Assembly (NCBI RefSeq): GCF_014279895.1
Contig: NZ_CP047954.1
Location: 744,001 to 808,000, forward strand
DNA length: 64,000 nt
Direction: 5' to 3'
Source: Synechococcus sp. M16.1
GTDB taxonomy: Bacteria; Cyanobacteriota; Cyanobacteriia; PCC-6307; Cyanobiaceae
Shown piece after piece: positions 1-64,000 of this stretch. The notes under the pieces are model-generated. The model worked only from the letters and a program-made list of their open reading frames with translations, was not told the origin of the DNA and did no database searches. Positions within the stretch are counted from its first letter, which is position 1. Every line of letters starts with the position of its first letter. Both the position numbers and the translations under genes were made by a program.

Positions 1-1448
1 GGGATCTGCCTGTGACGGCTTTTGCCACCGGCAGCCAGGCGCTGCGCCGCTACACCGATTTCTTCGCTGCGGATGCCAACCAGGCGGTTGCCATTGCCGC
101 TGAAGCGCTGCGTGACTGGCGCAGTTGGCGACAGCAGATCGAGGCCTGGCAGCAGCCGGTGCTGCAACGCCAGGACCTGCCGGAACCGCTGCGGATGGCT
201 CTGTTCAATGAGCTCTACGACCTCTGCAGTGGCGGCAGTCTCTGGAGTGCGGCATCACCGGAGGATCCCTACGGTCGTTTCGGCGTTCTCGAGTGCCTCG
301 ACTATGCCTGGTACGAAAGTCTTGACGTTCGTCTCTACGGATCCCTGGCCCTGCTGCAGCTCTGGCCGGAACTCGATAAGGCCGTGCTGCGCAGCTTTGC
401 CCGGGCGATTCCGGCCGCAGATGCCACCCTGCGCCCGATCGGTTGGTACTTCACCCAGGGCAAGGGCCGGGTGGAGGCTGACCGCAAGGTGAAAGGAGCC
501 ACCCCCCACGACCTCGGGGCTCCCAACGAGATCCCCTGGGATGCGACCAACTACACCGCCTATCAAGACTGCAATCTCTGGAAAGACCTTGGCAGTGATT
601 TTGTGCTGCAGGTGTGGCGCACGTTCAAGCTCGCCCCCAGTGGTGAAGACATCCGCTTCCTCGCCGATTGCTGGCCGGCGGCCGTGGAGGCGCTGCGCTA
701 CCTGAAGACGTTCGACGTGAACAACGATGGCCTGCCCGACAACGGCGGTGCTCCGGATCAGACCTTCGACGACTGGCCCCTCAAAGGGGTGAGTGCCTAC
801 TGCGGTGCCCTCTGGATTGCTGCGCTTGAGGCAGCCCTGGCCATTGCCCAGATGCTTCAGCTCAGTACCGGGCTGGATACCTCCGCTGAGCAAAGGGAAT
901 TCAGCGGTTGGCTGGAGCAATCCCGGGGCAATTTCGACAAGCTGCTCTGGAACGGCGAGTACTACGACATTGATGCCGAGAGCGTCACGCCGGTGGTGAT
1001 GGCCGATCAACTCTGCGGCGATTTCTACGCACGGCTCCTGGGCCTGCCGCCGGTGGTGAGCGACAACAACAGCCGCAGCACCTTGAAGGCGGTGAAGGAG
1101 GCCTGCTTCGAGGCTTTCGATGGAGGATCCCTCGGTGTGGCCAATGGTCTTCGTCGCGATGGCACGCCGTTGGATCCCAATGGCACCCACCCGCTCGAGG
1201 TGTGGACGGGAATCAACTTCGGGATCGCCAGTTATTACCGCTTGATGGGAGACAAGCAGACGGCGCAAGCGATCTGCTCAGCGGTTGTCGAGCAGGTGTA
1301 TTCCGGTGGTCTGCAGTTCCGCACCCCTGAGGCGATCACTGCGGTGAACACCTTCCGGGCCTGTCACTACCTCAGGGCCATGGCCATCTGGGGGCTCTGG
1401 GCCACGGAGACCGACTGGATGCTCATCCCCGGAGCGGATGCCCGTTGA
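1..1448 (+). CDS. GH116-family glucosidase (glucosylceramidase-like), 5'-truncated by window
   Basis: The reading frame is open to the left edge, so the GTG at 12 is probably not the true start; the visible part is about 480 residues of a protein that is usually over 800. The sequence resembles the catalytic (alpha/alpha)6 barrel of the GH116 / DUF608 family (non-lysosomal glucosylceramidase type). Support includes the HDLGAPNE segment near residue 168 and NDGLPDNGGAPDQTFDDW near 238, which holds the Asp region carrying the acid/base in this family. Expected role is beta-glucoside or glucosylglycerol-type hydrolysis; the exact substrate cannot be read. The last 82 bases overlap the convergent AraC-like gene. 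Confidence 0.8.
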   Translation, partial: DLPVTAFATGSQALRRYTDFFAADANQAVAIAAEALRDWRSWRQQIEAWQQPVLQRQDLPEPLRMALFNELYDLCSGGSLWSAASPEDPYGRFGVLECLDYAWYESLDVRLYGSLALLQLWPELDKAVLRSFARAIPAADATLRPIGWYFTQGKGRVEADRKVKGATPHDLGAPNEIPWDATNYTAYQDCNLWKDLGSDFVLQVWRTFKLAPSGEDIRFLADCWPAAVEALRYLKTFDVNNDGLPDNGGAPDQTFDDWPLKGVSAYCGALWIAALEAALAIAQMLQLSTGLDTSAEQREFSGWLEQSRGNFDKLLWNGEYYDIDAESVTPVVMADQLCGDFYARLLGLPPVVSDNNSRSTLKAVKEACFEAFDGGSLGVANGLRRDGTPLDPNGTHPLEVWTGINFGIASYYRLMGDKQTAQAICSAVVEQVYSGGLQFRTPEAITAVNTFRACHYLRAMAIWGLWATETDWMLIPGADAR

Positions 1449-2347
1449 AGCGTGGCGCTGGGGGATTCACCGAACTGGTTGCGGTAATCCCTGGCGAGGT
1501 GATTACGGCTCTGGAAGCCGTAATGGCAGGCAATTTCATGAACGGTGCTGCCGCCAATGGTCTGCTGCACCTCCGGGGAGCTGAGGGCGTGATGCACCTG
1601 GCTGAGCCGGATCTGTTTCAGCAACGCCATGGGGCCGGTGCCGAAGCTCTGGCGGCTGTGGTGAACGATCGAAGACCGCGAGGCGAAGATCGTGGCGCTG
1701 AGATCGTTGAGCGTGATCGCTTGGCCGGTGTTCTTGAACCCCAAGCCACCAGATCCTTCATCAGTCCTGCCCCCCACACCCAGTTCACCACTGGCTGTTC
1801 CCTGCAGCTGATGGGGTGACAACGCTTCCAGCACCGCCACTTCCACCAGATCCTCCTGGCCCCCTCCCATCAGCTGGGCCTGGATCAAGCTGCTGATCTC
1901 TGCAAACCGTTGGGGGTGGACGTTGGCGGAGTTGGACCTGTGGATCACCTCGAGCGTCTGGTGATCACCGGTGGCGGTGGCGAGCTGTTCAAATCGTGTC
2001 TGGGAGACGAGGGCAACCTGGATGTGGTCCCCTGCCGGAAGCTGAACAAAAGCGTCGCTCAGGCCGGCATGAAAACCATGCAGTGAGCCGGGTTGTGTTC
2101 CCTTCCCACGAACCACCGGCAGCTGATCGGTGGTGCTCCAGCTGAGGGGAAAGACCCCAGGGCGTCGGTTGCCCTGAAGCAGCAGGTCTTGATTGGTCTG
2201 GATGGATAAAACCGGCAGCTGCCGTGAACCATCCAGCTGGAAGCTCCCTTTGAGCCGGCCCCGGCTCAATTAGGCGACATCCATTTCAAAGCCCACCGCC
2301 TGCAGGCTGTTGCTGAGGCCCGGACCAGAGTGGAATGCAACCTCCAT
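1367..2347 (-). pseudogene. AraC-family transcriptional regulator with an in-frame nonsense codon
   Basis: The C-terminal part has the two helix-turn-helix motifs of AraC/XylS regulators (SATIFASRSSIVHHSRQSFG, then VHEIACHYGFQSRNHLARDY). The longest uninterrupted frame begins at a TTG at 2269, directly after a TAA at 2270-2272. Upstream of that TAA the same frame continues without a stop back to an ATG at 2347, giving 25 residues ending MDVA and then LSRGRLKGSF after the stop. That joint reads like the start of an AraC sensory domain, so I infer a CAA-to-TAA type nonsense change. The alternative is a functional 300-residue protein starting at the TTG. The 3' end overlaps the GH116 gene. Confidence 0.6.
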
Positions 2348-2418
2348 GGGCTGATTGTTGGCGTGAATCGCCTTCTGTGCAGGTTTGTTGTGAGAATTCA
2401 TTCACTCACCTCCTGCCC

Positions 2419-2907
2419 ATGCGCCGTTTGTTCTGCTGTTTGTTGGCTGCTCTGGGGCTGCTGCTGCTCACGCCAGGTCTGGCATGGGCCCAGGTTCATC
2501 AGCACGAAAACGAGGATGGCGTCGCCATGGTCCGTTCGCTGGAGAGCCTCAGGGACCTCGATTACGACAGCTGGCAGGCGGTGGCCTACCGCGAAGGCCC
2601 TCCGGGCCAGCCGGTGGTGCTGCGCGTGGTGGGCTATCCCGGGAAACTGCGGCTCGATCATCCGGTGAGCCTCCAGGTGTTGGCGGGTCGGCGCGAGTGG
2701 CAGCTGGACGACATCACCCTGGCCAATCCGGTGCTGGCCACCGATGGGCGCGACGCAGCGGCTGAATTTGCCCTCGATCCTCTGCTGGACGATCTCAGCA
2801 ACAACCGACCGCTGCGTTTGGCGTTGCCAGGTGTCTTCACCGAGTTGCCGATCCCTCCCTACGTCGTCGGTGAATGGCGCTCCCTGCAGGACCTGCCCCT
2901 CAGCTGA
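2419..2907 (+). CDS. DUF3122-like exported protein
   Basis: 162 residues. The ATG at 2419 is chosen because it is followed by a typical signal peptide (MRRLFCCLLAALGLLLL, cleavage likely after AWA-Q near residue 25); the longer frame from 2335 has no such N terminus. The mature part resembles the DUF3122 family of cyanobacterial lumenal or periplasmic proteins, with the VVLRVVGYPGKLRLDHP stretch. No catalytic motif is visible and the function is unknown. Its stop overlaps the ribD start (TGATG), so the two genes are probably translationally coupled. Confidence 0.7.
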   Translation: MRRLFCCLLAALGLLLLTPGLAWAQVHQHENEDGVAMVRSLESLRDLDYDSWQAVAYREGPPGQPVVLRVVGYPGKLRLDHPVSLQVLAGRREWQLDDITLANPVLATDGRDAAAEFALDPLLDDLSNNRPLRLALPGVFTELPIPPYVVGEWRSLQDLPLS

Positions 2908-3971
2908 TGTGGGAGCTCTGGATGCGGCGGGCCCTGGCCCTGGCTGCCCTTGCTGAAGGTCACACCAGCCCCAACCCCCTCGTGGGGGCCGTGGTTCTTG
3001 ATCGCGAAGGGCGCCTTGTGGGCGAAGGCTTCCATTCGCGGGCCGGAGATGCCCATGCCGAGGTGGGTGCCTTGCGGCAAGCCGGTGATGCGGCCCGGGG
3101 TGGAACCCTCGTGGTCACCCTTGAACCCTGCTGCCACCACGGCCGCACGCCCCCCTGCAGTGAGGCGGTGCTGCGCGCGGGTATTGGCCGCGTTGTGATC
3201 GCCCTGGAGGATCCCGATCCCCGGGTGGATGGGGGCGGCATCCGTCAGCTGAGGCAGGCGGGGCTGGAGGTGATCAGTGGTGTGCTGCGCGAGGAGGCCC
3301 GCCAGCAGAACCGGGCTTTTCTGCACCGCGTTCGCACCGGCCGTCCGTTTGGGGTTCTGAAGTGGGCCATGAGCCTGGATGGCCGCACTGCTTTGCCCAA
3401 TGGCGCCAGCCAATGGATCAGCGGTCCACCCGCCCGCGATTGGGTGCATCAGCTGCGCAGTGGCATGGATGCCGTGGTGGTTGGGGGCGGCACGGTTCGC
3501 GGCGATGATCCGCTGCTCACCAGCAGGGGCCGGCGTTCACCGGAGCCGCTGCGGGTGGTGTTGAGCCGCAGTTTGGATCTGCCGGATCGTGCCCAGCTCT
3601 GGGACACCGCGGTGGCACCGACCCTCGTGGCCCATGGCCCCGATGCCGACCTCCGGCGTTTGCCATCCGGGCCTGAGGCACTGGGGCTTTCGGCCTGTGA
3701 ACCGCAGCAGCTGATGGAGGCCCTGGCGGAACGGGGGTGCAACCAGGTGCTTTGGGAATGCGGCCCTGAGCTGGCGGCTGCGGCGATCCAGCAGGGCTGC
3801 GTGCAGGAGATTGCAGCGGTGGTGGCTCCGAAGCTGATGGGGGGCATGGCGGCCCGCACCCCCCTTGGAGATCTGAACTTCAGCGCCATGGATCAGGTGC
3901 TGCAGGGGCAGTGGCATCAGAGCGAGCCCATGGGCAACGACTGGTTGCTGCGTTGGCGCAGCGGCAGCTGA
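2907..3971 (+). CDS. ribD: Bifunctional riboflavin biosynthesis deaminase/reductase
   Basis: 354 residues from the ATG at 2907, which overlaps the upstream stop by one base; an in-frame start at 2874 is less likely. The N-terminal deaminase domain shows the zinc site HAEV (near residue 51) and PCCHHGRTPPC (near 75-85). The C-terminal half is the NADPH-dependent pyrimidine reductase, with LKWAMSLDGRTA and VVVGGGTVRGDDPLL. It converts the GTP cyclohydrolase II product to 5-amino-6-ribitylamino-uracil phosphate in riboflavin synthesis. The length is normal for the fused enzyme. Confidence 0.95.
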   Translation: MWELWMRRALALAALAEGHTSPNPLVGAVVLDREGRLVGEGFHSRAGDAHAEVGALRQAGDAARGGTLVVTLEPCCHHGRTPPCSEAVLRAGIGRVVIALEDPDPRVDGGGIRQLRQAGLEVISGVLREEARQQNRAFLHRVRTGRPFGVLKWAMSLDGRTALPNGASQWISGPPARDWVHQLRSGMDAVVVGGGTVRGDDPLLTSRGRRSPEPLRVVLSRSLDLPDRAQLWDTAVAPTLVAHGPDADLRRLPSGPEALGLSACEPQQLMEALAERGCNQVLWECGPELAAAAIQQGCVQEIAAVVAPKLMGGMAARTPLGDLNFSAMDQVLQGQWHQSEPMGNDWLLRWRSGS

Positions 3972-3973
3972 GC

Positions 3974-4702
3974 TCAGCGCTCCCGGCTCTGCCGATCGAG
4001 GCTGCTGGCGAAGCGGCCGATCAGCACCCCCATCACGGCAGCGAGGTACAGCGGTCCGGCAACGCTGGTGGCCACACTCACCATCCGTGACAGGGGGAGC
4101 ATCGGGCTGATGTCCCCGAAGCCGACGGTAGTGAGGCAAACGAAGGCGTAGTAGTTGATTGCCGAAAACAGGCGGGCGCTGGCCAGGACGCTCGAATCGC
4201 CGACGTTGGCCATCTCCAGGGGTTGAAAGCTGCCCGGCTGGATGGTTTCCAGAGCACTCATCACCAGGCCGGCGGCGAGGCCGATGTGCAGGTATCCCGC
4301 AGTGGCACCCATCAGCAGCGCTTCGGTGACGCGTTTTGTGCTGGCGAAGCGGGTTACCAGGCGGATCACACTCCAGCCCACCAGCACGCTCCAGCTCAGG
4401 GCCAGCGGCATGCCGCTGTAGATCAGCTCCAGGGGCGTGAGCAGCCAGAGCCACATGGTCACCAAGGCCATCAGCCCCAGACCCCGATACAGCGCATCAC
4501 TCCAGTTCGGAGCGTTGCTGCTCCCCACCATCACTTGGGTGAGCAGCAAGGCAATCAGGCTGTAGCCGATGTAGGTCGCCCACACCAAGCGGGGAAAGGC
4601 GAAGCCCACGGTGGCAATCACAGTGCAGAGCAACAGCAGCTTCAGCTGGGTGTCATCACGCCGCAGGAGCCGCTGAACCAGTCCCACCAGCACCTTGGCC
4701 AT
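3974..4702 (-). CDS. Two-pore-helix potassium channel family membrane protein
   Basis: 242 residues with several hydrophobic segments. The selectivity-filter sequence TVGFGD is near residue 192, preceded by a pore helix (INYYAFVCLT) and followed by a C-terminal membrane helix. The N-terminal half adds about four further hydrophobic helices, so the fold is larger than a minimal two-helix channel. It is expected to conduct K+ across the inner membrane. No RCK/TrkA-N regulatory domain is attached. It is convergent with ribD, with almost no spacer. Confidence 0.85.
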   Translation of the reverse strand: MAKVLVGLVQRLLRRDDTQLKLLLLCTVIATVGFAFPRLVWATYIGYSLIALLLTQVMVGSSNAPNWSDALYRGLGLMALVTMWLWLLTPLELIYSGMPLALSWSVLVGWSVIRLVTRFASTKRVTEALLMGATAGYLHIGLAAGLVMSALETIQPGSFQPLEMANVGDSSVLASARLFSAINYYAFVCLTTVGFGDISPMLPLSRMVSVATSVAGPLYLAAVMGVLIGRFASSLDRQSRER

Positions 4703-4750
4703 TGTCGCTGCCCCCAGATTCGGAAGTGAGCTGCGACTGTCAAGCCTTAC

Positions 4751-5410
4751 TCAATCGAGCAAGGAGAGCTGCTGGTGCTTGTTGGCGGGGACCGCAGTTG
4801 GCTTGAGTGCTCTGCAATCCCATGGCTCCGCTGGCGCTGGCGTGAGCATCGGCTCGAGGGCGCGTCGGTGAGCTCCATCACCCGGTTCCAGCCAGATGCT
4901 CTCCAACCCCTCGGGGATGATCACCGGCATCCGATCGTGCAATGGGGCCACCAGGCTGTTGGGCTGCGTGGTGATCACGCAGCAGGTCTCCACTTCACTG
5001 CCATCGGGGCCGATCCAGCGGTCCCAGACACCGGCCAGCCAGAACAGTTGCCGGTCTTTGCGCTGGATCAGGTGCCCCTTTTCAAAAAAGCCGGTGCTCG
5101 GCAGAAGGCAGCGGTGATGACGCCATGGCCCGCGAAAGGAGGCTTTCTCCGCGATGGTTTCGGCGCGGGCATTGATCGGTCGCGGCGCCTGCAGCGGGTC
5201 CTTGACCCAGCCCGGCAGGAGGCCCCAGAGCATGTGGGAGAGACGGTCTTCACCGTGCTCACGCCGCACAGCCAGCACCGGTTCTTGGGGGCGGATCAGC
5301 TCGCGGGGGGCGTAATGCTCCAGCCAGGCGCAGTCCTCCGGCCGCAACCAGCTGCGCAGCAGCTGCTGCAATTCCGCGCGAGGCGTGTCGAGGCAGTAGC
5401 GACCACACAT
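4751..5410 (-). CDS. SRAP domain protein (HMCES/YedK-like abasic-site DNA-protein crosslinker)
   Basis: 219 residues starting MCGRYCLD. Cys2 is the catalytic residue that forms a thiazolidine crosslink with abasic sites in single-stranded DNA in this family. Other conserved features are NARAET (near 81-86), the FFEKG segment and PLHDRMPVII (near 157). Length and motifs match SRAP proteins, so it should shield abasic sites in ssDNA during replication. It is transcribed away from ftsH. Confidence 0.93.
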   Translation of the reverse strand: MCGRYCLDTPRAELQQLLRSWLRPEDCAWLEHYAPRELIRPQEPVLAVRREHGEDRLSHMLWGLLPGWVKDPLQAPRPINARAETIAEKASFRGPWRHHRCLLPSTGFFEKGHLIQRKDRQLFWLAGVWDRWIGPDGSEVETCCVITTQPNSLVAPLHDRMPVIIPEGLESIWLEPGDGAHRRALEPMLTPAPAEPWDCRALKPTAVPANKHQQLSLLD

Positions 5411-5494
5411 GGGCAGAAGCTAGGCGCCGTTCGGTTCTCACACCCGTTGATTGCCAGAGATCCCTCGTAGCGTGTCGGAACTCTCAGGCCATCC

Positions 5495-7369
5495 ATGCCG
5501 ATCCGCCAGGACGACAACCAGCCGAACCGTCGCTTCGGGATCATCAACCTGGTGCTGATTGGCTTCGGGGTGTTGCTGCTGGCCAGCAGCTTCCTCCCCA
5601 GCAATGGCATGCAGCAGGTGCCGCGGGTGCCCTACTCCCTGTTCATTGATCAGGTGAATGACGGTGCGGTGAAGCGGGCCTTCATCACGCAAGACCAGAT
5701 TCGCTACGAGCTGAGCGATCCCGAGGAGGGCACGCCTCCGGTGCTGGCCACCACGCCGATCTTCGACATGGATCTGCCCCAACGCCTCGAGACCAAGGGC
5801 GTTGAGTTCGCGGCAGCTCCCCCGAAGAAGCCGAACATCTTCACCACCATCCTCAGCTGGGTGGTGCCGCCCCTGATCTTCATCCTGGTGCTGCAGTTTT
5901 TTGCTCGCCGCTCGATGGGCGGTGGTGCTCAGGGGGCGTTGAGCTTCACCAAGAGCAAGGCCAAGGTGTACGTGCCCGATGAGGAGTCGCGGATCACCTT
6001 CGCCGATGTGGCGGGCGTGGATGAGGCGAAGCAGGAACTCACCGAGATCGTCGACTTCCTCAAGCGCCCTGAGCGCTATGCCGAGATCGGTGCGCGTATT
6101 CCTAAAGGTGTGCTGCTTGTCGGCCCTCCCGGCACCGGTAAGACCCTGCTGTCCAAGGCCGTGGCCGGCGAAGCCGAGGTGCCCTTCTTCATCATTTCCG
6201 GATCGGAGTTCGTGGAACTCTTCGTTGGTGCCGGTGCCGCTCGCGTGCGCGACCTGTTTGAAGAAGCAAAGAAAAAAGCGCCCTGCATCATCTTCATCGA
6301 CGAACTGGACGCCATCGGCAAGAGCCGTTCAGGCTCCATGGGCGTTGTCGGCGGCAACGACGAACGGGAGCAGACCCTCAACCAGCTGCTCACTGAGATG
6401 GATGGCTTTACCGCCCAGGACAAGCCGGTGATCGTTCTGGCGGCCACCAACCAGCCCGAGGTGCTCGATGCAGCCCTGCTGCGTCCCGGTCGTTTCGACC
6501 GGCAAGTGCTCGTGGACCGTCCGGACCTCTCCGGCCGCAAGACCATCCTCGAGATCTACGCCAAAAAGGTGAAGCTCGCTGCAGGTGTTGACCTCGACAG
6601 CGTCGCCCAGGCCACCAGTGGTTTTGCCGGCGCTGATCTCGCCAACCTGGTGAATGAAGCTGCCCTGCTCGCAGCGCGTGCCCAGCGCACCAGCGTTGAG
6701 CAGCAGGACCTCGGTGAAGCGATCGAGCGGGTTGTGGCCGGTCTGGAGAAGAAGAGCCGCGTCCTTCAGGACGATGAAAAGAAGGTGGTGGCGTATCACG
6801 AGGTGGGCCACGCGATCGTGGGCCATCTCATGCCTGGCGGCAGCAAGGTGGCCAAGATCTCGATCGTGCCCCGTGGCATGAGCGCCCTGGGCTACACCCT
6901 GCAGCTGCCCACCGAAGAGCGCTTCCTCAATTCCAAGGAGGAACTCCAGGGCCAGATCGCCACGCTTCTCGGTGGTCGCTCGGCTGAGGAGATCGTCTTC
7001 GGCAAGATCACAACGGGTGCTGCCAATGATCTGCAGCGGGCCACCGATCTGGCTGAGCAGATGGTGGGCACCTATGGCATGAGCGACACCCTGGGGCCCT
7101 TGGCCTACGACAAGCAGGGCGGTGGCCGTTTCCTTGGCGGGGGCAACAACCCACGCCGCTCGGTGAGTGATGCCACGGCTCAGGCCATTGATAAGGAGGT
7201 GCGTGGGCTGGTGGACCAGGCCCATGACGACGCCCTCGCGATCCTGCGGGAGAACATGGCGCTGCTCGAGACGATCGCCCAGAAGATCCTCGAAAAAGAG
7301 GTGATCGAGGGGGATGACCTCAAGCAGATGCTCGAGGCGAGTGTGCTGCCGTCCGGTGTGACCGCTTGA
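5495..7369 (+). CDS. ftsH: ATP-dependent zinc metalloprotease FtsH
   Basis: 624 residues. Two N-terminal membrane helices (about residues 11-30 and 105-125) flank the lumenal or periplasmic domain. The AAA+ module has Walker A GPPGTGKT, Walker [12 protein letters not shown] and the pore sequence [13 protein letters not shown]. The peptidase domain has the zinc motif HEVGH. FtsH hexamers degrade damaged membrane proteins, including photosystem II subunits in cyanobacteria. Which of the host's several FtsH paralogues this is cannot be settled from sequence alone. Confidence 0.97.
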
Positions 7370-7414
7370 CGGCAGCGGGGCTCATCCCCGATAACAGTCC
7401 TTTGAACCGTCGCG

Positions 7415-8371
7415 ATGGCTACCGCTTCTGCGGGCGTTGCTGCTGTCCTCTCTCCACTGTGCGGACGTGACTTCCTTTCCTCGGCGGATTGTTCCGCCGA
7501 GGAAACAGCAGCGTTGCTGGATCTGGCTGCACAACTGAAGAGCGGCGATCGTCGGATCGATCTCGGCAACCGTGTGCTGGGTCTGATCTTCAGCAAGGCT
7601 TCCACCCGAACCCGTGTGAGTTTTCAGGTGGCCATGGCCCGCCTCGGCGGACAGACGGTGGATCTCAATCCTTCCGTCACCCAGCTCGGCCGCGGCGAGC
7701 CGCTGGAAGACACGGCCCGGGTTCTCAGCCGTTACTGCGATGTGCTGGCGATTCGCACCTTCGCTCAGCAGGAACTGGTCGACTACGCACACTGGGCCTC
7801 GGTGCCGGTGATCAATGCCCTCACCGATCTGGAGCATCCCTGTCAGGCCCTGGCCGACTTCCTCACCATGCAGGAAGCCCATGGCCCCCTTCCTGGTCAG
7901 ACCCTGGCTTATGTGGGCGACGGCAACAACGTGGCCCATTCCCTGATGCTCTGCGGCGCTCTGCTAGGGGTGAATGTGCGGATCGGCTGCCCCGAGGGCT
8001 TCGAGCCCTTGCCGGGTGTGCTTGAGCAGGCCCAATCTTTGGCCCAGCACGGTGCCTCGATTGAGGTGGTGACTGACCCCAGTGAGGCGGTGGCGGGTGC
8101 CCAGGCCGTTTACACCGACGTTTGGGCCTCCATGGGCCAAGAGGCCGAACAGGCGCAGCGGGAGCAGGCCTTTGCAGGATTCTGTGTGGATCAAGCCCTG
8201 ATGGAGCAGGCGGCAGCCGATGCGATCGTTCTGCACTGCCTGCCGGCCCACCGCGGTGAGGAGATCAGCGCCGAGGTGATGGAGGGCACGGCAAGCCGCA
8301 TCTTTGATCAGGCGGAAAACCGCCTGCATGCGCAGCAGTCTCTGTTGGCGGTGTTGATGGGTGGTCTGTGA
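7415..8371 (+). CDS. argF: Ornithine carbamoyltransferase
   Basis: 318 residues. It shows the carbamoyl-phosphate site STRTR (within SKASTRTRVSF, near residue 67), the HPCQALAD segment, the SMG loop (DVWASMGQE) and HCLPAHRG near the C terminus, all diagnostic of ornithine carbamoyltransferases. It makes citrulline from ornithine and carbamoyl phosphate in arginine synthesis. It is noteworthy here because PirA-type DUF4278 proteins, several of which are encoded in the nearby island, act on arginine synthesis in another cyanobacterium. The stop overlaps the next start (GTGA). Confidence 0.96.
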   Translation: MATASAGVAAVLSPLCGRDFLSSADCSAEETAALLDLAAQLKSGDRRIDLGNRVLGLIFSKASTRTRVSFQVAMARLGGQTVDLNPSVTQLGRGEPLEDTARVLSRYCDVLAIRTFAQQELVDYAHWASVPVINALTDLEHPCQALADFLTMQEAHGPLPGQTLAYVGDGNNVAHSLMLCGALLGVNVRIGCPEGFEPLPGVLEQAQSLAQHGASIEVVTDPSEAVAGAQAVYTDVWASMGQEAEQAQREQAFAGFCVDQALMEQAAADAIVLHCLPAHRGEEISAEVMEGTASRIFDQAENRLHAQQSLLAVLMGGL

Positions 8372-8691
8372 CGGTGATCCACCGCTGGTTGGTGCCGTTG
8401 ATGGTCACCGCCCATGCGGTGGCAGCGTCAGCGGATCAGGCCACCGACAAACAACAGCAGAGCACCATCGCCCGATGGACGGCCGAGAAAATCTGTGAAA
8501 TGGGTGTGGATGCTTTTTACGCCTTGCCGGATCCTGAGCTCAAAACCATGTTTGAGCGCGACACCTCGATGCGTTACGAGGATGTTCCCAACGCACCAAC
8601 CGATCAGGAAAAGTCCCGTATTACCGGGCAATTGATGGGATATCTGATGGCGGCCTGTCCGCAACAGCTTGAGAACTACAAAAACCGCTGA
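8368..8691 (+). CDS. Small exported protein, conserved-looking, function unknown
   Basis: 107 residues from a GTG that overlaps the argF stop by four bases, so it is likely coupled to argF. The N terminus (HRWLVPLMVTAHAVAASA) looks like a signal peptide. The rest is soluble and acidic, with one Cys pair (EKICEMG, MAACPQQ). I recognise no domain. Confidence 0.65.
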   Translation: MTVIHRWLVPLMVTAHAVAASADQATDKQQQSTIARWTAEKICEMGVDAFYALPDPELKTMFERDTSMRYEDVPNAPTDQEKSRITGQLMGYLMAACPQQLENYKNR

Positions 8692-8702
8692 AGAGCATCG
8701 CG

Positions 8703-8927
8703 ATGCGTAAGGAACGCTGCTGGGTTTGGTTCAAAGGTGGCCTCTCGGAGGAGGGGCACTGGATGTCGGGCTGGGTGGCCAGCACAACCGAGCAGCCGGG
8801 GCTGCTGATTGAGCATCCCGGCTATGTCTCCTGCCGGGTTCCGGAATGGCGTGTGGTGTTTAAGGAGCCCAAAGACCTGAACCTGGCGCCGAGCATTCCT
8901 GAAGCTGCGGTGTGGAAGCTGGTTTGA
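8703..8927 (+). CDS. Small conserved-looking hypothetical protein
   Basis: 74 residues with a compact, Trp-rich sequence (CWVWFKGG, EGHWMSGWVAS, VPEWRVVF). Its pattern suggests a small beta-rich fold. It lies 11 bases after the previous gene and immediately before lexA in the same direction. No known domain is recognised. Confidence 0.6.
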   Translation: MRKERCWVWFKGGLSEEGHWMSGWVASTTEQPGLLIEHPGYVSCRVPEWRVVFKEPKDLNLAPSIPEAAVWKLV

Positions 8928-8960
8928 GTGAGCCTGCGCTTGCGGCACACGGCAAGGAAC

Positions 8961-8974
8961 GGTACAAATGTATT
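8961..8974 (+). promoter_or_regulatory. Probable LexA operator in front of lexA
   Basis: The sequence GGTACAAATGTATT is close to the cyanobacterial SOS box (RGTAC-N3-DGTWCB form), differing in the second half-site. It ends 19 bases before the GTG at 8994, where an autoregulatory operator is expected. It would fall inside the reading frame if the start at 8928 were used, so it also argues for the later start. Confidence 0.5.
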
Positions 8975-8993
8975 GCCCGAACCTTTTCTTGCG

Positions 8994-9617
8994 GTGACCC
9001 GTGCCCCCCAGGAGCCCCTCACCACTGCTCAGCAAGAGCTTTACGACTGGCTGGCGGACTACATCGGCACCCATCGCCACAGCCCTTCGATTCGCCAGAT
9101 GATGCAGGCGATGGGACTGCGCTCTCCTGCGCCGATCCAGAGCAGGTTGCGCCATCTTCAGCAGAAGGGATGGATTACCTGGCAGGAAGGCCAGGCGCGG
9201 ACCTTGCAGCTCCTTGGAGACATGGTCGGTGCCGCCGGGATTCCCGTGCTGGGCGCCGTTGCCGCCGGTGGCCTGGTGACGGCTTTCGATGATGTTCAGG
9301 AGCATCTCGACCTGGCGCCGGTGCTGGAGACCCGTGGCCTGTTTGCCCTGACGGTGAATGGTGACTCGATGGTCGACTCCCACATCGCCGATGGGGATGT
9401 GGTGTTGATGGAGCCGGTGCAGGATCCGCAGCGGTTGCGCAACGGCACGGTGGTGAGTGCTCTGGTGGCCGGCAGTGGCACCACGCTTAAGCATTTCCAT
9501 CGCCAGGGGGCGACGGTGGTGCTGGAAGCTGCCAACCCCGCTTATCAACCGATTGAGCTTCCCGCCGAACAGGTGGAGGTGCAGGGTCGCTTGGTTGCCG
9601 TCTGGCGCCAGGTCTGA
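8994..9617 (+). CDS. lexA: LexA repressor / SOS regulator
   Basis: 207 residues from the GTG at 8994; an in-frame GTG at 8928 would add 22 residues not typical of the family. The N-terminal winged HTH includes HRHSPSIRQMMQAMGLRS. The self-cleavage site Ala-Gly lies in GAVAAGGLV. The catalytic Ser is in NGDSMVDS and the Lys in SGTTLKHFH, so the protein should be cleavable. In some cyanobacteria LexA also regulates carbon and redox genes. The gene is followed by tRNA-Ala. Confidence 0.93.
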   Translation: MTRAPQEPLTTAQQELYDWLADYIGTHRHSPSIRQMMQAMGLRSPAPIQSRLRHLQQKGWITWQEGQARTLQLLGDMVGAAGIPVLGAVAAGGLVTAFDDVQEHLDLAPVLETRGLFALTVNGDSMVDSHIADGDVVLMEPVQDPQRLRNGTVVSALVAGSGTTLKHFHRQGATVVLEAANPAYQPIELPAEQVEVQGRLVAVWRQV

Positions 9618-9677
9618 GGCTCCCGCGGTGTAAGCTGTTTCACGACAACGGCGGCTCTGAAGCTTCCACGTCGATAT

Positions 9678-9750
9678 GGGGCCATAGCTCAGCTGGTAGA
9701 GCACCTGCATGGCATGCAGGGGGTCAGGAGTTCGAGTCTCCTTGGCTCCA
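9678..9750 (+). tRNA. tRNA-Ala (anticodon GGC)
   Basis: The 73 nt fold into a normal cloverleaf: acceptor GGGGCCA/TGGCTCC including the alanine identity pair G3-U70, D arm GCTC/GAGC, anticodon stem CCTGC/GCAGG around loop ATGGCAT (anticodon GGC), and T arm AGGAG-TTCGAGT-CTCCT. No CCA is encoded; the gene ends with A73. It is the attachment site of the island: bases 9705 onwards are repeated at 26447 and 49028. Confidence 0.97.
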
Positions 9751-9754
9751 TTCT
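9705..9754 (+). other. attL: left attachment site of element A (tRNA-Ala 3' half)
   Basis: The 50-base stretch from CTGCATGGCATGCAGG through CATTCT is repeated exactly at 26447-26496, and with one mismatch plus a one-base shorter end at 49028-49076. It covers the anticodon arm to the 3' end of the tRNA, the usual crossover region of tRNA-targeting tyrosine recombinases. Because the 5' half is intact here, the tRNA stays functional after integration. Confidence 0.92.
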
Positions 9755-9783
9755 TAAGAAAAGCCAGTCCAGCACTGGCATCT

Positions 9784-9811
9784 GAGCGGTCCACTCGGGC
9801 CGCTTTTTTAA
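9784..9811 (+). terminator. Terminator downstream of tRNA-Ala
   Basis: A hairpin of the form AGCGGTCC-ACTC-GGGCCGCT is followed by TTTTTT. It lies just inside element A, so the element supplies its own terminator to the tRNA gene it entered. Confidence 0.7.
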
Positions 9812-9835
9812 TGAAAAACGGCTAAATATCATTTT

Positions 9836-9858
9836 TTGTGCGCCAAAGTGTGCGCCAA
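9836..9858 (+). repeat. Left arm-type recombinase site of element A (paired TGTGCGCCAA repeats)
   Basis: Two copies of TGTGCGCCAA are separated by two bases. The same 23-base unit with one mismatch occurs at 26298-26320, just upstream of the integrase gene at the other end of element A. Paired direct repeats at both ends of an element are the expected form of arm-binding sites for a tyrosine integrase. Confidence 0.65.
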
Positions 9859-9900
9859 TCTTGCGGGGAAGGTGTTGAGCGGTGCTAGTGCCAAAAACGC

Positions 9901-9968
9901 GCTGTGTATCCATTTGAACGACGCAGGGGTTGACACTCCCCTATAAAGGATCTGTAGCAACCGCTACA
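9901..9968 (+). promoter_or_regulatory. Promoter of DUF4278 cassette 1: conserved upstream block, -10 box and NtcA palindrome
   Basis: From 5' to 3' there is the conserved block GCTGTGTATCC (9901-9911), a -10 box TATAAA (9942-9947), five bases, and the palindrome TGTAGCAACCGCTACA (9953-9968), a perfect GTA-N8-TAC NtcA site. The same order and the same 5-base spacing occur at the other three cassettes. Because the NtcA site lies at or just after the expected transcription start, NtcA should repress here, as it does for the glutamine synthetase inhibitor genes. Confidence 0.75.
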
Positions 9969-9969
9969 T

Positions 9970-10041
9970 AACGTTCACTCCTTTCGAAGGGGCGCAGACA
10001 CTCCAAGCCACGGAACGGGGACTTGGAATTTTCTGAGGAAC
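9970..10041 (+). promoter_or_regulatory. Glutamine riboswitch-like leader (Downstream-peptide type), cassette 1
   Basis: The leader has the sequence pattern I recall for glnA/Downstream-peptide RNAs: ACGTTCA, a hairpin ending GGGGCGCAG, then CCAAG-CCACGGAACGGGGA-CTTGG, and finally CTGAGGAAC containing the ribosome binding site. The four copies in this window covary in both stems (for example CCAAG/CTTGG here and CCAGG/CCTGG in cassette 4). GAAC near the ribosome site could pair with GTTC at the 5' end, giving glutamine-dependent control of translation. Confidence 0.8.
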
Positions 10042-10046
10042 TAACC

Positions 10047-10214
10047 ATGACTGCTCTTCTCTACAGAGGTCACTCCTACGAAGCTCAAGCAGCTTCACCC
10101 AAAGCTTGTGTCGAGCTGACCTACCGCCGCGAGCACTACAACACCTGCCGCGAAGAAGTCGCTCAAAATGCTCATCCGAGCCTGACCTACCGAGGCGCGT
10201 CCTACACCAAGTGA
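10047..10214 (+). CDS. DUF4278 small protein (PirA-like), cassette 1
   Basis: 55 residues starting MTALLYRGHSYEA, with a C-terminal LTYRGASYTK. This LTYRG-x-x-Y motif, present in three variants along the chain, defines DUF4278. Synechocystis PirA, a small PII-binding regulator of arginine synthesis made under nitrogen excess, belongs to the same family; a PirA-like role here is inference. The start at 10047 follows the riboswitch ribosome site GAGGAA. It is nearly identical to the copies at 30393 and 40748, and is the only one in element A. Confidence 0.85.
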   Translation: MTALLYRGHSYEAQAASPKACVELTYRREHYNTCREEVAQNAHPSLTYRGASYTK

Positions 10215-10238
10215 TCAAGGCTTGATCAGAAGATCCCT

Positions 10239-10268
10239 AGCCCCTGCCCTCGGTGGGGGTTTCTTTTT
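10239..10268 (+). terminator. Rho-independent terminator of cassette 1
   Basis: A GCCCCTGCC...GGTGGGGG hairpin precedes TTTCTTTTT. The same CCCCTGCC/GGCAGGGG plus TTTCTTTTTGCC terminator follows the other three DUF4278 cassettes and also occurs at 41957. Confidence 0.7.
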
Positions 10269-10307
10269 GCCTGGAGTTGGCATCCTTGGCTGAGCAGTCA
10301 GGCTCTG

Positions 10308-10469
10308 ATGGCACGGATCGGCAACAAAAAAGCGTTCACCGTCCACCTAAGCGATGAGATGGCGGCAATGCTTGATCTCAAGCGGAAGGAGTGGTGCCTA
10401 AGAAGTCGCGGTGAAGTCATAGAGCGCCTTTTGGGTTGGATGGTCGAGTCCTCAGAGTCGGACTCGTAG
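10308..10469 (+). CDS. Small ribbon-helix-helix-like protein
   Basis: 53 residues. A short beta-like start (KKAFTVHLSDEMAAMLD) is followed by a helix-turn-helix stretch (SRGEVIERLLGWMVE) in the size and layout of CopG/Arc repressors. It may regulate the element. The assignment rests on pattern only. Confidence 0.5.
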   Translation: MARIGNKKAFTVHLSDEMAAMLDLKRKEWCLRSRGEVIERLLGWMVESSESDS

Positions 10470-10505
10470 CCGTTGTGAAGTTGCGCTGGTGGTGATTGAG
10501 GAGAC

Positions 10506-10838
10506 ATGAGCTACTTCAAGTGCCCTCACTGCAACTTTGATCCCGGTGCCCATGCTTGGTCGGGTATGGCCCGGGCGAGGCATAAATGGGAGGCGCACCA
10601 AATCCCTAGTAGCGCAACCTTCAACTCCAGAACCCACTACTACCCAGATAAAGAGACTTGGGATGAGTACCAGTCGAAGCTGAGGGTGGCGAGGCTCTAC
10701 CCAGTGCTCTCGCTTCTTAAACAGTGGATTAAAGGGATTCCCGAGAATCTCCACTTGTCGAAGTCACAGCTGCTCTGGCTCACCTTGGGCATCGGTCTAG
10801 TCCTTGGATACGCCTTGGCGCTTCTGTTCCATCGCTGA
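10506..10838 (+). CDS. Zinc-ribbon plus C-terminal membrane helix protein
   Basis: 110 residues. The N terminus has CPHC (residues 6-9) followed by His residues, suggesting a small zinc-binding fold. The C terminus (LSKSQLLWLTLGIGLVLGYA) is a membrane helix closely similar to three short proteins at 36260, 43269 and 49246. The function is unknown. A run of 232 bases without a recognisable gene follows before 11071. Confidence 0.6.
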   Translation: MSYFKCPHCNFDPGAHAWSGMARARHKWEAHQIPSSATFNSRTHYYPDKETWDEYQSKLRVARLYPVLSLLKQWIKGIPENLHLSKSQLLWLTLGIGLVLGYALALLFHR

Positions 10839-11070
10839 AGCTCTGGCATCAATCAGAGCCACCAACGCTGAACGCAAATGCAGCTGGCGGGATGCGCTGG
10901 TGATGACCGCCAAGGGAAATGGCTTCGCCGGCGGAGTGACGTAAGGAAGGTCGAAAAGAGAGAGAAATTCAGGTAGGGGTGAGTGCTGATGAAAAGAACT
11001 GATTCGTCTTGGTCACGGGTCTAGTGACAGGAGCGCCTGAGGTCCTTAAATTCCACTCACACCAGATACA

Positions 11071-13044
11071 GTGTCCAAACGCTTCATAAGCTCCATGCCG
11101 GCACCACTACAGTGGGTTTCGACTCCGGCACTTGGTCAGGGCCGTGCCAGTGGGGGAAGCACTGCGGCCGAGCTGTTTGAGTCAGGAAGTAGTCAGAAGC
11201 GCAGGTCCCTTCTCGAGACACTCGTAAGAGAGATCTGCCAGAACAGCTGCGATCAAAGGATCGGCTCTGAGAGGGCATCTGTCTATTTCGATCTGCTGCT
11301 GCTGAACGGTGAAGAGCGTGATGCATTTCTAAGGGCTGCGGACTGGGGTGGTTTGAAACCGCACATGGGTGCGGTAACTGGCCTCAGTGGTGCTGCGCTC
11401 ACCCTCAGAGCGGGGCTCGAGGCGATGGAAGCCGACACGCTCGTCTGCCTGCGCATCAGCGACAGCGGCACCGAAGGTCTTTCGGGAGATGACTGGGACG
11501 AGAGCGGCAACTTCCGCCGCCTCTGTATTCAGAATTTCTCCACCGGCAATGACGCCGGGCGTGGTGGAAGCTTCGGACTAGGCAAGGCGGTGAGCTGGAT
11601 GCATTCGCGCCTGCTCACGGTTCTGTTCTCCTCACGCGTGCATGGCCGGGAACAGGAAGGCTTGAGGCTGTTCGGGCGAAGCGAGATCCCGGCCCATGAC
11701 ATCGAAGGAGCTTCATTCCTTGATGGTGCCTATCTCGGCTCACCGGGTCTTCGCGACGGAATCGATGTGGCTTTGTCCGACTGGAGAACTGAGGAAACAT
11801 GCGTCGATTTGAAGCTTGAAAGAGCAGGGCTCAGCGGAAGCGGGACGACACTTCTTATTCCCGCGTTCCATGAACCAGATCGGGAGGACACAGGGGCACT
11901 TGGCATTCGGGATCCGGAAGATCTCTGCGCAGACCTGACCGATGCCGCAGCGAAATGGTTCTGGCCAGCGATCAGCTGGGGACGCCTAGAAGTGCAAGCC
12001 CGTGTCTTTCGCAGTGGCGATGCAAATCCAAGCCACGTAAGCCGTGCCGAAGTGAACGGCATTTGGGCACCTTTTCTCGCCGCCAGTCGGACCGAACCTG
12101 GAACCGCTGCTGCCCTCGACCCCGGAGACTCCGCAGCCCTGGATCTGACAAGTTTTCCCCTCCCCCGGAGAATCCACCCAGAGGACCGGCCAGACCTGCT
12201 TCACAAGCCTGCTGAGACCACCATCCGTCTGGGTGTGACGAGGGTTAGTCCCACCGAAGGCTGCCTGCCTTGTCGATCCACCATTGCTCTGATCCGTGGG
12301 GCCGGAATGGTCGTCGACTATGTCGACGGAAATCGCTTGAACGACGGCGGCGCTTATTGCGCAGCTGCAATGGTGGGAAATGCCATTCAGCACATACCGG
12401 CTTCCGCCGCCATGGATGCTCAGAGCGCAGTGCCGGCGGATGTGGAGGAGTACTTCCGGGCTGCGGAGCCAGTCACGCATGACGACTGGCTTCCGACCAC
12501 CCGCCGACTGAGGGAGAGCTACGACTGGCGTGGGTCGGCAGGACGACTGAGGGGCCTGCGCTCTGAGCTGCGGCAGTTGGTGATCCAGAAACTTCTGATT
12601 GCAGATGAACCGTCACCGGATGAAGGCCCGGAACTGCTTGCACGGATGCTCAATCTCGGCCGGGGGATCAGCCCGACTTCTGAGACAAAACGCGGCGAGC
12701 GACCGCGGTTGGAAATTGTTCTGGACCGCGATGGATGCTGTTTTGATCCATCACGGAAAGGATGGTCACTTCAGGGTGAGCTGATCCGTCATGGCAATGG
12801 CGAAGCGAGCGCTACCGCAGGACTCAGCTTCAGCAGCTTGGCCGATTCCGGTAAAGGGGAAGCCTGGAGAATCAGCGACATCGAACTGATGGGCTCCGTT
12901 AAAGAGGTGAGCCTGGATGATTCCGATGCAAGGCGCTTCGTCTTCTCGGTGAGTTCAGAGTTCCGCACACTCCCGTTCCGCTGTCTGGTCAAGCCTCCAA
13001 CGGGTGTTGACCCGGCACTTGCCGGTTTCCGGCAGGGGGGTTGA
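11071..13044 (+). CDS. GHKL (Hsp90/MutL/MORC-type) ATPase, module 1 protein A
   Basis: 657 residues from a GTG; an ATG at 11095 is an alternative. The Bergerat ATP fold is clear: catalytic Glu54 and Asn58 in LVREICQNSCDQR, Asp131 in ISDSGTEGL, and the glycine lid GGSFGLGKA at about 165-173. The remaining 450 residues are not recognised and contain beta-rich stretches near the C terminus. It heads a four-gene operon (11071-16858) ending in a DNA methyltransferase. The operon is GC-rich, unlike the equivalent module on the other strand. GHKL ATPases beside DNA methylases are known from MORC-like restriction-type loci, so a role in genome defence is inferred. Confidence 0.8.
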   Translation: MSKRFISSMPAPLQWVSTPALGQGRASGGSTAAELFESGSSQKRRSLLETLVREICQNSCDQRIGSERASVYFDLLLLNGEERDAFLRAADWGGLKPHMGAVTGLSGAALTLRAGLEAMEADTLVCLRISDSGTEGLSGDDWDESGNFRRLCIQNFSTGNDAGRGGSFGLGKAVSWMHSRLLTVLFSSRVHGREQEGLRLFGRSEIPAHDIEGASFLDGAYLGSPGLRDGIDVALSDWRTEETCVDLKLERAGLSGSGTTLLIPAFHEPDREDTGALGIRDPEDLCADLTDAAAKWFWPAISWGRLEVQARVFRSGDANPSHVSRAEVNGIWAPFLAASRTEPGTAAALDPGDSAALDLTSFPLPRRIHPEDRPDLLHKPAETTIRLGVTRVSPTEGCLPCRSTIALIRGAGMVVDYVDGNRLNDGGAYCAAAMVGNAIQHIPASAAMDAQSAVPADVEEYFRAAEPVTHDDWLPTTRRLRESYDWRGSAGRLRGLRSELRQLVIQKLLIADEPSPDEGPELLARMLNLGRGISPTSETKRGERPRLEIVLDRDGCCFDPSRKGWSLQGELIRHGNGEASATAGLSFSSLADSGKGEAWRISDIELMGSVKEVSLDDSDARRFVFSVSSEFRTLPFRCLVKPPTGVDPALAGFRQGG

Positions 13045-13047
13045 TTC

Positions 13048-14076
13048 ATGGAATTCCTTCCCTGGAAGACAGTCGACTTGGACGGTGCATTCCGCGTTAC
13101 AGCTCCAGAAAGTATTTCTGAAGAGGTGATTCAGGAGGTGAGCAATGCGGTCACCTTCCGTTTCAGCGGAGAGACGAAATCCATCCGTCTGGAGATTCTC
13201 CTGACACCACCATGGGGTTGGGAAGAGTGTTTCCCTGCAGTTGAACAGGAGCAGCCTCCTGCTCGTTTCATCTGCCGGCTGATCAGTAGATCGACCGGTC
13301 GAAGGATCGTGGTGCCACTTGAGGATGACGGCCTCGGTCTGTGGTTCGCCGAGCATGATTTCTCAGCCCTTCTTGATGGGGAGGAAATCCGAGCCGAGGC
13401 TCTTCTGGTCCGGACGGAAGCAGCTGAAGAACTCTGCGATGGGTTTGCCGACAAGAAGGGGCAGATCGTTGGCCGCAGCTGCATTCATACAATCCGCTTC
13501 ACAAGCAGAAGTGCGAAAAGCGAAGCCCTGTTTCAGCTGCGCTGGACTGACTTTCCAAGTGGAGCGAGCCAGCAGCTCTGGCGGCTCCAGGCCGGTGAAC
13601 CCCCGGTGCTTGAACTCAACGCGAAAGTTTCAGCACCCCTGCGGAGACTGCTGATGAGCCGCGGCAGGCGCCGCAACGGGCCGGCTCTGCAGCGTGATGC
13701 TGTGTTCATGGCGATCTGCTCAGGCGTATGGCCTCTGCTTGTCTCCGGTGCACTTGCCGATCTTCAGCGCATCGTGGATCAGGACCGGAGCATCGATCCC
13801 GAAGAGGCGATCGCATCGATGAACAGCTGGCAGAGCAGGTTGCTCGGTCTGTTCGCTCCAGGGCTTACCGGCGCTGATCTGCCGGCCCACAGCGCCCTTC
13901 CCTTGCTCGTGCGTGAACTCCATAGCCCGGGAGGATTTATGCGCCTGATGCTGCGGATGCCGGCACTGATTCAGGAAGAGACACGTCTGGTGACACTTGC
14001 CGAGGCGATGGCCGACGCCCAGCAGGTTCATCCAGCGGCAGAGGCTGAGGCGGCCATCGAAGCGGAGGCGGCATGA
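13048..14076 (+). CDS. Module 1 protein B (beta-rich N terminus, helical C terminus), function unknown
   Basis: 342 residues, beginning four bases after the ATPase gene. The first 190 residues are beta-rich; the segment EPPVLELNAKVSAPLRRLL leads into a helical part (AVFMAICSGVWPLLVSGAL). The AT-rich operon at 17670 encodes a protein in the same position with a similar plan (GPSIQLSNNF..., then IFACSFWPFAIEQIISSAI). I infer these are distant relatives. No catalytic motif is seen. The last four bases overlap the next gene (ATGA). The C terminus is an Ala/Glu-rich tail. Confidence 0.75.
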   Translation: MEFLPWKTVDLDGAFRVTAPESISEEVIQEVSNAVTFRFSGETKSIRLEILLTPPWGWEECFPAVEQEQPPARFICRLISRSTGRRIVVPLEDDGLGLWFAEHDFSALLDGEEIRAEALLVRTEAAEELCDGFADKKGQIVGRSCIHTIRFTSRSAKSEALFQLRWTDFPSGASQQLWRLQAGEPPVLELNAKVSAPLRRLLMSRGRRRNGPALQRDAVFMAICSGVWPLLVSGALADLQRIVDQDRSIDPEEAIASMNSWQSRLLGLFAPGLTGADLPAHSALPLLVRELHSPGGFMRLMLRMPALIQEETRLVTLAEAMADAQQVHPAAEAEAAIEAEAA

Positions 14077-14789
14077 GCAACGATCTGTTCCGGCTCGTCC
14101 ATCCGGTGAGTGAACAGGGGCTTGTGGAAGCGCTTCGCGATCCCCATCTGCTGGAGGTGAAACCGGTGGATGCCGAGGTGGACCTCTCGGGTTTCGATGC
14201 CGCGCTTGAGCAACTGCTCAGCAGTGATGTGCGCGAGTCCGCGATGGACGGTGCTCTGGTGGAGCCACTGCACAGAGCCCTGCGGCACCTGCCGGAATCG
14301 GTGACCACCGACATGCGCGTCTGGCACTGGTTCTGCCTTGTTCGCCATCACGATTTGGTGTGGAGGCGATGGAGGGGAAGCGCACCCGCCGATCCTGAGG
14401 ACGGATTCCTCAGCGGGAAAGGGCATCGACCAGTGCCGGCGGTTCGTTTTCTGGGCACAGCCTCGATCAACGGCCACGGCCGCAACACCTTCGCCCGTCT
14501 GTTTTTCGCAGCACAGCGACTGATCGGATCCGAAGGCGAGGACTACGACCTCGTCAGGCGCCTGTTCACCAGCCAAGAACTGCATCTCGGCATCAGTGAC
14601 CGGGAATACGGTTTGCTCCCGGCGGTGAACCGTGTACTCACGAGCGAGCTGGCAGATCTGCCTGATCTGCGGGTGCGTGCGGGGGTCCGCCGCCTGAACG
14701 GCCTCGGAGGATCGATCTGTCTCGACCTACTGGACGAAGGCGAGATCGCCGGACTGATCCGAAGCAACGACGAGGAGCAAAGCGCCTAA
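14073..14789 (+). CDS. DUF6339-like protein, module 1 protein C
   Basis: 238 residues, mostly helical. The segment RFLGTASINGHGRNTFARLF (about residues 127-146) and the later LFTSQELHLGISDREYGLL resemble the DUF6339 family seen in defence-type operons. The product of 16915-17670 holds the matching position in the second operon and shares the layout HSVREPYRLY ... SRQDCVSNKEI. The start overlaps gene B by four bases and the stop overlaps the methyltransferase start (TAATG), so the operon is tightly coupled. Confidence 0.6.
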   Translation: MSNDLFRLVHPVSEQGLVEALRDPHLLEVKPVDAEVDLSGFDAALEQLLSSDVRESAMDGALVEPLHRALRHLPESVTTDMRVWHWFCLVRHHDLVWRRWRGSAPADPEDGFLSGKGHRPVPAVRFLGTASINGHGRNTFARLFFAAQRLIGSEGEDYDLVRRLFTSQELHLGISDREYGLLPAVNRVLTSELADLPDLRVRAGVRRLNGLGGSICLDLLDEGEIAGLIRSNDEEQSA

Positions 14790-16858
14790 TGGTGAAAAGC
14801 CTGATCCCTGATGATCCGCATCGGTTGAAGGCTGTGAAAGGGCCCGAACAGGTTCTCGAGCCGAATCAAACCAGCTGCAGCCTTGATGAACTACCCGGCT
14901 ACATGCGATCGATCGCAGCGGATACCCCGCTTGCGGTGGATTTGTTTAGCGGTGCCGGAGGCTTGAGCCTTGGCCTGCACCGTGCCGGCTTCGAGGTGGT
15001 GCTGGCTTGCGACATCCGGCCTGACTCAATAGCGACCCACCGTCATCACTTCGGCGGCTGCTCTGAACAGTGCGATTTAAGTGACCCAGAGGTGCTGGCG
15101 CAACTCTGCCGCCAACTCAACGCCGGTGGGGAGGTGGCACTGGTAGCTGGAGGCCCACCCTGTCAGCCCTTCTCCCGGAACATCCGCTGGAGGAAGCACG
15201 ACGATGACGTGTTTGATCAGCACCAAGAGCTGAACGAGGGCCGCCGCGAACTGTGGGAATCGTTTCTCACCGTTGTTGAGGGCGTCATGCCGCGTGCCTT
15301 CTTGATGGAGAACGTTCCTGACATCGCCCAGACAGGTGACCAAGAGGTGTTCCGAGGAATCGTCAGCCGCGCGGAAGCTGCTGGCTACCGCGTGCATGCC
15401 CGTCTTGTTCATGCCTGGGAATACGGCGTTCCGCAGCTCCGGCCGCGGCTGTTCATTGCGGGCACCCGTCTGCCTGATTTGAAAGGAAACAGCTACTGCT
15501 CGCCATTGGTGTGGCCTGAACCCACCTGTAGTTCTCTTGAAGAAGCAGTCAGCTTGGACGACGCCATCGGCGACCTGCCAGCACTGGAGGGCGACTGGTG
15601 GGAGCAATGGAGCGAGACCAGCAAATACCACGGCCCAAACAACGCCTACCAGAAGCTGATGCGCAATTGGCTGCCCGTTCAGAGGGATGCTTTGTATGAC
15701 CACATAACCCGCAAGGTGCGGGGCGATGACCTAGAGACCTTCCAGCTAATGCGAGATACCGGGCTCCGATATCACGAGCTGAGTGAGGAACAACGCCGCT
15801 ACGCCGTAACCAGTCGTGCGAAGAGAGAAGGGAAGCTGCTGGATAAAAAGGACAAGGAGAATAGCTTCAGCAATAAATACAACATCCTCAAGGCGAAGGA
15901 GCCGTGCCTGACCGTCACGGCTCACATGGCGAAGGACGGCTACTGGTACATCCATCACCAACAGAACCGGACCCTCTCGATCCGGGAGGCAGCACGGGTG
16001 CAGTCGTTCCCCGATGGCTTCCGTTTCCACGGCACGCCTTCGAACCGTTTCCACCAAGTGGGGGAAGCAGTGGCCCCGTTAGTCGGGGAAGCACTTGGCA
16101 GGGCAATGCTCGATGCGATTAACCGACGAACCGAAGAAGACCTTTGGCGATCACCGGAGCCGATCAGGCAGGAACTCCTCGACTGGTATCGCGATGAAGG
16201 TGTCGTAGCACTGCAGCCATGGGCACGGCAGAAGGAAAACGGAGTGTTGATTCCTGAGGAGATGAAGGCATGGAGAGTGTTCCTCGGTGAACTCCTCATA
16301 AACCAGCTGCCTGCCGAGCGGCAGATGCAGTTTTGGGAACGGGTGCTGAAGCGATGGCCAACTTATGAGACGTTCCTTGCAGACGCCGAACCGAATCGAC
16401 GTCGAACCTTTCGCAGCCTTCACCTCGAGAAAAATGAAAACCTGCTCCAGCAGGTAGCCATCCAGCTGAAGGAAGGACTCGAATGGAGGGAGTGGGTCCG
16501 TACTGATTTAAAGGGCTTAGGTCGAGATCGGATACGGCAATGCTTGGCGATGGTCGGCATCACGACTGATCGGAGCTGCAGCATTGGTCTGGGTCGGATG
16601 GTGGGTCGGATCAACGGCAGCGAAGAATCGGAACAGCTGCTCTCACGTCAGCGGCGCGAACTGAACCTGGGTCTCCTATTGGGGGGGGATCAAGACGGCC
16701 GCATCTACCGGGCCGCCGTTGCAGTTGCAGAGCGCTGGTGCCAGCCGGAGGCACTGTGCGAAGGCGGTCTATCGGTCAACAGCGATCAGTGTCCTCTATG
16801 CATCAACAGATGTTGCGGGTTTGCTCAGGAGGAAAGAGAAAATCTAAAAGCAGGTTAA
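14789..16858 (+). CDS. DNA (cytosine-5) methyltransferase with C-terminal HhH-GPD-like domain
   Basis: 689 residues. Methyltransferase motifs occur in order: I DLFSGAGGLSLGL (51-63), IV GGPPCQPFS with catalytic Cys125, VI ENV (174-176), VIII QLRPR (216-220), IX SIREAARVQSFP and X QVGEAVAPLVGEALG. Residues about 455-680 are extra: FLGELLINQLPAERQM, then LKGLGRDRIRQCLAMVG (574-590), align well with the helix-hairpin-helix of endonuclease III/MutY-type glycosylases, and a Cys cluster (668, 671, 675, 676) lies at the end. The usual catalytic Lys and Asp seem replaced (GRD; CSIGLGRM). No restriction endonuclease gene adjoins it. Confidence 0.92.
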   Translation: MVKSLIPDDPHRLKAVKGPEQVLEPNQTSCSLDELPGYMRSIAADTPLAVDLFSGAGGLSLGLHRAGFEVVLACDIRPDSIATHRHHFGGCSEQCDLSDPEVLAQLCRQLNAGGEVALVAGGPPCQPFSRNIRWRKHDDDVFDQHQELNEGRRELWESFLTVVEGVMPRAFLMENVPDIAQTGDQEVFRGIVSRAEAAGYRVHARLVHAWEYGVPQLRPRLFIAGTRLPDLKGNSYCSPLVWPEPTCSSLEEAVSLDDAIGDLPALEGDWWEQWSETSKYHGPNNAYQKLMRNWLPVQRDALYDHITRKVRGDDLETFQLMRDTGLRYHELSEEQRRYAVTSRAKREGKLLDKKDKENSFSNKYNILKAKEPCLTVTAHMAKDGYWYIHHQQNRTLSIREAARVQSFPDGFRFHGTPSNRFHQVGEAVAPLVGEALGRAMLDAINRRTEEDLWRSPEPIRQELLDWYRDEGVVALQPWARQKENGVLIPEEMKAWRVFLGELLINQLPAERQMQFWERVLKRWPTYETFLADAEPNRRRTFRSLHLEKNENLLQQVAIQLKEGLEWREWVRTDLKGLGRDRIRQCLAMVGITTDRSCSIGLGRMVGRINGSEESEQLLSRQRRELNLGLLLGGDQDGRIYRAAVAVAERWCQPEALCEGGLSVNSDQCPLCINRCCGFAQEERENLKAG

Positions 16859-16914
16859 GAAAAATTATTTACGCTCGAATATCGCTTTGATGAAACGTTT
16901 TTCGATAGAAATTA

Positions 16915-17670
16915 TTATTGATTCTCCAGTTCAAATCCTGGCCCTAAATAATTAGACAACTCAGATGCTTTTAGCTCAGGAGCATGAAAAGTTACTGCTA
17001 AACGTTTGAACAGTTTGCCAAGGCGAACGGTGCTATCTCGACCAGTACCCTTGTCAGGCTTTGGCACAGTTGCTGTACCTGCCTTAGCGAAACCGTCGGG
17101 CATTGCATATTTCATCACAAGGTATTCATGAATTTCCTTATTAGAAACACAATCTTGTCTTGAACGAATGGATTCAATTATATTTCCTTGTTGGTGAATG
17201 TTTTTGCTGAAATAAATTTTGGCAGAATCTCTATATTGTTTGTATAAGCGATATGGCTCTCTCACGGAATGACGGTGAGCAATAGGTTGCCACCCTAACT
17301 TTTTTTTATAATCCCCTATGATAGGAATGTAGTGCTCCATTCTTGATACTTTGGAGAAATTCTTCGTTAATTGTTCTAAGTAGACACAGGACAACCAAGA
17401 CCACATGTATGGTTGATTGATTTCTCTCCCAATAAAATCTGATTCGTCAATCAATTCAACCAAATACTTGCCTAGCTGAAAACGATTCGAAAAACGTCTA
17501 TTAAGCTCGATTTCTATTTCAGAAATCTGTTCGATATTTTCTTCTGAAAAAAGATCAAAGTCTTGGAGAAGTCTTTCGTCTTTTTTTGTTCGAAATAGAG
17601 CAATCCTGTCCCAAATATGCTGAAGATATTCAGGCTTAAACCTTGAAACTGGGAAAGAGATTTTATTCAT
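16915..17670 (-). CDS. Module 2 protein C (DUF6339-like), function unknown
   Basis: 251 residues, AT-rich gene. The segments AHRHSVREPYRLYKQY (about 120-135) and SRQDCVSNKEIHEYLVMKYA (about 158-177) match in layout the DUF6339-like protein at 14073. The N-terminal third is helical and charged. The start shares one base with the stop of gene B (TAATG). It is the last gene of the leftward operon. Only 56 bases separate it from the rightward operon, and I see no clear terminator there. Confidence 0.65.
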   Translation of the reverse strand: MNKISFPVSRFKPEYLQHIWDRIALFRTKKDERLLQDFDLFSEENIEQISEIEIELNRRFSNRFQLGKYLVELIDESDFIGREINQPYMWSWLSCVYLEQLTKNFSKVSRMEHYIPIIGDYKKKLGWQPIAHRHSVREPYRLYKQYRDSAKIYFSKNIHQQGNIIESIRSRQDCVSNKEIHEYLVMKYAMPDGFAKAGTATVPKPDKGTGRDSTVRLGKLFKRLAVTFHAPELKASELSNYLGPGFELENQ

Positions 17671-18479
17671 TAGTCATCATCTCCCATTACTGATTCCCAT
17701 AGTTGCTTATCGTATCCAAATCTTCGGATCCATTGATCAATAATACTAGGTAGGACCTCAGAATCAAAATTAAGCTCGTCTATTAGTGTAATTCGACCAG
17801 ATTGAGCATGGAAATGACCAGGCGCCAGCTCATGTGCGAGAGCAAGCCACTTTTGTGCCCAATCTTGGTCAGAGCGAATAGCCGAAGAGATTATTTGTTC
17901 GATCGCAAATGGCCAAAATGAACAAGCAAAAATTGGATCATTTAATGCCATATTCTTAATGCTAGTAAGAGAGACATTACCTGATTCAGTTTGGAAGTTA
18001 TTAGAGAGCTGGATGGATGGACCGTCTTCTTCATCGATATCAACTCTTGCTATTCTATTGCCTAAAGCAGCTGGAATCATAGGCAATAAGCTTCCAGTGT
18101 TAGACGATATTGTCATTAAAAATGATTTAGATTGACATACAATTGCCTTTGAAGAGTTGTCAAATAAACGAATACGAAAGTATGGCTTGCCATCGATATT
18201 TATAAACTTCTGGGATTTAAGATCTAGAATAAGAGGAAACTTAAGGGGCTCTGAAAGGGGATAGTTTTTATATGCTGTCTTTGGCGCACTATCCCAAGCA
18301 TAAATTGATAATGTAAGTTTCTCGATATCAAGATCTTTAAAGTATGCTTTTTGATCAATACTAGTGATTATCAACTTGTCGAAATTTGGTGTGATGTTCC
18401 ATGAGAAGGCATGTTGGGGCAGAAGTTTAATTTGACGAGGAGTCGTTCTGCTTTTTGCTGTGGATTTAATGTTATTCAT
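17670..18479 (-). CDS. Module 2 protein B, function unknown
   Basis: 269 residues. The N-terminal half is beta-rich (LTLSIYAWDSAPKTAY, KPYFRIRLFDNSSKAIV). The C-terminal half is helical, with PIFACSFWPFAIEQIISSAI and an Asp/Glu-rich tail. Position and plan equal protein B of module 1 (13048). The ATG overlaps the ATPase stop (ATGA). No enzyme motif is recognised; a structural adaptor or sensor role is possible but unproven. Confidence 0.7.
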   Translation of the reverse strand: MNNIKSTAKSRTTPRQIKLLPQHAFSWNITPNFDKLIITSIDQKAYFKDLDIEKLTLSIYAWDSAPKTAYKNYPLSEPLKFPLILDLKSQKFINIDGKPYFRIRLFDNSSKAIVCQSKSFLMTISSNTGSLLPMIPAALGNRIARVDIDEEDGPSIQLSNNFQTESGNVSLTSIKNMALNDPIFACSFWPFAIEQIISSAIRSDQDWAQKWLALAHELAPGHFHAQSGRITLIDELNFDSEVLPSIIDQWIRRFGYDKQLWESVMGDDD

Positions 18480-20500
18480 TGCACAACCTCATCAAGTGAC
18501 TCGTTATTTAGGTCTTCTATGGGCCTTCGTATGAGTTTATATCGTATAACATAACCCCAATAAGGATGAAGACCATCAAAAATTAGTTCGAATTCAGAGC
18601 CGTATGGACGTATTTCGATTTTATTCAAGTCTGCCGTAAATGCGCATCCATTTTCTTCAAGCAGTCGACACGTCGATAAATTGAAATCAAATGGGTCATA
18701 GTCCTTGAAAGGATTGCCATTTCCTTCAAGGCAATCTGCTGCAATTTCAACTTTGAACATATCACCCTCTTCGTATTCATATTCTTCATTAGAAGTAACT
18801 GCGATTTTACCCTCTGACTGAGAAACTGAAATGGCGGAACGCCGTGGACTATTGATTTCGATATCAACCACATCTTGTGTATCCTTTTTGTCGGTATTAG
18901 ATTTATTTTTTTTCAACTCCGATGGTAGTAGTGATTCAACAGAAACTACTGGGAAAAGATCCGAAAAGTAATCAGGGTCTGAATCATTCTCTGCATCAAG
19001 AACATAGGTTAGAAATTTATTCGCTGAATTTCGAAATAGTCTCAATATCAGTAGAGAGGAAGTCTTTTGAAAACGAACAGCATCTGCATTGAAATCTATA
19101 TTCTTAGCATTAAATTTTAAATGACTTGGTTCTTCAAATAGCTGTAATAAAGAATCTATTCGGGGTTGAAAAGTAGTTGTCAAGACGTGTAGATCATCTC
19201 TTTGTGATGCGATCTTTAGCATTGGCCTTATTTCTTCCCATATAATTTGGTCGCTTCTCATCATCAAACCCTTAGAGCTTGATTTTTTTAAGCCGGGTTT
19301 GGCTGAAGATGAAGTACGTTCTACATTAGATTTCTTTTGAATGAATACTGAATATAAAGGGAAGTTGGTTGGAGTGTCATTTTTGTATTTTATTGGTGGA
19401 CTAAACTGAACTTCTATCATATTGCCGTTTTTGATATTCTGAAAAATTTCTTCTGGAGTTGCATTTTCCTCAAAGAAGGATGATCTTAAGGGTGACTCGA
19501 GTTCTTCAGGTTTTAGATTACTGCGGAGTTTATAGATGTTTTTGCCTATTTGTTCTTTGCCCCTATTCGCGCGAGCACTTAAGCAAAAGTCAATTAAGTC
19601 TTTGTTGACATAGCTCTTGGCATCGTCTGTTACTTCTGATGCAATTATTTGCATCAAAGTATTCTTATCAAGGATTTTATCGTCTAAGTTCACGACAAGC
19701 TTGTCTTCTAGAATAGGCAAAGCCCAGTTATTAATTAGTGCACTTAGGAGATTATTGAAGTCATATTGGTCGGCTTCTAGAAGTACAAAGTCAGTGCCAG
19801 TATCAACTTCATTTCTGCTTGACATTTCAAAAACTCTTTCGAATGCTTCATTCTCTTCGTCACTAACAAAATGATCCTCGTTATTACTTCCCTTTCTAAA
19901 ATATGCGTCACATTCGCGAATTTCTAATGCATTGAGTTTATGTGGCTTTGCCATAAGGCATTTCCCTTGGACTTTGGTTTTGCCGCCTTTTAGCTTTGTT
20001 CTGCAAAGTACAGTCCAAATTGAGGATAATCCCCAAATGGCTACCTTGCCTTGGTTCGCTGAACCAAGATTTTGTGATCCTTTACTCCCTGTATGAACTT
20101 GACCGGAGAAGTGAAAATATTTTTCCCAATCCTCATCTTGTAATCCAGTAGTTCCTCTATCAGATAGAATCACAACGCTGTATTTTCGGTTATACATTTC
20201 TCCTATGTCGCCACTATCTTTAAGCCACTGCAGTAGGCGGCTTGAGACGATCTTGTCGTATAACTTGTAGTTTTGCTTGTCTATGTGCTTGAAGCTGATT
20301 GAAACTACGGCTTTTTGGGAAGAAAGGCTTCTGGCATCTAGAGAATTCTGAATTAATTCGCGTATGAAAATTTCCGACTCGTCACGATTTTCGGGGCGAA
20401 AATTTTTCTTCTCCAAAGGTGTCCTTGAGACTCCTGCCGATATTTTCCGCGTGTTTGCCTCCCAGGCAAATTTTGATAGTGGTCGATTAAATAAGTCCAT
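18476..20500 (-). CDS. GHKL ATPase, module 2 protein A
   Basis: 674 residues with a complete Bergerat fold: Glu48 and Asn52 in FIRELIQNSLDARS, Asp114 in ILSDRGTTGL, and a lid NLGSANQGKVAIWGLS (about 144-159). After the lid the sequence IWTVLCRT parallels LLTVLFSS in module 1, so the two ATPases share more than the ATP site. The C-terminal third has Ser/Asp-rich linkers and beta segments. The gene is clearly AT-rich, which points to a different donor from module 1. It is coupled at both ends to its neighbours. Confidence 0.8.
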   Translation of the reverse strand: MDLFNRPLSKFAWEANTRKISAGVSRTPLEKKNFRPENRDESEIFIRELIQNSLDARSLSSQKAVVSISFKHIDKQNYKLYDKIVSSRLLQWLKDSGDIGEMYNRKYSVVILSDRGTTGLQDEDWEKYFHFSGQVHTGSKGSQNLGSANQGKVAIWGLSSIWTVLCRTKLKGGKTKVQGKCLMAKPHKLNALEIRECDAYFRKGSNNEDHFVSDEENEAFERVFEMSSRNEVDTGTDFVLLEADQYDFNNLLSALINNWALPILEDKLVVNLDDKILDKNTLMQIIASEVTDDAKSYVNKDLIDFCLSARANRGKEQIGKNIYKLRSNLKPEELESPLRSSFFEENATPEEIFQNIKNGNMIEVQFSPPIKYKNDTPTNFPLYSVFIQKKSNVERTSSSAKPGLKKSSSKGLMMRSDQIIWEEIRPMLKIASQRDDLHVLTTTFQPRIDSLLQLFEEPSHLKFNAKNIDFNADAVRFQKTSSLLILRLFRNSANKFLTYVLDAENDSDPDYFSDLFPVVSVESLLPSELKKNKSNTDKKDTQDVVDIEINSPRRSAISVSQSEGKIAVTSNEEYEYEEGDMFKVEIAADCLEGNGNPFKDYDPFDFNLSTCRLLEENGCAFTADLNKIEIRPYGSEFELIFDGLHPYWGYVIRYKLIRRPIEDLNNESLDEVVQ

Positions 20501-20721
20501 CAGTCAATCTTGAAGGGCTGGAAGGTTTCATTAGAGGCCTCAAACTTTTTGCACACTTCTTGTACCTTTGCTCGCAAGGCTTTCTGAATCGCCTTGGCTT
20601 GACTTTCTGAGTAGGAGTAATTGCTCTTATTAGAGAGATTTCCCACCAAATCCAAAGCTTTAAGCGCTTTTGGAACGCGCTTGTTCGCCAGTTCTACGAA
20701 GTGATCTGAATTGGGCTTCAC
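20500..20721 (-). CDS. Small helical protein heading module 2
   Basis: 73 residues: FVELANKRVPKALKALDLVG, then a GNLSNKSNYSYSESQA stretch and an amphipathic helix. I recall similar short proteins next to restriction or ATPase defence genes, but no function is known to me. Its stop overlaps the ATPase start by one base. Likely promoter sequence lies in the AT-rich 20722-20770 interval. Confidence 0.65.
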   Translation of the reverse strand: MKPNSDHFVELANKRVPKALKALDLVGNLSNKSNYSYSESQAKAIQKALRAKVQEVCKKFEASNETFQPFKID

Positions 20722-20769
20722 AAGAAAATGTATCCTTTTCTTTCTTATAGACGCATCTAGAGCTGCCTG

Positions 20770-20976
20770 TCAAGCGCTCGTAGTGATCTGAATGCTGCAT
20801 TCTGACGCGTACATATGCCAAATGAACGGCGTTACAGCCTTTAAGGGCTTTGACTGGAGATGTCTCGCTGTCCTGACTATCCAGTGTCTATAGGCTTTTT
20901 GAAGTTTCTGCTCGCGTTGCGCATCGCATAGTGCTGACACTCGTTTTTCGTTCAAGCCTTTGCGTTGGGCGATCAC
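20770..20976 (-). CDS. Small protein coupled to the HNH gene
   Basis: 68 residues from a GTG that overlaps the upstream stop by four bases (GTGA). It is basic at its start (IAQRKGLNEKRV) and partly helical. The coupling is the main reason to accept it as a gene; no domain is recognised. Confidence 0.4.
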   Translation of the reverse strand: MIAQRKGLNEKRVSALCDAQREQKLQKAYRHWIVRTARHLQSKPLKAVTPFIWHMYASECSIQITTSA

Positions 20977-21425
20977 TCCCCCAATGCATCCCCTCGGATA
21001 AGCCTGATATCGGCAACCCGGCGGCAGTAAGCGATGAATTCCTCAGGGGTCATGTCCCCTTTTGCGTCATTGGTCTGCCAGCTGACGATTTGAAAGTCAG
21101 GGATCGGCTCAGCTTTGACGTGATCAATGGTTGGCAGCATTGCGAAACGCCTCTTGTAGGCTGCGCCTTGAGCCTTGGCCTTGTCGTTTTTGTACTCGCC
21201 CAGCAGCTCTGGATCCAGCTTGGAACCGTCGTAGGGATCAAAGCCGTTGCAGCGATGAAATGCCTGATGAATGGCCTCTATCGCTTCCTTGACGCTGTAT
21301 TTGCCATCACGCTTCTTGTCGCGCCTAGTAACTGCTACAGCCTTCTTCCGAATTAATTCGCTGTAGTCCTTATCGTTTTGTTTAACCCAGTCAGGAGCAC
21401 TCCAACTCACGCCAACACCAGTCAT
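20973..21425 (-). CDS. HNH-like endonuclease protein
   Basis: 150 residues. The core GFDPYDGSKLDPEL followed by MLPTIDHVKAE (Asp-His of the beta-beta-alpha metal site) and SWQTNDAKGDMTPEEFIAYC (Asn-Asp-Lys region) has the order of HNH endonucleases of the DPY-G...DHV...NxxK type. Such genes often sit beside phage packaging genes. It diverges from the terminase-like gene with only 20 bases between start codons. Confidence 0.65.
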   Translation of the reverse strand: MTGVGVSWSAPDWVKQNDKDYSELIRKKAVAVTRRDKKRDGKYSVKEAIEAIHQAFHRCNGFDPYDGSKLDPELLGEYKNDKAKAQGAAYKRRFAMLPTIDHVKAEPIPDFQIVSWQTNDAKGDMTPEEFIAYCRRVADIRLIRGDALGE

Positions 21426-21445
21426 CCACTGCCCCCTATGTAGCC

Positions 21446-21826
21446 ATGACCCGCAAGAGAGTCACCGCTAGCGAGAAGAAACAACGCCATGAATGGGCGG
21501 TGCGGCAGATTGACGCCGGAATGGGTCTGAGTGAATTAACTGCCTTTACTGCCGAAACATGGGGGTGCAGCCGTAGAAATGCTCGTGATGTCGTCTGTGC
21601 AGCCCACAAGGACTGGCTGGATGCTGCCTACGGGTCAGAGGAGATCGACCAGCGGGACTTGCTCTTCCAGCAGGTGGGACGACTTGAACGCATTGCCCGC
21701 AAGGCTGAAAATGCAGGTCAGTTTTCAGCGGCTGTCGGTGCTATTACGGCGCTGAATCGAATGATGGCCCTGGGTGCTGACCAGAAGGGCTTCCGTGGTC
21801 ACTCAAACCATCACCACCGCCGCTAA
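21446..21826 (+). CDS. Probable phage-type small terminase subunit
   Basis: 126 residues. The first 60 form a helix-turn-helix (GLSELTAFTAETWGCSRRNA). A C-terminal helical pair, RLERIARKAENAGQFSAAVG then AITALNRMMALGA, is the oligomerisation pattern common in small terminases. No large terminase or capsid gene is present, which fits a satellite that borrows a helper phage's particles. Alternatively it is only a DNA-binding regulator. Confidence 0.5.
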   Translation: MTRKRVTASEKKQRHEWAVRQIDAGMGLSELTAFTAETWGCSRRNARDVVCAAHKDWLDAAYGSEEIDQRDLLFQQVGRLERIARKAENAGQFSAAVGAITALNRMMALGADQKGFRGHSNHHHRR

Positions 21827-21887
21827 GACAGGACCAACACAACTGTCCTGCGCACCTGTTACCTCAGCAAGCACGCAGAGCTTGACT

Positions 21888-23354
21888 TCAGAACAGGCAG
21901 TTGAGGTTGAGCGGCGGTAATGTCTCGGGCTTGGAGCCACCCGAGTCAACGTCGAACCCAGACCCCAAAGGGAGTTCGGGGTGCTGTCTCGCCGCCTCAC
22001 CCTTTTTCGCAAATCCCGGCAGGGACTGTTGATGTCCCTCTGTTTCTTGTCCTTCACTCCTTTCTCTAAAAGGAGGTGAGGCATGAGACAAATCGCCCGG
22101 ACCCCCTGCTGCCGCTGCTGGTTGAGGAGCCTCACGCACCCTTGCAGATGGTGAGGCTGCCGAGGCAGCTCGGTAGTGGGTCCACAGCCTGACCTTCACG
22201 CCGTGGCGGCGAGTCTGTCGCTTGGGTGGTTTGCAGCCGTGCTCCTTCAACGCCTCCTTGACGTGGTGGCGATCGCTATGTGGAAGGTTGCACCGGTCTA
22301 TTCCTTTCAGGCACTCATCGAAGGTGAACTCATCATTTGGGATCAGGCCGAAGCGGAGCCAGTGCCCCACGCTTGCCTCAAATGGGTTCTCCAGCTCGAA
22401 GCTCTTGTTCCGCTGGTTGCTCGCTTCCTGGTCCTCCGCTGCCAGGAAGGGAAGCTGCCCAGCCTGATAGGCCAGGACAGCGCCAAGCCAGATGCGGTCG
22501 CGATCTGCCTCAATCCGATCGCAGTCGATCTGGTCAACTTCAATGACAAGGAAGCGCCGGTGGCCGGTGGCATCCCTGAGGAAGTCGTCTCGGTTGCAGG
22601 TTCCGACCATGATTGATCGGCGCGGATGGGCCTCAATGAAGCGCCCATACGGTGCGAGGAAGGTGTCCACTGATGAACTCAGCAGGCCCTTGATCAGTCC
22701 CGATTCCTTGCGGCTGGTCATGTAGTCCAGCTCCGCTGCCTCGTAGCACCAGCAGCTGTGCAGAACGATCAGCTGATCCTTGTGCTTTGGCTGCTGAGTA
22801 TCGACCAGCCACTTCGGCCCAAACAGTTTGCGGAGCGAGGTTGATTTGCCTCTGCCCTGCTCTCCTTTGAACACCACCATGGTGTCGAATTTGGCGCCGG
22901 GGTCATAGATCCTGGCAACGGCTCCCAGCAGCATCACCCGCAGCATCCGGCACGACAGCGGATCGTCCTGGACACCCCAGTAGCTGCCGATTTGATCCAG
23001 GTCGATGGGTTCTAGATCGGGAGCCTTGACCAGGGTCTCGAGGTAGACCGCGACAGGGTGAAATCGGTTCTCCTGGGCGACGCGGAGCACAGCATCTTCC
23101 GCTGGTTTCTGAGCGATCCGCCATCCCCGCTCCGACAAGGCGACGTACAGCTGCTCCAAGGCTGTCCCTGGGATTGGTTGCTCTCCCAGTTCTGGTTGCA
23201 GCAGGAGTTCGTTCCATCGCAATCGTTTCCCAAACTGCGATCTCAACTTCACGCAGAGATTCCCCGGCGTCAGAGCGCTAAGCCTCTTGTTGCCCTTTTT
23301 GTCGGTTGTCCAGCCTTCGATCAGCCAGTCGCCGACGTGCAGGAGATCAGTCAC
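21888..23354 (-). CDS. VapE-type (virulence-associated E) replicative ATPase/helicase
   Basis: 488 residues from the GTG at 23354, chosen because AGGAGG lies eight bases upstream and the start overlaps the end of the primase gene by eight bases; longer starts at 23531 or 23552 would overlap it by about 200. Walker A is GEQGRGKST, then CYEAAELD and the sensor-like MVGTCNRDDFLRDATGHRRF, as in the VapE family that replicates satellites and integrative islands. The last 110 residues are a low-complexity Pro/Ala/Glu tail. Confidence 0.85.
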   Translation of the reverse strand: MTDLLHVGDWLIEGWTTDKKGNKRLSALTPGNLCVKLRSQFGKRLRWNELLLQPELGEQPIPGTALEQLYVALSERGWRIAQKPAEDAVLRVAQENRFHPVAVYLETLVKAPDLEPIDLDQIGSYWGVQDDPLSCRMLRVMLLGAVARIYDPGAKFDTMVVFKGEQGRGKSTSLRKLFGPKWLVDTQQPKHKDQLIVLHSCWCYEAAELDYMTSRKESGLIKGLLSSSVDTFLAPYGRFIEAHPRRSIMVGTCNRDDFLRDATGHRRFLVIEVDQIDCDRIEADRDRIWLGAVLAYQAGQLPFLAAEDQEASNQRNKSFELENPFEASVGHWLRFGLIPNDEFTFDECLKGIDRCNLPHSDRHHVKEALKEHGCKPPKRQTRRHGVKVRLWTHYRAASAASPSARVREAPQPAAAAGGPGDLSHASPPFRERSEGQETEGHQQSLPGFAKKGEAARQHPELPLGSGFDVDSGGSKPETLPPLNLNCLF

Positions 23355-24216
23355 GGTGCTGCCTCCTGAGTCGTTGGAGGGGAGAGCCGAGGTTTGCTCT
23401 GTGGAAGATGGCGAAGGTGCCCCAGCCGACGTGCTGATCGCGCTTGTATCGCCACTCCCCTGTGCATTCTCCGGGGGTGAGCTCAGGTGGGCAGAAGGTG
23501 CTGCCTCTGAAGCATCGGATGGTTTCGCCATCGGTATGGATCTGACAAACAACGTTTGTGTCGCGCCCGCAGATCGGGCAGTGAGCTAATCGCCTCCAGT
23601 TACAACGCACGGTGTTCACGGTGCGGTGCTTTGGAACTGACGTGTGCTCGTTGTCGATGGCCAGTTGAAGAACGGTGTCCCACCAGAAATCGGGTGGAGC
23701 TGACAACGCCTCAGGGCCGCTGCTATCAGGCCAGTAGTAGTGACCGCCTGACGACCAGTGTTTTCCCAGCACGATCACCTGCCGTCCAGGAGAGAAAAAC
23801 TGCTCGAGCTGCTCGCCCGCTCCGGTGCTCTCGTTGAAATGGAAGTGTCCGGCGGTCAGCCCTTGATCAATCGCCTGGTCAACCTGCGCCGGGCTAGGAG
23901 CAAAGAGCAGCTTGAACCGTGAGAGATCTGTATCTCGCTGCACGCGCCAGGTTGAAACGCCTTCTGGGTGGAGGCCCAACTGCCGAGAACGCTCGATTGC
24001 TGATGCGCCGTCAAAGTCGACGCACCACAGCCGATCGCAGCGGACACCGCAAGCAACCACCCCGGGGTGGGTGGAAACCTCTGAGACGCTGAATCCAGGG
24101 TGAGTCGTCCACCCGGAAAGCATCGGAGCCTTCCTTGATTGACCCCAACCAACGGGCAGGAGGCAATGCTGAAGGCTGATGGGCTCAAGCCGTTTCAAAA
24201 CGGTGGGGTCGATCAT
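23347..24216 (-). CDS. Bifunctional primase/polymerase (prim-pol) domain protein
   Basis: 289 residues from the ATG at 24216, preceded by GGAGG at five bases spacing. The acidic pair of the archaeo-eukaryotic primase fold is in LWCVDFDGAS, and the GEQLEQFFSPGRQVIVLG with HWSSGGHYYW segment follows. A C-terminal zinc ribbon (CPIC...C...C) completes it. It pairs with VapE to form the element's own replication module. The 3' end overlaps the VapE start. Confidence 0.8.
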   Translation of the reverse strand: MIDPTVLKRLEPISLQHCLLPVGWGQSRKAPMLSGWTTHPGFSVSEVSTHPGVVACGVRCDRLWCVDFDGASAIERSRQLGLHPEGVSTWRVQRDTDLSRFKLLFAPSPAQVDQAIDQGLTAGHFHFNESTGAGEQLEQFFSPGRQVIVLGKHWSSGGHYYWPDSSGPEALSAPPDFWWDTVLQLAIDNEHTSVPKHRTVNTVRCNWRRLAHCPICGRDTNVVCQIHTDGETIRCFRGSTFCPPELTPGECTGEWRYKRDQHVGWGTFAIFHRANLGSPLQRLRRQHRD

Positions 24217-24388
24217 GACCACCTCCGATTTGGCGCACTGTTTGGAGCACATTGAGCCCACTCAGGCAGATTTTTTTCAACTCCTGCAAGGGTTCTCAGT
24301 GCCGTGACGTACTGCTGCTGTGGCAGAAGGTCGCCTAAATTGACCACATCCTTGGCAGGGAGTGGCCCACGACCGTTTGGTCGTTGGG

Positions 24389-24649
24389 TCATTTTTTTGT
24401 ACCCAACAGCTGATCGCCTTTGATGCGATTCATGCCGTGGTAGCGCATGGCTTCCAGCACCAATGGCACGTTCCAGCGGATTGGTGACGTTGGCGTGATG
24501 CCAGGAATCCAGTGCTTATCGACAACAAGGAACCCACCGCTGATGTCGCGGTTGTCCTTCAGCCAATAACCGGAGACACCCAGCAGCCTTGCTGCTTCAG
24601 ATGTCTTGAACAGCTCGGGGGTTAGCCCTCTTCCAGCGTTTGATGTCAT
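24389..24649 (-). CDS. Small HTH protein, excisionase-like
   Basis: 86 residues. TSEAARLLGVSGYWLKDNRD is a MerR/excisionase-type helix-turn-helix, followed by GGFLVVDKHWIPG and PIRWNV. A relative with the same plan (DYLKRLRDSHGGFLLHGTHY...PITWDID) is encoded at 27162 in element B. The location between replication genes and integrase suits an excisionase or replication control role. Confidence 0.6.
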   Translation of the reverse strand: MTSNAGRGLTPELFKTSEAARLLGVSGYWLKDNRDISGGFLVVDKHWIPGITPTSPIRWNVPLVLEAMRYHGMNRIKGDQLLGTKK

Positions 24650-24902
24650 CGGAAACGGAGACGTTCCCGATAGACCGCATGGCCGCCTTAAAAGCCCGTG
24701 GAGTACCTGCCATCTGAGGGCTGGCGAAGACCTGGTCCCACTGCTCTGGCGTTACGCCACGCAGTTGAAAGGCCACCTTGTTCAGCAACTCACGGTCTTC
24801 ATCAGTGCAGCCTTTCGGCAGTGCAATGGAGCGACCATTAATGGCGTACTTGTTGGCGCGGCGGGTCATGCCGATCTGATCGGGGTGTAGTAACTCCGTC
24901 AA
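24597..24902 (-). CDS. Hypothetical protein upstream of the HTH gene
   Basis: 101 residues, basic, no recognised domain (RRANKYAINGRSIALPKGC; FKAAMRSIGNVSVSDDIKRW). Its end overlaps the HTH gene by about 50 bases in another frame, so one of the two starts may be wrong. Gene order suggests one leftward operon down to VapE. Confidence 0.5.
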   Translation of the reverse strand: MTELLHPDQIGMTRRANKYAINGRSIALPKGCTDEDRELLNKVAFQLRGVTPEQWDQVFASPQMAGTPRAFKAAMRSIGNVSVSDDIKRWKRANPRAVQDI

Positions 24903-25017
24903 CCCGCCGAAGCAGTCGTGGTGGAGGTGGAACCTGGTGATTGCTCAGCCAGGGCAAACCTCTGAGTTGATCAACTTCTAATAGAACTTGCGGGAACTTG
25001 CAAGCGCTAAATCTGGT

Positions 25018-26277
25018 TTAAGCGACGGCAGCGTTGTGCATCCCCACCGCTTCTTCAATGGCAGCTTCATCAACCCAAGCGCCGTAATGCCTGTGGTGAA
25101 CTTGCATCGTGTGCCCCATTAATGCTGCAGCAGTTCGTACCGGAAGCTTGTTTTCGCCAATTGTTGCCCGCCAGGCAAATCCGTGGCGCAGGCTGTAAGC
25201 GGTGATGCGCGGGTCCATATTTCTCATCGCCTGCCAATGCTTACAGCGTGAAAGTTGCTGGGCAAATTCAGCGCCAACGTCCTGAAAACGTCGTTTGTCC
25301 TCAACTAAATCAATCTGCTTCCGTAGTGCCTTCGGCAGCTTCACCAGGCCACTGGCGAACTGGGCAACAGCACGAGCGCCTTCGTTGTTTCTGCCTTCAA
25401 TCTCAAGCGGCATCACCAGCCGTGGCGGCTTCTCTGTCTGCTGCATCGTTTGGATGTTGCGCTTGATGCTGCCGACCCTTGCCTTGCCGTCATCGCCAAC
25501 CCGCAGCACTGCCAGCTCAGCAGGGCGCAACCCGAGGTAGCCAACCAGCGCCACTGCCAGTTTCAGGTCATGGCGACTGTCAGCTTCCAACGCATCCAAC
25601 AGAGCGGTGAACTGGTCTGCCTTGATCGGTGGGGTGAGACGTTCCGTTGTTGATGTCGGGCTGGTGCCGATCAACTCATTGATGCGGTCTTTGGGCGGTG
25701 GCAGAAAACGGTCTGGTGCACCGCAGCGGTCAACAGCGAACTGAAGGAACGCCACAACGTCGTTGAGATTCCGTTTACGCCCCTGACCACCTGGTGCCAT
25801 CTCTTTGAAGTAGGCGGCTGCGTACGCTTCCAACACGCTCATACCGTCGCGTGGTTTGGGCTTCTGGTTGATGACAGCAACAGCACGTTCAACCCGCAGC
25901 TTCAAGTCCCTGAGAGTGCTGCTGCGCCTGTCACCACGGCTTTTGAGGAAGTCAGCAGCAACTGCATCCCAACCTTTGTCCGCCACCTTCTTCGTGCTTG
26001 TGGCTGGCTCTGCCAACGCCTGAGTGTTCAGCCGGGCAGCTTCTTTCAAGCTGACCTTGCGCGAATCCATCAGGTCGTGGATTGCACCAACCGTGTTGAG
26101 GATCGCTGTGGCGTTATCGGCTGTCCAAGTCAGTGGCAGGTAAACGGCACTGCGTGAGCGGTCTTCAAAAATCCGAGTCAGCTGTACCCGGCCACGGTGG
26201 TCTCTGACTGACCAACCTTTGCCGTGCTCGCGCTTCAGCACCTGTCGCAGGTTGTCCGACCAGATGGCTTTGGCCAC
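25018..26277 (-). CDS. Tyrosine recombinase (integrase) of element A
   Basis: 419 residues from the GTG at 26277; this aligns with the start of the second integrase (MAKAAQWL against VAKAIWSD), while the frame to 26337 runs through the arm repeats. The catalytic domain shows LRPAELAVL (first Arg), YSLRHGFAWR (His-x-x-Arg type), MGHTMQVHHRHYGAWVD (His and nucleophile Tyr). It is adjacent to attR1 and should integrate element A into tRNA-Ala(GGC). It is related to, but clearly diverged from, the integrase at 47578. Confidence 0.92.
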   Translation of the reverse strand: MAKAIWSDNLRQVLKREHGKGWSVRDHRGRVQLTRIFEDRSRSAVYLPLTWTADNATAILNTVGAIHDLMDSRKVSLKEAARLNTQALAEPATSTKKVADKGWDAVAADFLKSRGDRRSSTLRDLKLRVERAVAVINQKPKPRDGMSVLEAYAAAYFKEMAPGGQGRKRNLNDVVAFLQFAVDRCGAPDRFLPPPKDRINELIGTSPTSTTERLTPPIKADQFTALLDALEADSRHDLKLAVALVGYLGLRPAELAVLRVGDDGKARVGSIKRNIQTMQQTEKPPRLVMPLEIEGRNNEGARAVAQFASGLVKLPKALRKQIDLVEDKRRFQDVGAEFAQQLSRCKHWQAMRNMDPRITAYSLRHGFAWRATIGENKLPVRTAAALMGHTMQVHHRHYGAWVDEAAIEEAVGMHNAAVA

Positions 26278-26297
26278 GTGATGCAGGTGGTCAGTGC

Positions 26298-26320
26298 TTG
26301 TGCGCCAAATTGTGCGCCAA
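26298..26320 (+). repeat. Right arm-type recombinase site of element A
   Basis: This is a paired TGTGCGCCAA repeat, 22 of 23 bases identical to 9836-9858. It lies between the integrase start and attR1. It probably binds the integrase N-terminal domain and may also couple integrase expression to occupancy. Confidence 0.6.
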
Positions 26321-26446
26321 AACCTTGCAAGAAGCAATGAGAACCCGCAAGTCCTGTGCGCCGAGTTTTCTCTCGGTCTAGTGTTGAAGCGGCTTATTGC
26401 CTAGTATTTCCGGGGTTTTGACCGTTGTTGTTTAGCGGGAAACTAA

Positions 26447-26496
26447 CTGCATGGCATGCAGGGGGTCAGGAGTTCGAGTCTCCTTGGCTCCATTCT
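26447..26496 (+). other. attR of element A / attL of element B (tRNA-Ala 3' copy)
   Basis: This is an exact 50-base copy of 9705-9754. There is no 5' tRNA half in front, so it is not a second tRNA gene. It separates elements A and B. Confidence 0.92.
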
Positions 26497-26500
26497 TTGA

Positions 26501-26527
26501 AGCCCAGTCTTTGACTGGGTTTTCTTG
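26501..26527 (+). terminator. Terminator after the central att copy
   Basis: CCCAGTC-TTT-GACTGGG followed by TTTTCTT. It resembles the hairpin after attR2 (49084), so it is probably the terminator once used by the tRNA when element B alone was present. Confidence 0.75.
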
Positions 26528-26565
26528 TAGCCGGGTATATCGCCTTCTGAGGTGTCTCGGATTAT

Positions 26566-26586
26566 TTAGCGCGATTCTTAGCGCGA
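26566..26586 (+). repeat. Candidate arm sites of element B (TTAGCGCGA direct repeats)
   Basis: TTAGCGCGA occurs twice, 12 bases apart, just inside the left end of element B, in the position equivalent to the paired repeats of element A. I did not find a convincing matching copy near the element B integrase. Otherwise 26528-26780 holds no gene that I can support. Confidence 0.4.
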
Positions 26587-26780
26587 CACTTATTTGCACG
26601 CCACCAATGGTGGTAGGTGCCCCTATTTGCTGGTTGCCATAGCTGTCAGAAGCGCATATGTTTTTTGCAACGTTGCGCGTGGCTAGTCCTTAGTGGCACC
26701 ACTCCTGTCCTAAGGGCAGCACGATTCCGCCCAAGCGGTCTAACGGCGATTCAACGGTTTCCGCCTTTGCAAGTACTGGC

Positions 26781-27149
26781 GTGCGCAAAAACCGTCTCGC
26801 ACTACCACCGAAGACCACAATCAATGGTCAGGACGTTTTCGTTTCTGCGAAGCGTGGCCCTGAGGAGCTTCCTGCTGCGGTGATCGAAGACTTGTTGCTC
26901 ACAGGCAATGCGTCTGATGGCGATGAGTGGAAAGGGCAATCACGCCCCTGTGATCGCATTTGGCAGGCGTATCAGGAACGTGGTGGAAGTAAGGAACGCT
27001 GGATGTTCAGGAACGTCATTACGACGTTGCCTAACGGCATCACCGTTCACACTCGCGGCGAACGGTATTTGGGCTGTGAGCCGAACCCTTTTAGGAACGT
27101 CACTGAGCCCCATCTGCGCGCTGCATTGAAAGCAAAGGGATACCTCTAA
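26781..27149 (+). CDS. Hypothetical protein, element B
   Basis: 122 residues from GTG. It has a basic N terminus, an acidic middle and a C-terminal pattern (FRNVTEPHLRAALKAKGYL). No domain is recognised. It is first in a rightward run with the next three genes, which resemble a satellite replication module. Confidence 0.5.
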   Translation: MRKNRLALPPKTTINGQDVFVSAKRGPEELPAAVIEDLLLTGNASDGDEWKGQSRPCDRIWQAYQERGGSKERWMFRNVITTLPNGITVHTRGERYLGCEPNPFRNVTEPHLRAALKAKGYL

Positions 27150-27161
27150 GGAATCCTTTCA

Positions 27162-27374
27162 ATGAACCTGCCCACACGAGCGGCGGCGGCGGCATTAGGC
27201 CGTTCGCCTGATTATTTGAAGCGCCTGCGTGACAGCCATGGTGGCTTTCTTTTGCATGGCACCCACTACTGGCTTGGGCACAGCTCAAATGCCCCAATCA
27301 CTTGGGACATTGATGCGGTGCGTGAGGCGATTGCTAAACGCGGCATGCAGGCACGACGCATCGTCGAGTTCTGA
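27162..27374 (+). CDS. Small HTH excisionase-like protein, element B
   Basis: 70 residues: RAAAAALGRSPDYLKRLRDS is a helix-turn-helix, followed by GGFLLHGTHYWLG and APITWDIDAVREAI. The plan equals the protein at 24389 in element A. It is likely the matching regulator or excisionase of element B. Confidence 0.6.
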   Translation: MNLPTRAAAAALGRSPDYLKRLRDSHGGFLLHGTHYWLGHSSNAPITWDIDAVREAIAKRGMQARRIVEF

Positions 27375-27377
27375 GCC

Positions 27378-28010
27378 ATGCAGACATCAAGTCCTGCGCG
27401 GCCTTGCCCGTGTTGCGGGAGAACGCGTGATAGCGACTGCCGCTGGAACGACACCACGATCCTTTGCCATCAGGGCCAGTCACATGGCCCTCCATCGCAT
27501 CTCAAGCGCGGCGACACCATCAACATCGGCGGTAAGCACTGGGCCGTCATCCGTTTTGACGGCGGCTTCGCTGGCTGCGCCATGGTCCTCAAGCCGCATC
27601 GTGGCAAGGCCCGCTCACGCGTTTACAGCCGTCTTCTGGGGGCCACAGCGCCCCCGATGGACAAGGTCGGTCGCCTTGCTGCCGAGGAGATTGAGAAGGC
27701 CATTGCTGACATCGATCGCGCTTTAGCGGTTCCGCCATTTGAGTTTCTGCGGCCCGATGAGATGCGCAGGGATTTTGCGCTGGCGTTGGAGACCTACGAG
27801 GCGACAAATGCCTTCCGAAAAACCGTCGGCAAGTTGGCCCGCGCGCGGCCCTGCCTACGGGAGAGAAAAGCCGTCCTCGACCGTGCGTTGAAAACGCTGT
27901 GGTGGATGTGCAGAGCGGTGGAGGAGTTCCGCCGCAACGAGCTGGGCGAGTGCAACCAGTTCGGAGAACCAATCGCTTGCAGACCGTCCAAGGAGACAGG
28001 ACATGGATGA
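27378..28010 (+). CDS. Zinc-ribbon protein of the decayed replication module
   Basis: 210 residues. The N-terminal CPCCGRTRDSDCRW...TILCHQG is a primase-type zinc ribbon, similar in spacing to the ribbon at the end of the element A primase. The rest is helical (EIEKAIADIDRAL; RKAVLDRALKTLWWMCRAVE). It overlaps the next gene by eight bases. It probably worked with the truncated ATPase that follows. Confidence 0.55.
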   Translation: MQTSSPARPCPCCGRTRDSDCRWNDTTILCHQGQSHGPPSHLKRGDTINIGGKHWAVIRFDGGFAGCAMVLKPHRGKARSRVYSRLLGATAPPMDKVGRLAAEEIEKAIADIDRALAVPPFEFLRPDEMRRDFALALETYEATNAFRKTVGKLARARPCLRERKAVLDRALKTLWWMCRAVEEFRRNELGECNQFGEPIACRPSKETGHG

Positions 28011-28308
28011 CCCCAGAGAGTTTTTAGAAGAGGCCGCCGCCGCCGAAGAGCCAGAAGTCCTCGGCCACATGCGAGCCGAGATGACTCGCATACGAGCAAG
28101 CCTTCCTGCCGAGGGCCCCCCCCTTGGGGATGTAGGGAAAGTGCCGAGCGCGGCGGACTTTCTTAAAGACAAAGAACCAGACGACTGGTTGATTGATCAA
28201 TTCGGCATGCGCGGCTCACTGGTCGTCCTTGGCGGGGCAACAGGAGCCAGCAAAAGCACGTTGGTTTACGGGATGGCTCAAGCCATCAGTGAGGGCAGTG
28301 TGCTGTAG
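28003..28308 (+). pseudogene. RepA/RecA-like ATPase, truncated just after Walker A
   Basis: About 100 residues remain. WLIDQFGMRGSLVVLGGATG is followed by ASKSTLVYGMAQAIS, the Walker A region of AAA_25/RepA-type helicases. The protein then ends at a TAG within sequence that belongs to a different gene: from 28295 on, the DNA matches 39529-39750 in the other orientation of coding. The Walker B and later motifs are missing, so it should be non-functional. Confidence 0.75.
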
Positions 28309-28516
28309 CCAGAACTTCCATTAATTCTGCAACCTCTCCCCACATGGTCATTTGGATGTCCATGCAGGATTGGTGAAACTCTGAATACTTTGCAAGAGTC
28401 TCTGATTGATCAGTAGAAAGTTTCGGCTTTTCCTCTTTGTCATACCAACCCCCATCAAAGGCAATGACTGGATCTGCCAACACCAGTGGGGCCAAGAGCA
28501 GCAGTAGTCGTTTCAT
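28286..28516 (-). pseudogene. Truncated copy of the small secreted protein at 39364
   Basis: The first 70 residues (MKRLLLLLAPLVLADPVIAF signal peptide, then GGWYDKEEKPKLSTDQ...) are almost identical to the 128-residue protein at 39364-39750. The copy stops at the junction with the ATPase fragment and lacks the Cys-rich C-terminal part. Confidence 0.75.
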
Positions 28517-28545
28517 GTCGTCATTTTGCTGATGACGCCGGTCCC

Positions 28546-28890
28546 TTATCGACCCTCTGTCCAAGAACATTGATCTTGATACCTCCAGTAGATCTCTGCG
28601 TGGCCACTGACGACCATCTCTTGCTGAACGTTTGTCGTCCCTAGGAACAACTCCACCACCGTTCGTCCGTAGCGGTCCTTGGTGATCCGACGGATCCCAA
28701 CCTTCTTGCCCACCACAAGACTTCTCAGATGGTCTCGAGCAGCTCTGGCTGGCACTGGCTCAGCTCTCATCCCAACTAGTTCAGGGGTGTCGATGCAGGC
28801 CAGTCGAACCCGTTCGCCTGTTGTGGTGGTGCAGGTATCGCCGTCGTAGCAGGTGGCGATCACAACGGATGCAAGAGAACCAAAGAGCAT
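28546..28890 (-). CDS. Staphylococcal-nuclease-like (thermonuclease) protein
   Basis: 114 residues. CYDGDTCTTTTGERVRLACI then DTPE contains the Asp, Arg and Asp-Thr-x-Glu residues of the active site, and KDRYGRTVVELFL holds the second Arg. All catalytic positions of the SNase fold are present. The hydrophobic N terminus (LFGSLASVVIAT) may be a signal sequence. It probably degrades extracellular or periplasmic nucleic acid. Confidence 0.85.
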   Translation of the reverse strand: MLFGSLASVVIATCYDGDTCTTTTGERVRLACIDTPELVGMRAEPVPARAARDHLRSLVVGKKVGIRRITKDRYGRTVVELFLGTTNVQQEMVVSGHAEIYWRYQDQCSWTEGR

Positions 28891-29088
28891 CAGTGACGTA
28901 GGTGGGTGTGACCAATGTCTGAGTCACCTCTACAAGGACGTCGAAATCCTCTATGAGGTACTGACCTTGCGAAGCATCCGCTGTCTATTCGGTCTCTCTA
29001 CGTCTTGCTTGTCGTACTCCTAAGCGGGTGGGTGCTGGGAGCTGCTCTCCGTTTGAGCTCTGAGTTGGGCGGATGATGAGTTCGCTGA

Positions 29089-29232
29089 GTGACGGCGGCT
29101 CTGTCTTTGGGTGTCCTTGGCGGCACCTGCATCCTTGGTGATGTGGAGCTGAAGGATCGACCTGCTGCTTTATCTATAAGCACAGGGATGACAGAAGAGA
29201 GAGGTGGGTTGATCAGCGATATGGGCGCATAG
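29089..29232 (+). CDS. Possible very small exported protein
   Basis: 47 residues from GTG, with a hydrophobic start ending in Cys (TAALSLGVLGGTC) and then a charged tail. The hydrophobic-plus-Cys layout could be a lipoprotein signal. Support is weak: no clear ribosome site. The remaining intergenic DNA from 28891 to 29267 shows nothing else I can support. Confidence 0.3.
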   Translation: MTAALSLGVLGGTCILGDVELKDRPAALSISTGMTEERGGLISDMGA

Positions 29233-29267
29233 CTAGATAGGGTCCGCACCTTGGGTCCAGCTCAGCC

Positions 29268-29462
29268 GTGATCAAGAACCCGATCCTTCTGAAGGCTTGG
29301 ATGCTCATCACCTGGCGCTGGCGGCTTCAGCTGGCGATCAATGCTCCTTTTGGCCTGTTGTGGGTGGCAGATAAGACCAATCCAGCGGTTCATGCCTTCG
29401 ACATGTCAGTGCTCGCAGCACTTCATGCCGAGTGGCTAGCTCCAATGATGGGGATCGCTTGA
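29268..29462 (+). CDS. Small hydrophobic hypothetical protein
   Basis: 64 residues from GTG: LLKAWMLITWRWRLQLAINA followed by PFGLLWVADKTNPAVHAFDM. It is possibly membrane-associated. The base usage looks coding, but no family is recognised. Confidence 0.45.
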   Translation: MIKNPILLKAWMLITWRWRLQLAINAPFGLLWVADKTNPAVHAFDMSVLAALHAEWLAPMMGIA

Positions 29463-29591
29463 GTAGCCAATCCAATAACAACGCAGGACCGGAAGCTGGG
29501 TGACACTGACAGGGCTGAAGCCGAAACAACCCAAGTATTGCCTTCCGTAGAAAAAACGCGATCCTGAGAATAAGTCATTGGCTGCCGCCTG

Positions 29592-30287
29592 ATGTTCATC
29601 ACTGTTTTTGGTCAGAAAGGTGGTGTTGCAAAAACATGTAGCAGCGTTCACATAGCCGCAAGCTGGAGCCATCAGCAAAAACGGGTCGTGCTGGTTGATG
29701 CCGACCGCAACAGATCTGCGACTGCCTATGGCGCCAGAGGCCTCTTGCCTTGCCCAGTTGTCCCGATTGAAGCAGCAGCTAAAGCGACTCGATTGGCTGA
29801 GATTGTCATTACAGATGGGCAAGCAAGCACCAACGAAGAAGAGATGAAGAATTTGGTAGAAGGTGCTGACTTTATTTTGCTGCCTACAACTACACAAAGT
29901 AGATCAATTGAATTGACAATTGAGATGGCGCAGACAATAAACAAATATAAGATCCCCTATGCTGCGCTACTTGTAAAAGTTGACTCACGCAAAGAAGCTG
30001 CAGCTAAAAACGCCAAAGAATGCCTTGAAGGATTCGATATCAAGGTTCTCGACGCACAAATTCCATTGCTAAGCGCATTTGAACAAGCAGAAACAGAGGG
30101 AGTCACTGTTGATCAAGCGATTGACCAACGCGGGCGATCAAATCCACGCCGAATGACTGGATGGTCTGCCTATTGCTCGGCCTGTAAAGAGATCGAAGAG
30201 CTATACGAAGAGCACAAAAAACTGAATCCAATTCAGTCGCCGATTGGATGGGACTTCACGCCCATGGAACAGCGTATTGCCGCTTGA
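29592..30287 (+). CDS. ParA-family ATPase
   Basis: 231 residues. The deviant Walker A is FGQKGGVAKTCSS near residue 6, with VVLVDADRNRS following. The sequence belongs to short ParA/MinD-type ATPases found on mobile elements. No ParB partner adjoins it. It may aid segregation of a circular form of element B or control its copies. Its 3' end lies close to the terminator of the DUF4278 cassette on the other strand. Confidence 0.85.
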   Translation: MFITVFGQKGGVAKTCSSVHIAASWSHQQKRVVLVDADRNRSATAYGARGLLPCPVVPIEAAAKATRLAEIVITDGQASTNEEEMKNLVEGADFILLPTTTQSRSIELTIEMAQTINKYKIPYAALLVKVDSRKEAAAKNAKECLEGFDIKVLDAQIPLLSAFEQAETEGVTVDQAIDQRGRSNPRRMTGWSAYCSACKEIEELYEEHKKLNPIQSPIGWDFTPMEQRIAA

Positions 30288-30337
30288 GTCTGTTACCCAG
30301 CCCATCTCCTTTTGCGAGGTCGGAGCTGCCTCAGAGG

Positions 30338-30368
30338 CAAAAAGAAACCCCCGCCGCGGGCAGGGGCT
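30338..30368 (-). terminator. Terminator of DUF4278 cassette 2
   Basis: On the minus strand: CCCCTGCCCGCGGCGGGGG then TTTCTTTTTGCC. It is the same type as in the other cassettes. Confidence 0.75.
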
Positions 30369-30392
30369 TGGGATCTTCTGATTAAGCCTTGA

Positions 30393-30560
30393 TCACTTGG
30401 CGTAGGAAACACCGCGGTAGGTCAGGCTTGGATGAGCATTGTGAGCGACTTCTTCGCGGCAGGTGTTGTAAGTCTCGCGGCGGTAGGTCAGCTCAATACA
30501 AGCTTTGGGCGAGGCTGCTGGAGCCTCGTAGGAGTGACCTCTGTAGAGAAGAGCAGTCAT
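30393..30560 (-). CDS. DUF4278 small protein (PirA-like), cassette 2
   Basis: 55 residues, MTALLYRGHSYEAP through LTYRGVSYAK. The protein is identical to the copy at 40748 and close to that at 10047. The start lies behind the riboswitch ribosome site CTGAGGAAC. The nucleotide identity to 40748 extends well into the leader, so the duplication is recent. Confidence 0.85.
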   Translation of the reverse strand: MTALLYRGHSYEAPAASPKACIELTYRRETYNTCREEVAHNAHPSLTYRGVSYAK

Positions 30561-30563
30561 GGT

Positions 30564-30636
30564 TAGTTCCTCAGAAAATTCCAAGTCCCCGTTCCGTGGC
30601 TTGGAGTGTCTGCGCCCCTTCAAAAGGGGTGAACGT
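30564..30636 (-). promoter_or_regulatory. Glutamine riboswitch-like leader, cassette 2
   Basis: The minus-strand sequence is ACGTTCA, stem CCCCTT-TTG-AAGGGG, GCGCAG, stem CCAAG/CTTGG enclosing CCACGGAACGGGGA, then CTGAGGAAC. The first stem has CCCC where cassette 1 has CTCC, with pairing retained. Confidence 0.8.
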
Positions 30637-30638
30637 GA

Positions 30639-30665
30639 TGTAGCGGTTGCTACAAATAAACTATA
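30639..30665 (-). promoter_or_regulatory. NtcA site and -10 box, cassette 2
   Basis: Palindrome TGTAGCAACCGCTACA (30639-30654 on the minus strand) with TATAGT five bases upstream (30660-30665). The spacing is the same as in the other cassettes. The upstream GTGTATCC block is not found here. Confidence 0.7.
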
Positions 30666-30764
30666 CGCCTAAAGCGAGCCCTGGGTTTCCTGCCTTGCCC
30701 GGTTTCAGGAGCCCAGCCGATAGAAGGGTCTGACGGCCCATGGGAACGCCAAGGTGATCGACAT

Positions 30765-30908
30765 TCAGCGGTCGTCCTCTTTAGATCTTGGATCGTTCTC
30801 CTTGTATCTCGGCAGGTCAGTGGGCTGAGCCAGGACGTAAACGACTGCCGCAGAGATCACCACTGTCACGATGACGAGTGCAGTGATGGCTGATGAATAG
30901 TCGGTCAT
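30765..30908 (-). CDS. Small single-pass membrane protein
   Basis: 47 residues: a membrane helix (SSAITALVIVTVVISAAVVY) and a charged tail (RYKENDPRSKEDDR). Its ATG overlaps the stop of the preceding small protein by one base (TGATG), so the two are co-translated. Confidence 0.6.
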   Translation of the reverse strand: MTDYSSAITALVIVTVVISAAVVYVLAQPTDLPRYKENDPRSKEDDR

Positions 30909-31090
30909 CAGGCTTCAACCTCAGCCTTTTTATCTCCTGTGTCTTTGATTTCTTCTGTTGTTGCTTCGGCTGATTTGGACTTGCTGTAGGAGCAACCGCC
31001 AGCATTGGCGACGTTGGCAAAAGCAGCCATAACCATGATGGCGATGATTACGGTGCCGCCAAAAAAGGCCAGATTCGGGTGACGATTCAC
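30908..31090 (-). CDS. Small membrane/secreted protein, AFFGG family member 1
   Basis: 60 residues: NLAFFGGTVIIAIMVMAAFA then NVANAGG and a charged Glu/Lys tail. The first 30 residues are nearly identical to the protein at 35787. It has either a signal peptide ending at NAG or a membrane anchor. Function unknown. Confidence 0.65.
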   Translation of the reverse strand: MNRHPNLAFFGGTVIIAIMVMAAFANVANAGGCSYSKSKSAEATTEEIKDTGDKKAEVEA

Positions 31091-31145
31091 GTGAGGCTGA
31101 CCTGAGAGTCAACGGACCCTACTGGCTGAATCCATAATTCGATGC

Positions 31146-31376
31146 TCATGCCTCAGGGAGAACTAAGCCTTCGTCCGAGAAGCGAACAGCCCAAAGCTCT
31201 TCGTTGGTCACCTCACCGTTCTCATCCAGCAATTCTGGGTGTGTGGTTTTGAGACCTGTTCGGTCGTTCGAAGTGCTGGGTTTAGAAGTCGACGATGGGC
31301 GCATCATCCGAAAAGCCTGCAGGAGCAAGCACGTCAAGACAGCTGCGTAAGCGATTGGGAAAAGACCTGCGATCAC
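31146..31376 (-). CDS. DUF2973-like small membrane protein
   Basis: 76 residues. An N-terminal membrane helix (LFPIAYAAVLTCLLLQAFRM) is followed by a Ser/Thr linker and HPELLDENGEVTNEELWAVR, which matches the end motif of the cyanobacterial DUF2973 family. Function unknown. Confidence 0.65.
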   Translation of the reverse strand: MIAGLFPIAYAAVLTCLLLQAFRMMRPSSTSKPSTSNDRTGLKTTHPELLDENGEVTNEELWAVRFSDEGLVLPEA

Positions 31377-31443
31377 TGCTTATTCAATGCGATGTTAAGA
31401 AACATTAACCACTTCTATCGCTGACTGAGTTTGCTAATCGCTA

Positions 31444-31653
31444 CTAGCAGCCCTGCTTTACCTCTCCAGCGTATTCCCGCTCCAGGTAGTCAAGGCGGGC
31501 CAGGCACTCTTCTGCTTCAGCCCAGCGCCCATAGCGGCTGAACCATTTGCTGCGTAGCCCTTCCCATCTAATGCCCCAATGCAAAGACTCTGCATAGGTT
31601 CGACTTGTTGCACCGCTGTAGGTGAGGCGACTTCGCATTGAACGTTCAGACAT
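31444..31653 (-). CDS. Small basic protein with a degenerate DUF4278-like start
   Basis: 69 residues from the ATG at 31653. RSRLTYSGATSRTY near the N terminus resembles LTYRG-x-x-Y. The rest is Arg/Trp/Glu-rich and helical (FSRYGRWAEAEECLARLDYL). The DUF4278 link is tentative. Confidence 0.45.
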   Translation of the reverse strand: MSERSMRSRLTYSGATSRTYAESLHWGIRWEGLRSKWFSRYGRWAEAEECLARLDYLEREYAGEVKQGC

Positions 31654-31754
31654 TGGAGCTCCCTCCATTGAGGAGACCCCTCATAAGAGCGTCCTTTAGC
31701 AATTTCTAGTGGAATTGACCCGTCAGCTGTGGGTGAACATCTGTCTCAGTTGGA

Positions 31755-31817
31755 CTAGAGCCGTTTCTCGTAGGTAATGCCTCTGTAGGTGAGGCTCACA
31801 ACCTTGTTGATCGCCAT
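31755..31817 (-). CDS. Mini-protein consisting of one DUF4278 motif
   Basis: 20 residues: the central LTYRGITYE is a complete DUF4278 repeat. The small size makes it doubtful as a gene, but the motif is exact and six other DUF4278 candidates occur in the island. There is no riboswitch leader. Confidence 0.4.
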   Translation of the reverse strand: MAINKVVSLTYRGITYEKRL

Positions 31818-32091
31818 TTGAGCTTGCAGTCGGTTCAGGATGTACTCCCCCCTCCTGTATTGCATGAGGTGGATTCGCTCAGAACTTTCAGCGACCAATG
31901 CTCACCACCAAGAAAACGGGATGAAAGCACTGATTCGCCCGATGAAATCTGTAGCTGAGTGGAAGGATTAACGGAGGCGGAGGACGAGGCCTCAGCCTTT
32001 GACTTGTAACTACCGCCACGGTTTGTGTTGTTGAGTTCAGCACATTGTTCTGCTGGTACAGATGATTTTTTGAAATTCGTGCACTGTTCAT

Positions 32092-32331
32092 TTGTACGAC
32101 GAGCCTGTATTTGTTTTGAATGATTCTCGATCGGCCGAGAACGAGATAATTCAGCTGATGCTTTACCGAGAAGCATTTCTTCCCCCAGGCCCCAGTGCTC
32201 GAGAGCTCTATGGACCTCTTTTGCGTAAAATAGAGGCATTGGACCGGAAGCTTGCTGATGCTCATTTGCGGACATTTGAAGATTCTGAGGATGCGGATTC
32301 CCAAGGCGCTAGTCATGATCTCTACGCTTAA
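32092..32331 (+). CDS. Small helical protein, LMLYR family member 1
   Basis: 79 residues from TTG. ENEIIQLMLYREAFLP and LRKIEALDRKLADAH match the next gene (32344) in layout, so the two are tandem paralogues. The first 13 residues may not be translated. Function unknown. Confidence 0.5.
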   Translation: MYDEPVFVLNDSRSAENEIIQLMLYREAFLPPGPSARELYGPLLRKIEALDRKLADAHLRTFEDSEDADSQGASHDLYA

Positions 32332-32343
32332 TTCTTGTTTGGC

Positions 32344-32508
32344 ATGAGCTGGCACCTGAGAGAAGAGATCATGATTCTTCGATTGATGCTTTACCGCGTA
32401 GAGTGCCTGCACCCAGATTCTATTTGCTCACACAATGACAATCTTATGAGCAAGATAGTGGAGTTAGAAAAAGAGCTCGCTGTTTATGAAGATCAAATGT
32501 CTGCTTAG
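32344..32508 (+). CDS. Small helical protein, LMLYR family member 2
   Basis: 54 residues: REEIMILRLMLYRVECLHPD and MSKIVELEKELAVYE, a likely coiled coil. It lies 12 bases after its paralogue. Confidence 0.5.
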   Translation: MSWHLREEIMILRLMLYRVECLHPDSICSHNDNLMSKIVELEKELAVYEDQMSA

Positions 32509-32646
32509 TTTTAGAGAGGGTTGCTTTCCAAGATATTGAGGGATAAAAATAATCTGCGCTGGTTGGTATGTGGGCAGCCTTTACTGTGTAAACCGAAATC
32601 GATGGTGAACTACAAGCTGACCTCTCGATGTGGGAAGGTTCTGAAC

Positions 32647-32793
32647 ATGAGTCAAACCACGAAAGAGATTCCGATTTGGGTCGGCGGAGAGTCAGGGCAG
32701 CGGAAGCGGTACCTGAGATTGTTAGAGAAGGAGCTGGCAGCTGAGCTGGGACCTGATTGGCGCGACAAGATCGCGGATTGCTCTGAGAGTTAA
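32647..32793 (+). CDS. Small acidic hypothetical protein
   Basis: 48 residues from the ATG at 32647 (QTTKEIPIWVGGESGQRKRY; LLEKELAAELGPDWRDKI). The 3' end overlaps a gene on the other strand by about 70 bases. Function unknown. Confidence 0.45.
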   Translation: MSQTTKEIPIWVGGESGQRKRYLRLLEKELAAELGPDWRDKIADCSES

Positions 32794-32925
32794 TCCGACG
32801 ACGTCCTTGAGGCTGATGCTCATCACATCACCAAGGTCTTCTGCGGTGCCGTCCTGTGCCTTAGTAGGCAACGGAGCGATAGCCAGAGCAGAAGCCAACA
32901 GTCCTACGGAAAGACGGCGGAGCAT
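32722..32925 (-). CDS. Small secreted protein
   Basis: 67 residues with a clear signal peptide (LRRLSVGLLASALAIAPLPT, cut near KA-Q). The mature part is about 43 residues, partly amphipathic. It overlaps the convergent gene at 32647. Confidence 0.45.
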   Translation of the reverse strand: MLRRLSVGLLASALAIAPLPTKAQDGTAEDLGDVMSISLKDVVGLTLRAIRDLVAPIRSQLSCQLLL

Positions 32926-33014
32926 CGGACAAGGTCGATTCCACGCACTGTGAAGACGATTGGCTTGGTATGCCAGGCATCTATTGACAGTTGTTTATTT
33001 GAGTTTCCTCTTGA

Positions 33015-33194
33015 TCACAGCAGGCCGTGGGCTTGGAACATGTCGATCACATCATTGAGCTGCTCATCAGACCAATGCTCTGAAAGCTCATGGATGCAGC
33101 GTTCCACCTGACGCTTGGTGATGCCCTTAGGTCGGGACAGCCTTGGTGACAACACAGGACCGTCATCACAGATGTCGTCGAGAATGTTGGCCAT
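33015..33194 (-). CDS. Small hypothetical protein
   Basis: 59 residues. An acidic start (ANILDDICDDG) is followed by a helix-rich part (ITKRQVERCIHELSEHWSDE, QLNDVIDMFQAHGLL). It diverges from the next gene with 14 bases between their starts. Confidence 0.5.
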   Translation of the reverse strand: MANILDDICDDGPVLSPRLSRPKGITKRQVERCIHELSEHWSDEQLNDVIDMFQAHGLL

Positions 33195-33208
33195 CTTTCA
33201 GGTGGGGC

Positions 33209-33442
33209 GTGCGAAGGGCATTGCTGGCGTTATTGGTGTTGACAGCACTGCCTGCAGAGGGGGCGGAGCCCATCCGCCTGCAGGTGATTCCTTATCAAGT
33301 GAGAAACCAGGAGATACCGGTCCTGCCGTTCTTGCTGCCGCCACCTCCGTTGCTCTTGGAACCAGCCAAACCCAAGAAGCGCAAGCGAAATAGCGGTAGG
33401 GATCAGGACTGGGATGACGATTTTGATTGGCTGATGGATTAG
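33209..33442 (+). CDS. Small secreted proline-rich protein
   Basis: 77 residues from the GTG at 33209, with GGTGG close upstream. The signal peptide RRALLALLVLTALPAEGA is followed by VLPFLLPPPPLLLEP, then a basic KPKKRKR stretch and an Asp-rich end. A longer frame exists from 33143. Function unknown. Confidence 0.5.
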   Translation: MRRALLALLVLTALPAEGAEPIRLQVIPYQVRNQEIPVLPFLLPPPPLLLEPAKPKKRKRNSGRDQDWDDDFDWLMD

Positions 33443-33714
33443 TCACACCCCTAAAACCAGCTGCGTCAAATACTGATTACAGCCGATCCAGGAGATTGAT
33501 AGCAGCGTCACGGTTATCAACACCACCATCACCTATCAAGTGGAGAGCCTCGTTGCGGCGTTGATGTTTAGTGGTGACAACCATGTGATTTGGATCACAT
33601 CAATGATGTTGTTTTTGCTCATTTAATGAATCGATAACCGGTTGTTTCACTTGTATTAAATTCTGTCAGTCGTTTAGTTGATTGACTAAGTGTTGAGATC
33701 TTATTTTTGGGCTT

Positions 33715-35316
33715 GTGGCTGGTTTGAACAACACACCCGTCAGCATTGAGCTTGGTGGCGCGGAGATTGTGTCCTGGGTCCCTGGTGCGAGTATTGCTGC
33801 GGTCTGCGGTGGGGACAACACCGTGAGCTTTGTCAAGTACGACGCAAACTTCCAAAATCCAGAGGTGGTTCTGGAAAAAGAATTCGAGGGTAGTGTTCAA
33901 TCTGTTGCAGCCTTTGGTCGTTATATTGCTGTGGCTGAATCCCCTAGCAAGACGGAAGCAGGCAGCGTCAGTGTTTTTCGATTCAACAAAAGGAACGAAC
34001 TGCGCGAAAAATTCACTACTAATGTCGGTTTTTTGCCGGACTCCATTGATTGGAGTTCTGATGGCAAGAAAATTGTGGTAGCCAATGAAGGTGAGCCAAA
34101 TGATTACTACGGAACATCTGATGGGGTTGATCCAAAAGGATCTGTTTCGATCATTAGCGTAAAGAAGAGCAAATCACTAAAGAAAACAAAGACCCTAGGT
34201 TTTGATGTATTCACAGCCCAGCAACTGAGTGATAATGGGGTTCGCCTTTCTGGCGAATATGCTAATAATCCTGCAAGAGATATTGAGCCTGAATTTGTTA
34301 AGATTACGCCAGATAGCCAGCGCGCCGTTGTAACCTTGCAGGAAAATAACGCCATGGTCGTCGTGAACTTGGCGACGGGGGCGTTGGAGACGCCTGTGGG
34401 CTTGGGTGCCAAGGATTGGGTGGGGTTGTCGGTGGATACCTCCGATGAAGATGGTGGCTATCTGCCTGGAAACCGCAACTTCAAGAGCCTCTATATGCCC
34501 GATGGCATGGATGTTTTCACCGCAAGCAATGGCACGACCTATTCGGTGATGGCCAACGAAGGTGATGGTCGTGTGCGTCCAGATGATGTGAATTTTGAGG
34601 CGGATGCTGATGGAATTTTCACGCTCCACAAGAGCAAGGAAAAAGGTGCTGTAGCTGAGATTGAAGATCCGTTGACGGGTATGAAGGTATATGTGCACCG
34701 CGACATGCGGGGTAAGAACTCCACCGCATTTGAAGCAGAAGCCGGTGATGAATTTTTCATTACCTGGAAGTTCGGCGCTGTGGCTGATGATGACTTCTAT
34801 TCCGACGAAAAGCGCGCTGGCAAGTTGGATGGCCCTCAGGGCAACAGCATCGTTAGCGGTGATGGAGAAGGCCGCCTGAAGACGGTGGCGGATCAAAACA
34901 CTGCCGACAGCATCACCGGCTTTGGTGGTCGTTCCTTCACGATTCGCGACCTTGGCGGCAACATCGTTTGGGATTCAGGTGATGACTTGGATCGCATCGC
35001 TGCGGAGTACGGCGTTTATGACGACGGGCGTAGCGACGACAAGGGTGTTGAGCCTGAACACGTGGAAGTCGCCACCCTGGGAGATCGATCCTTTGCCTTC
35101 ATTTCGCTCGAGCGCGGAACCAGCACTCTGATTCCGGTTTATGAGATCACCAACGTGGATGCGCCTGAGCATGTGTATACGTTCCAGGCGGCGAACTCGA
35201 TCTCTCCTGAAGCATCCGAATTCGTTAAGACCAGTGCGGATGGCGGCATGCTTCTGGTGTCGAGCGAAGTGTCCGGCACGTTGGATGCTTTCAACTTCAG
35301 CACCAGCCTGGTCTGA
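33715..35316 (+). CDS. Choice-of-anchor I domain protein (beta-propeller-like)
   Basis: 533 residues from GTG. Features typical of choice-of-anchor I proteins are GFLPDSIDWSSDGKKIVVAN then EGEP, PEFVKITPDSQRAVVTLQEN then NA, and the PEHVEVATLGDRSFAFISLE segment. Such proteins are usually exported and often linked to phosphatases or surface layers. No signal peptide is visible, as is common for RTX-type or other unconventional exports in marine Synechococcus. A terminator follows (35390-35416). Confidence 0.8.
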   Translation: MAGLNNTPVSIELGGAEIVSWVPGASIAAVCGGDNTVSFVKYDANFQNPEVVLEKEFEGSVQSVAAFGRYIAVAESPSKTEAGSVSVFRFNKRNELREKFTTNVGFLPDSIDWSSDGKKIVVANEGEPNDYYGTSDGVDPKGSVSIISVKKSKSLKKTKTLGFDVFTAQQLSDNGVRLSGEYANNPARDIEPEFVKITPDSQRAVVTLQENNAMVVVNLATGALETPVGLGAKDWVGLSVDTSDEDGGYLPGNRNFKSLYMPDGMDVFTASNGTTYSVMANEGDGRVRPDDVNFEADADGIFTLHKSKEKGAVAEIEDPLTGMKVYVHRDMRGKNSTAFEAEAGDEFFITWKFGAVADDDFYSDEKRAGKLDGPQGNSIVSGDGEGRLKTVADQNTADSITGFGGRSFTIRDLGGNIVWDSGDDLDRIAAEYGVYDDGRSDDKGVEPEHVEVATLGDRSFAFISLERGTSTLIPVYEITNVDAPEHVYTFQAANSISPEASEFVKTSADGGMLLVSSEVSGTLDAFNFSTSLV

Positions 35317-35786
35317 GTTGAGTCGTCCGCCGCGTTAGCAAAGACGGGGTGAATGTTCTGTAGTTAGGCTGGTTGCTCAGCGCAGCGATAAGGGCCGCTT
35401 CGGTGGTCCTTATTTAATACTTTCAGCCTTACAATGTAAGCTTGAAAAAAGGCAACTTCCCAGTGCTGGCCTGGCACAGGAGACACAGGCGCCGCCAGGT
35501 AAGCCTGTGTCGACCTTGCCCTTTTAAGGCATGGGTTTTGAGCGACTTGGCACTCAGCACATGTGTTTTTGGCAAATGTGCTGAGCTGTCTCTGGATGTG
35601 ATTAGAGGACCTGGATTCCTGCTGTGTTGGTGTGCCGCCAAAGTGACCAGACAGGTGAGGCAAAAATCCTTGATATCCATACGGGCAATGCGAGAGTCCC
35701 GCAGCTTGCACGTCGCCTTTGAGTCACTTCGTCCCCAGGGTCTGAGTTGAGCCGATAGGGTCCGCTGACTCTTAGACCTGCCTCTC
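35317..35786 (+). other. 470-base interval with a terminator and no supported gene
   Basis: A hairpin AAGGGCCGC-TTCG-GTGGTCCTT followed by TTATTTAA at 35390-35416 should terminate the preceding gene. Open frames on both strands from 35364 to 35750 are Cys/Arg-rich and do not look like proteins. Nothing else is recognised. Confidence 0.5.
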
Positions 35787-35969
35787 GTGAAGTGTCATCC
35801 GAACATTGCCTTCTTCGGTGGCACCGTGATCATCGCGATCATGGTCATGGCTGCATTCGCCAACGTCGCCAACGTCGCCAACGCTTGCCATCGCAACGCT
35901 GAGACAGCCGAGCAAACCTCCACAGAGGCTCCTCGGAAGGATGACCAAAAGACTGAAGTCGAGGCTTGA
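35787..35969 (+). CDS. Small membrane/secreted protein, AFFGG family member 2
   Basis: 60 residues from GTG. The start is nearly identical to the protein at 30908 (NIAFFGGTVIIAIMVMAAFA). It has a short in-frame repeat NVANVANA (gccaacgtc repeats in the DNA) and a charged tail ending KTEVEA, like member 1. Function unknown. Confidence 0.6.
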   Translation: MKCHPNIAFFGGTVIIAIMVMAAFANVANVANACHRNAETAEQTSTEAPRKDDQKTEVEA

Positions 35970-36259
35970 GGGAGAAGCGGGCCGAGGGGTGGCCTTCCTC
36001 TTTCCGTGAATGCAGTACTACAGCCAGACAACACGTGGAAACAGCTCCTGCCAGTCGGTTCTCTTAATCAGTCTGAAATCCAGTCTTGACCTTTAAGCCG
36101 TAGAAATTCAAATCGAAAAGCGCAGGCACTTTGCAAGACCTTCTCTTGAGATCTCCCTTTTGGTCCTGGCTTTTTGCTGCAGGCATAGTTTGGGGACCAG
36201 GTTTGTTGGCGCTGCACTTGCAGAAAAATCACATGTTGCCGATACCCCCTGATCAGTCC

Positions 36260-36394
36260 CTAGCGGTGCAACAGAAAAGCGAGGATGTATCCGACCATTA
36301 AACCTTTACCAAAAGTCAGCCAAAGGTACTGATACTTGCTCAAGCCAAGCTTCTTCCTAAACCGCTTAATGAAGCGCTTGTGCCAGAGAACCAT
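36260..36394 (-). CDS. Small membrane protein of the LSKYQ family
   Basis: 44 residues: basic N terminus (VLWHKRFIKRFRKKLG), then LSKYQYLWLTFGKGLMVGYI as a membrane helix and a final His-Arg. Relatives are at 10506 (fused to a zinc ribbon), 43269 and 49246. The flanking stretches 35970-36259 and 36395-36597 show no other gene. Confidence 0.65.
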   Translation of the reverse strand: MVLWHKRFIKRFRKKLGLSKYQYLWLTFGKGLMVGYILAFLLHR

Positions 36395-36597
36395 TGACCT
36401 GCTCGATTGTGCTCTGTATCTATCCTTACATCAAGGCGAAGCTGATCTACTTCGGTGAATACGAATGGTCATTCACGTTAATCGCTTGACTTAGATCACA
36501 CTACCCACTCTCTTATCTATTCTTTTACATACCATTAACCAAGTGATGGCATCATCTTTTCGGCTGTCAACAGGGCTTCAATTCCCCTGCGCAATCA

Positions 36598-36897
36598 ATG
36601 CCGCCAGACTTTAGTGACGAGGCACTTCAGGACTCTCTTGCGGTCCGATTAGTGAGCATTCGCCGCAGCCGTTACTGGATGAACATCACAGATATCGGCG
36701 AGGCACTACATGATTTGCGTCCCGCGGTCATCGACCTTATTGCTCTGTTGGAGGAGGTGCAACAACAAAAGCCAGAGACCCTCCCCCACGATCCCAGCTA
36801 CGACTCCGACATTGCTCTTCTAGAAGACACCACCGACCTCCTCGCCCGCCTCGGAAAACTTATGAAACAACAGGACGAAATACACCCAACCAAGTGA
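36598..36897 (+). CDS. Hypothetical protein upstream of chrA
   Basis: 99 residues, acidic and helical (DIGEALHDLRPAVIDLIALL; EDTTDLLARLGKLMKQQD). The stop overlaps the next start by four bases (GTGA). No domain is recognised. Confidence 0.55.
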   Translation: MPPDFSDEALQDSLAVRLVSIRRSRYWMNITDIGEALHDLRPAVIDLIALLEEVQQQKPETLPHDPSYDSDIALLEDTTDLLARLGKLMKQQDEIHPTK

Positions 36898-38081
36898 TCT
36901 CCCGGACGTTGCAGGTATTTGTCCAGTTCTTCGTGTTGGGGCTGACCTCCTTCGGTGGCCCCGTGGCGCACCTCGGTTATTTCCATGAGCGTTTTGTGCA
37001 GCGGGAGCGTTGGATCACCGCTGATGCCTATGCCGATCTCGTTGCGCTCTGCCAGTTGTTGCCTGGACCCTCGAGTTCCCAGGTAGGCATGGGTTTGGGA
37101 CTGATTCGGGCCGGGTGGCTTGGCGGGTTGGCCGCCTGGGCAGGGTTCACCTTGCCCTCGGCTGTGTTGATGCTGCTGGCGGCGTCGCTGCTCTCAGCCC
37201 ATCCCATTTGGATCGACGGTAGCTGGGTGCATGGCTTGATGGTGGCGGCTGTGGCCGTGGTGGCCCAGGCCGCTCTGGGCCTGCAGCGAAAGCTGGCTCC
37301 CGACCGGCAGCGGGTCAGCTTGATGGTGGCGGCTGCTGTGCTGGTGCTGTTGGTGCCTCGCGTCTGGTCCCAGCTGTTGGCCCTGCTGCTCGGTGGGTTG
37401 GTGGGGTTGTGTGCTCTGACGCCACCTGAGCTGGAGCCATCGGCACCGGAACGTCTTGTGGTTCCGCTGCGGCGTTCGGTGTCGGTGGTTTTGCTTGGTC
37501 TCGCTGTGCTGCTGTTCGTGGCTATGCCCTGGCTGTCTGCTGAGGCCAGACCGCTGCTGGTGCAGCAGCTCAGTGGTTTCTTGCGCACCGGTGCCTTGGT
37601 GTTCGGTGGTGGTCATGTGGTGCTCCCCTTGCTGGAACAAGCCTTGGTACCCAACGGTTGGATCGACCTGCAGCAGTTTCTCGCGGGGTATGGCGCAGCC
37701 CAGGCGGTGCCAGGGCCGATGTTCAGTTTCGCGGCTTTTCTTGGCTTTGATATGCAGCCTGGCCTTCAGGGCATCGCCGGTTCTGTATTGGCGCTGGTTG
37801 CCCTGTTTTTTTCATCGTTCTTGTTGGTTGGTGGGCTCTTGCCCTTCTGGAGTGACCTGGGCCGTTTGGCTCCTATGCGTCGAGCCCTGCTGGGCATCAA
37901 CGCATCAGTGGTGGGCATCCTGCTGGCGGCGTTGTTTCAGCCCGTCTGGCAGACAGGGATCCGCGGGGGTGCTGAGTTCAGCTTGGCGTTGGTGGCGTTT
38001 GTGTTGTTGGTGTGTTGGCGCCAACCGGCTTGGCGGGTGGTGCTGTTCTGCGCCGGAGTGGGAGGTTTGACCCTGGCCTAA
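36894..38081 (+). CDS. chrA: Chromate transporter ChrA family protein
   Basis: 395 residues, about ten to twelve membrane helices in two homologous halves. Each half begins with the CHR signature: FFVLGLTSFGGPVAHLGYFH with LCQLLPGPSSSQVG, and LRTGALVFGGGHVVLPLLEQ with YGAAQAVPGPMFSF. ChrA proteins export chromate by proton or sulfate exchange; other anions are possible. The gene is GC-rich and looks like host-type sequence within the island. Confidence 0.9.
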   Translation: MISRTLQVFVQFFVLGLTSFGGPVAHLGYFHERFVQRERWITADAYADLVALCQLLPGPSSSQVGMGLGLIRAGWLGGLAAWAGFTLPSAVLMLLAASLLSAHPIWIDGSWVHGLMVAAVAVVAQAALGLQRKLAPDRQRVSLMVAAAVLVLLVPRVWSQLLALLLGGLVGLCALTPPELEPSAPERLVVPLRRSVSVVLLGLAVLLFVAMPWLSAEARPLLVQQLSGFLRTGALVFGGGHVVLPLLEQALVPNGWIDLQQFLAGYGAAQAVPGPMFSFAAFLGFDMQPGLQGIAGSVLALVALFFSSFLLVGGLLPFWSDLGRLAPMRRALLGINASVVGILLAALFQPVWQTGIRGGAEFSLALVAFVLLVCWRQPAWRVVLFCAGVGGLTLA

Positions 38082-38289
38082 TCCATGCCTCTACAGAATC
38101 ACTGCATTTATGGGAAGCATGGTGGCTGGAGCTGGTCTGAATCCTGCTGTGTTGGCGTGCCTCATAAAAGATCCATTCGTTGTGATGCAGGACCCGATCG
38201 CGTATCTCTTTTGTCACGACGCGAGCACCTGATGAGTTGAGAGCAACGGTGGTGGCTACGACGTGGCTGTCCCCTGGTTTTGGCTTGCC

Positions 38290-38607
38290 ATGCAGATGTA
38301 TCTCGCAGATTGCGTGTTTCCTGAGATTGAAGGCCAACTGGCTGCCTACAAGAGCTTCTGTGAGCTGTGGGATTCAGGCGAAATGGCAAAGCTGGACAAC
38401 TTTGATGGCTTTGAAATGTTGTTCCGCGTGCACGCTCCTGGCGCAGGCCGAGTGACGATCCTCTTCAAAGCTGAAAGTGATGCTCAAATCTTTGAGCACT
38501 TCGCACCATGGCGTGCTCAGTTCGGCATTGAAATGGACTTCACTCCTGTTATCGGCTGTCAGGACGTGGTTGATTACCACAAGAAGCTCTTCGCCAAAAT
38601 GTCCTGA
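38290..38607 (+). CDS. DUF3303 domain protein
   Basis: 105 residues from the ATG at 38290 (MQMYLADCVFPE). The ferredoxin-like plan and the segment VTILFKAESDAQIFEHFAPW fit DUF3303, a family common in marine picocyanobacteria. Function unknown. Confidence 0.7.
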   Translation: MQMYLADCVFPEIEGQLAAYKSFCELWDSGEMAKLDNFDGFEMLFRVHAPGAGRVTILFKAESDAQIFEHFAPWRAQFGIEMDFTPVIGCQDVVDYHKKLFAKMS

Positions 38608-38640
38608 TCTTTTGAAAGGACCATGAACTTAGGGTCGGCG

Positions 38641-38844
38641 TCAGGCTGGCCCTTTTTCTATGTCGTACTTCCGAGTCAGGACAAGCTTTCTGCCCGTTCC
38701 GCTGCAGTAGCTGCAGACGTGCATGTAGCCGTCATATCTGCTCTTCTTGTAACCACTACCTCCGCAGTGCTTGCACCTGTGACTTGTGATCTTGGTGTTG
38801 AACAGAGGCAGCGCCATTTGTAGTGCTGTTGCTTCTGAAGTCAT
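38641..38844 (-). CDS. Small DnaJ-type zinc-finger protein
   Basis: 67 residues. Two CxxCxGxG-like units, CKHCGGSGY and CSYCSGTGR, form a rubredoxin-like zinc site as in DnaJ. It is likely a small protein-binding or redox-related protein. Confidence 0.65.
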   Translation of the reverse strand: MTSEATALQMALPLFNTKITSHRCKHCGGSGYKKSRYDGYMHVCSYCSGTGRKLVLTRKYDIEKGPA

Positions 38845-38933
38845 GTCTTATTTCCAACGACAACTCACCACTAGCTCTGGTCAATCAGCCATTTCAATAG
38901 ACATAGACTTAGTAATAACTATCAGTGTCAACA

Positions 38934-39080
38934 GTGCAGCTTATTGATGACGACTCCCCGAAGGTGCCTACCCCCCCGGATGACTCATTGAGCAGTCCTC
39001 AGTCACGGCGCTATTGGCGCGAACAGGGTCCTTTTGAGCCAAATCAACGTGGGTCATCCGAAGGCGTGTTGACCCTCTAG
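38934..39080 (+). CDS. Possible small acidic protein
   Basis: 48 residues from GTG (QLIDDDSPKVPTPPDDSLSS, then RRYWREQGPFEPNQRG). The composition looks like a disordered small protein. No ribosome site is evident. Confidence 0.35.
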   Translation: MQLIDDDSPKVPTPPDDSLSSPQSRRYWREQGPFEPNQRGSSEGVLTL

Positions 39081-39129
39081 ACAGTGGTTGTCAAAACATT
39101 GGACACTTAGAGACATCGGGAGACAGAGC

Positions 39130-39339
39130 ATGCAACTCATGACTGTGAGTGCCGCTGCAAGGCACCTCGGGTATAAAAGCCGTTCCCAGCTTTACAAGCT
39201 CATGAATGACGGCTGGCTGGACGCGCACGTGCATGTTCAGATGCCTAGTGGGCAGCGTTTGCTTGACGTTGATGGATTACAGAAGACGCTGCAGGGCTTA
39301 TGCCAGTGGAGAGTAGACAGCGTTTCCCTCAGGCGTTAG
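39130..39339 (+). CDS. Small HTH DNA-binding protein, family copy 1
   Basis: 69 residues from the ATG at 39130. VSAAARHLGYKSRSQLYKLM is a helix-turn-helix, followed by HVHVQMPSGQRLLDVDGLQK and CQWRVDSV. It is closely related to 45739. Both resemble excisionase/MerR-type domains and may regulate the element. Confidence 0.65.
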   Translation: MQLMTVSAAARHLGYKSRSQLYKLMNDGWLDAHVHVQMPSGQRLLDVDGLQKTLQGLCQWRVDSVSLRR

Positions 39340-39363
39340 CGGTTGAGCTCTAGGAATTTGGGA

Positions 39364-39750
39364 CTATTCATGCTCGTCTTCTAAGCGTTGACGATGCAGT
39401 GGAAGAGCCCACCAGATGAAAGCTTCTTTTTTGCTAATTGTGCCTTTGTTAGCACATTCAATGTCAGCAGCATTCTTGTCTGCCCAAGTAATAGTTGCCA
39501 AGCCCTCAAGCTTGGTGTATTCGCAGTAGCAGTGTGCTGTAGCCAGATCTTCAATTAGTTCTGCAACCTCTCCCCACATGGTCATTTGGATGTCCATGCA
39601 GGATTGGTGAAACTCTGAATACGTTGCGAGTGTCTCTGATTGATCAGTAGAAAGTTCCGGCTTTTCCTCTTTTTCATGCCAACCTCCATCAAAGGCAATG
39701 GCTGGATCTGTCAAGACCAGTGGAACCAAGAGCAGCAGTAGTCGTTTCAT
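39364..39750 (-). CDS. Small secreted protein
   Basis: 128 residues with signal peptide MKRLLLLLVPLVLTDPAIAF. The mature part has CMDIQMTMWGE, CYCEY and CANKG, suggesting disulfides. A truncated copy lies at 28286-28516. Function unknown. Confidence 0.65.
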   Translation of the reverse strand: MKRLLLLLVPLVLTDPAIAFDGGWHEKEEKPELSTDQSETLATYSEFHQSCMDIQMTMWGEVAELIEDLATAHCYCEYTKLEGLATITWADKNAADIECANKGTISKKEAFIWWALPLHRQRLEDEHE

Positions 39751-39831
39751 GCCTTCATTTGTTGTTTCGGCATCTGCACCTGACGCTTGCTGCGTGATGC
39801 CTGGTGATTGCCGCTCGCCCTCTCATAGACC

Positions 39832-39972
39832 TTATGACCCGGCTTTCCTTCGGAGTTCATCGAGATCAACCTGTTGAGGCGGAAGCTTGTAGGAGCGTGC
39901 ATAAGACCTTCTAACGATCCTCCTCAGCAGCAGGAAGGTCATTGCCATCAACAGCAGTAGAAGAGCTTCCAC
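39832..39972 (-). CDS. Small single-pass membrane protein
   Basis: 46 residues from GTG: EALLLLLMAMTFLLLRRIVR then a basic tail and LPPQQVDLDELRRKAGS. The start is uncertain; internal ATG codons occur. Confidence 0.5.
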   Translation of the reverse strand: MEALLLLLMAMTFLLLRRIVRRSYARSYKLPPQQVDLDELRRKAGS

Positions 39973-40034
39973 GACAACAGTGTGGCGCTAAACGTGGTAA
40001 TCCCTGATCAGGCAGATGGCGCTGTCAGCATCAC

Positions 40035-40223
40035 TCATGCGATGAGGGGCCTGCCGTGACGAACGATCGAGGTCACTTCGTTAGTGGTCGCGTCAACCAC
40101 CATGTAAGTGCACATCAGCGCCTTCGACTTTGTGCGGGCACACAGGTAAGCCCTGAATTCCGTTTGGAAGTAGAGCTCCTTGACCCAACGGTCGGGAGCT
40201 TCTTGCTTGACGACGTTGTACAC
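40035..40223 (-). CDS. Small protein, TEF-AR family copy 1
   Basis: 62 residues. WVKELYFQTEFRAYLCARTK and the C-terminal IVRHGRPLIA match copy 2 at 40308 (WFQEQCFETEFKAFTNARAK; ISKGKAILA). They are tandem paralogues in the same direction. Function unknown. Confidence 0.55.
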   Translation of the reverse strand: MYNVVKQEAPDRWVKELYFQTEFRAYLCARTKSKALMCTYMVVDATTNEVTSIVRHGRPLIA

Positions 40224-40307
40224 GGCTATTGCCTGGACCCTTGCTCTAGCAATGCCGTGGATGTGTCAGTCCAAATCACGGAATTTCCGCTGTTTAGGCA
40301 ACAGGAC

Positions 40308-40526
40308 TTATCCAACGAGTCGGTCATCTTCAGCCAGGATCGCTTTCCCTTTTGAAATCCTCAGCACCTCACCTGAGTTGTCGGGACTTTCGTACATGAC
40401 TCGATAGAGCCCGAAAGTATTCAGCGATTTGGCTCGGGCGTTGGTGAACGCCTTGAACTCAGTCTCGAAGCACTGTTCCTGAAACCAAATGTCGGGCCCA
40501 TCGCTTCGTTCAACACAGAACATCAT
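40308..40526 (-). CDS. Small protein, TEF-AR family copy 2
   Basis: 72 residues, paralogous to the gene at 40035. It precedes that gene in a probable two-gene operon, 84 bases apart. Confidence 0.55.
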   Translation of the reverse strand: MMFCVERSDGPDIWFQEQCFETEFKAFTNARAKSLNTFGLYRVMYESPDNSGEVLRISKGKAILAEDDRLVG

Positions 40527-40693
40527 CTGTTTCCCTTGAGGTTCTCAGCTTGGAGAGGGCAGAGCTGCTCGCTTGCTATCTCCAAATGAGCTTCGGGATC
40601 ATGTCTTCAGTTGGCGACCAGCGAGCAAGGGACCCAGTCAGCCTTAGGAGCCCAGCCCATCTCCTTCTGGGAAGTCGGTGCTTAGATGCAGGC

Positions 40694-40723
40694 AAAAAGA
40701 AACCCCTGCCGTGGGCAGGGGCT
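40694..40723 (-). terminator. Terminator of DUF4278 cassette 3
   Basis: Minus strand: CCCCTGCCCACGGCAGGGG then TTTCTTTTTGCC. Confidence 0.8.
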
Positions 40724-40747
40724 TGAGATCTCCTGCTTAAGCCTTGA

Positions 40748-40915
40748 TCACTTGGCGTAGGAAACACCGCGGTAGGTCAGGCTTGGATGAGCATTGTGAG
40801 CGACTTCTTCGCGGCAGGTGTTGTAAGTCTCGCGGCGGTAGGTCAGCTCAATACAAGCTTTGGGCGAGGCTGCTGGAGCCTCGTAGGAGTGACCTCTGTA
40901 GAGAAGAGCAGTCAT
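40748..40915 (-). CDS. DUF4278 small protein (PirA-like), cassette 3
   Basis: 55 residues, identical in protein to cassette 2 (30393), with leader and coding DNA almost identical over about 270 bases. Two LTYR-type motifs and a final LTYRGVSYAK define DUF4278. Expression should follow NtcA and glutamine through the leader. Confidence 0.85.
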   Translation of the reverse strand: MTALLYRGHSYEAPAASPKACIELTYRRETYNTCREEVAHNAHPSLTYRGVSYAK

Positions 40916-40918
40916 GGT

Positions 40919-40991
40919 TAGTTCCTCAGAAAATTCCAAGTCCCCGTTCCGTGGCTTGGAGTGTCTGCGCCCCTTCAAAAGGGGTGAACGT
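40919..40991 (-). promoter_or_regulatory. Glutamine riboswitch-like leader, cassette 3
   Basis: Same sequence as cassette 2 apart from the bases just before the NtcA site. Confidence 0.8.
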
Positions 40992-40993
40992 TG

Positions 40994-41061
40994 TGTAGCG
41001 GTTGCTACAGATCTTTTATACAGGGTCGTCATCCCCCCTGTCGTTCATATGGATACACAGC
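40994..41061 (-). promoter_or_regulatory. NtcA site, -10 box and upstream block, cassette 3
   Basis: Palindrome TGTAGCAACCGCTACA at 40994-41009, TATAAA at 41015-41020 (five bases away) and the block GCTGTGTATCC at 41051-41061, all on the minus strand and in the order seen at cassette 1. Confidence 0.75.
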
Positions 41062-41353
41062 ACTTTTCTGGCTGGATCCAGCTCAGTGCCCTCATCCAAT
41101 TCCAGGCAAGCGGAGCCCCGAGCGATTGAAGCTCCGCTGCACCGCCAGCTCTGCCAGTTGCGGTGCAATTCCGTCGTAACCGCACTGACTTCAGCTAAAT
41201 CGCGTTACTTACTACGGAATCGCAGACAGGGTGATCCGCTGCAGCTCTATAGAGCAGATCACCTGAGCCAAGCCCACCACCCTCTCGTGGGGACGTGTCT
41301 CTATTGAGGTCATAGCTCTAATGGTCTGGGCTTTGCCACAGCCAGACAGGAGT
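41062..41353. other. Interval without a supported gene
   Basis: Short open frames occur on both strands. A stretch GAGCAGATCACCTGAGCCAAG (41252 on) recurs in similar form near 42256 ahead of another small gene, but I cannot assign a role. Confidence 0.3.
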
Positions 41354-41557
41354 TCAGTCCACGAGTTCAGTGTCTTTGCGGACAAACCAGTCGTTCTCAT
41401 CCGCAAATCTCTTATCGATACGGCGCCGAGTCTCAACAACGTGTCGGCGTTGTGCCCACAATTCGCCAACGAACTTTGCGAGTCGTTCCCGGTGACCCAC
41501 AGACTGCATGGGCACCAAGGGATCTTGCTCCGTTATTTCGGGATATCCAGAGGTCAT
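41354..41557 (-). CDS. Small charged hypothetical protein
   Basis: 67 residues, Arg/Glu-rich and helical in the second half (RLAKFVGELWAQRRHVVETR). Competing frames on the other strand look less protein-like. Function unknown. Confidence 0.4.
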   Translation of the reverse strand: MTSGYPEITEQDPLVPMQSVGHRERLAKFVGELWAQRRHVVETRRRIDKRFADENDWFVRKDTELVD

Positions 41558-41883
41558 CTAAATCGGGATGGTTGAATTTCAACCCTTAGCTAGATCTTTG
41601 GTTTGTGGCCATTACCCAAAAAGAAACCCCGGAGGTTTCTCCGAGGTCGCTAACCCTTTCGGTTGATCCCCATCACCCGACCGGACTGGACAAAACTAGC
41701 CTCGTTGGACTCAGTAGTGCCAACAAATCCATATTCCGGACATAGTGCGGTGAAGTCCTGTACCGACTCTTAAGACACCAAGTGTGGGGCTAGGCAGTGG
41801 CTAATGGCTGGGCCATATTGTCAGTTCCCCCATCACCTGGCCCGATGTGCGCGTCACAGCGGGTTTTTTTATGCCTTGAAGCA
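41558..41883 (-). other. Interval with a leftward terminator and a possible gene remnant
   Basis: At 41615-41643 the minus strand has CCTCGGAG-AAA-CTCCGGGG followed by TTTCTTTTT, a terminator. Upstream of it on the minus strand a frame ends SFVQSGRVMGINRKG (stop near 41659) but has no start codon after an upstream TAA. This could be the remnant of a small gene or the end of a small RNA. Confidence 0.35.
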
Positions 41884-42144
41884 CTAGCAGTAGTGCTTTT
41901 GAGGCGTTTCGAGGCTCGAAGCTGCAGGTAGGGCCACTTGGTATGTGGATAACGCGAGGCAAAAAGAAACCCCCGCCAAAGGCAGGGGCTCAAAAACGTC
42001 TCTCGGGAGTGTGACCTTGTTTCCACCCCGTGAGGCGTTTTTCCTCACACATTCACTATCTCTACCCAACTGGCACTGTGACAGTTGTTGGTGGACGGCT
42101 TGTCGCTTGTCCTTAGTCAGTTTCTTGAGCTCAGCCATCTCCAT
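41884..42144 (-). CDS. Small protein whose frame runs through a terminator
   Basis: 86 residues. The start at 42144 has a good ribosome site (GGAGG, five bases). The N-terminal 45 residues (AELKKLTKDKRQAVHQQLSQ) look like a real small protein. From about residue 52 the frame passes through the CCCCTGCC/GGCGGGGG hairpin and TTTCTTTTT at 41957-41990, so the original stop has probably been lost. Confidence 0.45.
   Translation of the reverse strand: MEMAELKKLTKDKRQAVHQQLSQCQLGRDSECVRKNASRGGNKVTLPRDVFEPLPLAGVSFCLALSTYQVALPAASSLETPQKHYC
41957..41990 (-). terminator. Terminator of the DUF4278-cassette type
   Basis: Minus strand: CCCCTGCCTTTGGCGGGGG then TTTCTTTTTGCC. No DUF4278 gene lies in front of it here. 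Confidence 0.7.
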
Positions 42145-42317
42145 AACTCCTCCCGTGGTTGGTTTTTGAGCTTTCCGCCACTACGGGCCTCGGTTGAGAA
42201 CGGGGCCACAAACCATTTCCACGCAGGGGGATCTAGTCAGCCGTCGAGCAGATCCCCCGAGCCAAGACCGCCGTTCCCTCGGCTATCTCGTCTCATCTCC
42301 ACAACTAGCCACGGATC

Positions 42318-42515
42318 ATGAATCGCGACTACATCGACTGGCTGGAGACGTTGCCCTGCAACCTCAATCCGGAGAAGGTCAACGTGTGGATAGGTAGCTG
42401 GGCGCCACTGCCTGAAGAGATTGATCTGCCTGCTTACGAGGATTGGCAGGATCGCGAGAATCAGCGAAATCCCAAGGGTCTGATGTCTCGCCTGTGGCGT
42501 TGGTTTAGGAGCTGA
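42318..42515 (+). CDS. Small acidic hypothetical protein
   Basis: 65 residues, Trp-rich (DYIDWLETLPCNLNPEKVNV; WIGSWAPLPEEIDLPAYEDW) with a basic end (SRLWRWFRS). Composition supports coding; function unknown. Confidence 0.5.
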   Translation: MNRDYIDWLETLPCNLNPEKVNVWIGSWAPLPEEIDLPAYEDWQDRENQRNPKGLMSRLWRWFRS

Positions 42516-42551
42516 TGCAAGCGTTCGATTGGTACATCGATTGCTCAGTAA

Positions 42552-43262
42552 TCACTCTTGAGCCTTCGCCCTCTGCTTCTCCAGCATGAGCTTGGCCTTG
42601 TCGTAGCGCTTTTGAAAACCAGCTTTCAGTCCCGAGTGCTGTGCCATCAGCTGCGCCCGAGCTCCATCCTTTCTCTTGGTTTCATAAACCCGATCACACA
42701 GCTGCCAATACAGCTCAATGATTCCGATCTCGCGTGCGTAATCCTTCTGCTTGCGCAGGATGATTGCCACCCGCTTGAAATAGGCAGGAGCAGGGAACCA
42801 AAGGTTGATCTGAGACGACTCCATCTCGGCCTTGCAACAGGCCAGCATCAGATCAAGATCGTGCTTGCTCTCCGGAGAGTCCTTGAGAACCTCCCAGGTC
42901 TGCTTCCCATCGACAAGAGTCTGAGGAAACATCATTCCGAGGATCTCGCCGGAGGTCTTACCTGCATTGCATTGCTCGACGTACCAGTCCGTACCGAACT
43001 CAGTCGTTTCGACTAAGGGCGGTTCAGAAGCTTTCGGTGACTTCGCAGCAAGCATCGACGTTTGAGGCGTCAACGCTGGAGCCTTCGCAGCGTCCTCAGG
43101 AAAAGTCACTCCTCTGGCGCGGGCATCGTCCCTCAGGCCTTCCATATAGGCCTCCCACTCGGCGTCGCGCTTCGGAGTCTTCTCAGCCTTACGGCTGAAG
43201 ATCAGCTTTGCGAAGACAAAAGCAATCGCAAGGACTGCCAGCAGAAACCCAAGAAGCTCCAT
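42552..43262 (-). CDS. Membrane-anchored hypothetical protein
   Basis: 236 residues: one N-terminal membrane helix (LLGFLLAVLAIAFVFAKLIF) then a soluble part facing the cytoplasm or periplasm. No domain is recognised. It ends with a basic coiled segment (RYDKAKLMLEKQRAKAQE). It follows the small LSKYQ membrane protein in the same direction. Confidence 0.65.
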   Translation of the reverse strand: MELLGFLLAVLAIAFVFAKLIFSRKAEKTPKRDAEWEAYMEGLRDDARARGVTFPEDAAKAPALTPQTSMLAAKSPKASEPPLVETTEFGTDWYVEQCNAGKTSGEILGMMFPQTLVDGKQTWEVLKDSPESKHDLDLMLACCKAEMESSQINLWFPAPAYFKRVAIILRKQKDYAREIGIIELYWQLCDRVYETKRKDGARAQLMAQHSGLKAGFQKRYDKAKLMLEKQRAKAQE

Positions 43263-43268
43263 TGCTGA

Positions 43269-43442
43269 TCAGCTGTGAAGCAGGAAGGCCAGGACATAAC
43301 CAATCACAAGACCTTTGCCAAAGGTGAGCCAGAGCATTTGGTACTTGCTCAGACCAAACCGCTGCCTGATCCGTTTGAGGAATGTCTTATGCCAGAGAAC
43401 GAGCGAGTTCCCCGTGTTCTTTTTTTTGGATTTCTTGCCCAT
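43269..43442 (-). CDS. Small membrane protein of the LSKYQ family
   Basis: 57 residues: Lys-rich start (GKKSKKKN), KTFLKRIRQRFG, then LSKYQMLWLTFGKGLVIGYV. It is very similar to 49246, and the DNA similarity extends upstream into GAGGGCAGGATGGATG. It lies six bases before the 42552 gene. Confidence 0.7.
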   Translation of the reverse strand: MGKKSKKKNTGNSLVLWHKTFLKRIRQRFGLSKYQMLWLTFGKGLVIGYVLAFLLHS

Positions 43443-43517
43443 ACATCCATCCTGCCCTCAACCAGCCTCAGGAGCCCAGCCCATCTCCTTCTGCGATGTC
43501 GGCGCTGACTTGTAGGC

Positions 43518-43549
43518 AAAAAGAAACCCCCGCCGAAGGCAGGGGCTTG
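43518..43549 (-). terminator. Terminator of DUF4278 cassette 4
   Basis: Minus strand: CCCCTGCCTTCGGCGGGGG then TTTCTTTTTGCC. Confidence 0.8.
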
Positions 43550-43568
43550 TGGTCTGATCAAGCCTTGA

Positions 43569-43670
43569 TCACTTGGCGTAAGAAACGCCGCGGTAGGTCA
43601 GAGCAGGCTTAGCGGAAGCGCCAGCCACTTTCTGCTGGTCGTACTTCTGGCCGCGATAGGTCAGGGTCAT
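43569..43670 (-). CDS. Short DUF4278 protein (PirA-like), cassette 4
   Basis: 33 residues with two motifs: LTYRGQKYD at the start and LTYRGVSYAK at the end. It lacks the middle part of the 55-residue copies but keeps the same leader, promoter and terminator. It is the most compact form of the cassette. Confidence 0.8.
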   Translation of the reverse strand: MTLTYRGQKYDQQKVAGASAKPALTYRGVSYAK

Positions 43671-43673
43671 TTG

Positions 43674-43744
43674 AGGTTCCTCAGAAATCCAGGTCCCCGT
43701 TCCTTGGCCTGGTGATCTGCGCCTCGCAGAAGCGAGGTGAACGT
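43674..43744 (-). promoter_or_regulatory. Glutamine riboswitch-like leader, cassette 4 (covarying stems)
   Basis: Minus strand: ACGTTCA, stem CCTCGC-TTCT-GCGAGG, CGCAG, stem CCAGG/CCTGG around CCAAGGAACGGGGA, then CTGAGGAAC. Both stems differ from the other cassettes with pairing kept, while the ACGTTCA, GCGCAG and GGAACGGGGA elements are unchanged. Confidence 0.82.
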
Positions 43745-43749
43745 TGTTG

Positions 43750-43817
43750 GTAGCGGTTGCTACAGATCATTTATAGGGGAGGCGTCAACCCCTTTGTCGT
43801 TCGGGCGGATACACAGC
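43750..43817 (-). promoter_or_regulatory. NtcA site, -10 box and upstream block, cassette 4
   Basis: GTAGCAACCGCTAC at 43750-43763, TATAAA at 43770-43775 and GCTGTGTATCC at 43807-43817, minus strand. Order and spacing are the same as in cassettes 1 and 3. Confidence 0.75.
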
Positions 43818-44034
43818 GAGTTTTTGGTTGAAGCTCCGCTTCGTGCATTCACCTCTCCTCCCTCTGTCGTGATGTCTAGCCCGTAGCGTTGGATCAGGTG
43901 AAGCCAACCGTGATCGACGTTTGAGTGCAAATGTCGTCGCCTACACCGCAATCCTTGTCCAATATCGAGATCTTTATTCGACGCGGCTGGGTCAGGCAGG
44001 CCACTACGCGAGAACCACATATCAAGCCAGTTCA

Positions 44035-44235
44035 ATGAGCCGAAGAGGAATCCACCCACTGCTGATGGGTTTGGACAAACCGAAGCCCAAACCACATTCC
44101 AAAAAACAGACAGATCTGAGTGGTTTCGAGTCAGCCCAGAGAAAACGGTTTCTGCGGGCGGAAATAGAAGAGGAAAAGCTGGCTGCGGCAGCCGGGCGCC
44201 GACATCTCCTCAAGCTGGAACGGCAAGTTGCATGA
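44035..44235 (+). CDS. Small basic hypothetical protein
   Basis: 66 residues from the ATG at 44035. It is basic and helical (GLDKPKPKPHSKKQTDLSGF; SAQRKRFLRAEIEEEKLAAA). The longer frame from 43921 has an unlikely N terminus. Confidence 0.45.
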   Translation: MSRRGIHPLLMGLDKPKPKPHSKKQTDLSGFESAQRKRFLRAEIEEEKLAAAAGRRHLLKLERQVA

Positions 44236-44745
44236 TCGACGTCTGATGGCTTTTGGGCACGGGCTGGTAGGCGTCTCGTCGGTAGTCCGAGATACCACTG
44301 AACAGACGTTCACGGAAGATTTTCTGGAAACTAAAACCTGTCCAAAAAGTCGCTGCAAACCCCGGCGTTAGCCCCCATATTTGGTGCCCAGGCAGCAGAC
44401 GCGTATCACGTGACACTGTCCAGGCAGTACCGGGAGAGCGACCTGGTAACTGGCAGAAATAGCTCCCTTGGCACGAGCGATTGCCAGGGGTAGCTTTCTG
44501 CGCTCTTCAGATCTCTGAAAAGAGTTGGTGCATTCGCGCTAAAGCCTTGTATAGGGACGAACTTGTTTTCAGCGGATACCGCATCGCTCGGGGAGAACGT
44601 CGTTCTCCTCGCGGTTCTGTGGCCTCACATCATTGATTCGGTAAGGCTGTTGGAAGTCAGCCCGACCGATGGAAGGGGCTGCAGAGCCGAGTGCTGATTG
44701 CTATCTGGTTTGGTTGCGATTTATTGGGTCAGCTGCTTTGTGGCG
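44236..44745. other. 510-base interval without a supported gene
   Basis: Only short open frames with poor composition are present. I see no clear terminator, repeat or RNA gene. Confidence 0.4.
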
Positions 44746-44838
44746 ATGACTCGCGTTCTTCGTGACCAGTGGGCACCGATGGCGATTGCAGGAGCATCAC
44801 TAGTGGCGTTGGTGTGGCTTGAAGCCTTTGTTTGGTGA
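44746..44838 (+). CDS. Possible 30-residue membrane peptide
   Basis: MTRVLRDQWAPMAIAG then ASLVALVWLEAFVW: basic start, one membrane helix. Size and layout resemble small single-helix proteins of thylakoid or plasma membranes, but evidence is limited to composition. 44839-45039 holds nothing else. Confidence 0.35.
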   Translation: MTRVLRDQWAPMAIAGASLVALVWLEAFVW

Positions 44839-45039
44839 GTCGGCGGGGCAGCCTGAAGAAAACAGAGGGCTTAAGTAGACCGCTCAAGTGGCAGGCGCAT
44901 CTTGAACTTGCAGCCCGAGGGGGTCTGCACTTGGGAGTCGAGGACCACTTGGCCTCCTCCCTATTAACCGGGGAATCGAGGACCGTAAGGACTCTTCCCC
45001 ACACCATTCCAAGCCGTCAGCTCAAAAGCTGGTGGAAAT

Positions 45040-45267
45040 TCACCGCACGTAGCGGGCATAACTGGGCAGTCGTTTCAATCGAATCTGAGTCGAATAACCC
45101 GTCGGCGTGATGATGTTCACCACTTCAGGGGCAGGGCTATTCAGCGTGTAGCCACGTTGGGTCAACTTCTCCCAGGATTGTTTGAGTAATTCAGTGTCCA
45201 TAAGTTTTCGATAACACATCTCATCAAGCTTCCGCCAGTTTTGATCAGTATGTGCCACTTGATGCAA
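45040..45267 (-). CDS. Small hypothetical protein
   Basis: 75 residues (HQVAHTDQNWRKLDEMCYRK, then basic C terminus). The first 11 codons recur with few changes on the same strand near 45545 (MHQVPHIADNWQPL), suggesting a duplicated gene start. Confidence 0.4.
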   Translation of the reverse strand: MHQVAHTDQNWRKLDEMCYRKLMDTELLKQSWEKLTQRGYTLNSPAPEVVNIITPTGYSTQIRLKRLPSYARYVR

Positions 45268-45315
45268 TTTTGAACCTCAAGGGTTTTAGCTTTGTGATGC
45301 CCCTGGCTACTGGTT

Positions 45316-45501
45316 TTGGCATTCGACGAACTCGATAGGACAACCAGGCATATCCGTGATGCAAGGGCTCGCGCGCTGGAAGTGCTGAATGAAGCCTCCC
45401 CCAAGCTCACCGCACTTGAGAAGGCCATGTGGATGAAGTTGAAGCGAGGGGAATGCCCCTGCAAAAACAGCAATGGCCAATATCCCCGAAGAAAGCATTG
45501 A
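45316..45501 (+). CDS. Small hypothetical protein
   Basis: 61 residues from TTG: helical and charged (RARALEVLNEASPKLTALEK) with CPCKN near the end. A second frame starts within its end at 45473. Neither is recognised. Confidence 0.35.
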   Translation: MAFDELDRTTRHIRDARARALEVLNEASPKLTALEKAMWMKLKRGECPCKNSNGQYPRRKH

Positions 45502-45738
45502 CGCAGAGGCTGCCAGTTGTCTGCAATATGTGGCACTTGATGCATTTAAGGACAAGGAATTAACGGACCATCAGGAAAAGCAGAAGAGAGATGATCCAAG
45601 AATTCAGCATGATTTCTCGGCCGCCGCCGATGGTGCATCAGCTTGGCGACAAACGCTTTGTTGTCTGTGTGTCGAGTGGGCTGTGCTTGGAATTTGCTGA
45701 CCGATGGGATGCCGAGTGCTGCCTGAAGAGCCTTCAGG

Positions 45739-45957
45739 TTGCCAGTGTTTTGCCTAAGTAGTGAGGCTGCACGACGCCTCGGATACAAGTCCAGATCTCA
45801 GCTCTATAGACTTATCAACGACGGCTACCTGCATGAGCATGTCCATGTGCAGCAGCACACGGGACAGCGTTTGGTTGACATAGAGGGGCTGAGGGAGAAG
45901 CTGCAGTGCATCTGCCAGTGGCGCCCCGACAGCGTGTTCCTAAGGAAGCCTCTTTAA
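45739..45957 (+). CDS. Small HTH DNA-binding protein, family copy 2
   Basis: 72 residues. SSEAARRLGYKSRSQLYRLI then HVHVQQHTGQRLVDIEGLRE is nearly the same as the protein at 39130. The start is TTG or the GTG two codons on. It is likely an element regulator. Confidence 0.6.
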   Translation: MPVFCLSSEAARRLGYKSRSQLYRLINDGYLHEHVHVQQHTGQRLVDIEGLREKLQCICQWRPDSVFLRKPL

Positions 45958-45968
45958 CGCCTGGCAGC

Positions 45969-46778
45969 TCAACTGGGAGATTTAGAAATCACAGCGAACT
46001 GACCGGCGTTACGCGCAATCTCTACCTCGATTTCCTCCGGTGTTGCATACGGAGGGCCAAAGAAAGCAGGCCGAGAGAAAGGCACGGTGAGACCGGTACT
46101 AAAGGACGGACGCTGGTGGAGCATCTCGATCCAGGCGAGCAGATGGCACATCGCCGAGATATCGACATTTGCCCAATAAGCACTAGCGCAGTAAGGGAAA
46201 CAGGCGACATCCACGAGTGTGCAACGCTGACCGAGCACAAACGGGCCGCTCGATGACGCGAGCTGGTCGTCGAGCATGCGCAAACAGCGCTCCGCTTCGG
46301 CAATGAAGCGACCAATCGCGAAGGGATCGTTTTGGCCGCGAACCTTGGCGATTCGCTGAAAGTACATGGCCTGCCCCATCGAAGGTCCGAGGGCGCTGAC
46401 CTGCCAATGGAGCCATTGCTTCGTCTGCAAGTGCAGCTGCAGGTCCTCATCGGCAGGGGGCAGCAAAGGGCTGACGAAGCGAGCCGCGCTGTACTCCAAG
46501 ATGGCTGCCGACTCGGCGACTGTTACTCCGCGCGCACGATCAATCAGTGCCGGAATCCGACCATTTGGGTTGATGGAAAGAAAACCTTCACTGCGCTGTT
46601 CACTCTTCTCAAAGTTCACCAGTGCCCAGTCATAAGGCACACCCATTTCTTCAAAAAGGATTGGGAGCTTCCAGCCGTTTTGGGTGGCATATATCAGACA
46701 GCAAATTTCACTGTGTTCTGAAGACGACCACGCTTCGTCAAGCGTCACCTGCCTGGCGAGCCTTGATTTTTGGCTCAT
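45969..46778 (-). CDS. Glutathione S-transferase family protein
   Basis: 269 residues. The thioredoxin-like half has NPNGRIPALID and VAESAAILEYSA, the glutathione-binding Glu-Ser pair. The helical half has LDDQLASSSGPFVLG then RCTLVDVACFPY. It resembles Ure2/YfcG-type GSTs. The N terminus is about 30 residues longer than usual. Substrate unknown. Confidence 0.85.
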   Translation of the reverse strand: MSQKSRLARQVTLDEAWSSSEHSEICCLIYATQNGWKLPILFEEMGVPYDWALVNFEKSEQRSEGFLSINPNGRIPALIDRARGVTVAESAAILEYSAARFVSPLLPPADEDLQLHLQTKQWLHWQVSALGPSMGQAMYFQRIAKVRGQNDPFAIGRFIAEAERCLRMLDDQLASSSGPFVLGQRCTLVDVACFPYCASAYWANVDISAMCHLLAWIEMLHQRPSFSTGLTVPFSRPAFFGPPYATPEEIEVEIARNAGQFAVISKSPS

Positions 46779-47212
46779 GTCATCGCCTCTCTAAGTCCTC
46801 CATCTCTGATCAACGCTAGGGATCCGATCCGATCGTTCAACTGAGTGCTCCAATCCTGAACTCAGATCAAATCAACCATGTGGTCACTTGCTGTAGGAAC
46901 AACGCCATTGAGGCTTGGCAGGCGATGCAGAAGACGGGCTGGAGGCGCTGCCCCCCGCCTGTGCGCTGAGGACCAATCATTTTCGTCATGACAAACGGAC
47001 CCAGCAGTTGCCGCTGACTTGGGTCCGCGTCCCGGCCGGAGCCCTCCAGAACGGGACGCACCTCAAATACGCCAGTGACGCCAATCGATTCAGAGTGAAT
47101 CGATACCAACCTCGACTTTTTGTTGCCAAGAGAAAAAACTGCCGGAGGCGCTGCCCCCCCGCCTGTGCGTTGAAGCCATTAAGGGCGGAAGCATCCGCCC
47201 CATCCACTCGAC
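46779..47212. other. 434-base interval with a repeated GGAGGCGCTGCCCCCC block
   Basis: GGAGGCGCTGCCCCCCGCCT is present at about 46941 and again, with one extra C, at about 47133, each followed by GTGCG(C/T)TGA. The block can form a GC-rich hairpin and may be a terminator or a small repeat. No supported gene is seen. Confidence 0.4.
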
Positions 47213-47377
47213 TTAGTGGGAGTAGCTGACCCCGCGGTATGTGAGAGCAGTCACAGCGCGAGAGGCATTGCTCATTGATGCCTGGTAAGCCTTGCCCATG
47301 TACTTGAGCTGAACAACAGTTTTCTCCTTTGGCTCGTTGCACGTGGTGTACTTGTTGCCGAGGAAATTGAGTTCCAT
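47213..47377 (-). CDS. Divergent DUF4278 protein
   Basis: 54 residues: LNFLGNKYTT, LKYMGKAYQA and a final LTYRGVSYSH give three DUF4278-type units. The riboswitch leader is absent, but GTGTATCCGC at 47483-47492 on the minus strand, followed by a GCGACAAA, matches the upstream block of cassettes 1, 3 and 4. Confidence 0.7.
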   Translation of the reverse strand: MELNFLGNKYTTCNEPKEKTVVQLKYMGKAYQASMSNASRAVTALTYRGVSYSH

Positions 47378-47577
47378 TAGGGGGGGTGGGGGATGCAAAC
47401 GCTTAGATCTCAGCCCAAGGAATCGGATAAAACAATGTTCCATCCGTTACTTAATAATTTAGTGATAATTATTTGTCGCTCTGCGGATACACCTGATCGT
47501 CTCAGTGTGTTCTGGCAAACATCTTTTTGATGGCAATTTTCAGTTGCTTGTCTGAATTCATAGATGAAATGAAGTGA

Positions 47578-48849
47578 CTACTGCTGTTGCTGCATCTGCT
47601 GCTGACGCTTGCTGAGCGTCGCCGCCACAGCCATGTTGGCGGCGTCCACTTCCTTCTCCATATCCTGGTCGTCGATCCACTGGCCGTAGTGCTTCATATG
47701 AGTGCGAACGTCATGGCCCATCAGCCTTGCGGCCGTCCGGATGGCGATGGGTGTGTAGAGAGCACTGCGCCAAGCGAAGCCATGGCGGAGGCTATATGGC
47801 TTCAAACCTTTAATTTCTTCTTTCAGCACTTCATTCCAGAAAGGATGGCGATCGAGGTATTGCCCAAAGGCCGCCCCGCCGTCCTTGAAGTTTTTGGCGT
47901 TGCGGATGCTGGTCGGGAGCTTCACCAGCCCGCTGTGCCACAGCTGCATCAGGCGCTCACCTTCTCCAGGTAGCTCTTTCAGGTTGAGAGCACGAGCAGT
48001 GCGGGGCTTCTTGGGTGTTGCCGCTGTTCTGCTGTTTCGCTTGGTGTTGCCGACCTTGAGCTTGCCGTCCTCAAAGGACAGCACCATCAGCTCAGCAGGA
48101 CGTAATCCATAGAAAGCGACCAGCCCCACGGCTAAGTGCAGCTCAGGGTTGCCCTCAAGGCTGTCCAGCAGCCTGATCAGCGCCTCTGGTTTCACTGGTG
48201 GCGTGTCTTCCTTGGGTGTGGTCCTGACCCCAATAAGAAGAGCCACCTCCTCATCGTCAGGGGGCAGCCAAAGGTTGTCGGCGGCGCATCGTTTCACCGC
48301 AAAACGCAGGAACCGGCAGACATCCAGCAGGTTGCGTTTACGCCCTGATGAGCCTGGCGCGATCTTGGTCAGGTGCTTCTCGGTGTACAGGCGAAGCAGA
48401 GCACCAGCATCATGCGCAGCACCAGCGCGAGCCGTTATGAGATCGACGACACGCTTGATCCGGTACGCCTCATTCGTGTTGTAGTTCGACTCCGAGACGG
48501 TCCCTGAATCAACCCGGAAACTGCGGTATCGCTCCGAAACCACAGTCCAGTTCGTGGCTTCACCAGTCAGCTCAGGGCTGTCTGAGATCAGTTGATATGC
48601 GTCCTTGAGGCCGATGTTCTGGTCGGCCATGGTCTCCCGCAGCTTTTTCACCAGCGCGGTGACGGCATCGCAGCTGCTTGGCGCGAAGGGTAATGGTGTG
48701 GATATCGACGGGCGTCTGGCTGAGCGCCGCGTCCCTTCGATCTTCTGGATCTTGAAGCGCCCGTACTGATCCTCCAGTACCCAGCCGGGACCATTGCTGC
48801 GTCGCACGACAGAGCGCAGATCCTTCAGCCACTGAGCCGCCTTCGCCAT
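47578..48849 (-). CDS. Tyrosine recombinase (integrase) of element B
   Basis: 423 residues from ATG. Catalytic segments are GLRPAELMVLSF, YSLRHGFAWRSA and LMGHDVRTHMKHYGQWID with the nucleophile Tyr. The C terminus ends in a Gln run. It lies 178 bases from attR2 and probably placed element B in tRNA-Ala(GGC). Relative to the first integrase it is diverged along its whole length, so the two elements entered independently. Confidence 0.92.
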   Translation of the reverse strand: MAKAAQWLKDLRSVVRRSNGPGWVLEDQYGRFKIQKIEGTRRSARRPSISTPLPFAPSSCDAVTALVKKLRETMADQNIGLKDAYQLISDSPELTGEATNWTVVSERYRSFRVDSGTVSESNYNTNEAYRIKRVVDLITARAGAAHDAGALLRLYTEKHLTKIAPGSSGRKRNLLDVCRFLRFAVKRCAADNLWLPPDDEEVALLIGVRTTPKEDTPPVKPEALIRLLDSLEGNPELHLAVGLVAFYGLRPAELMVLSFEDGKLKVGNTKRNSRTAATPKKPRTARALNLKELPGEGERLMQLWHSGLVKLPTSIRNAKNFKDGGAAFGQYLDRHPFWNEVLKEEIKGLKPYSLRHGFAWRSALYTPIAIRTAARLMGHDVRTHMKHYGQWIDDQDMEKEVDAANMAVAATLSKRQQQMQQQQ

Positions 48850-49027
48850 GACCCCCTTCTGCTTTGCAGGTGGTCAGAGCTTGGCGGTCATGAGTGTGTT
48901 TTGCAAGTGTGTTTTCTGCCCTTATTCGCCCCAGCATGCAGTCGCAAGTTAAGTGGTGTTCCTTGAGAATCCTTAGTGTGTCTGGGCTTTTTCTAGATAT
49001 CGCAGTCAGTCTCGGCGATCAAAAAGA

Positions 49028-49076
49028 CTGCATGGCATGCAGGGGGTCAGGAGTTCGAGTCTCCTTGGTTCCATTC
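49028..49076 (+). other. attR of element B: right end of the island
   Basis: Copy of the tRNA-Ala 3' half with one change (TTGGTTCC for TTGGCTCC). It marks the boundary to the chromosome, or to an older remnant. Confidence 0.9.
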
Positions 49077-49083
49077 AACAGAA

Positions 49084-49109
49084 GCCCAGCCTCTGGCTGG
49101 GTTTTTTTA
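49084..49109 (+). terminator. Original tRNA-Ala terminator (right boundary)
   Basis: CCCAGCC-TCT-GGCTGGG followed by TTTTTTT. Located just after attR2, it is probably the terminator that followed the tRNA gene before any integration. Confidence 0.8.
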
Positions 49110-49125
49110 TTGCCAATGCGCGGTG

Positions 49126-49230
49126 ATGATTCCGCTCGATGCCCTGTGTTGGTGCAAAAAGATGAAGCGCGGCAAGCTCTGGGCGCCCACCTGGACAAAG
49201 GAGCTGAGCTGGGCACCTGAGGATGGTTGA
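49126..49230 (+). CDS. 34-residue peptide of the WAPE-DG type
   Basis: Basic N-terminal half (CKKMKRGKLW) and the end APTWTKELSWAPEDG. The end is echoed in frame on the minus strand near 43480 (APTSQKEMGWAPEAG) and 40660, directly beside other LSKYQ and DUF4278 genes. It ends 15 bases before the next gene. Confidence 0.5.
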   Translation: MIPLDALCWCKKMKRGKLWAPTWTKELSWAPEDG

Positions 49231-49245
49231 GGGCAGGATGGATGG

Positions 49246-49428
49246 ATGGGCAAGAAATCCAAGAAGTCAAAGAAGGCGAAGCAGAGCTGCTCTGTCCTGC
49301 TGTGGCATAAGACGTTTATCAAGCGGATCAGACAACGCTTTGGTCTGAGCAAATACCAAATGCTGTGGATCACCTTCGGCAAAGGTCTGCTGATCGGCTA
49401 CGTCCTGGCATTCCTGGTTCATCGCTGA
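49246..49428 (+). CDS. Small membrane protein of the LSKYQ family
   Basis: 60 residues: Lys-rich start (GKKSKKSKKAK), KTFIKRIRQRFG, LSKYQMLWITFGKGLLIGYV. It is closest to 43269. Being outside attR2, it may be the host copy from which those in the elements derive, or the reverse. Its stop lies directly before the next start. Confidence 0.7.
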   Translation: MGKKSKKSKKAKQSCSVLLWHKTFIKRIRQRFGLSKYQMLWITFGKGLLIGYVLAFLVHR

Positions 49429-49557
49429 ATGGACTCCACCCAGAAGCTCGTGGAGAAACTGGTTGAGAGGCGGATGCGGGTCACTGGAGAGTCGCAGGCG
49501 GTAGCCACTGCCAACGTGATGGCAGCTTTCAAGAAGCTGAGGAAAGACAAGGAGTAG
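49429..49557 (+). CDS. Small charged helical protein
   Basis: 42 residues (DSTQKLVEKLVERRMRVTGE then ANVMAAFKKLRKDKE). The ATG directly abuts the preceding stop, indicating one operon with 49126 and 49246. The following 232 bases hold no supported gene. Confidence 0.5.
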   Translation: MDSTQKLVEKLVERRMRVTGESQAVATANVMAAFKKLRKDKE

Positions 49558-49789
49558 CCAGACCCGCTGCAAGCTTTGGGCTCCAGAACCGGGCTCGATC
49601 GGGCTGCACCGTGGCGGCATAAGAAAGCCGGGTGCTGTCTCCAATCGCAACCCGGCTGACGCATTCACCTTGATGTAGCTGGTCTTAGCCCGTGCCGCAG
49701 AACCTCAGTTATGGCTCAAATGTTCAGCTCGATACATGAGCTAACTGGCGCATTGACTTAGGGCGCCGGCGGCACCGTGGGGTGGCTGA

Positions 49790-50032
49790 TCAAAATCCGC
49801 GGCCGTCACGCTCTCGCATTTCCAGGCGGAGTTGTTGATAACGAAGCAAGGACCGCTCTTCATCCAGCTGAGGAAAGAGCAAACGGGCCTCCCCCAGGCT
49901 CGGCGGCTCCAAGAGCCAGTCATCAGAGCGATCCGGGGCCACTTGCTCAGGCTTGCGTTCCCACAGCTGTCGTCCTGGAGCGACCCAGTCAAACCAGCGA
50001 CGAAAACGGTCGAACAGCTCGAGTGGGTGCAT
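49790..50032 (-). CDS. Small hypothetical protein
   Basis: 80 residues from the second of two adjacent ATG codons. It is Arg/Trp-rich (HPLELFDRFRRWFDWVAPGR) and shows coding-like composition. Function unknown. Confidence 0.5.
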   Translation of the reverse strand: MHPLELFDRFRRWFDWVAPGRQLWERKPEQVAPDRSDDWLLEPPSLGEARLLFPQLDEERSLLRYQQLRLEMRERDGRGF

Positions 50033-50050
50033 CAAGTCACCCTAAGGAGA

Positions 50051-50257
50051 TCACGAATCCAGGCGTTGGGATGTCTGCATGGCGTACGGCTTCGGGCGAT
50101 CAGAAACAACAGACTCGTTCTGGGGCATCAGGCTCTGCGGTTGCCGCTGCCTGGGATCCTCCCCATTGCGCCAGGGGGTGAACATCAGGAAATTTCCGGC
50201 CACCAGCCCAGCCGTCACGATCACTGCGGCAATCTGCTCGAGCTGTTCGATCTCCAT
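50051..50257 (-). CDS. Small membrane protein
   Basis: 68 residues from the ATG at 50257. A membrane helix (QLEQIAAVIVTAGLVAGNFL) is followed by a polar tail. It precedes the 49790 gene in the same direction. Confidence 0.5.
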   Translation of the reverse strand: MEIEQLEQIAAVIVTAGLVAGNFLMFTPWRNGEDPRQRQPQSLMPQNESVVSDRPKPYAMQTSQRLDS

Positions 50258-50433
50258 CCCTGCATTGTCCCGCGTTCTCCCAGCAGGGGTGTCCCCTGCA
50301 TCGTCGAGGGCTTGGGATTCAGCTCGCTCTGCAGTTCCAGGCAAAGGGCCGCTCCCAGCATCACCGTGACTACGCCCAGTCCCTGACTCAGCTTGAGTCG
50401 CCTTTTGGGCTTGCGAAAAATACAGCGGGTCAT
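50221..50433 (-). CDS. Small membrane protein
   Basis: 70 residues: basic start (RCIFRKPKRRLK) and a helix (LSQGLGVVTVMLGAALCLEL). Its end overlaps the next gene by 37 bases in another frame. Confidence 0.45.
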   Translation of the reverse strand: MTRCIFRKPKRRLKLSQGLGVVTVMLGAALCLELQSELNPKPSTMQGTPLLGERGTMQGWRSNSSSRLPQ

Positions 50434-50531
50434 TCCAGGCCCTTGATTCTCAGCCTGATTTAACGCTTGTTTTCAGTTCAAATTGAAGCGTTGACCACGA
50501 GAACGCTGGGAAAACGCTGAGACAACCGCTC

Positions 50532-50759
50532 TCAATCCTCTTTTGGGTTCTCCAGGTCGCGGCGGATCAGGGCCAGCAGGTAGGAGGGCGATTTGTAGCG
50601 GGTGGGCAGGCAGCGGTTCAGCGTTTCCAAATGCCCCCAGCAGACAGTGCGCTCAATGTCTTGAACGGTTTTTCCCTGCTGGAGGAGACGCCGCAGCGCC
50701 TTGCAATACATCGGATATCCCGCCTCTAATTCACCGATGGTGAGTTTTGCCTGAGGCAT
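50532..50759 (-). CDS. DUF3136 family protein
   Basis: 75 residues. TIGELEAGYPMYCKALRRLL and ERTVCWGHLETLNRCLP fit DUF3136, a small family of marine picocyanobacteria. Function unknown. Confidence 0.75.
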   Translation of the reverse strand: MPQAKLTIGELEAGYPMYCKALRRLLQQGKTVQDIERTVCWGHLETLNRCLPTRYKSPSYLLALIRRDLENPKED

Positions 50760-50804
50760 AGGACCACTGAAGCCAGTTCCAACCTATGCCCCCGCGGGCC
50801 AGGC

Positions 50805-51197
50805 TCAGCTGCCGAGCCAGGCGACGCAGTCGATTTCCACCCGTGCTCCCTTGGGGAGGGCTGCCACCTGAACGCAGGCGCGCGCTGGGCTGACCCCCTC
50901 GCCGAACACCTCGGCATAGATGCCATTCACGGTTGCGAAATCGCCCAGGTCCGCCAGGAACACCGTGGTGCGCACCACCTGAGCCGGGGTGGCGCCAGCT
51001 TCTTTCAGCACTGCACAGAGGTTTTTCAGCACCTGATGTGTTTCCGCCGCCACATCACCGTTCCCCACCATCGCGCCGGTGGCTGGATCCAATGGAATCT
51101 GCCCGGAGCAATAGAGCCACTCGCCGGCCAGCACTGCCTGGTTGTAAGGCCCAACCGGTGCAGGGGCGTCTTGAGTGGTGATGGCCTTGGCGCTCAT
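50805..51197 (-). CDS. ridA: RidA/YjgF family enamine/imine deaminase
   Basis: 130 residues from the ATG at 51197, which aligns with known RidA starts (AITTQDAPAPVGPYNQAV); an ATG at 51221 would add eight residues. Key residues are CSGQIPLDP, the Arg in SPARACVQVAALPKGA and the final VEIDCVAWLG. It hydrolyses reactive enamines from pyridoxal-phosphate enzymes. Confidence 0.93.
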   Translation of the reverse strand: MSAKAITTQDAPAPVGPYNQAVLAGEWLYCSGQIPLDPATGAMVGNGDVAAETHQVLKNLCAVLKEAGATPAQVVRTTVFLADLGDFATVNGIYAEVFGEGVSPARACVQVAALPKGARVEIDCVAWLGS

Positions 51198-51261
51198 GGG
51201 TTGGTTCTCAACAGCATTCATCACGATCATCGCCGTTGGTGATCCCCTGCTCCGCCATCGC

Positions 51262-52011
51262 TCATGCCGGCCGCCACTGGTCCTTGTGCTGGCGCAGCAC
51301 GGCCAACTCCGCGGCTGAACCGGCCTGCATGAACAGGTTTGTGCGGCGTTCCATGGCGATGCTGCTGGGCAGGCTGAGTTCTCCTTGGGCACGGAGCCTC
51401 CGCACCTCCCGGTAGCGCTCAGCCAGAACGGTGTCGCTGGGGCGTTGCTCCACGGCCCATTGCAGGTTGGCCTCGGTGTACTCGTGGGCACAACAAACCC
51501 TTGTGGCCTCGGGCAGTTCCGCCAGTTTCTGCAGGGCCTGATGCATCTGTTCAGCGCTGCCTTCAAACAGTCGGCCACAGCCCCCGCTGAACAGGGTGTC
51601 CCCGCAGAACAACAGGGGCCCGATCTCGCCGCCCTCCGGGTTCGGGATGAAAAAGGCGATGTGGGCCCGGGTGTGAGCCGCTACATCCAGCACCTCCACC
51701 TCATGGCCAAGAACAGTGATCCGGTCCCCATCCCGCACCGGCATCGTCTGGAACGGGATCCGCTCCCGGTCCTCAGCGGAGGCAATCACCGCAGCCTGGG
51801 GCCAGCGTTTCAGCAATTCCGGTGTGCCGCCGATGTGGTCGGCGTGGTGATGGGTCTGCAGCACGGCGGCCAGGCGCAACTGCCGTGCATCCAGCCACTC
51901 GCGCACCGGCGGCGCCACGGCAGGGTCGATCACCACGGCCTCCGCGCCCCTCACCCAGATCCAGATCAGGTTGTCCTGGAGCACCGGCAGGGCATGAAGT
52001 GAGGAATGCAT
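51262..52011 (-). CDS. gloB: Hydroxyacylglutathione hydrolase (glyoxalase II)
   Basis: 249 residues. The metallo-beta-lactamase motif [10 protein letters not shown] is present with later metal ligands in [23 protein letters not shown] and CAHEYT. It releases D-lactate and glutathione from S-lactoylglutathione. It diverges from hisG with 40 bases between. Confidence 0.93.
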
Positions 52012-52051
52012 CGTTAAAGTCCTGCCTGGTTAACCGGTCAGCGCTGGACCC

Positions 52052-52702
52052 ATGATCACCGTCGCGTTGGCCAAAGGAGCGCTGCTCAAAGATTCGGTGG
52101 CCCGCTTTGCGGCGGCTGGTCTTGATTTCTCCGCTGTTCTTGACAAGAACAACCGCCAGTTGATGGTGCCCACCCCTTGCGGGCGCGCCCGGGCCCTGCT
52201 GGTTCGCAACGGCGATGTGCCTACCTATGTGGCCTACGGCCAGGCTCAGCTGGGGGTGGTGGGTTACGACGTGCTCAAAGAGCATCAACTCCCCGTTGCT
52301 CAACTGGTGGACCTGGGCTTTGGCGGCTGCCGCATGGCTGTGGCGGTTCAGGAGAGCAGTGGTTACACCCGGGCCGCTGATCTGCCCGCCCACTGCCGCG
52401 TCGCCAGCAAATTCACCCACTGCGCCCGGGAATATTTCGATGCCCTCGACCTTCCCGTTGAGTTGGTTCACCTCAATGGCTCGGTGGAGCTGGGGCCCAT
52501 CACGGGAATGTCGGAAGCGATTGTCGACCTGGTGGCCACCGGTCGCACCCTGCGTGAGAACGGCCTGATCGCCATCGAAGACCTGTTCCACTCCACAGCT
52601 CGACTGGTGGGGCACCCCCTGTCGGTTCGCCTCGATCACGGCCCCTTGGCCTCCATCGTTGATGCGATCCGCGCAGCAACACCCGTCGGGAGCTCCAGCT
52701 GA
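52052..52702 (+). CDS. hisG: ATP phosphoribosyltransferase catalytic subunit, short form
   Basis: 216 residues, the length of the short HisG that needs HisZ as regulator. Features are [26 protein letters not shown] and the PRPP site [14 protein letters not shown]. It is the first step of histidine synthesis. The stop overlaps the ABC transporter start (TGATG). Confidence 0.93.
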
Positions 52703-54480
52703 TGGGGGCCGTCGCCGACTGGCGCCGGGTCCGTCGTCTCGGTCGTTATCTCGTGCGGGATCGCCGGCGGCTGCTGGTGGCCCTGCTGCTGCTGCTGCCC
52801 TTGGCCTTTGCCGGAGCACTGCAACCCGTTCTGCTCGGGCAGGCCGTCAGCGTCCTGCGCGGAGAGCCCAGTCTTCCCTTCCTTTCGGGGATGAGCCTCT
52901 CTGCCTCGATCCGCGTGATCATCGGGCTCTACTTCGTTTCCGTGCTGCTGCGGCTCGCCCTGCAGGGGGTTCAGCAATTCAGCATCCTGGCCGTCGGACA
53001 ACGGCTCACCGCCCGCATCCGCGACGACCTCTTTGAACATGCGTTGTCGCTGTCCCTGCGGTTTCACGACCGCATGCCGGTGGGCAAGTTGCTCACACGG
53101 CTCACCAGCGATGTGGATGCCCTGGCTGAGGTGTTCGGCAGTGGTGCCGTGGGCGTGCTCAATGATCTGGTGAGCCTGCTGGTGCTGGCCTCAACGATGT
53201 TGTTCATCGAGTGGAGGCTGGGGTTGCTGCTGTTGTTCACGCAGGTGCCCGTCACCCTGGCCGTGCTTTGGCTGCAGCGCCGTTACCGCAAGGCCAATTA
53301 CCGCGTGCGTGAAGAGCTTTCCCAGCTCAATGCCGATTTCCAGGAGAACCTCCAGGGCCTCGAGGTGGTTCAGATGTATGGCCGTGAAACGGTCAACAGC
53401 GCCCGTTTCCTGCGCACCGGCATGCACTACCGCAGCGCTGTGAACGGAACGATCTTTTTCGACAGCAGCATTTCAGCCTTCCTGGAATGGGTGGCTCTGG
53501 CCGCCATTGCCCTGGTGCTGGCCCTTGGCGGCTTGATGGTGACCAATGGCGCCATGGGTCTGGGCACCCTCACCACGTTCATCCTTGCCTCCCAGCGACT
53601 GTTTGATCCGTTGCGTCAGCTGGCGGAGCGTTTCACCCAGATCCAGGGTGGGCTCACGGCGGTCGAACGCATCGGCGAGTTGATGGAGGAGCCCCTTGAG
53701 ATCGCTGAGGCCAAAGGGGTTCTCCCCCACGTGAGTGGCGGTGGCGGCGAGGTGATCTTCGAGAACGTGAGCTTCGCCTATCGGCCGGACGATCCGATCC
53801 TCCGCAACCTCTCCTTCCGCATCGCCCCCGGAGAACATGTCGCCCTGGTGGGCCCCACGGGGTCGGGCAAAAGCACGATCATCCGCCTGCTCTGCCGCCT
53901 CTATGAACCCCAGCAGGGACGCATCCTTCTCGATGGACGGGACATCCGCACGATCCCGATGGCCGATCTCCGGCGTGAGCTGGGCGTCGTGCTTCAAGAC
54001 ACGTTCCTGTTCAGCGGCAATGTGGCCGACAACCTTCGGCTCAATGCGTCGGTGAGCGATCGAGAGCTGGCTCAGGTCTGCGCTGAGCTTGGTCTCAACG
54101 AGCTGCTGGCCAAGCTTCCCAACGGCCTGGAGACGGAGCTGCGCGAGCGGGGCGGCAACCTCTCTTCAGGAGAGCGCCAACTGCTGGCGGTAGCCCGGGT
54201 GGCGATCCGCAAACCAACGGTGTTGGTGATGGATGAAGCCACCGCCTTCATGGACCCTTCAACGGAAGCGACGCTGCAGGCTGATCTCGATCGCCTGCTG
54301 CAAAAGCGCACCGCCATCGTCATTGCCCATCGCCTGGCCACGGTGGAAGCCTCGGACCGCATTCTTGTGCTGCGCCGCGGTGAACTGATCGAGCAGGGAA
54401 CCCATCGCGAGCTCAGGGCCCGCGGCGGGCTCTATGCCCAGCTGGCTGATCTGCAGGAGCGGGGGTTGGCGCGACTGTGA
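52702..54480 (+). CDS. ABC exporter, fused membrane and ATPase domains (MsbA/MDR-like)
   Basis: 592 residues. Six membrane helices occupy about residues 20-310. The ATPase domain has Walker A GPTGSGKST, the signature LSSGERQ, Walker B VLVMDEAT and the switch His in IVIAHRLATV. It works as a homodimer or heterodimer exporting lipid or drug-like substrates; the substrate is unknown. Confidence 0.92.
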   Translation: MGAVADWRRVRRLGRYLVRDRRRLLVALLLLLPLAFAGALQPVLLGQAVSVLRGEPSLPFLSGMSLSASIRVIIGLYFVSVLLRLALQGVQQFSILAVGQRLTARIRDDLFEHALSLSLRFHDRMPVGKLLTRLTSDVDALAEVFGSGAVGVLNDLVSLLVLASTMLFIEWRLGLLLLFTQVPVTLAVLWLQRRYRKANYRVREELSQLNADFQENLQGLEVVQMYGRETVNSARFLRTGMHYRSAVNGTIFFDSSISAFLEWVALAAIALVLALGGLMVTNGAMGLGTLTTFILASQRLFDPLRQLAERFTQIQGGLTAVERIGELMEEPLEIAEAKGVLPHVSGGGGEVIFENVSFAYRPDDPILRNLSFRIAPGEHVALVGPTGSGKSTIIRLLCRLYEPQQGRILLDGRDIRTIPMADLRRELGVVLQDTFLFSGNVADNLRLNASVSDRELAQVCAELGLNELLAKLPNGLETELRERGGNLSSGERQLLAVARVAIRKPTVLVMDEATAFMDPSTEATLQADLDRLLQKRTAIVIAHRLATVEASDRILVLRRGELIEQGTHRELRARGGLYAQLADLQERGLARL

Positions 54481-54980
54481 TCGCTCCTCTGCCCATGCCT
54501 GCTGATCCTCTGTTGGAGCAGTACGGCCAGGGGGCGCGTCTCTGCCCCTGTGCCAATGATCAGATCACCTTGGTGTTCAGCCAGGAGTACCCCTTCGATC
54601 TGGTGGAACTCGAGCAGTTGCTGGAAGCGGTGGGCTGGAGCCGCCGGCCGATTCGCCGGGTGCGCAAAGCCCTCAGCCACAGCCTGCTCAAAGTTGGCCT
54701 CTGGCGGCACGACCCACGGGTGCCTCGTCTGGTGGGATTTGCGCGCTGCACCGGGGATGGTGTTTTCGAAGCCACCGTCTGGGACGTGGCCGTGCATCCC
54801 CTGTACCAGGGCAATGGTCTGGGCAAGCAGATGATGGCTTACATCCTCGAGGCTCTTGATCAGATGGGAACCGAGCGGGTCAGCCTGTTCGCCGATCCGG
54901 GCGTCGTCAGCTTTTACCAGGGCCAGGGCTGGGATCTCGAGCCCCAGGGCCATCGCTGTGCCTTCTGGTACGCCAACTGA
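54477..54980 (+). CDS. GNAT-family N-acetyltransferase
   Basis: 167 residues from the GTG overlapping the previous stop (an ATG at 54495 is possible). The acetyl-CoA loop is VHPLYQGNGLGKQMM, preceded by TVWDVAV. It resembles the chloroplast/cyanobacterial GNAT group. Substrate unknown. Confidence 0.85.
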   Translation: MIAPLPMPADPLLEQYGQGARLCPCANDQITLVFSQEYPFDLVELEQLLEAVGWSRRPIRRVRKALSHSLLKVGLWRHDPRVPRLVGFARCTGDGVFEATVWDVAVHPLYQGNGLGKQMMAYILEALDQMGTERVSLFADPGVVSFYQGQGWDLEPQGHRCAFWYAN

Positions 54981-54989
54981 TCGGATCCT

Positions 54990-55679
54990 TCAGCGCCGGT
55001 AGAGCCGCAACAGCTGCTCCGTTGATCGCCCCTGCCGCCACAGCCAGCGCAGCCGGGCATTGCGCCAGGCCTGCACCAGCACGCTTCGCTTCTGCCAGCG
55101 CTCTGCGCTGGTGAGCAGGGCACAGTTCAGTGAACGGAGGGGAGCGACCTGGCTCAGGCGTTCCACCAGGTCCAGGTCTTCCATCAGCGCCAGAGGCCGG
55201 TAGCCGCCCACGCGCTCATACAGCTGGCGCTGAATCAACAGGCCCTGATCGCCGTAAGGGCGTTGCAGCCAACGGCTGCGCAGGTTCACCATCCGCTCCA
55301 GCAGCCACAGCATCGGCCGCCTATGCGCCTCCACCTTGAAGTCGAAGCACCAGGCGCTCAGGTGAGCTTCTGGTCTCTTCAGAATCGCTCCCACCTTCTG
55401 GTGCCAGGTGTCCGGCAGGCGGCTGTCGGCGTGCAGCACCAGCACCCAGGCATGGGAGCTGTGGCCAACGCCCCAGCGCAGCTGTGGACCCCGTCCGGCG
55501 TTGGGACTGTTGAGCACGGTGGCGCCGGCCAGCTGAGCCACCGCCCGGGTGTGATCCCTACTTCCCGCGTCAGAGACGATCACTTCCAACTCCCCCGGCC
55601 ATCGCTGCAGATCCGCCAGCAGCAGCGGCAGCCTGCTGGCTTCCTCCAGGGTTGGAATTACAACGCTCAGCCCTGCCAT
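54990..55679 (-). CDS. Glycosyltransferase family 2 (TIGR04283-like)
   Basis: 229 residues. LSVVIPTLEEASRLPLLLAD, VIVSDAGSRDHT and LHADSRLP form the GT2 nucleotide-sugar site. The type is the short GT2 often found next to TIGR04282 proteins, as here. It overlaps the next upstream gene by 13 bases. Confidence 0.85.
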   Translation of the reverse strand: MAGLSVVIPTLEEASRLPLLLADLQRWPGELEVIVSDAGSRDHTRAVAQLAGATVLNSPNAGRGPQLRWGVGHSSHAWVLVLHADSRLPDTWHQKVGAILKRPEAHLSAWCFDFKVEAHRRPMLWLLERMVNLRSRWLQRPYGDQGLLIQRQLYERVGGYRPLALMEDLDLVERLSQVAPLRSLNCALLTSAERWQKRSVLVQAWRNARLRWLWRQGRSTEQLLRLYRR

Positions 55680-56308
55680 GGCCTCAGATCGCTCCAGTGA
55701 TCCAGATCATTCCTTTGGGCCACGAGGGCCGATGAGAGCTGCCGCCTGCGCGCCGCCTCCAGCGTTGCCTCCAGCACCCTGGGGCCGCCCCAGGGAATGC
55801 CGAGCAGCGGCCAGTGCTGCGGGCTGCGGATCAGGGATGCGCCGATCCCTAGCAGCCAGTAGCCCCCATCGGAGGCTGGCCCCAGCACCAGGTCATGCTG
55901 CTTCAACCGCTCAACGGCCTGCCTCAAATCATCGGGATTGAGTTCGGGCAGATCCGTGCCGATCACGAGGCAGGGCCTGTTGTGGCGATGGCCGTGCATC
56001 AATTGCCGTCGCAATCGGGTGCCGAGTTGCCCCCTCCCCTGCAGCCGCACCTGACCCATTCCCAGCTGTTGCCCCCAGCGCGTGGCCGCACGGGGGCCGA
56101 GTCCGCTCACCGCCAGCACCGGCTCGATCTCCATGGCGCCGGCGAGGTCCCGCACCACCGCAGCGGTGTGCTGCGTGAGCCGCCGTTGGATCCTTGTGGC
56201 GCGTTCGCTGCTGTTGGCCAGGCCCAGCTCATGGTTGAGATCGCGGCTCAAGCGGCGTTTGCATCGGCCCGGTGATGGCCAGCGGGCCATCACAACGATC
56301 TGCACCAT
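55667..56308 (-). CDS. DUF2064 / TIGR04282 glycosyltransferase-like protein
   Basis: 213 residues. MARWPSPGRCKRRLSRDL, VIGTDLPELNPDDLRQA and LGPASDGGYWLLG are the family's signature segments. It is likely an alpha/beta nucleotidyl-type transferase. It forms an operon with the GT2 gene and the protease. Confidence 0.85.
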   Translation of the reverse strand: MVQIVVMARWPSPGRCKRRLSRDLNHELGLANSSERATRIQRRLTQHTAAVVRDLAGAMEIEPVLAVSGLGPRAATRWGQQLGMGQVRLQGRGQLGTRLRRQLMHGHRHNRPCLVIGTDLPELNPDDLRQAVERLKQHDLVLGPASDGGYWLLGIGASLIRSPQHWPLLGIPWGGPRVLEATLEAARRRQLSSALVAQRNDLDHWSDLRPWQG

Positions 56309-56309
56309 C

Positions 56310-57437
56310 TCAGTTGTTGCGGGGCAGTTCCCGCGGGCGCACCTGCACGATCAGCTCTTTCCCATTGCGTTGAAGGGTGAGCTGCATCGGTTCCCCCACC
56401 TGGCCGCGGTCCACGGCGAGTTGCACTTCGGTGGGGGTTTGAACGGGGTTGTTTTCCACCTTGAGGATCAGATCGCACTGGCGGATGCCGGCCGCAGCGG
56501 CCGGAGTGCCTTTCACCACCTCCTTCACCAACACGCCATTCAGCTCGGGCACCGTGCAGGCGCTGTTGGTGGCATTGATTTCCCGCGCCAGCTGCGGCGT
56601 GAGGTTCATCAGCTGCACGCCGATGAAGGGATGGGAGGCCTGGCCGGTGCTGACGATCTGTTGCGCGATCCGCTTGGCCAGGTTGATCGGAACCGCAAAA
56701 CTCAAGCCGCCACCTGGGGCTGTGCGGATCGCTGTGTTGATGCCGATCACCTGACCGGCGGCATTGATCAACGGGCCGCCGCTGTTGCCGGGGTTCACCG
56801 CTGCATCGGTCTGGATGTAGGGAACCCGCTGGCCGTCACCGATCGCATTGAGGCGGCCGACGGCGCTGATGATGCCGGCCGTCACGGTGTTGTTAAGCCC
56901 AAACGGATTGCCGATGGCAATGGCCCATTCCCCCGGCTTGAGCTGGTCGGAGTTGCCCAGGGCCGCCACCGGCAGGTTGTCGGCCACCACTTTCACCACC
57001 GCCACGTCGGTGAGGGGGTCGGTGCCGAGAACCTTGCCCTTGAAATTGCGTCCGTCCGGCAGGGTTACCGCCACCTGATCGGCACCACGCACCACGTGCT
57101 CATTGGTGAAGATCAGGCCGCTGGCCCGGGTGATGAAGCCGGAGCCCTGGCCCTGCTGCCGCTGGCTGGAGGGACCCATCCCAAAAATCCCTCCGAAGGG
57201 GTTGGAGATCTCCTTCACCACATCGATGCGCACCACCGCTGGACCGACGCGATCCACCGCCTTCACGATCACGTTGTCCCCCGGTTGCAGAGGGGCGCTG
57301 CGGGGCTGATCGTGCACCACCGGTGGCGCCGTCATCGCTGGCTTGGGGGTCAGACCCAGCTGGTCTCTCACCAGGCTGCAACCGGAGAGTGCGCTCCCGG
57401 CCAGGGCGATGGCGAGCCAATGCTGGGCGTTGGGCAT
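56310..57437 (-). CDS. HtrA/Deg-type trypsin-like serine protease, lipoprotein
   Basis: 375 residues from the ATG at 57437. The start LAIALAGSALSGC ends in a lipobox (LSGC), so it should be a lipoprotein. The catalytic triad is His in TNEHVV, Asp in DPLTDVAVV and Ser in NPGNSGGPL. A PDZ domain follows (SHPFIGVQLMNLTPQ ... GVLVKEVVKGTPAAAAGI). It acts in periplasmic or lumenal protein quality control. The start at 57488 is unlikely because it would mask the lipobox. Confidence 0.92.
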   Translation of the reverse strand: MPNAQHWLAIALAGSALSGCSLVRDQLGLTPKPAMTAPPVVHDQPRSAPLQPGDNVIVKAVDRVGPAVVRIDVVKEISNPFGGIFGMGPSSQRQQGQGSGFITRASGLIFTNEHVVRGADQVAVTLPDGRNFKGKVLGTDPLTDVAVVKVVADNLPVAALGNSDQLKPGEWAIAIGNPFGLNNTVTAGIISAVGRLNAIGDGQRVPYIQTDAAVNPGNSGGPLINAAGQVIGINTAIRTAPGGGLSFAVPINLAKRIAQQIVSTGQASHPFIGVQLMNLTPQLAREINATNSACTVPELNGVLVKEVVKGTPAAAAGIRQCDLILKVENNPVQTPTEVQLAVDRGQVGEPMQLTLQRNGKELIVQVRPRELPRNN

Positions 57438-57520
57438 CACGACGAGATGTGTGCTGATGCATTTAAGACGGCCTGAGCGGATCGGCATGCGTAGATTCAG
57501 CGCTCGGGCGATGGGCGGTT

Positions 57521-58918
57521 TTGGCGCAGACGGGCGAAGAGCTCTGGATCAAGGTGCGGGATGGGTTGCAGGCGAAGCTGAGCAAGCCCACCTTCGAGAC
57601 CTTCATTCGCCCCACGGGTTGCAGCGGCTTTGCCAATGGAGAGCTGAAGCTTCTGGCCCCGAATCCCTTTGCCAGCGTTCGTCTGCGGGAGCAGCTGCTC
57701 CCCACGATCGCCGAGATGGCCAGCAGCATCAGCGGTCAGCCCGTCCAGGTGACGGTGCTGGCGGAAACCGCCTTGCCGCTGCCGGACGCCACCGATGAGG
57801 CCTCAGCCGCTGCAGATGCGGCGCCGCCTCCAGCGGCCCAGGAGTTGGCATCGGCTCCAGCGCGGAACGGCTCCCCACGGCGCTACCTGCCCGGGCTCAA
57901 TCCCCGCTACGTGTTCGGCCGTTTTGTGGTCGGCCCCAACAGCCGGATGGCCCATGCGGCAGCTTTGGCTGTGGCTGAAGCACCGGGCCGGGAGTTCAAC
58001 CCCCTGTTCATCTGCGGCGGTGTGGGCCTGGGCAAAACCCACCTGATGCAAGCCATTGGCCATTACCGGCTGGAAATCGACCCCGGGGCTCGGGTGGCCT
58101 ATGTCTCCACCGAAACCTTCACCAATGACCTGATCCAGGCCATCCGCAAGGACGGCATGCAGGCCTTCCGCGATCGCTACCGCGCCGCGGATCTGATCCT
58201 GGTGGACGACATTCAATTCATCGAGGGCAAGGAGTACACCCAGGAGGAGTTCTTCCACACCTTCAATGCCCTGCACGAGGCAGGCCGTCAGGTGGTGATC
58301 GCCAGTGATCGTCCCCCCAGCCAGATTCCACGGTTGCAGCAGCGCCTGATCTCCCGGTTCCAGATGGGCCTGATCGCAGACATTCAGTCGCCTGACCTGG
58401 AAACACGCATGGCGATTCTTCAGAAGAAAGCGGAACAGGAGCGCATGTCGCTGCCCCGTGATCTGATCCAGTACATCGCCGGTCGCTTCACCTCGAACAT
58501 CCGCGAGTTGGAAGGGGCCCTGACCCGGGCTGTGGCCTTCGCCTCCATCACGGGGCTGCCGATGACCGTGGAATCCGTGGCACCGATGCTCGACCCCACG
58601 GGGCAGGGGGTGGAGGTCACGCCGCAACAGGTGATCGACAAGGTGTCTGAAGTGTTTGATGTCACGGCCGAGGAGATGTGCAGCAGCACCCGTCGCCGCG
58701 CCGTGAGCCAGGCCCGTCAGGTGGGGATGTACCTCATGCGCCAGGGCACCGACCTCAGCCTGCCGAGGATCGGCGACAACTTCGGCGGAAAAGACCACAC
58801 CACGGTGATGTACGCGATCGAGCAGGTGGAGAAGAAACTGGCCTCCGACCCCCAGCTCGCCGGTCAGGTGCAGAAGGTGAAGGATCTCCTGCAGATCGAT
58901 TCCCGCAAGAAGCGCTGA
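57521..58918 (+). CDS. dnaA: Chromosomal replication initiator DnaA
   Basis: 465 residues from TTG, the position at which the typical [20 protein letters not shown] begins. Domain III has Walker [11 protein letters not shown] and Walker [11 protein letters not shown]. Domain IV ends with [19 protein letters not shown], the DnaA-box-binding helix. I see no cluster of DnaA boxes beside the gene, as is common in cyanobacteria, where dnaA and the origin may be apart. Confidence 0.96.
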
Positions 58919-59587
58919 TCAGCAGCAGGCTTTCTTGTCACCTTTCCAGCCCGGCATGTCCTGTGCAGCGGCTGAGCAAACCAGCTGGCGGGCTGCTGCG
59001 AGTGCCGGCTCCAGGCGCCTGGAGCTGAAGGGGGGCAGGGGCCGGCTGCGCAGCCAGGCACCCCAACGAAACTCGTGATAGGGGATCAGGGGCTGAGGCT
59101 TGATCCACCCCTCCTGCTTCAGCTTCCACACGAGGCTCCTGTAGGGATCGTCGTCCAGTCCCAGCAGGCTCGTGGGCAGCTGCTCGGCCGGGCGCGGGCC
59201 GTTGCCTCGTCCGTCGTAGAGGTAGAGCCAGCCCTGGTTGTGCAGATGGGCCAGCACAGCGTTTCGGTCGGCGGTTGGCAGCTCCTCCACCACGTAACCC
59301 CAGGTGGTGGCCCCTGGATCAATGCCGATCAGGCCTCGCAGCCGGTGGTGCCGGTCCAGCATCCACATGGCGCCATCGGCAGATCGGATCAAAGGGACCG
59401 GTTTGCCGCGCAGGTAGTCAAGACGTTGCTGACGGGTGTCCTGGGCGAAATCCTTCTCGCGCGACCAGATCTCCGCCAGTCCCACACACCACTGGGTCGG
59501 CTGCAGCTGCGCCGCTGACACCTCAATCAGATCGGTCCTCCGATCGGGGGCGGGGATCGGTTGGTAAGCGGGCAGCCGCAGGGGCAC
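58919..59587 (-). CDS. ParB/Srx-like fold protein
   Basis: 222 residues. VSAAQLQPTQWCVGLAEIWS, KPVPLIRSADGAMWMLDRHH then RLRGL match the ParB-like nuclease fold (COG4318 type). It ends in Cys-Cys. DNA-binding or sulfiredoxin-like activity is possible. It is convergent with dnaA, with abutting stops. Confidence 0.75.
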   Translation of the reverse strand: MPLRLPAYQPIPAPDRRTDLIEVSAAQLQPTQWCVGLAEIWSREKDFAQDTRQQRLDYLRGKPVPLIRSADGAMWMLDRHHRLRGLIGIDPGATTWGYVVEELPTADRNAVLAHLHNQGWLYLYDGRGNGPRPAEQLPTSLLGLDDDPYRSLVWKLKQEGWIKPQPLIPYHEFRWGAWLRSRPLPPFSSRRLEPALAAARQLVCSAAAQDMPGWKGDKKACC

Positions 59588-59610
59588 GACTCAGCGTTGG
59601 CGCCCTCGCA

Positions 59611-60843
59611 CTATGACCCAATTAAGAAGGGTCGGGGATCCTGATCAAAGCGATCCCTCACCGGCAAGGGCTTGGCCTGCTCAGGGCCATCCAGCTGGGC
59701 GGTGGCTTCAAGGGCTTGACGCAGCAGTCGAGCGGCCGGGAGCGGCATATCCCTTGGCACCGAAATGCGATCGCGCAAATAGCGCAGCCCGGCGGCACTC
59801 CCCGCTGGAGGCGGGCAGGGGGTGTCGCGAACCAATCGGGTGAGGGCACAGCGCAGGGGCTGGTCAAAGGCTGCAGCACCCATGGGGTTCACCTCGCGCA
59901 GCCGTTGCTGGTGACGCAGCACCCGGCTCAGGGCGATGACGGCCTGATCGGCTTGATGGTCCACATCCCAGCAGGCTTCGTCCTCGCCGAGGCCATCACC
60001 TCGGTCGATCCGTTCGGCCAGGCGCTTTGCTTCCGCTCCATCGTCGGGCCAGCAGCCGCCCATCTGGGGCGGCAGGTCATGGGCATGGGTGTGGAAGTCG
60101 CTTTGGGTACCGCGGTAGGTCTCCAGTTGCTCCAGGGCACGGAACCAGCGGTCAATGGCTGGATGCTCAGCCCTCAGCCGGTATCCCTTGTAGTAAGCCA
60201 GCGAGGCATTCATCCGTTCCACGTAGGGAACGAAGATCAGATCCACGGTCTGCGGCTCCGGGCCCCGCAGCCACGGTCCTTCCTCCCGGTTCAGCTCCCG
60301 TTCGAAGCGCCGGGCGATGTCTTGAAACTGCTCTCGGGCCAGAACCTGTTGCCTCGGACTCAGCCGTGGTGAACACAGCCAGATGCACCAGGCCTGAAAC
60401 AGCAGCCGTTCAAGACGGCGCAGCTCCAGAGCTTCCGGCGCTGTCATCGCCATGCCCAGGGAGCCGAACTGCTGTTCGAGGGCCAGCAGGATGTCGTCGC
60501 TTTCGGTGATCAGCCGCCCGTTGAGCTCCAGGGCCGGCAACATCCCTGAGGGCACTTTCTCCAGGAACCACGGCTCCTTCGGGCCGTAGCAACGCATGGT
60601 GACTTTGCGGATCCGGTAGGGGATGCGCTTGAACTCCAGCCACAGCCAGATTTTTTGGCAGTAGGGGCACCAGGCGTGGTGGTCGCGGTACAGCGTGACC
60701 ATCACGTTGGATTCAGGCTGTCCGAACAGGCGCAACGTGGCCTGGGCACTGGTCGGCCCTTCAATCCGATTCGGTTCCGGCATCGCCAGGCTGGCCAGGT
60801 CCGACCAGCTCAGGGGTTCAGCTGATTCCGATGAAAGGGGCAT
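59611..60843 (-). CDS. Glutathione S-transferase family protein
   Basis: 410 residues from the ATG at 60843. The N-terminal domain has CPYCQK (a glutaredoxin-like active site) and GMLPALELNG then RLITESDD. The helical part is longer than usual, with about 150 extra residues at the C terminus. It is found near glutathione reductase and glyoxalase II genes. Confidence 0.85.
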   Translation of the reverse strand: MPLSSESAEPLSWSDLASLAMPEPNRIEGPTSAQATLRLFGQPESNVMVTLYRDHHAWCPYCQKIWLWLEFKRIPYRIRKVTMRCYGPKEPWFLEKVPSGMLPALELNGRLITESDDILLALEQQFGSLGMAMTAPEALELRRLERLLFQAWCIWLCSPRLSPRQQVLAREQFQDIARRFERELNREEGPWLRGPEPQTVDLIFVPYVERMNASLAYYKGYRLRAEHPAIDRWFRALEQLETYRGTQSDFHTHAHDLPPQMGGCWPDDGAEAKRLAERIDRGDGLGEDEACWDVDHQADQAVIALSRVLRHQQRLREVNPMGAAAFDQPLRCALTRLVRDTPCPPPAGSAAGLRYLRDRISVPRDMPLPAARLLRQALEATAQLDGPEQAKPLPVRDRFDQDPRPFLIGS

Positions 60844-61063
60844 GCAGGATCGGCGCAAGCGTTGCCCGTCCATAGGACTGCCAGTCACCCAGTTCGTGCA
60901 TCAGCGCCAGACAGTCCTGCTGGCGGCCCTGATCAGCCAACTGCTTCAGCCGCAGTTTCATGTCGTCGCTGGTGATCATCATCACGATCTCGCGGCGTTG
61001 CGAACGTTTGAGGCGCAGCTCAGGTTCAGGCGGCTGCCTGCGGCGCTTGGAAGAACGGTTCAT
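60818..61063 (-). CDS. Small basic hypothetical protein
   Basis: 81 residues: Arg/Lys-rich start (RSSKRRRQPPEPE) then a helical part (DDMKLRLKQLADQGRQQDCL). It overlaps the GST start by 26 bases. Function unknown. Confidence 0.6.
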   Translation of the reverse strand: MNRSSKRRRQPPEPELRLKRSQRREIVMMITSDDMKLRLKQLADQGRQQDCLALMHELGDWQSYGRATLAPILHAPFIGIS

Positions 61064-61179
61064 GGTTTAAGGACGCGGTTGAAATACGACCGACTCGTCT
61101 TGGGCCTTTATGGCCCCCCCTCCCCGGACCATAACGCCATCTTTACGATGACGCCCGTCGTCTCGAGCACCCTTCTGTT

Positions 61180-62541
61180 ATGGGCGCTGATCTGGATCTG
61201 GTTGTGCTCGGAGCAGGCTCCGGTGGTCTGGCCGCTGCGAAACGCGCGGCCCGTCATGGAGCCCGCGTCGCCATCGTGGAGGGCGATCGCGTCGGCGGCA
61301 CCTGCGTGATCCGCGGCTGTGTTCCCAAAAAGCTTTTGGTGTACGGCGCCCAGGCCCGCCATCAATTGGCGGATGCCTCGGCCTACGGCCTTGAGATCGG
61401 TTCGGTGCGTTCGGATGTGCCTGATCTCCTGCGTCGGGTGCGCGCCGAGGTGGATCGGCTCAATGCCCTCCATCTCGGATTTCTGGAGAAGGCCGGCGTT
61501 CAGTTGATCTCCGGTTGGGGACGCTTCACGGCAGCAGATCGCATTGGCATTTCCGATCAACGCGGTGGGCCCGTGCGAGAGGAACTCTCGGCCCCGCGCT
61601 TTCTGGTGGCGGTTGGTGGCCGGCCGGCCCGGCCGGAGATTCCTGGGGTTGAGCACACCTGGGTCAGTGACGACATGTTCCTTCTGGAGGATGTCCCCTC
61701 AGCCGTGGTCGTGGTGGGCGCAGGCTTCATTGCCTGCGAGTTTGCCTGCATCCTGCGGGGCCTTGGTGTTGCGGTCACCCAGGTGGTGCGTGGTCCGCGC
61801 TTGTTGCGCGGTTTTGATGCTGAGTTGGCCGATGCCGTGCTGGCTGGCATGCGTGAGCAGGGCATCGAGGTGCTGTTGGAGCAAACGCTGGTGGCCGTGG
61901 AGGGAGAGCCCGGGGCGCTGACGGCGCGGCTGGGCAATGGTGAGTCTTTGGCTTGCGGCGGTGTGTTGATGGCCACCGGGCGTCGCCCCTGGCTTGCGGA
62001 TCTTGGCCTGGATGCTGCCGGCGTGGCGGTCGAGAACGGTCGCATCAGGGTCGATGCCAACTCCTGCACCTCGGTACCCCACATCCATGCCGTCGGCGAT
62101 GTCACCGATCGGGTCAACCTCACGCCTGTGGCCATTGATGAAGGTCGTGCCTTCGCCGACAGCGTCTTCGGGTCGCGTCAGCGGCAGGTGAACCACGACC
62201 TGGTGGCCAGTGCCGTGTTCAGCGATCCAGAGCTGGCGACCGTGGGCCTATCAGAAGAACAGGCCATCGAACGCCATGGCGTGGATGGTGTTGTTGTGCA
62301 TCGCGCCCGCTTTCGGTCAATGGCGCGGGCCCTGCCCGCCTCCGGTCCACGTTGTCTGCTCAAGTTGGTGGTGGAGAAGGCTACCGATCGGGTGCTGGGC
62401 TGCCACATGGTGGGCGAGCATGCCGCGGAGATCATTCAGATGGCGGCGATTGCCGTGGGGATGGGAGCCACCAAGGCTGATTTCGATCGCACCATGGCGC
62501 TGCACCCCTCTGTTTCAGAGGAGTTCGTCACGATGCAGTGA
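61180..62541 (+). CDS. gor: Glutathione reductase (glutathione-disulfide reductase)
   Basis: 453 residues. FAD-binding GAGSGGLAAAKRAA, the redox disulfide GGTCVIRGCVPKK (Cys near 45 and 50), NADPH-binding VVVGAGFIACEFA and the C-terminal HPSVSEEF with the active-site His. It reduces glutathione disulfide with NADPH. Confidence 0.94.
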   Translation: MGADLDLVVLGAGSGGLAAAKRAARHGARVAIVEGDRVGGTCVIRGCVPKKLLVYGAQARHQLADASAYGLEIGSVRSDVPDLLRRVRAEVDRLNALHLGFLEKAGVQLISGWGRFTAADRIGISDQRGGPVREELSAPRFLVAVGGRPARPEIPGVEHTWVSDDMFLLEDVPSAVVVVGAGFIACEFACILRGLGVAVTQVVRGPRLLRGFDAELADAVLAGMREQGIEVLLEQTLVAVEGEPGALTARLGNGESLACGGVLMATGRRPWLADLGLDAAGVAVENGRIRVDANSCTSVPHIHAVGDVTDRVNLTPVAIDEGRAFADSVFGSRQRQVNHDLVASAVFSDPELATVGLSEEQAIERHGVDGVVVHRARFRSMARALPASGPRCLLKLVVEKATDRVLGCHMVGEHAAEIIQMAAIAVGMGATKADFDRTMALHPSVSEEFVTMQ

Positions 62542-62625
62542 TCCGGCAATCCTTTCGACAGTATGAAAGGTGCAAGACAATGCATATATGGCGAACTAGA
62601 CCACGATTAGATCGATATATATGAC

Positions 62626-63261
62626 GTGGAATCATTCATGCAGACTCGAGGTCATAAGGCTGATTTTGCTCATTTTTTGATTGAATCAGGGGAGCAGTTG
62701 CTCAGCCTTTTTTGGCCTGCAGCTGACGCTCGCCGGGCAGCATCTTTAGAGATTATTGCTCGCACGGCCTATACAGCTGAGGAAAGTGCTTGTCATTACC
62801 TTGAGACGATTGGCCTCGATCAGAGTGGCGCTATTCGTAAAACTCTGGAGCTGGCACGTCGGCAGGATAGTAATGAGCAGACGCATGAAGACATTTTTTC
62901 TCGTGATCTTGGTGGATTGTCTTTATGGGTAGATCGCTTTGTGGCAAGGCATGTAGCTGTCCTTGTTTATTGGGTATTTGCTTTTACTACCTTGTTGGAT
63001 CACGAGTTGGCCTCTTTGCTTGGAGAAGCTGTTGAGGCCGAAGCTGTCAAAACGTACCGGCGCATGCTTCTGGAGCAGCCAGAAGAATGGTTGCAGCAGC
63101 CCGTAACTCCCATTGCAACAGCCTATTGGAGAAAAGAGGGAAATATGTGGGCTGCCCGGGATGAATGTGAGCCAAAAACTCTTCGAGATGTAATCGAATT
63201 GATTGCCAGAGATGAGTTGGACCATGTGGCGGCTAATAGCCAAAAGGCAATCGCTTTTTAG
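62626..63261 (+). CDS. Alternative oxidase / PTOX-like diiron protein
   Basis: 211 residues from GTG (ATG at 62638 is an alternative). The four iron-ligand helices of alternative oxidases are recognisable: HYLETIGL (Glu60), NEQTHED (Glu84, His87), VEAEAVKTYRRM (Glu137/139) and ARDELDH (Glu197, His200). A plastoquinol oxidase role is inferred. The sequence is shorter than plant PTOX. The gene is clearly AT-richer than gor and the antiporter beside it, suggesting transfer. Confidence 0.75.
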   Translation: MESFMQTRGHKADFAHFLIESGEQLLSLFWPAADARRAASLEIIARTAYTAEESACHYLETIGLDQSGAIRKTLELARRQDSNEQTHEDIFSRDLGGLSLWVDRFVARHVAVLVYWVFAFTTLLDHELASLLGEAVEAEAVKTYRRMLLEQPEEWLQQPVTPIATAYWRKEGNMWAARDECEPKTLRDVIELIARDELDHVAANSQKAIAF

Positions 63262-63269
63262 TCAATGAT

Positions 63270-64000
63270 TTAAGTGGTTGGACTGTTCTGGTTGTCCCGC
63301 CAATAAAAAACTGCCTGAGTGAAAATCACAATCATCACGATTGGAATTACAGCGCAGAGCATCACAAGGCGAAATTCATCGGCCCAGGTGGCCATGGCCG
63401 TTCGGGGCAAAACATTGTCGACCAGATACAGAACATAGAGGCCGAGAAGTAGCCCTCCCTCCAAGCGGGATATTCGACCTTTCGTCCAAAAAATTGGCAT
63501 ACAGGCCAGGCTGGTGAGCAGCATTACCGGCAAGTCGTCCTGAATCAGTTCCGGGCTGACTTGAAGTCCGTTGCCAGCTGCCGCTATGGCTCCGCCGCCC
63601 AGCACCAGCATCAGGTTCAACAGGCAGCTGCCCACCACGTTGCCGATCGCCAGATCGGTGCGCCCGCGCAGGGCGGCCACCAGGGAGGTGATCAATTCCG
63701 GCATCGACGTTCCAGCGGAAACGATTGTCAGACCGATCACTGCCTCACTAACTCCCAGAAGGGTTGCGGCGCTGACCGCGCCATTCACCAGAACCCTGGA
63801 TCCGATCGAGAGAACGCTGATGCCGGCAATCAATCGCACTGAAGCTGGGATCAATCCACCTTTGTTTGCTTCGTCACTGATTTCGGGTTCAGCGCTGCCG
63901 CTGTCGTCCGGTTCTTCACGGGCGGTGCGGATCTCCCAGACGGTGTTGATCACAAGCCCCAAGAGCAAGGCCAGGCCCGCTTGCCAGGTGACCCGTCCTG
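63270..64000 (-). CDS. Na+/Ca2+ antiporter family protein, 5' end beyond window
   Basis: About 243 residues are visible and the frame is open to the right edge. TIVSAGTSMPELITSLVAAL and AIGNVVGSCLLNLMLVLGGG form the second alpha repeat of the NCX/YrbG family. An acidic loop (EEPDDSGSAEPEISDE) precedes it. It exchanges cations across the inner membrane; ion preference is unknown. Confidence 0.88.
   Translation of the reverse strand, partial: GRVTWQAGLALLLGLVINTVWEIRTAREEPDDSGSAEPEISDEANKGGLIPASVRLIAGISVLSIGSRVLVNGAVSAATLLGVSEAVIGLTIVSAGTSMPELITSLVAALRGRTDLAIGNVVGSCLLNLMLVLGGGAIAAAGNGLQVSPELIQDDLPVMLLTSLACMPIFWTKGRISRLEGGLLLGLYVLYLVDNVLPRTAMATWADEFRLVMLCAVIPIVMIVIFTQAVFYWRDNQNSPTT

Follow-up and report, generated by a model that had tools for sequence, protein, structure and literature searches.

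Recurrent pairing of paraMORC2-type ATPase modules on a tRNA-Ala-integrated element of Synechococcus sp. M16.1: a putative defence system

Organization of the locus

The window, that is, the whole 64,000-nt stretch of DNA that was analysed, comes from the marine cyanobacterium Synechococcus sp. M16.1, and ORF calling placed eight ORFs of two convergent operons at the coordinates expected (Table 1). Neighbouring genes within each operon overlap by 1 or 4 nt (C2 and B2, for example, by 1 nt) or leave a 3-nt gap, which agrees with the tight, convergent packing described in the first-pass annotation. The same annotation had called one operon GC-rich and the other AT-rich, and GC content is indeed 58-62% in operon 1 and 37-38% in A2, B2 and C2, with D2 at 45%. 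It had also found no helicase, nuclease or restriction enzyme of a known kind. When the eight proteins were searched in Pfam, PADLOC and NCBIfam, none of the matches listed (for M1 in PADLOC, the best 25 of 61) was to a helicase, to a restriction enzyme or to a PD-(D/E)XK family. As regards a type II restriction-modification assignment, no restriction endonuclease family was matched by the eight proteins, but B2 and C2 have no known family, and the HNH-like ORF upstream of D2 is a weak nuclease match. No PD-(D/E)XK or HNH signature was recognised by eye among the columns of the A, B and C alignments conserved at 75% or more, and a profile search of window positions 1-30000 found no Vsr gene. 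A terminator between the operons was considered and rejected, as most shuffled versions of the region 16840-16935 fold better than the region itself (z 1.50). Terminator-like sites occur at chance level (11 vs 11.4), and promoter-like sites number 14 vs 8.2 (sd 2.4), most of them within AT-rich operon 2.

Table 1. Features of the paired locus and of the element that carries it (window coordinates)
Feature	Position	Strand	Description or match
Mobile element	9705..26446	.	16.7 kb, paired system as cargo; att repeats, integrase, VapE-like helicase
Left attachment repeat	9705..9755	+	3' part of tRNA-Ala(GGC) gene plus 4 bases
Operon 1	11071-16858	+	A1-B1-C1-cytosine MTase (M1)
A1	11071..13044	+	GHKL ATPase of paraMORC2 type (PDC-M33A-like), 657 aa
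B1	13048..14076	+	Middle protein, Ig-like beta region and helical C-terminal half, 342 aa
C1	14073..14789	+	PDC-M33C-like DUF6339 protein of 238 aa, largely helical
M1	14789..16858	+	C5-cytosine DNA methyltransferase, 689 aa; MutY-like HhH-GPD region at C-terminus
Operon 2	20721-16915	-	D2-A2-B2-C2
C2	16915..17670	-	Third gene of operon 2 by position of C, 251 aa
B2	17670..18479	-	Second gene of operon 2 by position of B, 269 aa
A2	18476..20500	-	GHKL ATPase of paraMORC2 type (PDC-M33A-like), very divergent, 674 aa
D2	20500..20721	-	73-aa protein
HNH-like ORF	20973..21425	-	Short ORF with likeness to HNH/endonuclease VII, located upstream of D2; phrog_1035 (weak)
VapE-like helicase	21888..23552	-	Replication helicase of element; PF05272, phrog_1313
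Tyrosine integrase	25018..26337	-	Integrase of element, adjoins right repeat; phrog_1, PF00589
Right attachment repeat	26447..26497	+	Also left end of second element

The element that carries the operons is bounded by a 51-bp exact direct repeat (51/51 identical), the left copy of which overlaps a tRNA-Ala(GGC) gene at 9677-9751 (ARAGORN). Its integrase matches phrog_1 (E 9.7e-16) and PF00589 (E 2.1e-5, 24.8 bits vs a cut-off of 27.1), and its helicase matches PF05272 (E 2e-57) and the DNA helicase family phrog_1313 (E 2.3e-60). The ORF at 21446-21826 was considered as terminase-like and rejected, since it matched only a family of unknown function and had no match in phages or viral contigs.

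Proteins of the two modules

Both A proteins are GHKL ATPases, as had been proposed. A1 matches PADLOC PDC-M33A over residues 44-189 (E 5.4e-19) and A2 over residues 44-293 (E 9.3e-18), coverage being partial in both cases, and both contain the N-box E..QN..D (at 54 in A1, at 48 in A2) and DxGTxG. In an alignment of A1, A2 and 57 of 66 listed A proteins, E54, Q57, N58, G136, G166 and G171 are invariant across all 59. The ExxxH that marks paraMORC2 is present as a sequence motif at 466-470 in A1 and 456-460 in A2, with E466 and H470 invariant in 59/59. A2 was found by a leave-one-out type-2 profile (E 4.8e-15), and it is remote from A1: the two share 15% identity in the family alignment and 25% in a pairwise one. 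Recent duplication as the source of the pair was rejected, since the two lie far apart in the tree. The placement of A2, on an end branch of 4.58, is unsure. Among 12 relatives tried pairwise, the A protein of a Lactococcus plasmid scored best with A2, but close kinship was rejected because the tree does not group them. No match at E<=1 was obtained with the A profile against PDB sequences; in viral contigs, searches with A1, A2 and the A profile found no relative, nor did a search with A2 in phages.

The middle protein had been described as beta-rich and helical, and the predicted model of B1 (pLDDT 84) indeed starts with beta strands and continues with helices. Many chains of Ig/FN3 type can be aligned to its residues 1-156, the best at Z 8.8. 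The DUF6339 likeness of C1 was borne out by PF19866 (E 9.2e-16), together with a PDC-M33C match (E 8.2e-9). Foldseek matched the model of C1 (pLDDT 91) to nothing in the PDB at E<=0.001, and against 132 chains its best Z was 4.6 over 46 residues, a result that does not in itself prove a new fold. With family profiles, PDB sequences gave no match for B (B1 plus 58 of 65 listed proteins) and a best E of 0.32 for C (C1 plus 60 of 70). In PADLOC, B1 and B2 had no PDC-M33B match and C2 no PDC-M33C match.

Of the shared composition that had been proposed, the GHKL assignment of A1 and A2, the beta-and-helical prediction for B1 and the DUF6339 assignment of C1 are confirmed; homology of B2 and C2 to B1 and C1 is not. 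Pfam, PADLOC and NCBIfam gave no family for B2 or C2. Both were missed by type-2 profiles from which the window had been left out (hhalign probabilities 0.2% and 0.8%), and pairwise comparison with 12 B and 12 C proteins gave z-scores between -1.4 and 4.0. The B1-type profile does match a type-2 B profile (95.6% probability, E 1.2e-8), but the latter, made from 12 hand-picked triplets, contained B2 itself. Of 300 genomes of the family, none but the one that encodes C2 had a match to it. B2 and C2 thus resemble B and C by position only, and their role rests on gene order.

M1, the cytosine methyltransferase that had been placed at the end of operon 1, matches PF00145 (E 3.1e-49), and its PADLOC matches are all methyltransferases among the best 25 of 61. 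Judged by sequence, it carries the motifs of an active C5 MTase (I, IV, VI, VIII and X are all present). Residues 459-534 match TIGR01084 mutY at E 1.6e-6, below the cut-off of that model, and a Cys cluster lies close to the C-terminus; in a weak alignment and in the family alignment, inspected by eye, no Asp is found at the position of the MutY catalytic Asp. At the head of operon 2, the 73-residue protein noted earlier is D2, relatives of which precede type-2 A genes in other loci (phmmer E 4e-29 to 5e-29 for Prochlorococcus D genes, 6e-11 for Deinococcus).

Recurrence of the triplet and of the pairing

The survey took 80 of 317 relatives, and 94 loci were counted, 77 of them from those 80. 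L045 (sharing a contig with L053), L047 and L048 (sharing contigs with L062 and L054) and the fragments L050, L062, L063 and L064 were left out of the counts, and the tree drew on 17 of the 56 loci classed as 'other'. Non-recurrence of the triplet had been named beforehand as grounds for giving up the idea; the order A-B-C was found in 87/94 loci, in several phyla, although many loci are closely related (Streptomyces; the Prochlorococcus pairs L040/L059 and L041/L058), so that the counts are not independent events. A C5 MTase accompanies A in 77/94 loci and was not seen in 17/94. Vsr or stand-alone HhH repair genes occur in 56/94, as is expected where 5-methylcytosine is made. As a control, none of 20 stretches of 20 kb from nine cyanobacterial genomes had an A, B, C or M match.

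The pairing, noticed first in one genome, recurs in other cyanobacteria and in haloarchaea, and this is the part that stands out. A PDC-M33A match was present in 15/300 family genomes; 8 of these 15 had two A genes, all 8 within 10 kb, which is more than chance. Intact A1-B1-C1-MTase loci numbered 18, of which 13 have a second, divergent A (L007 being included by way of L159). In 4 more (L042, L046, L054 and L055) there is no second A, and the partner place beside module 1 is taken by Mza genes, as identified from representative proteins. For the 80-relative sample alone (n=8), the figures are 5 with a second A, 2 with Mza and 1 with neither. The partner adjoins the 3' end of M, or lies one Vsr gene away, in 16 of the 17 partnered loci; in L007 the partner module is divergent from A. 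A second A together with an MzaB-profile match was found in 0/94 loci; for the 38 loci from cyanobacteria and haloarchaea, the chance of no such co-occurrence is 0.03. One of the four MzaB matches in these 38, that of L008, is REase_II according to PADLOC. Drm or SACS-helicase genes occur in 31/56 'other' loci. A recognised partner is absent from 31/94 loci within the stretch fetched, some of which end at contig ends, and from L056 although about 6 kb follow M.

An exchange of partner is seen with L044. Its A1-B1-C1-M1 cassette is 87.6% identical to that of the window in DNA over 5718 bp, and its partner is different (Z1, DUF4420 and another A lineage). Between the two, dN/dS is 0.086 for A1, 0.064 for B1, 0.067 for C1 and 0.081 for M1, values that show strong purifying selection (0.064-0.086) on this tightly coupled cassette. 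The partner has been exchanged naturally while the ABC-MTase cassette remained nearly unchanged. In haloarchaea the pairs form two separate A clades with correlated distances (r=0.98, exact p=0.0097, 6 loci), a sign of co-inheritance of linked genes and not of contact. Tight A1-A2 co-evolution was not supported in nine cyanobacterial loci (r=0.12, p about 0.22), and the lack of co-divergence leaves a tight A1-A2 interface unsupported there.

Relation to described systems

The first-pass annotation named no described system of this composition and allowed for a match under another name. The latter is partly the case: the A-B-C composition is a catalogued candidate, PADLOC PDC-M33 (PADLOC-DB 2.0.0), with the paraMORC2 motif, and what stands out beyond it is the pairing. 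A1, A2 and C1 match models of PDC-M33 and the gene order is shared; in a Lactococcus plasmid triplet (L011), all three models (PDC-M33A, B and C) are matched almost from end to end. On the other hand, B1, B2 and C2 are unmatched, A1 and A2 are matched only partly, and the window has two modules and a coupled MTase. In the literature searched, no paper names PDC-M33 or DUF6339, and none tests the paraMORC2 family or the PDC-M33 triplet.

ParaMORC2 was described with GHKL motifs and a conserved ExxxH in the C-terminal part of the S5 domain, with cyanobacterial and Gram-positive members, and was placed in restriction-modification operons beside DNA methylases, Vsr, SFII helicases and RE-fold nucleases (Iyer, Abhiman and Aravind, 2008; PMC2292703). 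A minority of MORC neighbourhoods there have a methylase or RE and no helicase, and a subset of these encode a second GHKL protein, paraMORC1; two GHKL genes together (MORC and paraMORC1) were therefore already noticed in 2008. A1 and A2 share the GHKL motifs, the ExxxH and the methylase neighbourhood. Unlike MORC with paraMORC1, both GHKL genes of the window are of paraMORC2 type, and sections 4-6 of that paper describe no B-C pair, no locus with two paraMORC2 genes and no exchange of a second module.

With MutL and MORC ATPases the likeness consists of the GHKL domain. Mza (MutL-Z1-DUF-AIPR; MzaB-E in PADLOC) has genes for a MORC protein, a Z1 helicase, a PD-(D/E)XK protein and AIPR. The present locus resembles it by a GHKL ATPase and a cytosine MTase neighbourhood, and in other loci Mza genes hold the partner place beside module 1. 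Z1, DUF4420 and AIPR were found neither with the eight proteins (Pfam and PADLOC) and ten further ORFs (Pfam) nor by profiles in window 1-30000. DISARM consists of DrmA, DrmB, DrmC and DrmMII; it shares a C5 MTase, and DrmA or DrmB genes are found close to the ABC modules of actinobacterial loci and of some from haloarchaea. DrmA, DrmB and DrmC had no match in window 1-30000 by profiles that find such genes elsewhere.

Possible function and alternative explanations

A role in defence or self/non-self DNA recognition is the best inference for this putative system, given the MTase, the Vsr/HhH genes, the Mza and DISARM neighbours elsewhere and the place of the pair as cargo of a mobile element. 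We tentatively favour, at somewhat short of even confidence, a restriction-like defence that is guided by methylation and driven by an ATPase engine in two parts. On this best reading, the ABC-MTase module would cooperate with a second module that can be swapped. The function, the mechanism and the contact between A1 and A2 are inferred as follows. M1 would mark the host DNA, and A1 would act as an ATP-driven clamp on DNA, while B1, an adaptor with Ig-like and helical parts, and C1, the helical DUF6339 protein, would recognise DNA or the partner. On meeting unmarked DNA, the clamp would engage A2-B2-C2, which would fill the place held elsewhere by the Mza MORC ATPase, Z1 helicase and PD-(D/E)XK protein, and the joint complex would block or destroy the invading DNA. 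D2 would probably regulate or chaperone A2. The whole is carried by a satellite-like element that sits in tRNA-Ala. A GHKL domain is expected to dimerise on ATP, and eukaryotic MutL acts as a heterodimer. The recurrent pairing offers a handle, one constant and one swappable module, that makes testable which half recognises DNA and which acts, and it bears on how MORC-type ATPases worked before their eukaryotic use in chromatin silencing.

An unlikely variant is immunity without a nuclease, in which two MORC-like ATPases with adaptors form a heteromeric clamp that silences unmarked DNA by clamping or compaction. It would be a bacterial and archaeal counterpart of eukaryotic MORC-based silencing; the D-type pair (window, L014, L040, L043 and L059) would be its minimal form, from which L053 is left out because of its SACS-helicase profile match, and Mza or DISARM partners would be alternative effectors.

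A serious rival to methylation-guided defence, doubtful but of real weight, is that A1-B1-C1-M1 and D2-A2-B2-C2 are independent defence cassettes side by side, merely collected by the element. The operons differ in GC and their A sequences are very different; the GC of operon 2 and the long, unsure branch of A2 would be expected also of an unrelated passenger. Clustering in islands is common for defence genes, and co-divergence of the two A genes is lacking in cyanobacteria. In Lactococcus, Paenarthrobacter and Deinococcus the stretch seen has a single A-B-C, with genes for an MTase or a restriction enzyme close by. However, the neighbour is not random, a second A-B-C or Mza genes being found in 17/18 intact module-1 loci, and the haloarchaeal pairs are co-inherited.

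It is quite improbable that the locus is a restriction-modification-like system in which A, B and C supply the ATPase and specificity parts and the nuclease comes from the chromosome or from the HNH-like ORF. This ORF lies on the strand of D2 and ends 251 nt upstream of that gene, and ABC relatives elsewhere lie close to annotated restriction enzymes. Its endonuclease VII match is weak (phrog_1035, E 0.0048), however, its GC is 53% vs 37-38% for A2-B2-C2, and its family occurs in 29/201 genomes vs 15/300 for A; because the family is commoner than A, the ORF was rejected as the missing nuclease and is probably an element gene outside the paired system. Very improbable, too, is that the MTase and ABC serve the element itself, through self-methylation against host restriction or post-segregational stability, and not phage defence. 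The pair is carried as cargo by an integrating element with a VapE helicase, and restriction-modification systems can act as addiction modules. Against this, relatives of the modules are carried by plasmids and by genomes from unrelated phyla, and they accompany Mza and DISARM genes.

Organization of the two operons

Two convergent operons, 56 nt apart, each carry a gene for a GHKL ATPase, A1 or A2 (see table). Within both operons, each gene shares 1 or 4 nt with the next; only A1 and B1 are separated, by 3 nt. Operon 1 has a GC content of 58-62%, against 37-38% for A2, B2 and C2 and 45% for D2.

Genes of the two operons
Gene	Position	Strand	Operon
A1	11071-13044	+	1
B1	13048-14076	+	1
C1	14073-14789	+	1
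M1	14789-16858	+	1
D2	20721-20500	-	2
A2	20500-18476	-	2
B2	18479-17670	-	2
C2	17670-16915	-	2

A1 and A2 each match PDC-M33A, the A model of the PADLOC candidate system PDC-M33. E54, Q57, N58, G136, G166, G171, S179, G258, R409, E466 and H470 are invariant in 59 aligned A proteins including both, and of these E466 and H470 make up the ExxxH motif given for paraMORC2 by Iyer and colleagues (PMC2292703). The predicted structure of B1 (mean pLDDT 84) has strands up to residue 191 and helices after it; residues 1-156 of this model are similar to Ig/FN3-type domains (Z up to 8.8, with rmsd 3.6 and 106 aligned), a likeness that may be one of shared arrangement only. C1 is predicted to be mainly helical (pLDDT 91), and Foldseek of its model against the PDB returned nothing at E<=0.001. 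M1 retains the C5 MTase motifs. Its C-terminal third is MutY-like (TIGR01084, 1.6e-6, below cut-off; MutY chain, E 0.024) and has a cysteine cluster that is absent from Prochlorococcus members; no catalytic Asp is apparent by eye in alignments of the MutY-like region. The HhH-GPD region fused to the methyltransferase spans residues 459-689 (16163-16855), and in haloarchaeal loci an HhH-GPD protein is found separately, close to the MTase. In loci of Prochlorococcus, Cyanobium and Deinococcus, clear relatives of D2 lie immediately upstream of A genes.

The first-pass annotation had described convergent, tightly packed operons, one GC-rich and one AT-rich, with a beta-rich/helical middle protein and a cytosine methyltransferase closing operon 1, and coordinates, overlaps, GC values, the B1 model and the M1 motifs bear this out. 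It had also proposed the same gene order in both operons: homology is confirmed for A1 and A2 but not for B2 and C2, which have no relatives detectable by family, profile or pairwise comparison.

Recurrence and earlier descriptions

A search of genome contigs gave 317 relatives of A, of which 80 were kept; after addition of loci from plasmids and genomes and removal of fragments and duplicates, the set comprised 94 loci. The order A-B-C was found in 87/94, so the triplet does recur in other genomes, the test that the annotation had set. Of the 94 loci, 77 have a C5 MTase, 56 encode Vsr or a separate HhH protein, 21 contain a second A, 19 carry at least one Mza gene and 35 a Drm or SACS helicase; 31 have no recognised partner. 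No match to A, B, C or M is present in 20 control stretches of 20 kb, all taken from cyanobacterial genomes. Actinobacterial loci such as L093:4603-9435 and L116:3436-6594 have ABC modules close to a DrmA-like helicase, a UvrD helicase and a protein of 1600 aa whose matches are a weak sacsin-type one and one to ResIII helicase; together these are possibly a further DISARM-like composite.

The annotation knew of no described system of this composition. All three PDC-M33 models, A, B and C, are matched by a triplet on a Lactococcus plasmid (6.9e-162, 3.7e-63 and 3.7e-47), and A-B-C is this already catalogued candidate. On the Lactococcus plasmids L011 and L158, the triplet is flanked by AlwI-type restriction enzyme and AbiG abortive infection genes. 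The modules are not a new kind, because both paraMORC in R-M operons and PDC-M33 came first. Helicase-less neighbourhoods, some with MORC and paraMORC1, are already noted in PMC2292703. Our literature search found no publication naming PDC-M33 or DUF6339, and PMC12839542 does not mention GHKL, MORC, DISARM, HATPase, MutL or Hsp90. The fusion of a GHKL ATPase domain to a Shedu nuclease, described in PMC12137116, is a different system. Neither our searches nor the sections of PMC2292703 consulted yielded a description of two paraMORC2 modules per locus, of a swappable partner module, or of a D-type form in which no helicase or restriction nuclease is recognised.

Pairing and exchange of modules

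Among 300 family genomes, 15 have a PDC-M33A match and 8 have two A genes, in all 8 within 10 kb. The module-1 clade of the tree contains 21 loci, 18 after exclusion of L052, L060 and L061, whose contigs end in or before M. A second A is present in 13/18 (the window, L007, L013, L014, L040, L041, L043, L044, L051, L053, L057, L058 and L059; that of L007 lies in L159, across the record start), Mza genes without a second A in 4/18 (L042, L046, L054, L055), and neither in L056 (1/18). Six of the 13 are of the D type like the window (the window, L014, L040, L043, L053, L059), with no Z1 or DUF4420 within the stretch examined; among them, L014, L040, L043 and L059 also have a Vsr gene, and L053 has a SACS-helicase profile match on the opposite side of A. 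The remaining seven have a PD-(D/E)XK (DUF4420) gene, and Z1 is also seen in 6/7.

A natural swap is seen in L044, which matches 11024-16741 with 87.6% identity over 5718 bp, from 47 nt upstream of A1 to 117 nt short of the end of M1; no further match longer than 60 nt is among the matches listed. The dN/dS values against L044 are 0.086 (A1), 0.064 (B1), 0.067 (C1) and 0.081 (M1), and its partner module is Z1 and DUF4420 with a different A lineage.

The data show the gene order, the families to which A, C1 and M1 belong, the selection on the genes, their recurrence and their carrier. We propose that M1 would mark DNA, A would serve as an ATP clamp, B and C would sense, the second module would act, and D2 would regulate. 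That the two modules are independent passengers is a serious rival, if a somewhat doubtful one. Haloarchaea have a second A in 9/13 loci. For six haloarchaeal pairs, the tree splits the A genes into two distinct clades; the two A genes of a locus are 38-43% identical, and the distances of the two sets are correlated (r=0.98, exact p=0.0097), which shows co-inheritance. Over nine cyanobacterial loci r is 0.12: there, partners are exchanged. Two more recurrent proteins of about 258 and 508 aa accompany the haloarchaeal pairs (L083, L086, L087, L089, L096, L012), and the representatives tested have no Pfam or PADLOC match.

Carrier element at tRNA-Ala

The 3' end of the tRNA-Ala(GGC) gene (9677-9751) is duplicated downstream at 26447-26497 (51/51 bases) and 49028-49076 (98% over 49 bases). 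Integrase genes lie just within the right repeat of the first stretch (25018-26337) and of the second (47578-48849), and their products share 35.5% identity. With att repeats and an integrase inside each right-hand one, these are two elements in tandem, and the paired system is cargo of the first (9705-26446, 16.7 kb), which also encodes a VapE-like helicase (PF05272, 2e-57). Presumably, the element resembles the tycheposons of picocyanobacteria. A small, weakly endonuclease VII-like ORF (20973-21425) has relatives in 29/201 family genomes, and the ORF beside it (21446-21826, 126 aa) belongs to phage family phrog_34910, for which no function is known. The second element (26447-49076; att repeats of 51 bp and 49 bp), with its own integrase, carries genes for a ParA-like ATPase (29592-30287) and an SNase-like protein (28546-28890).
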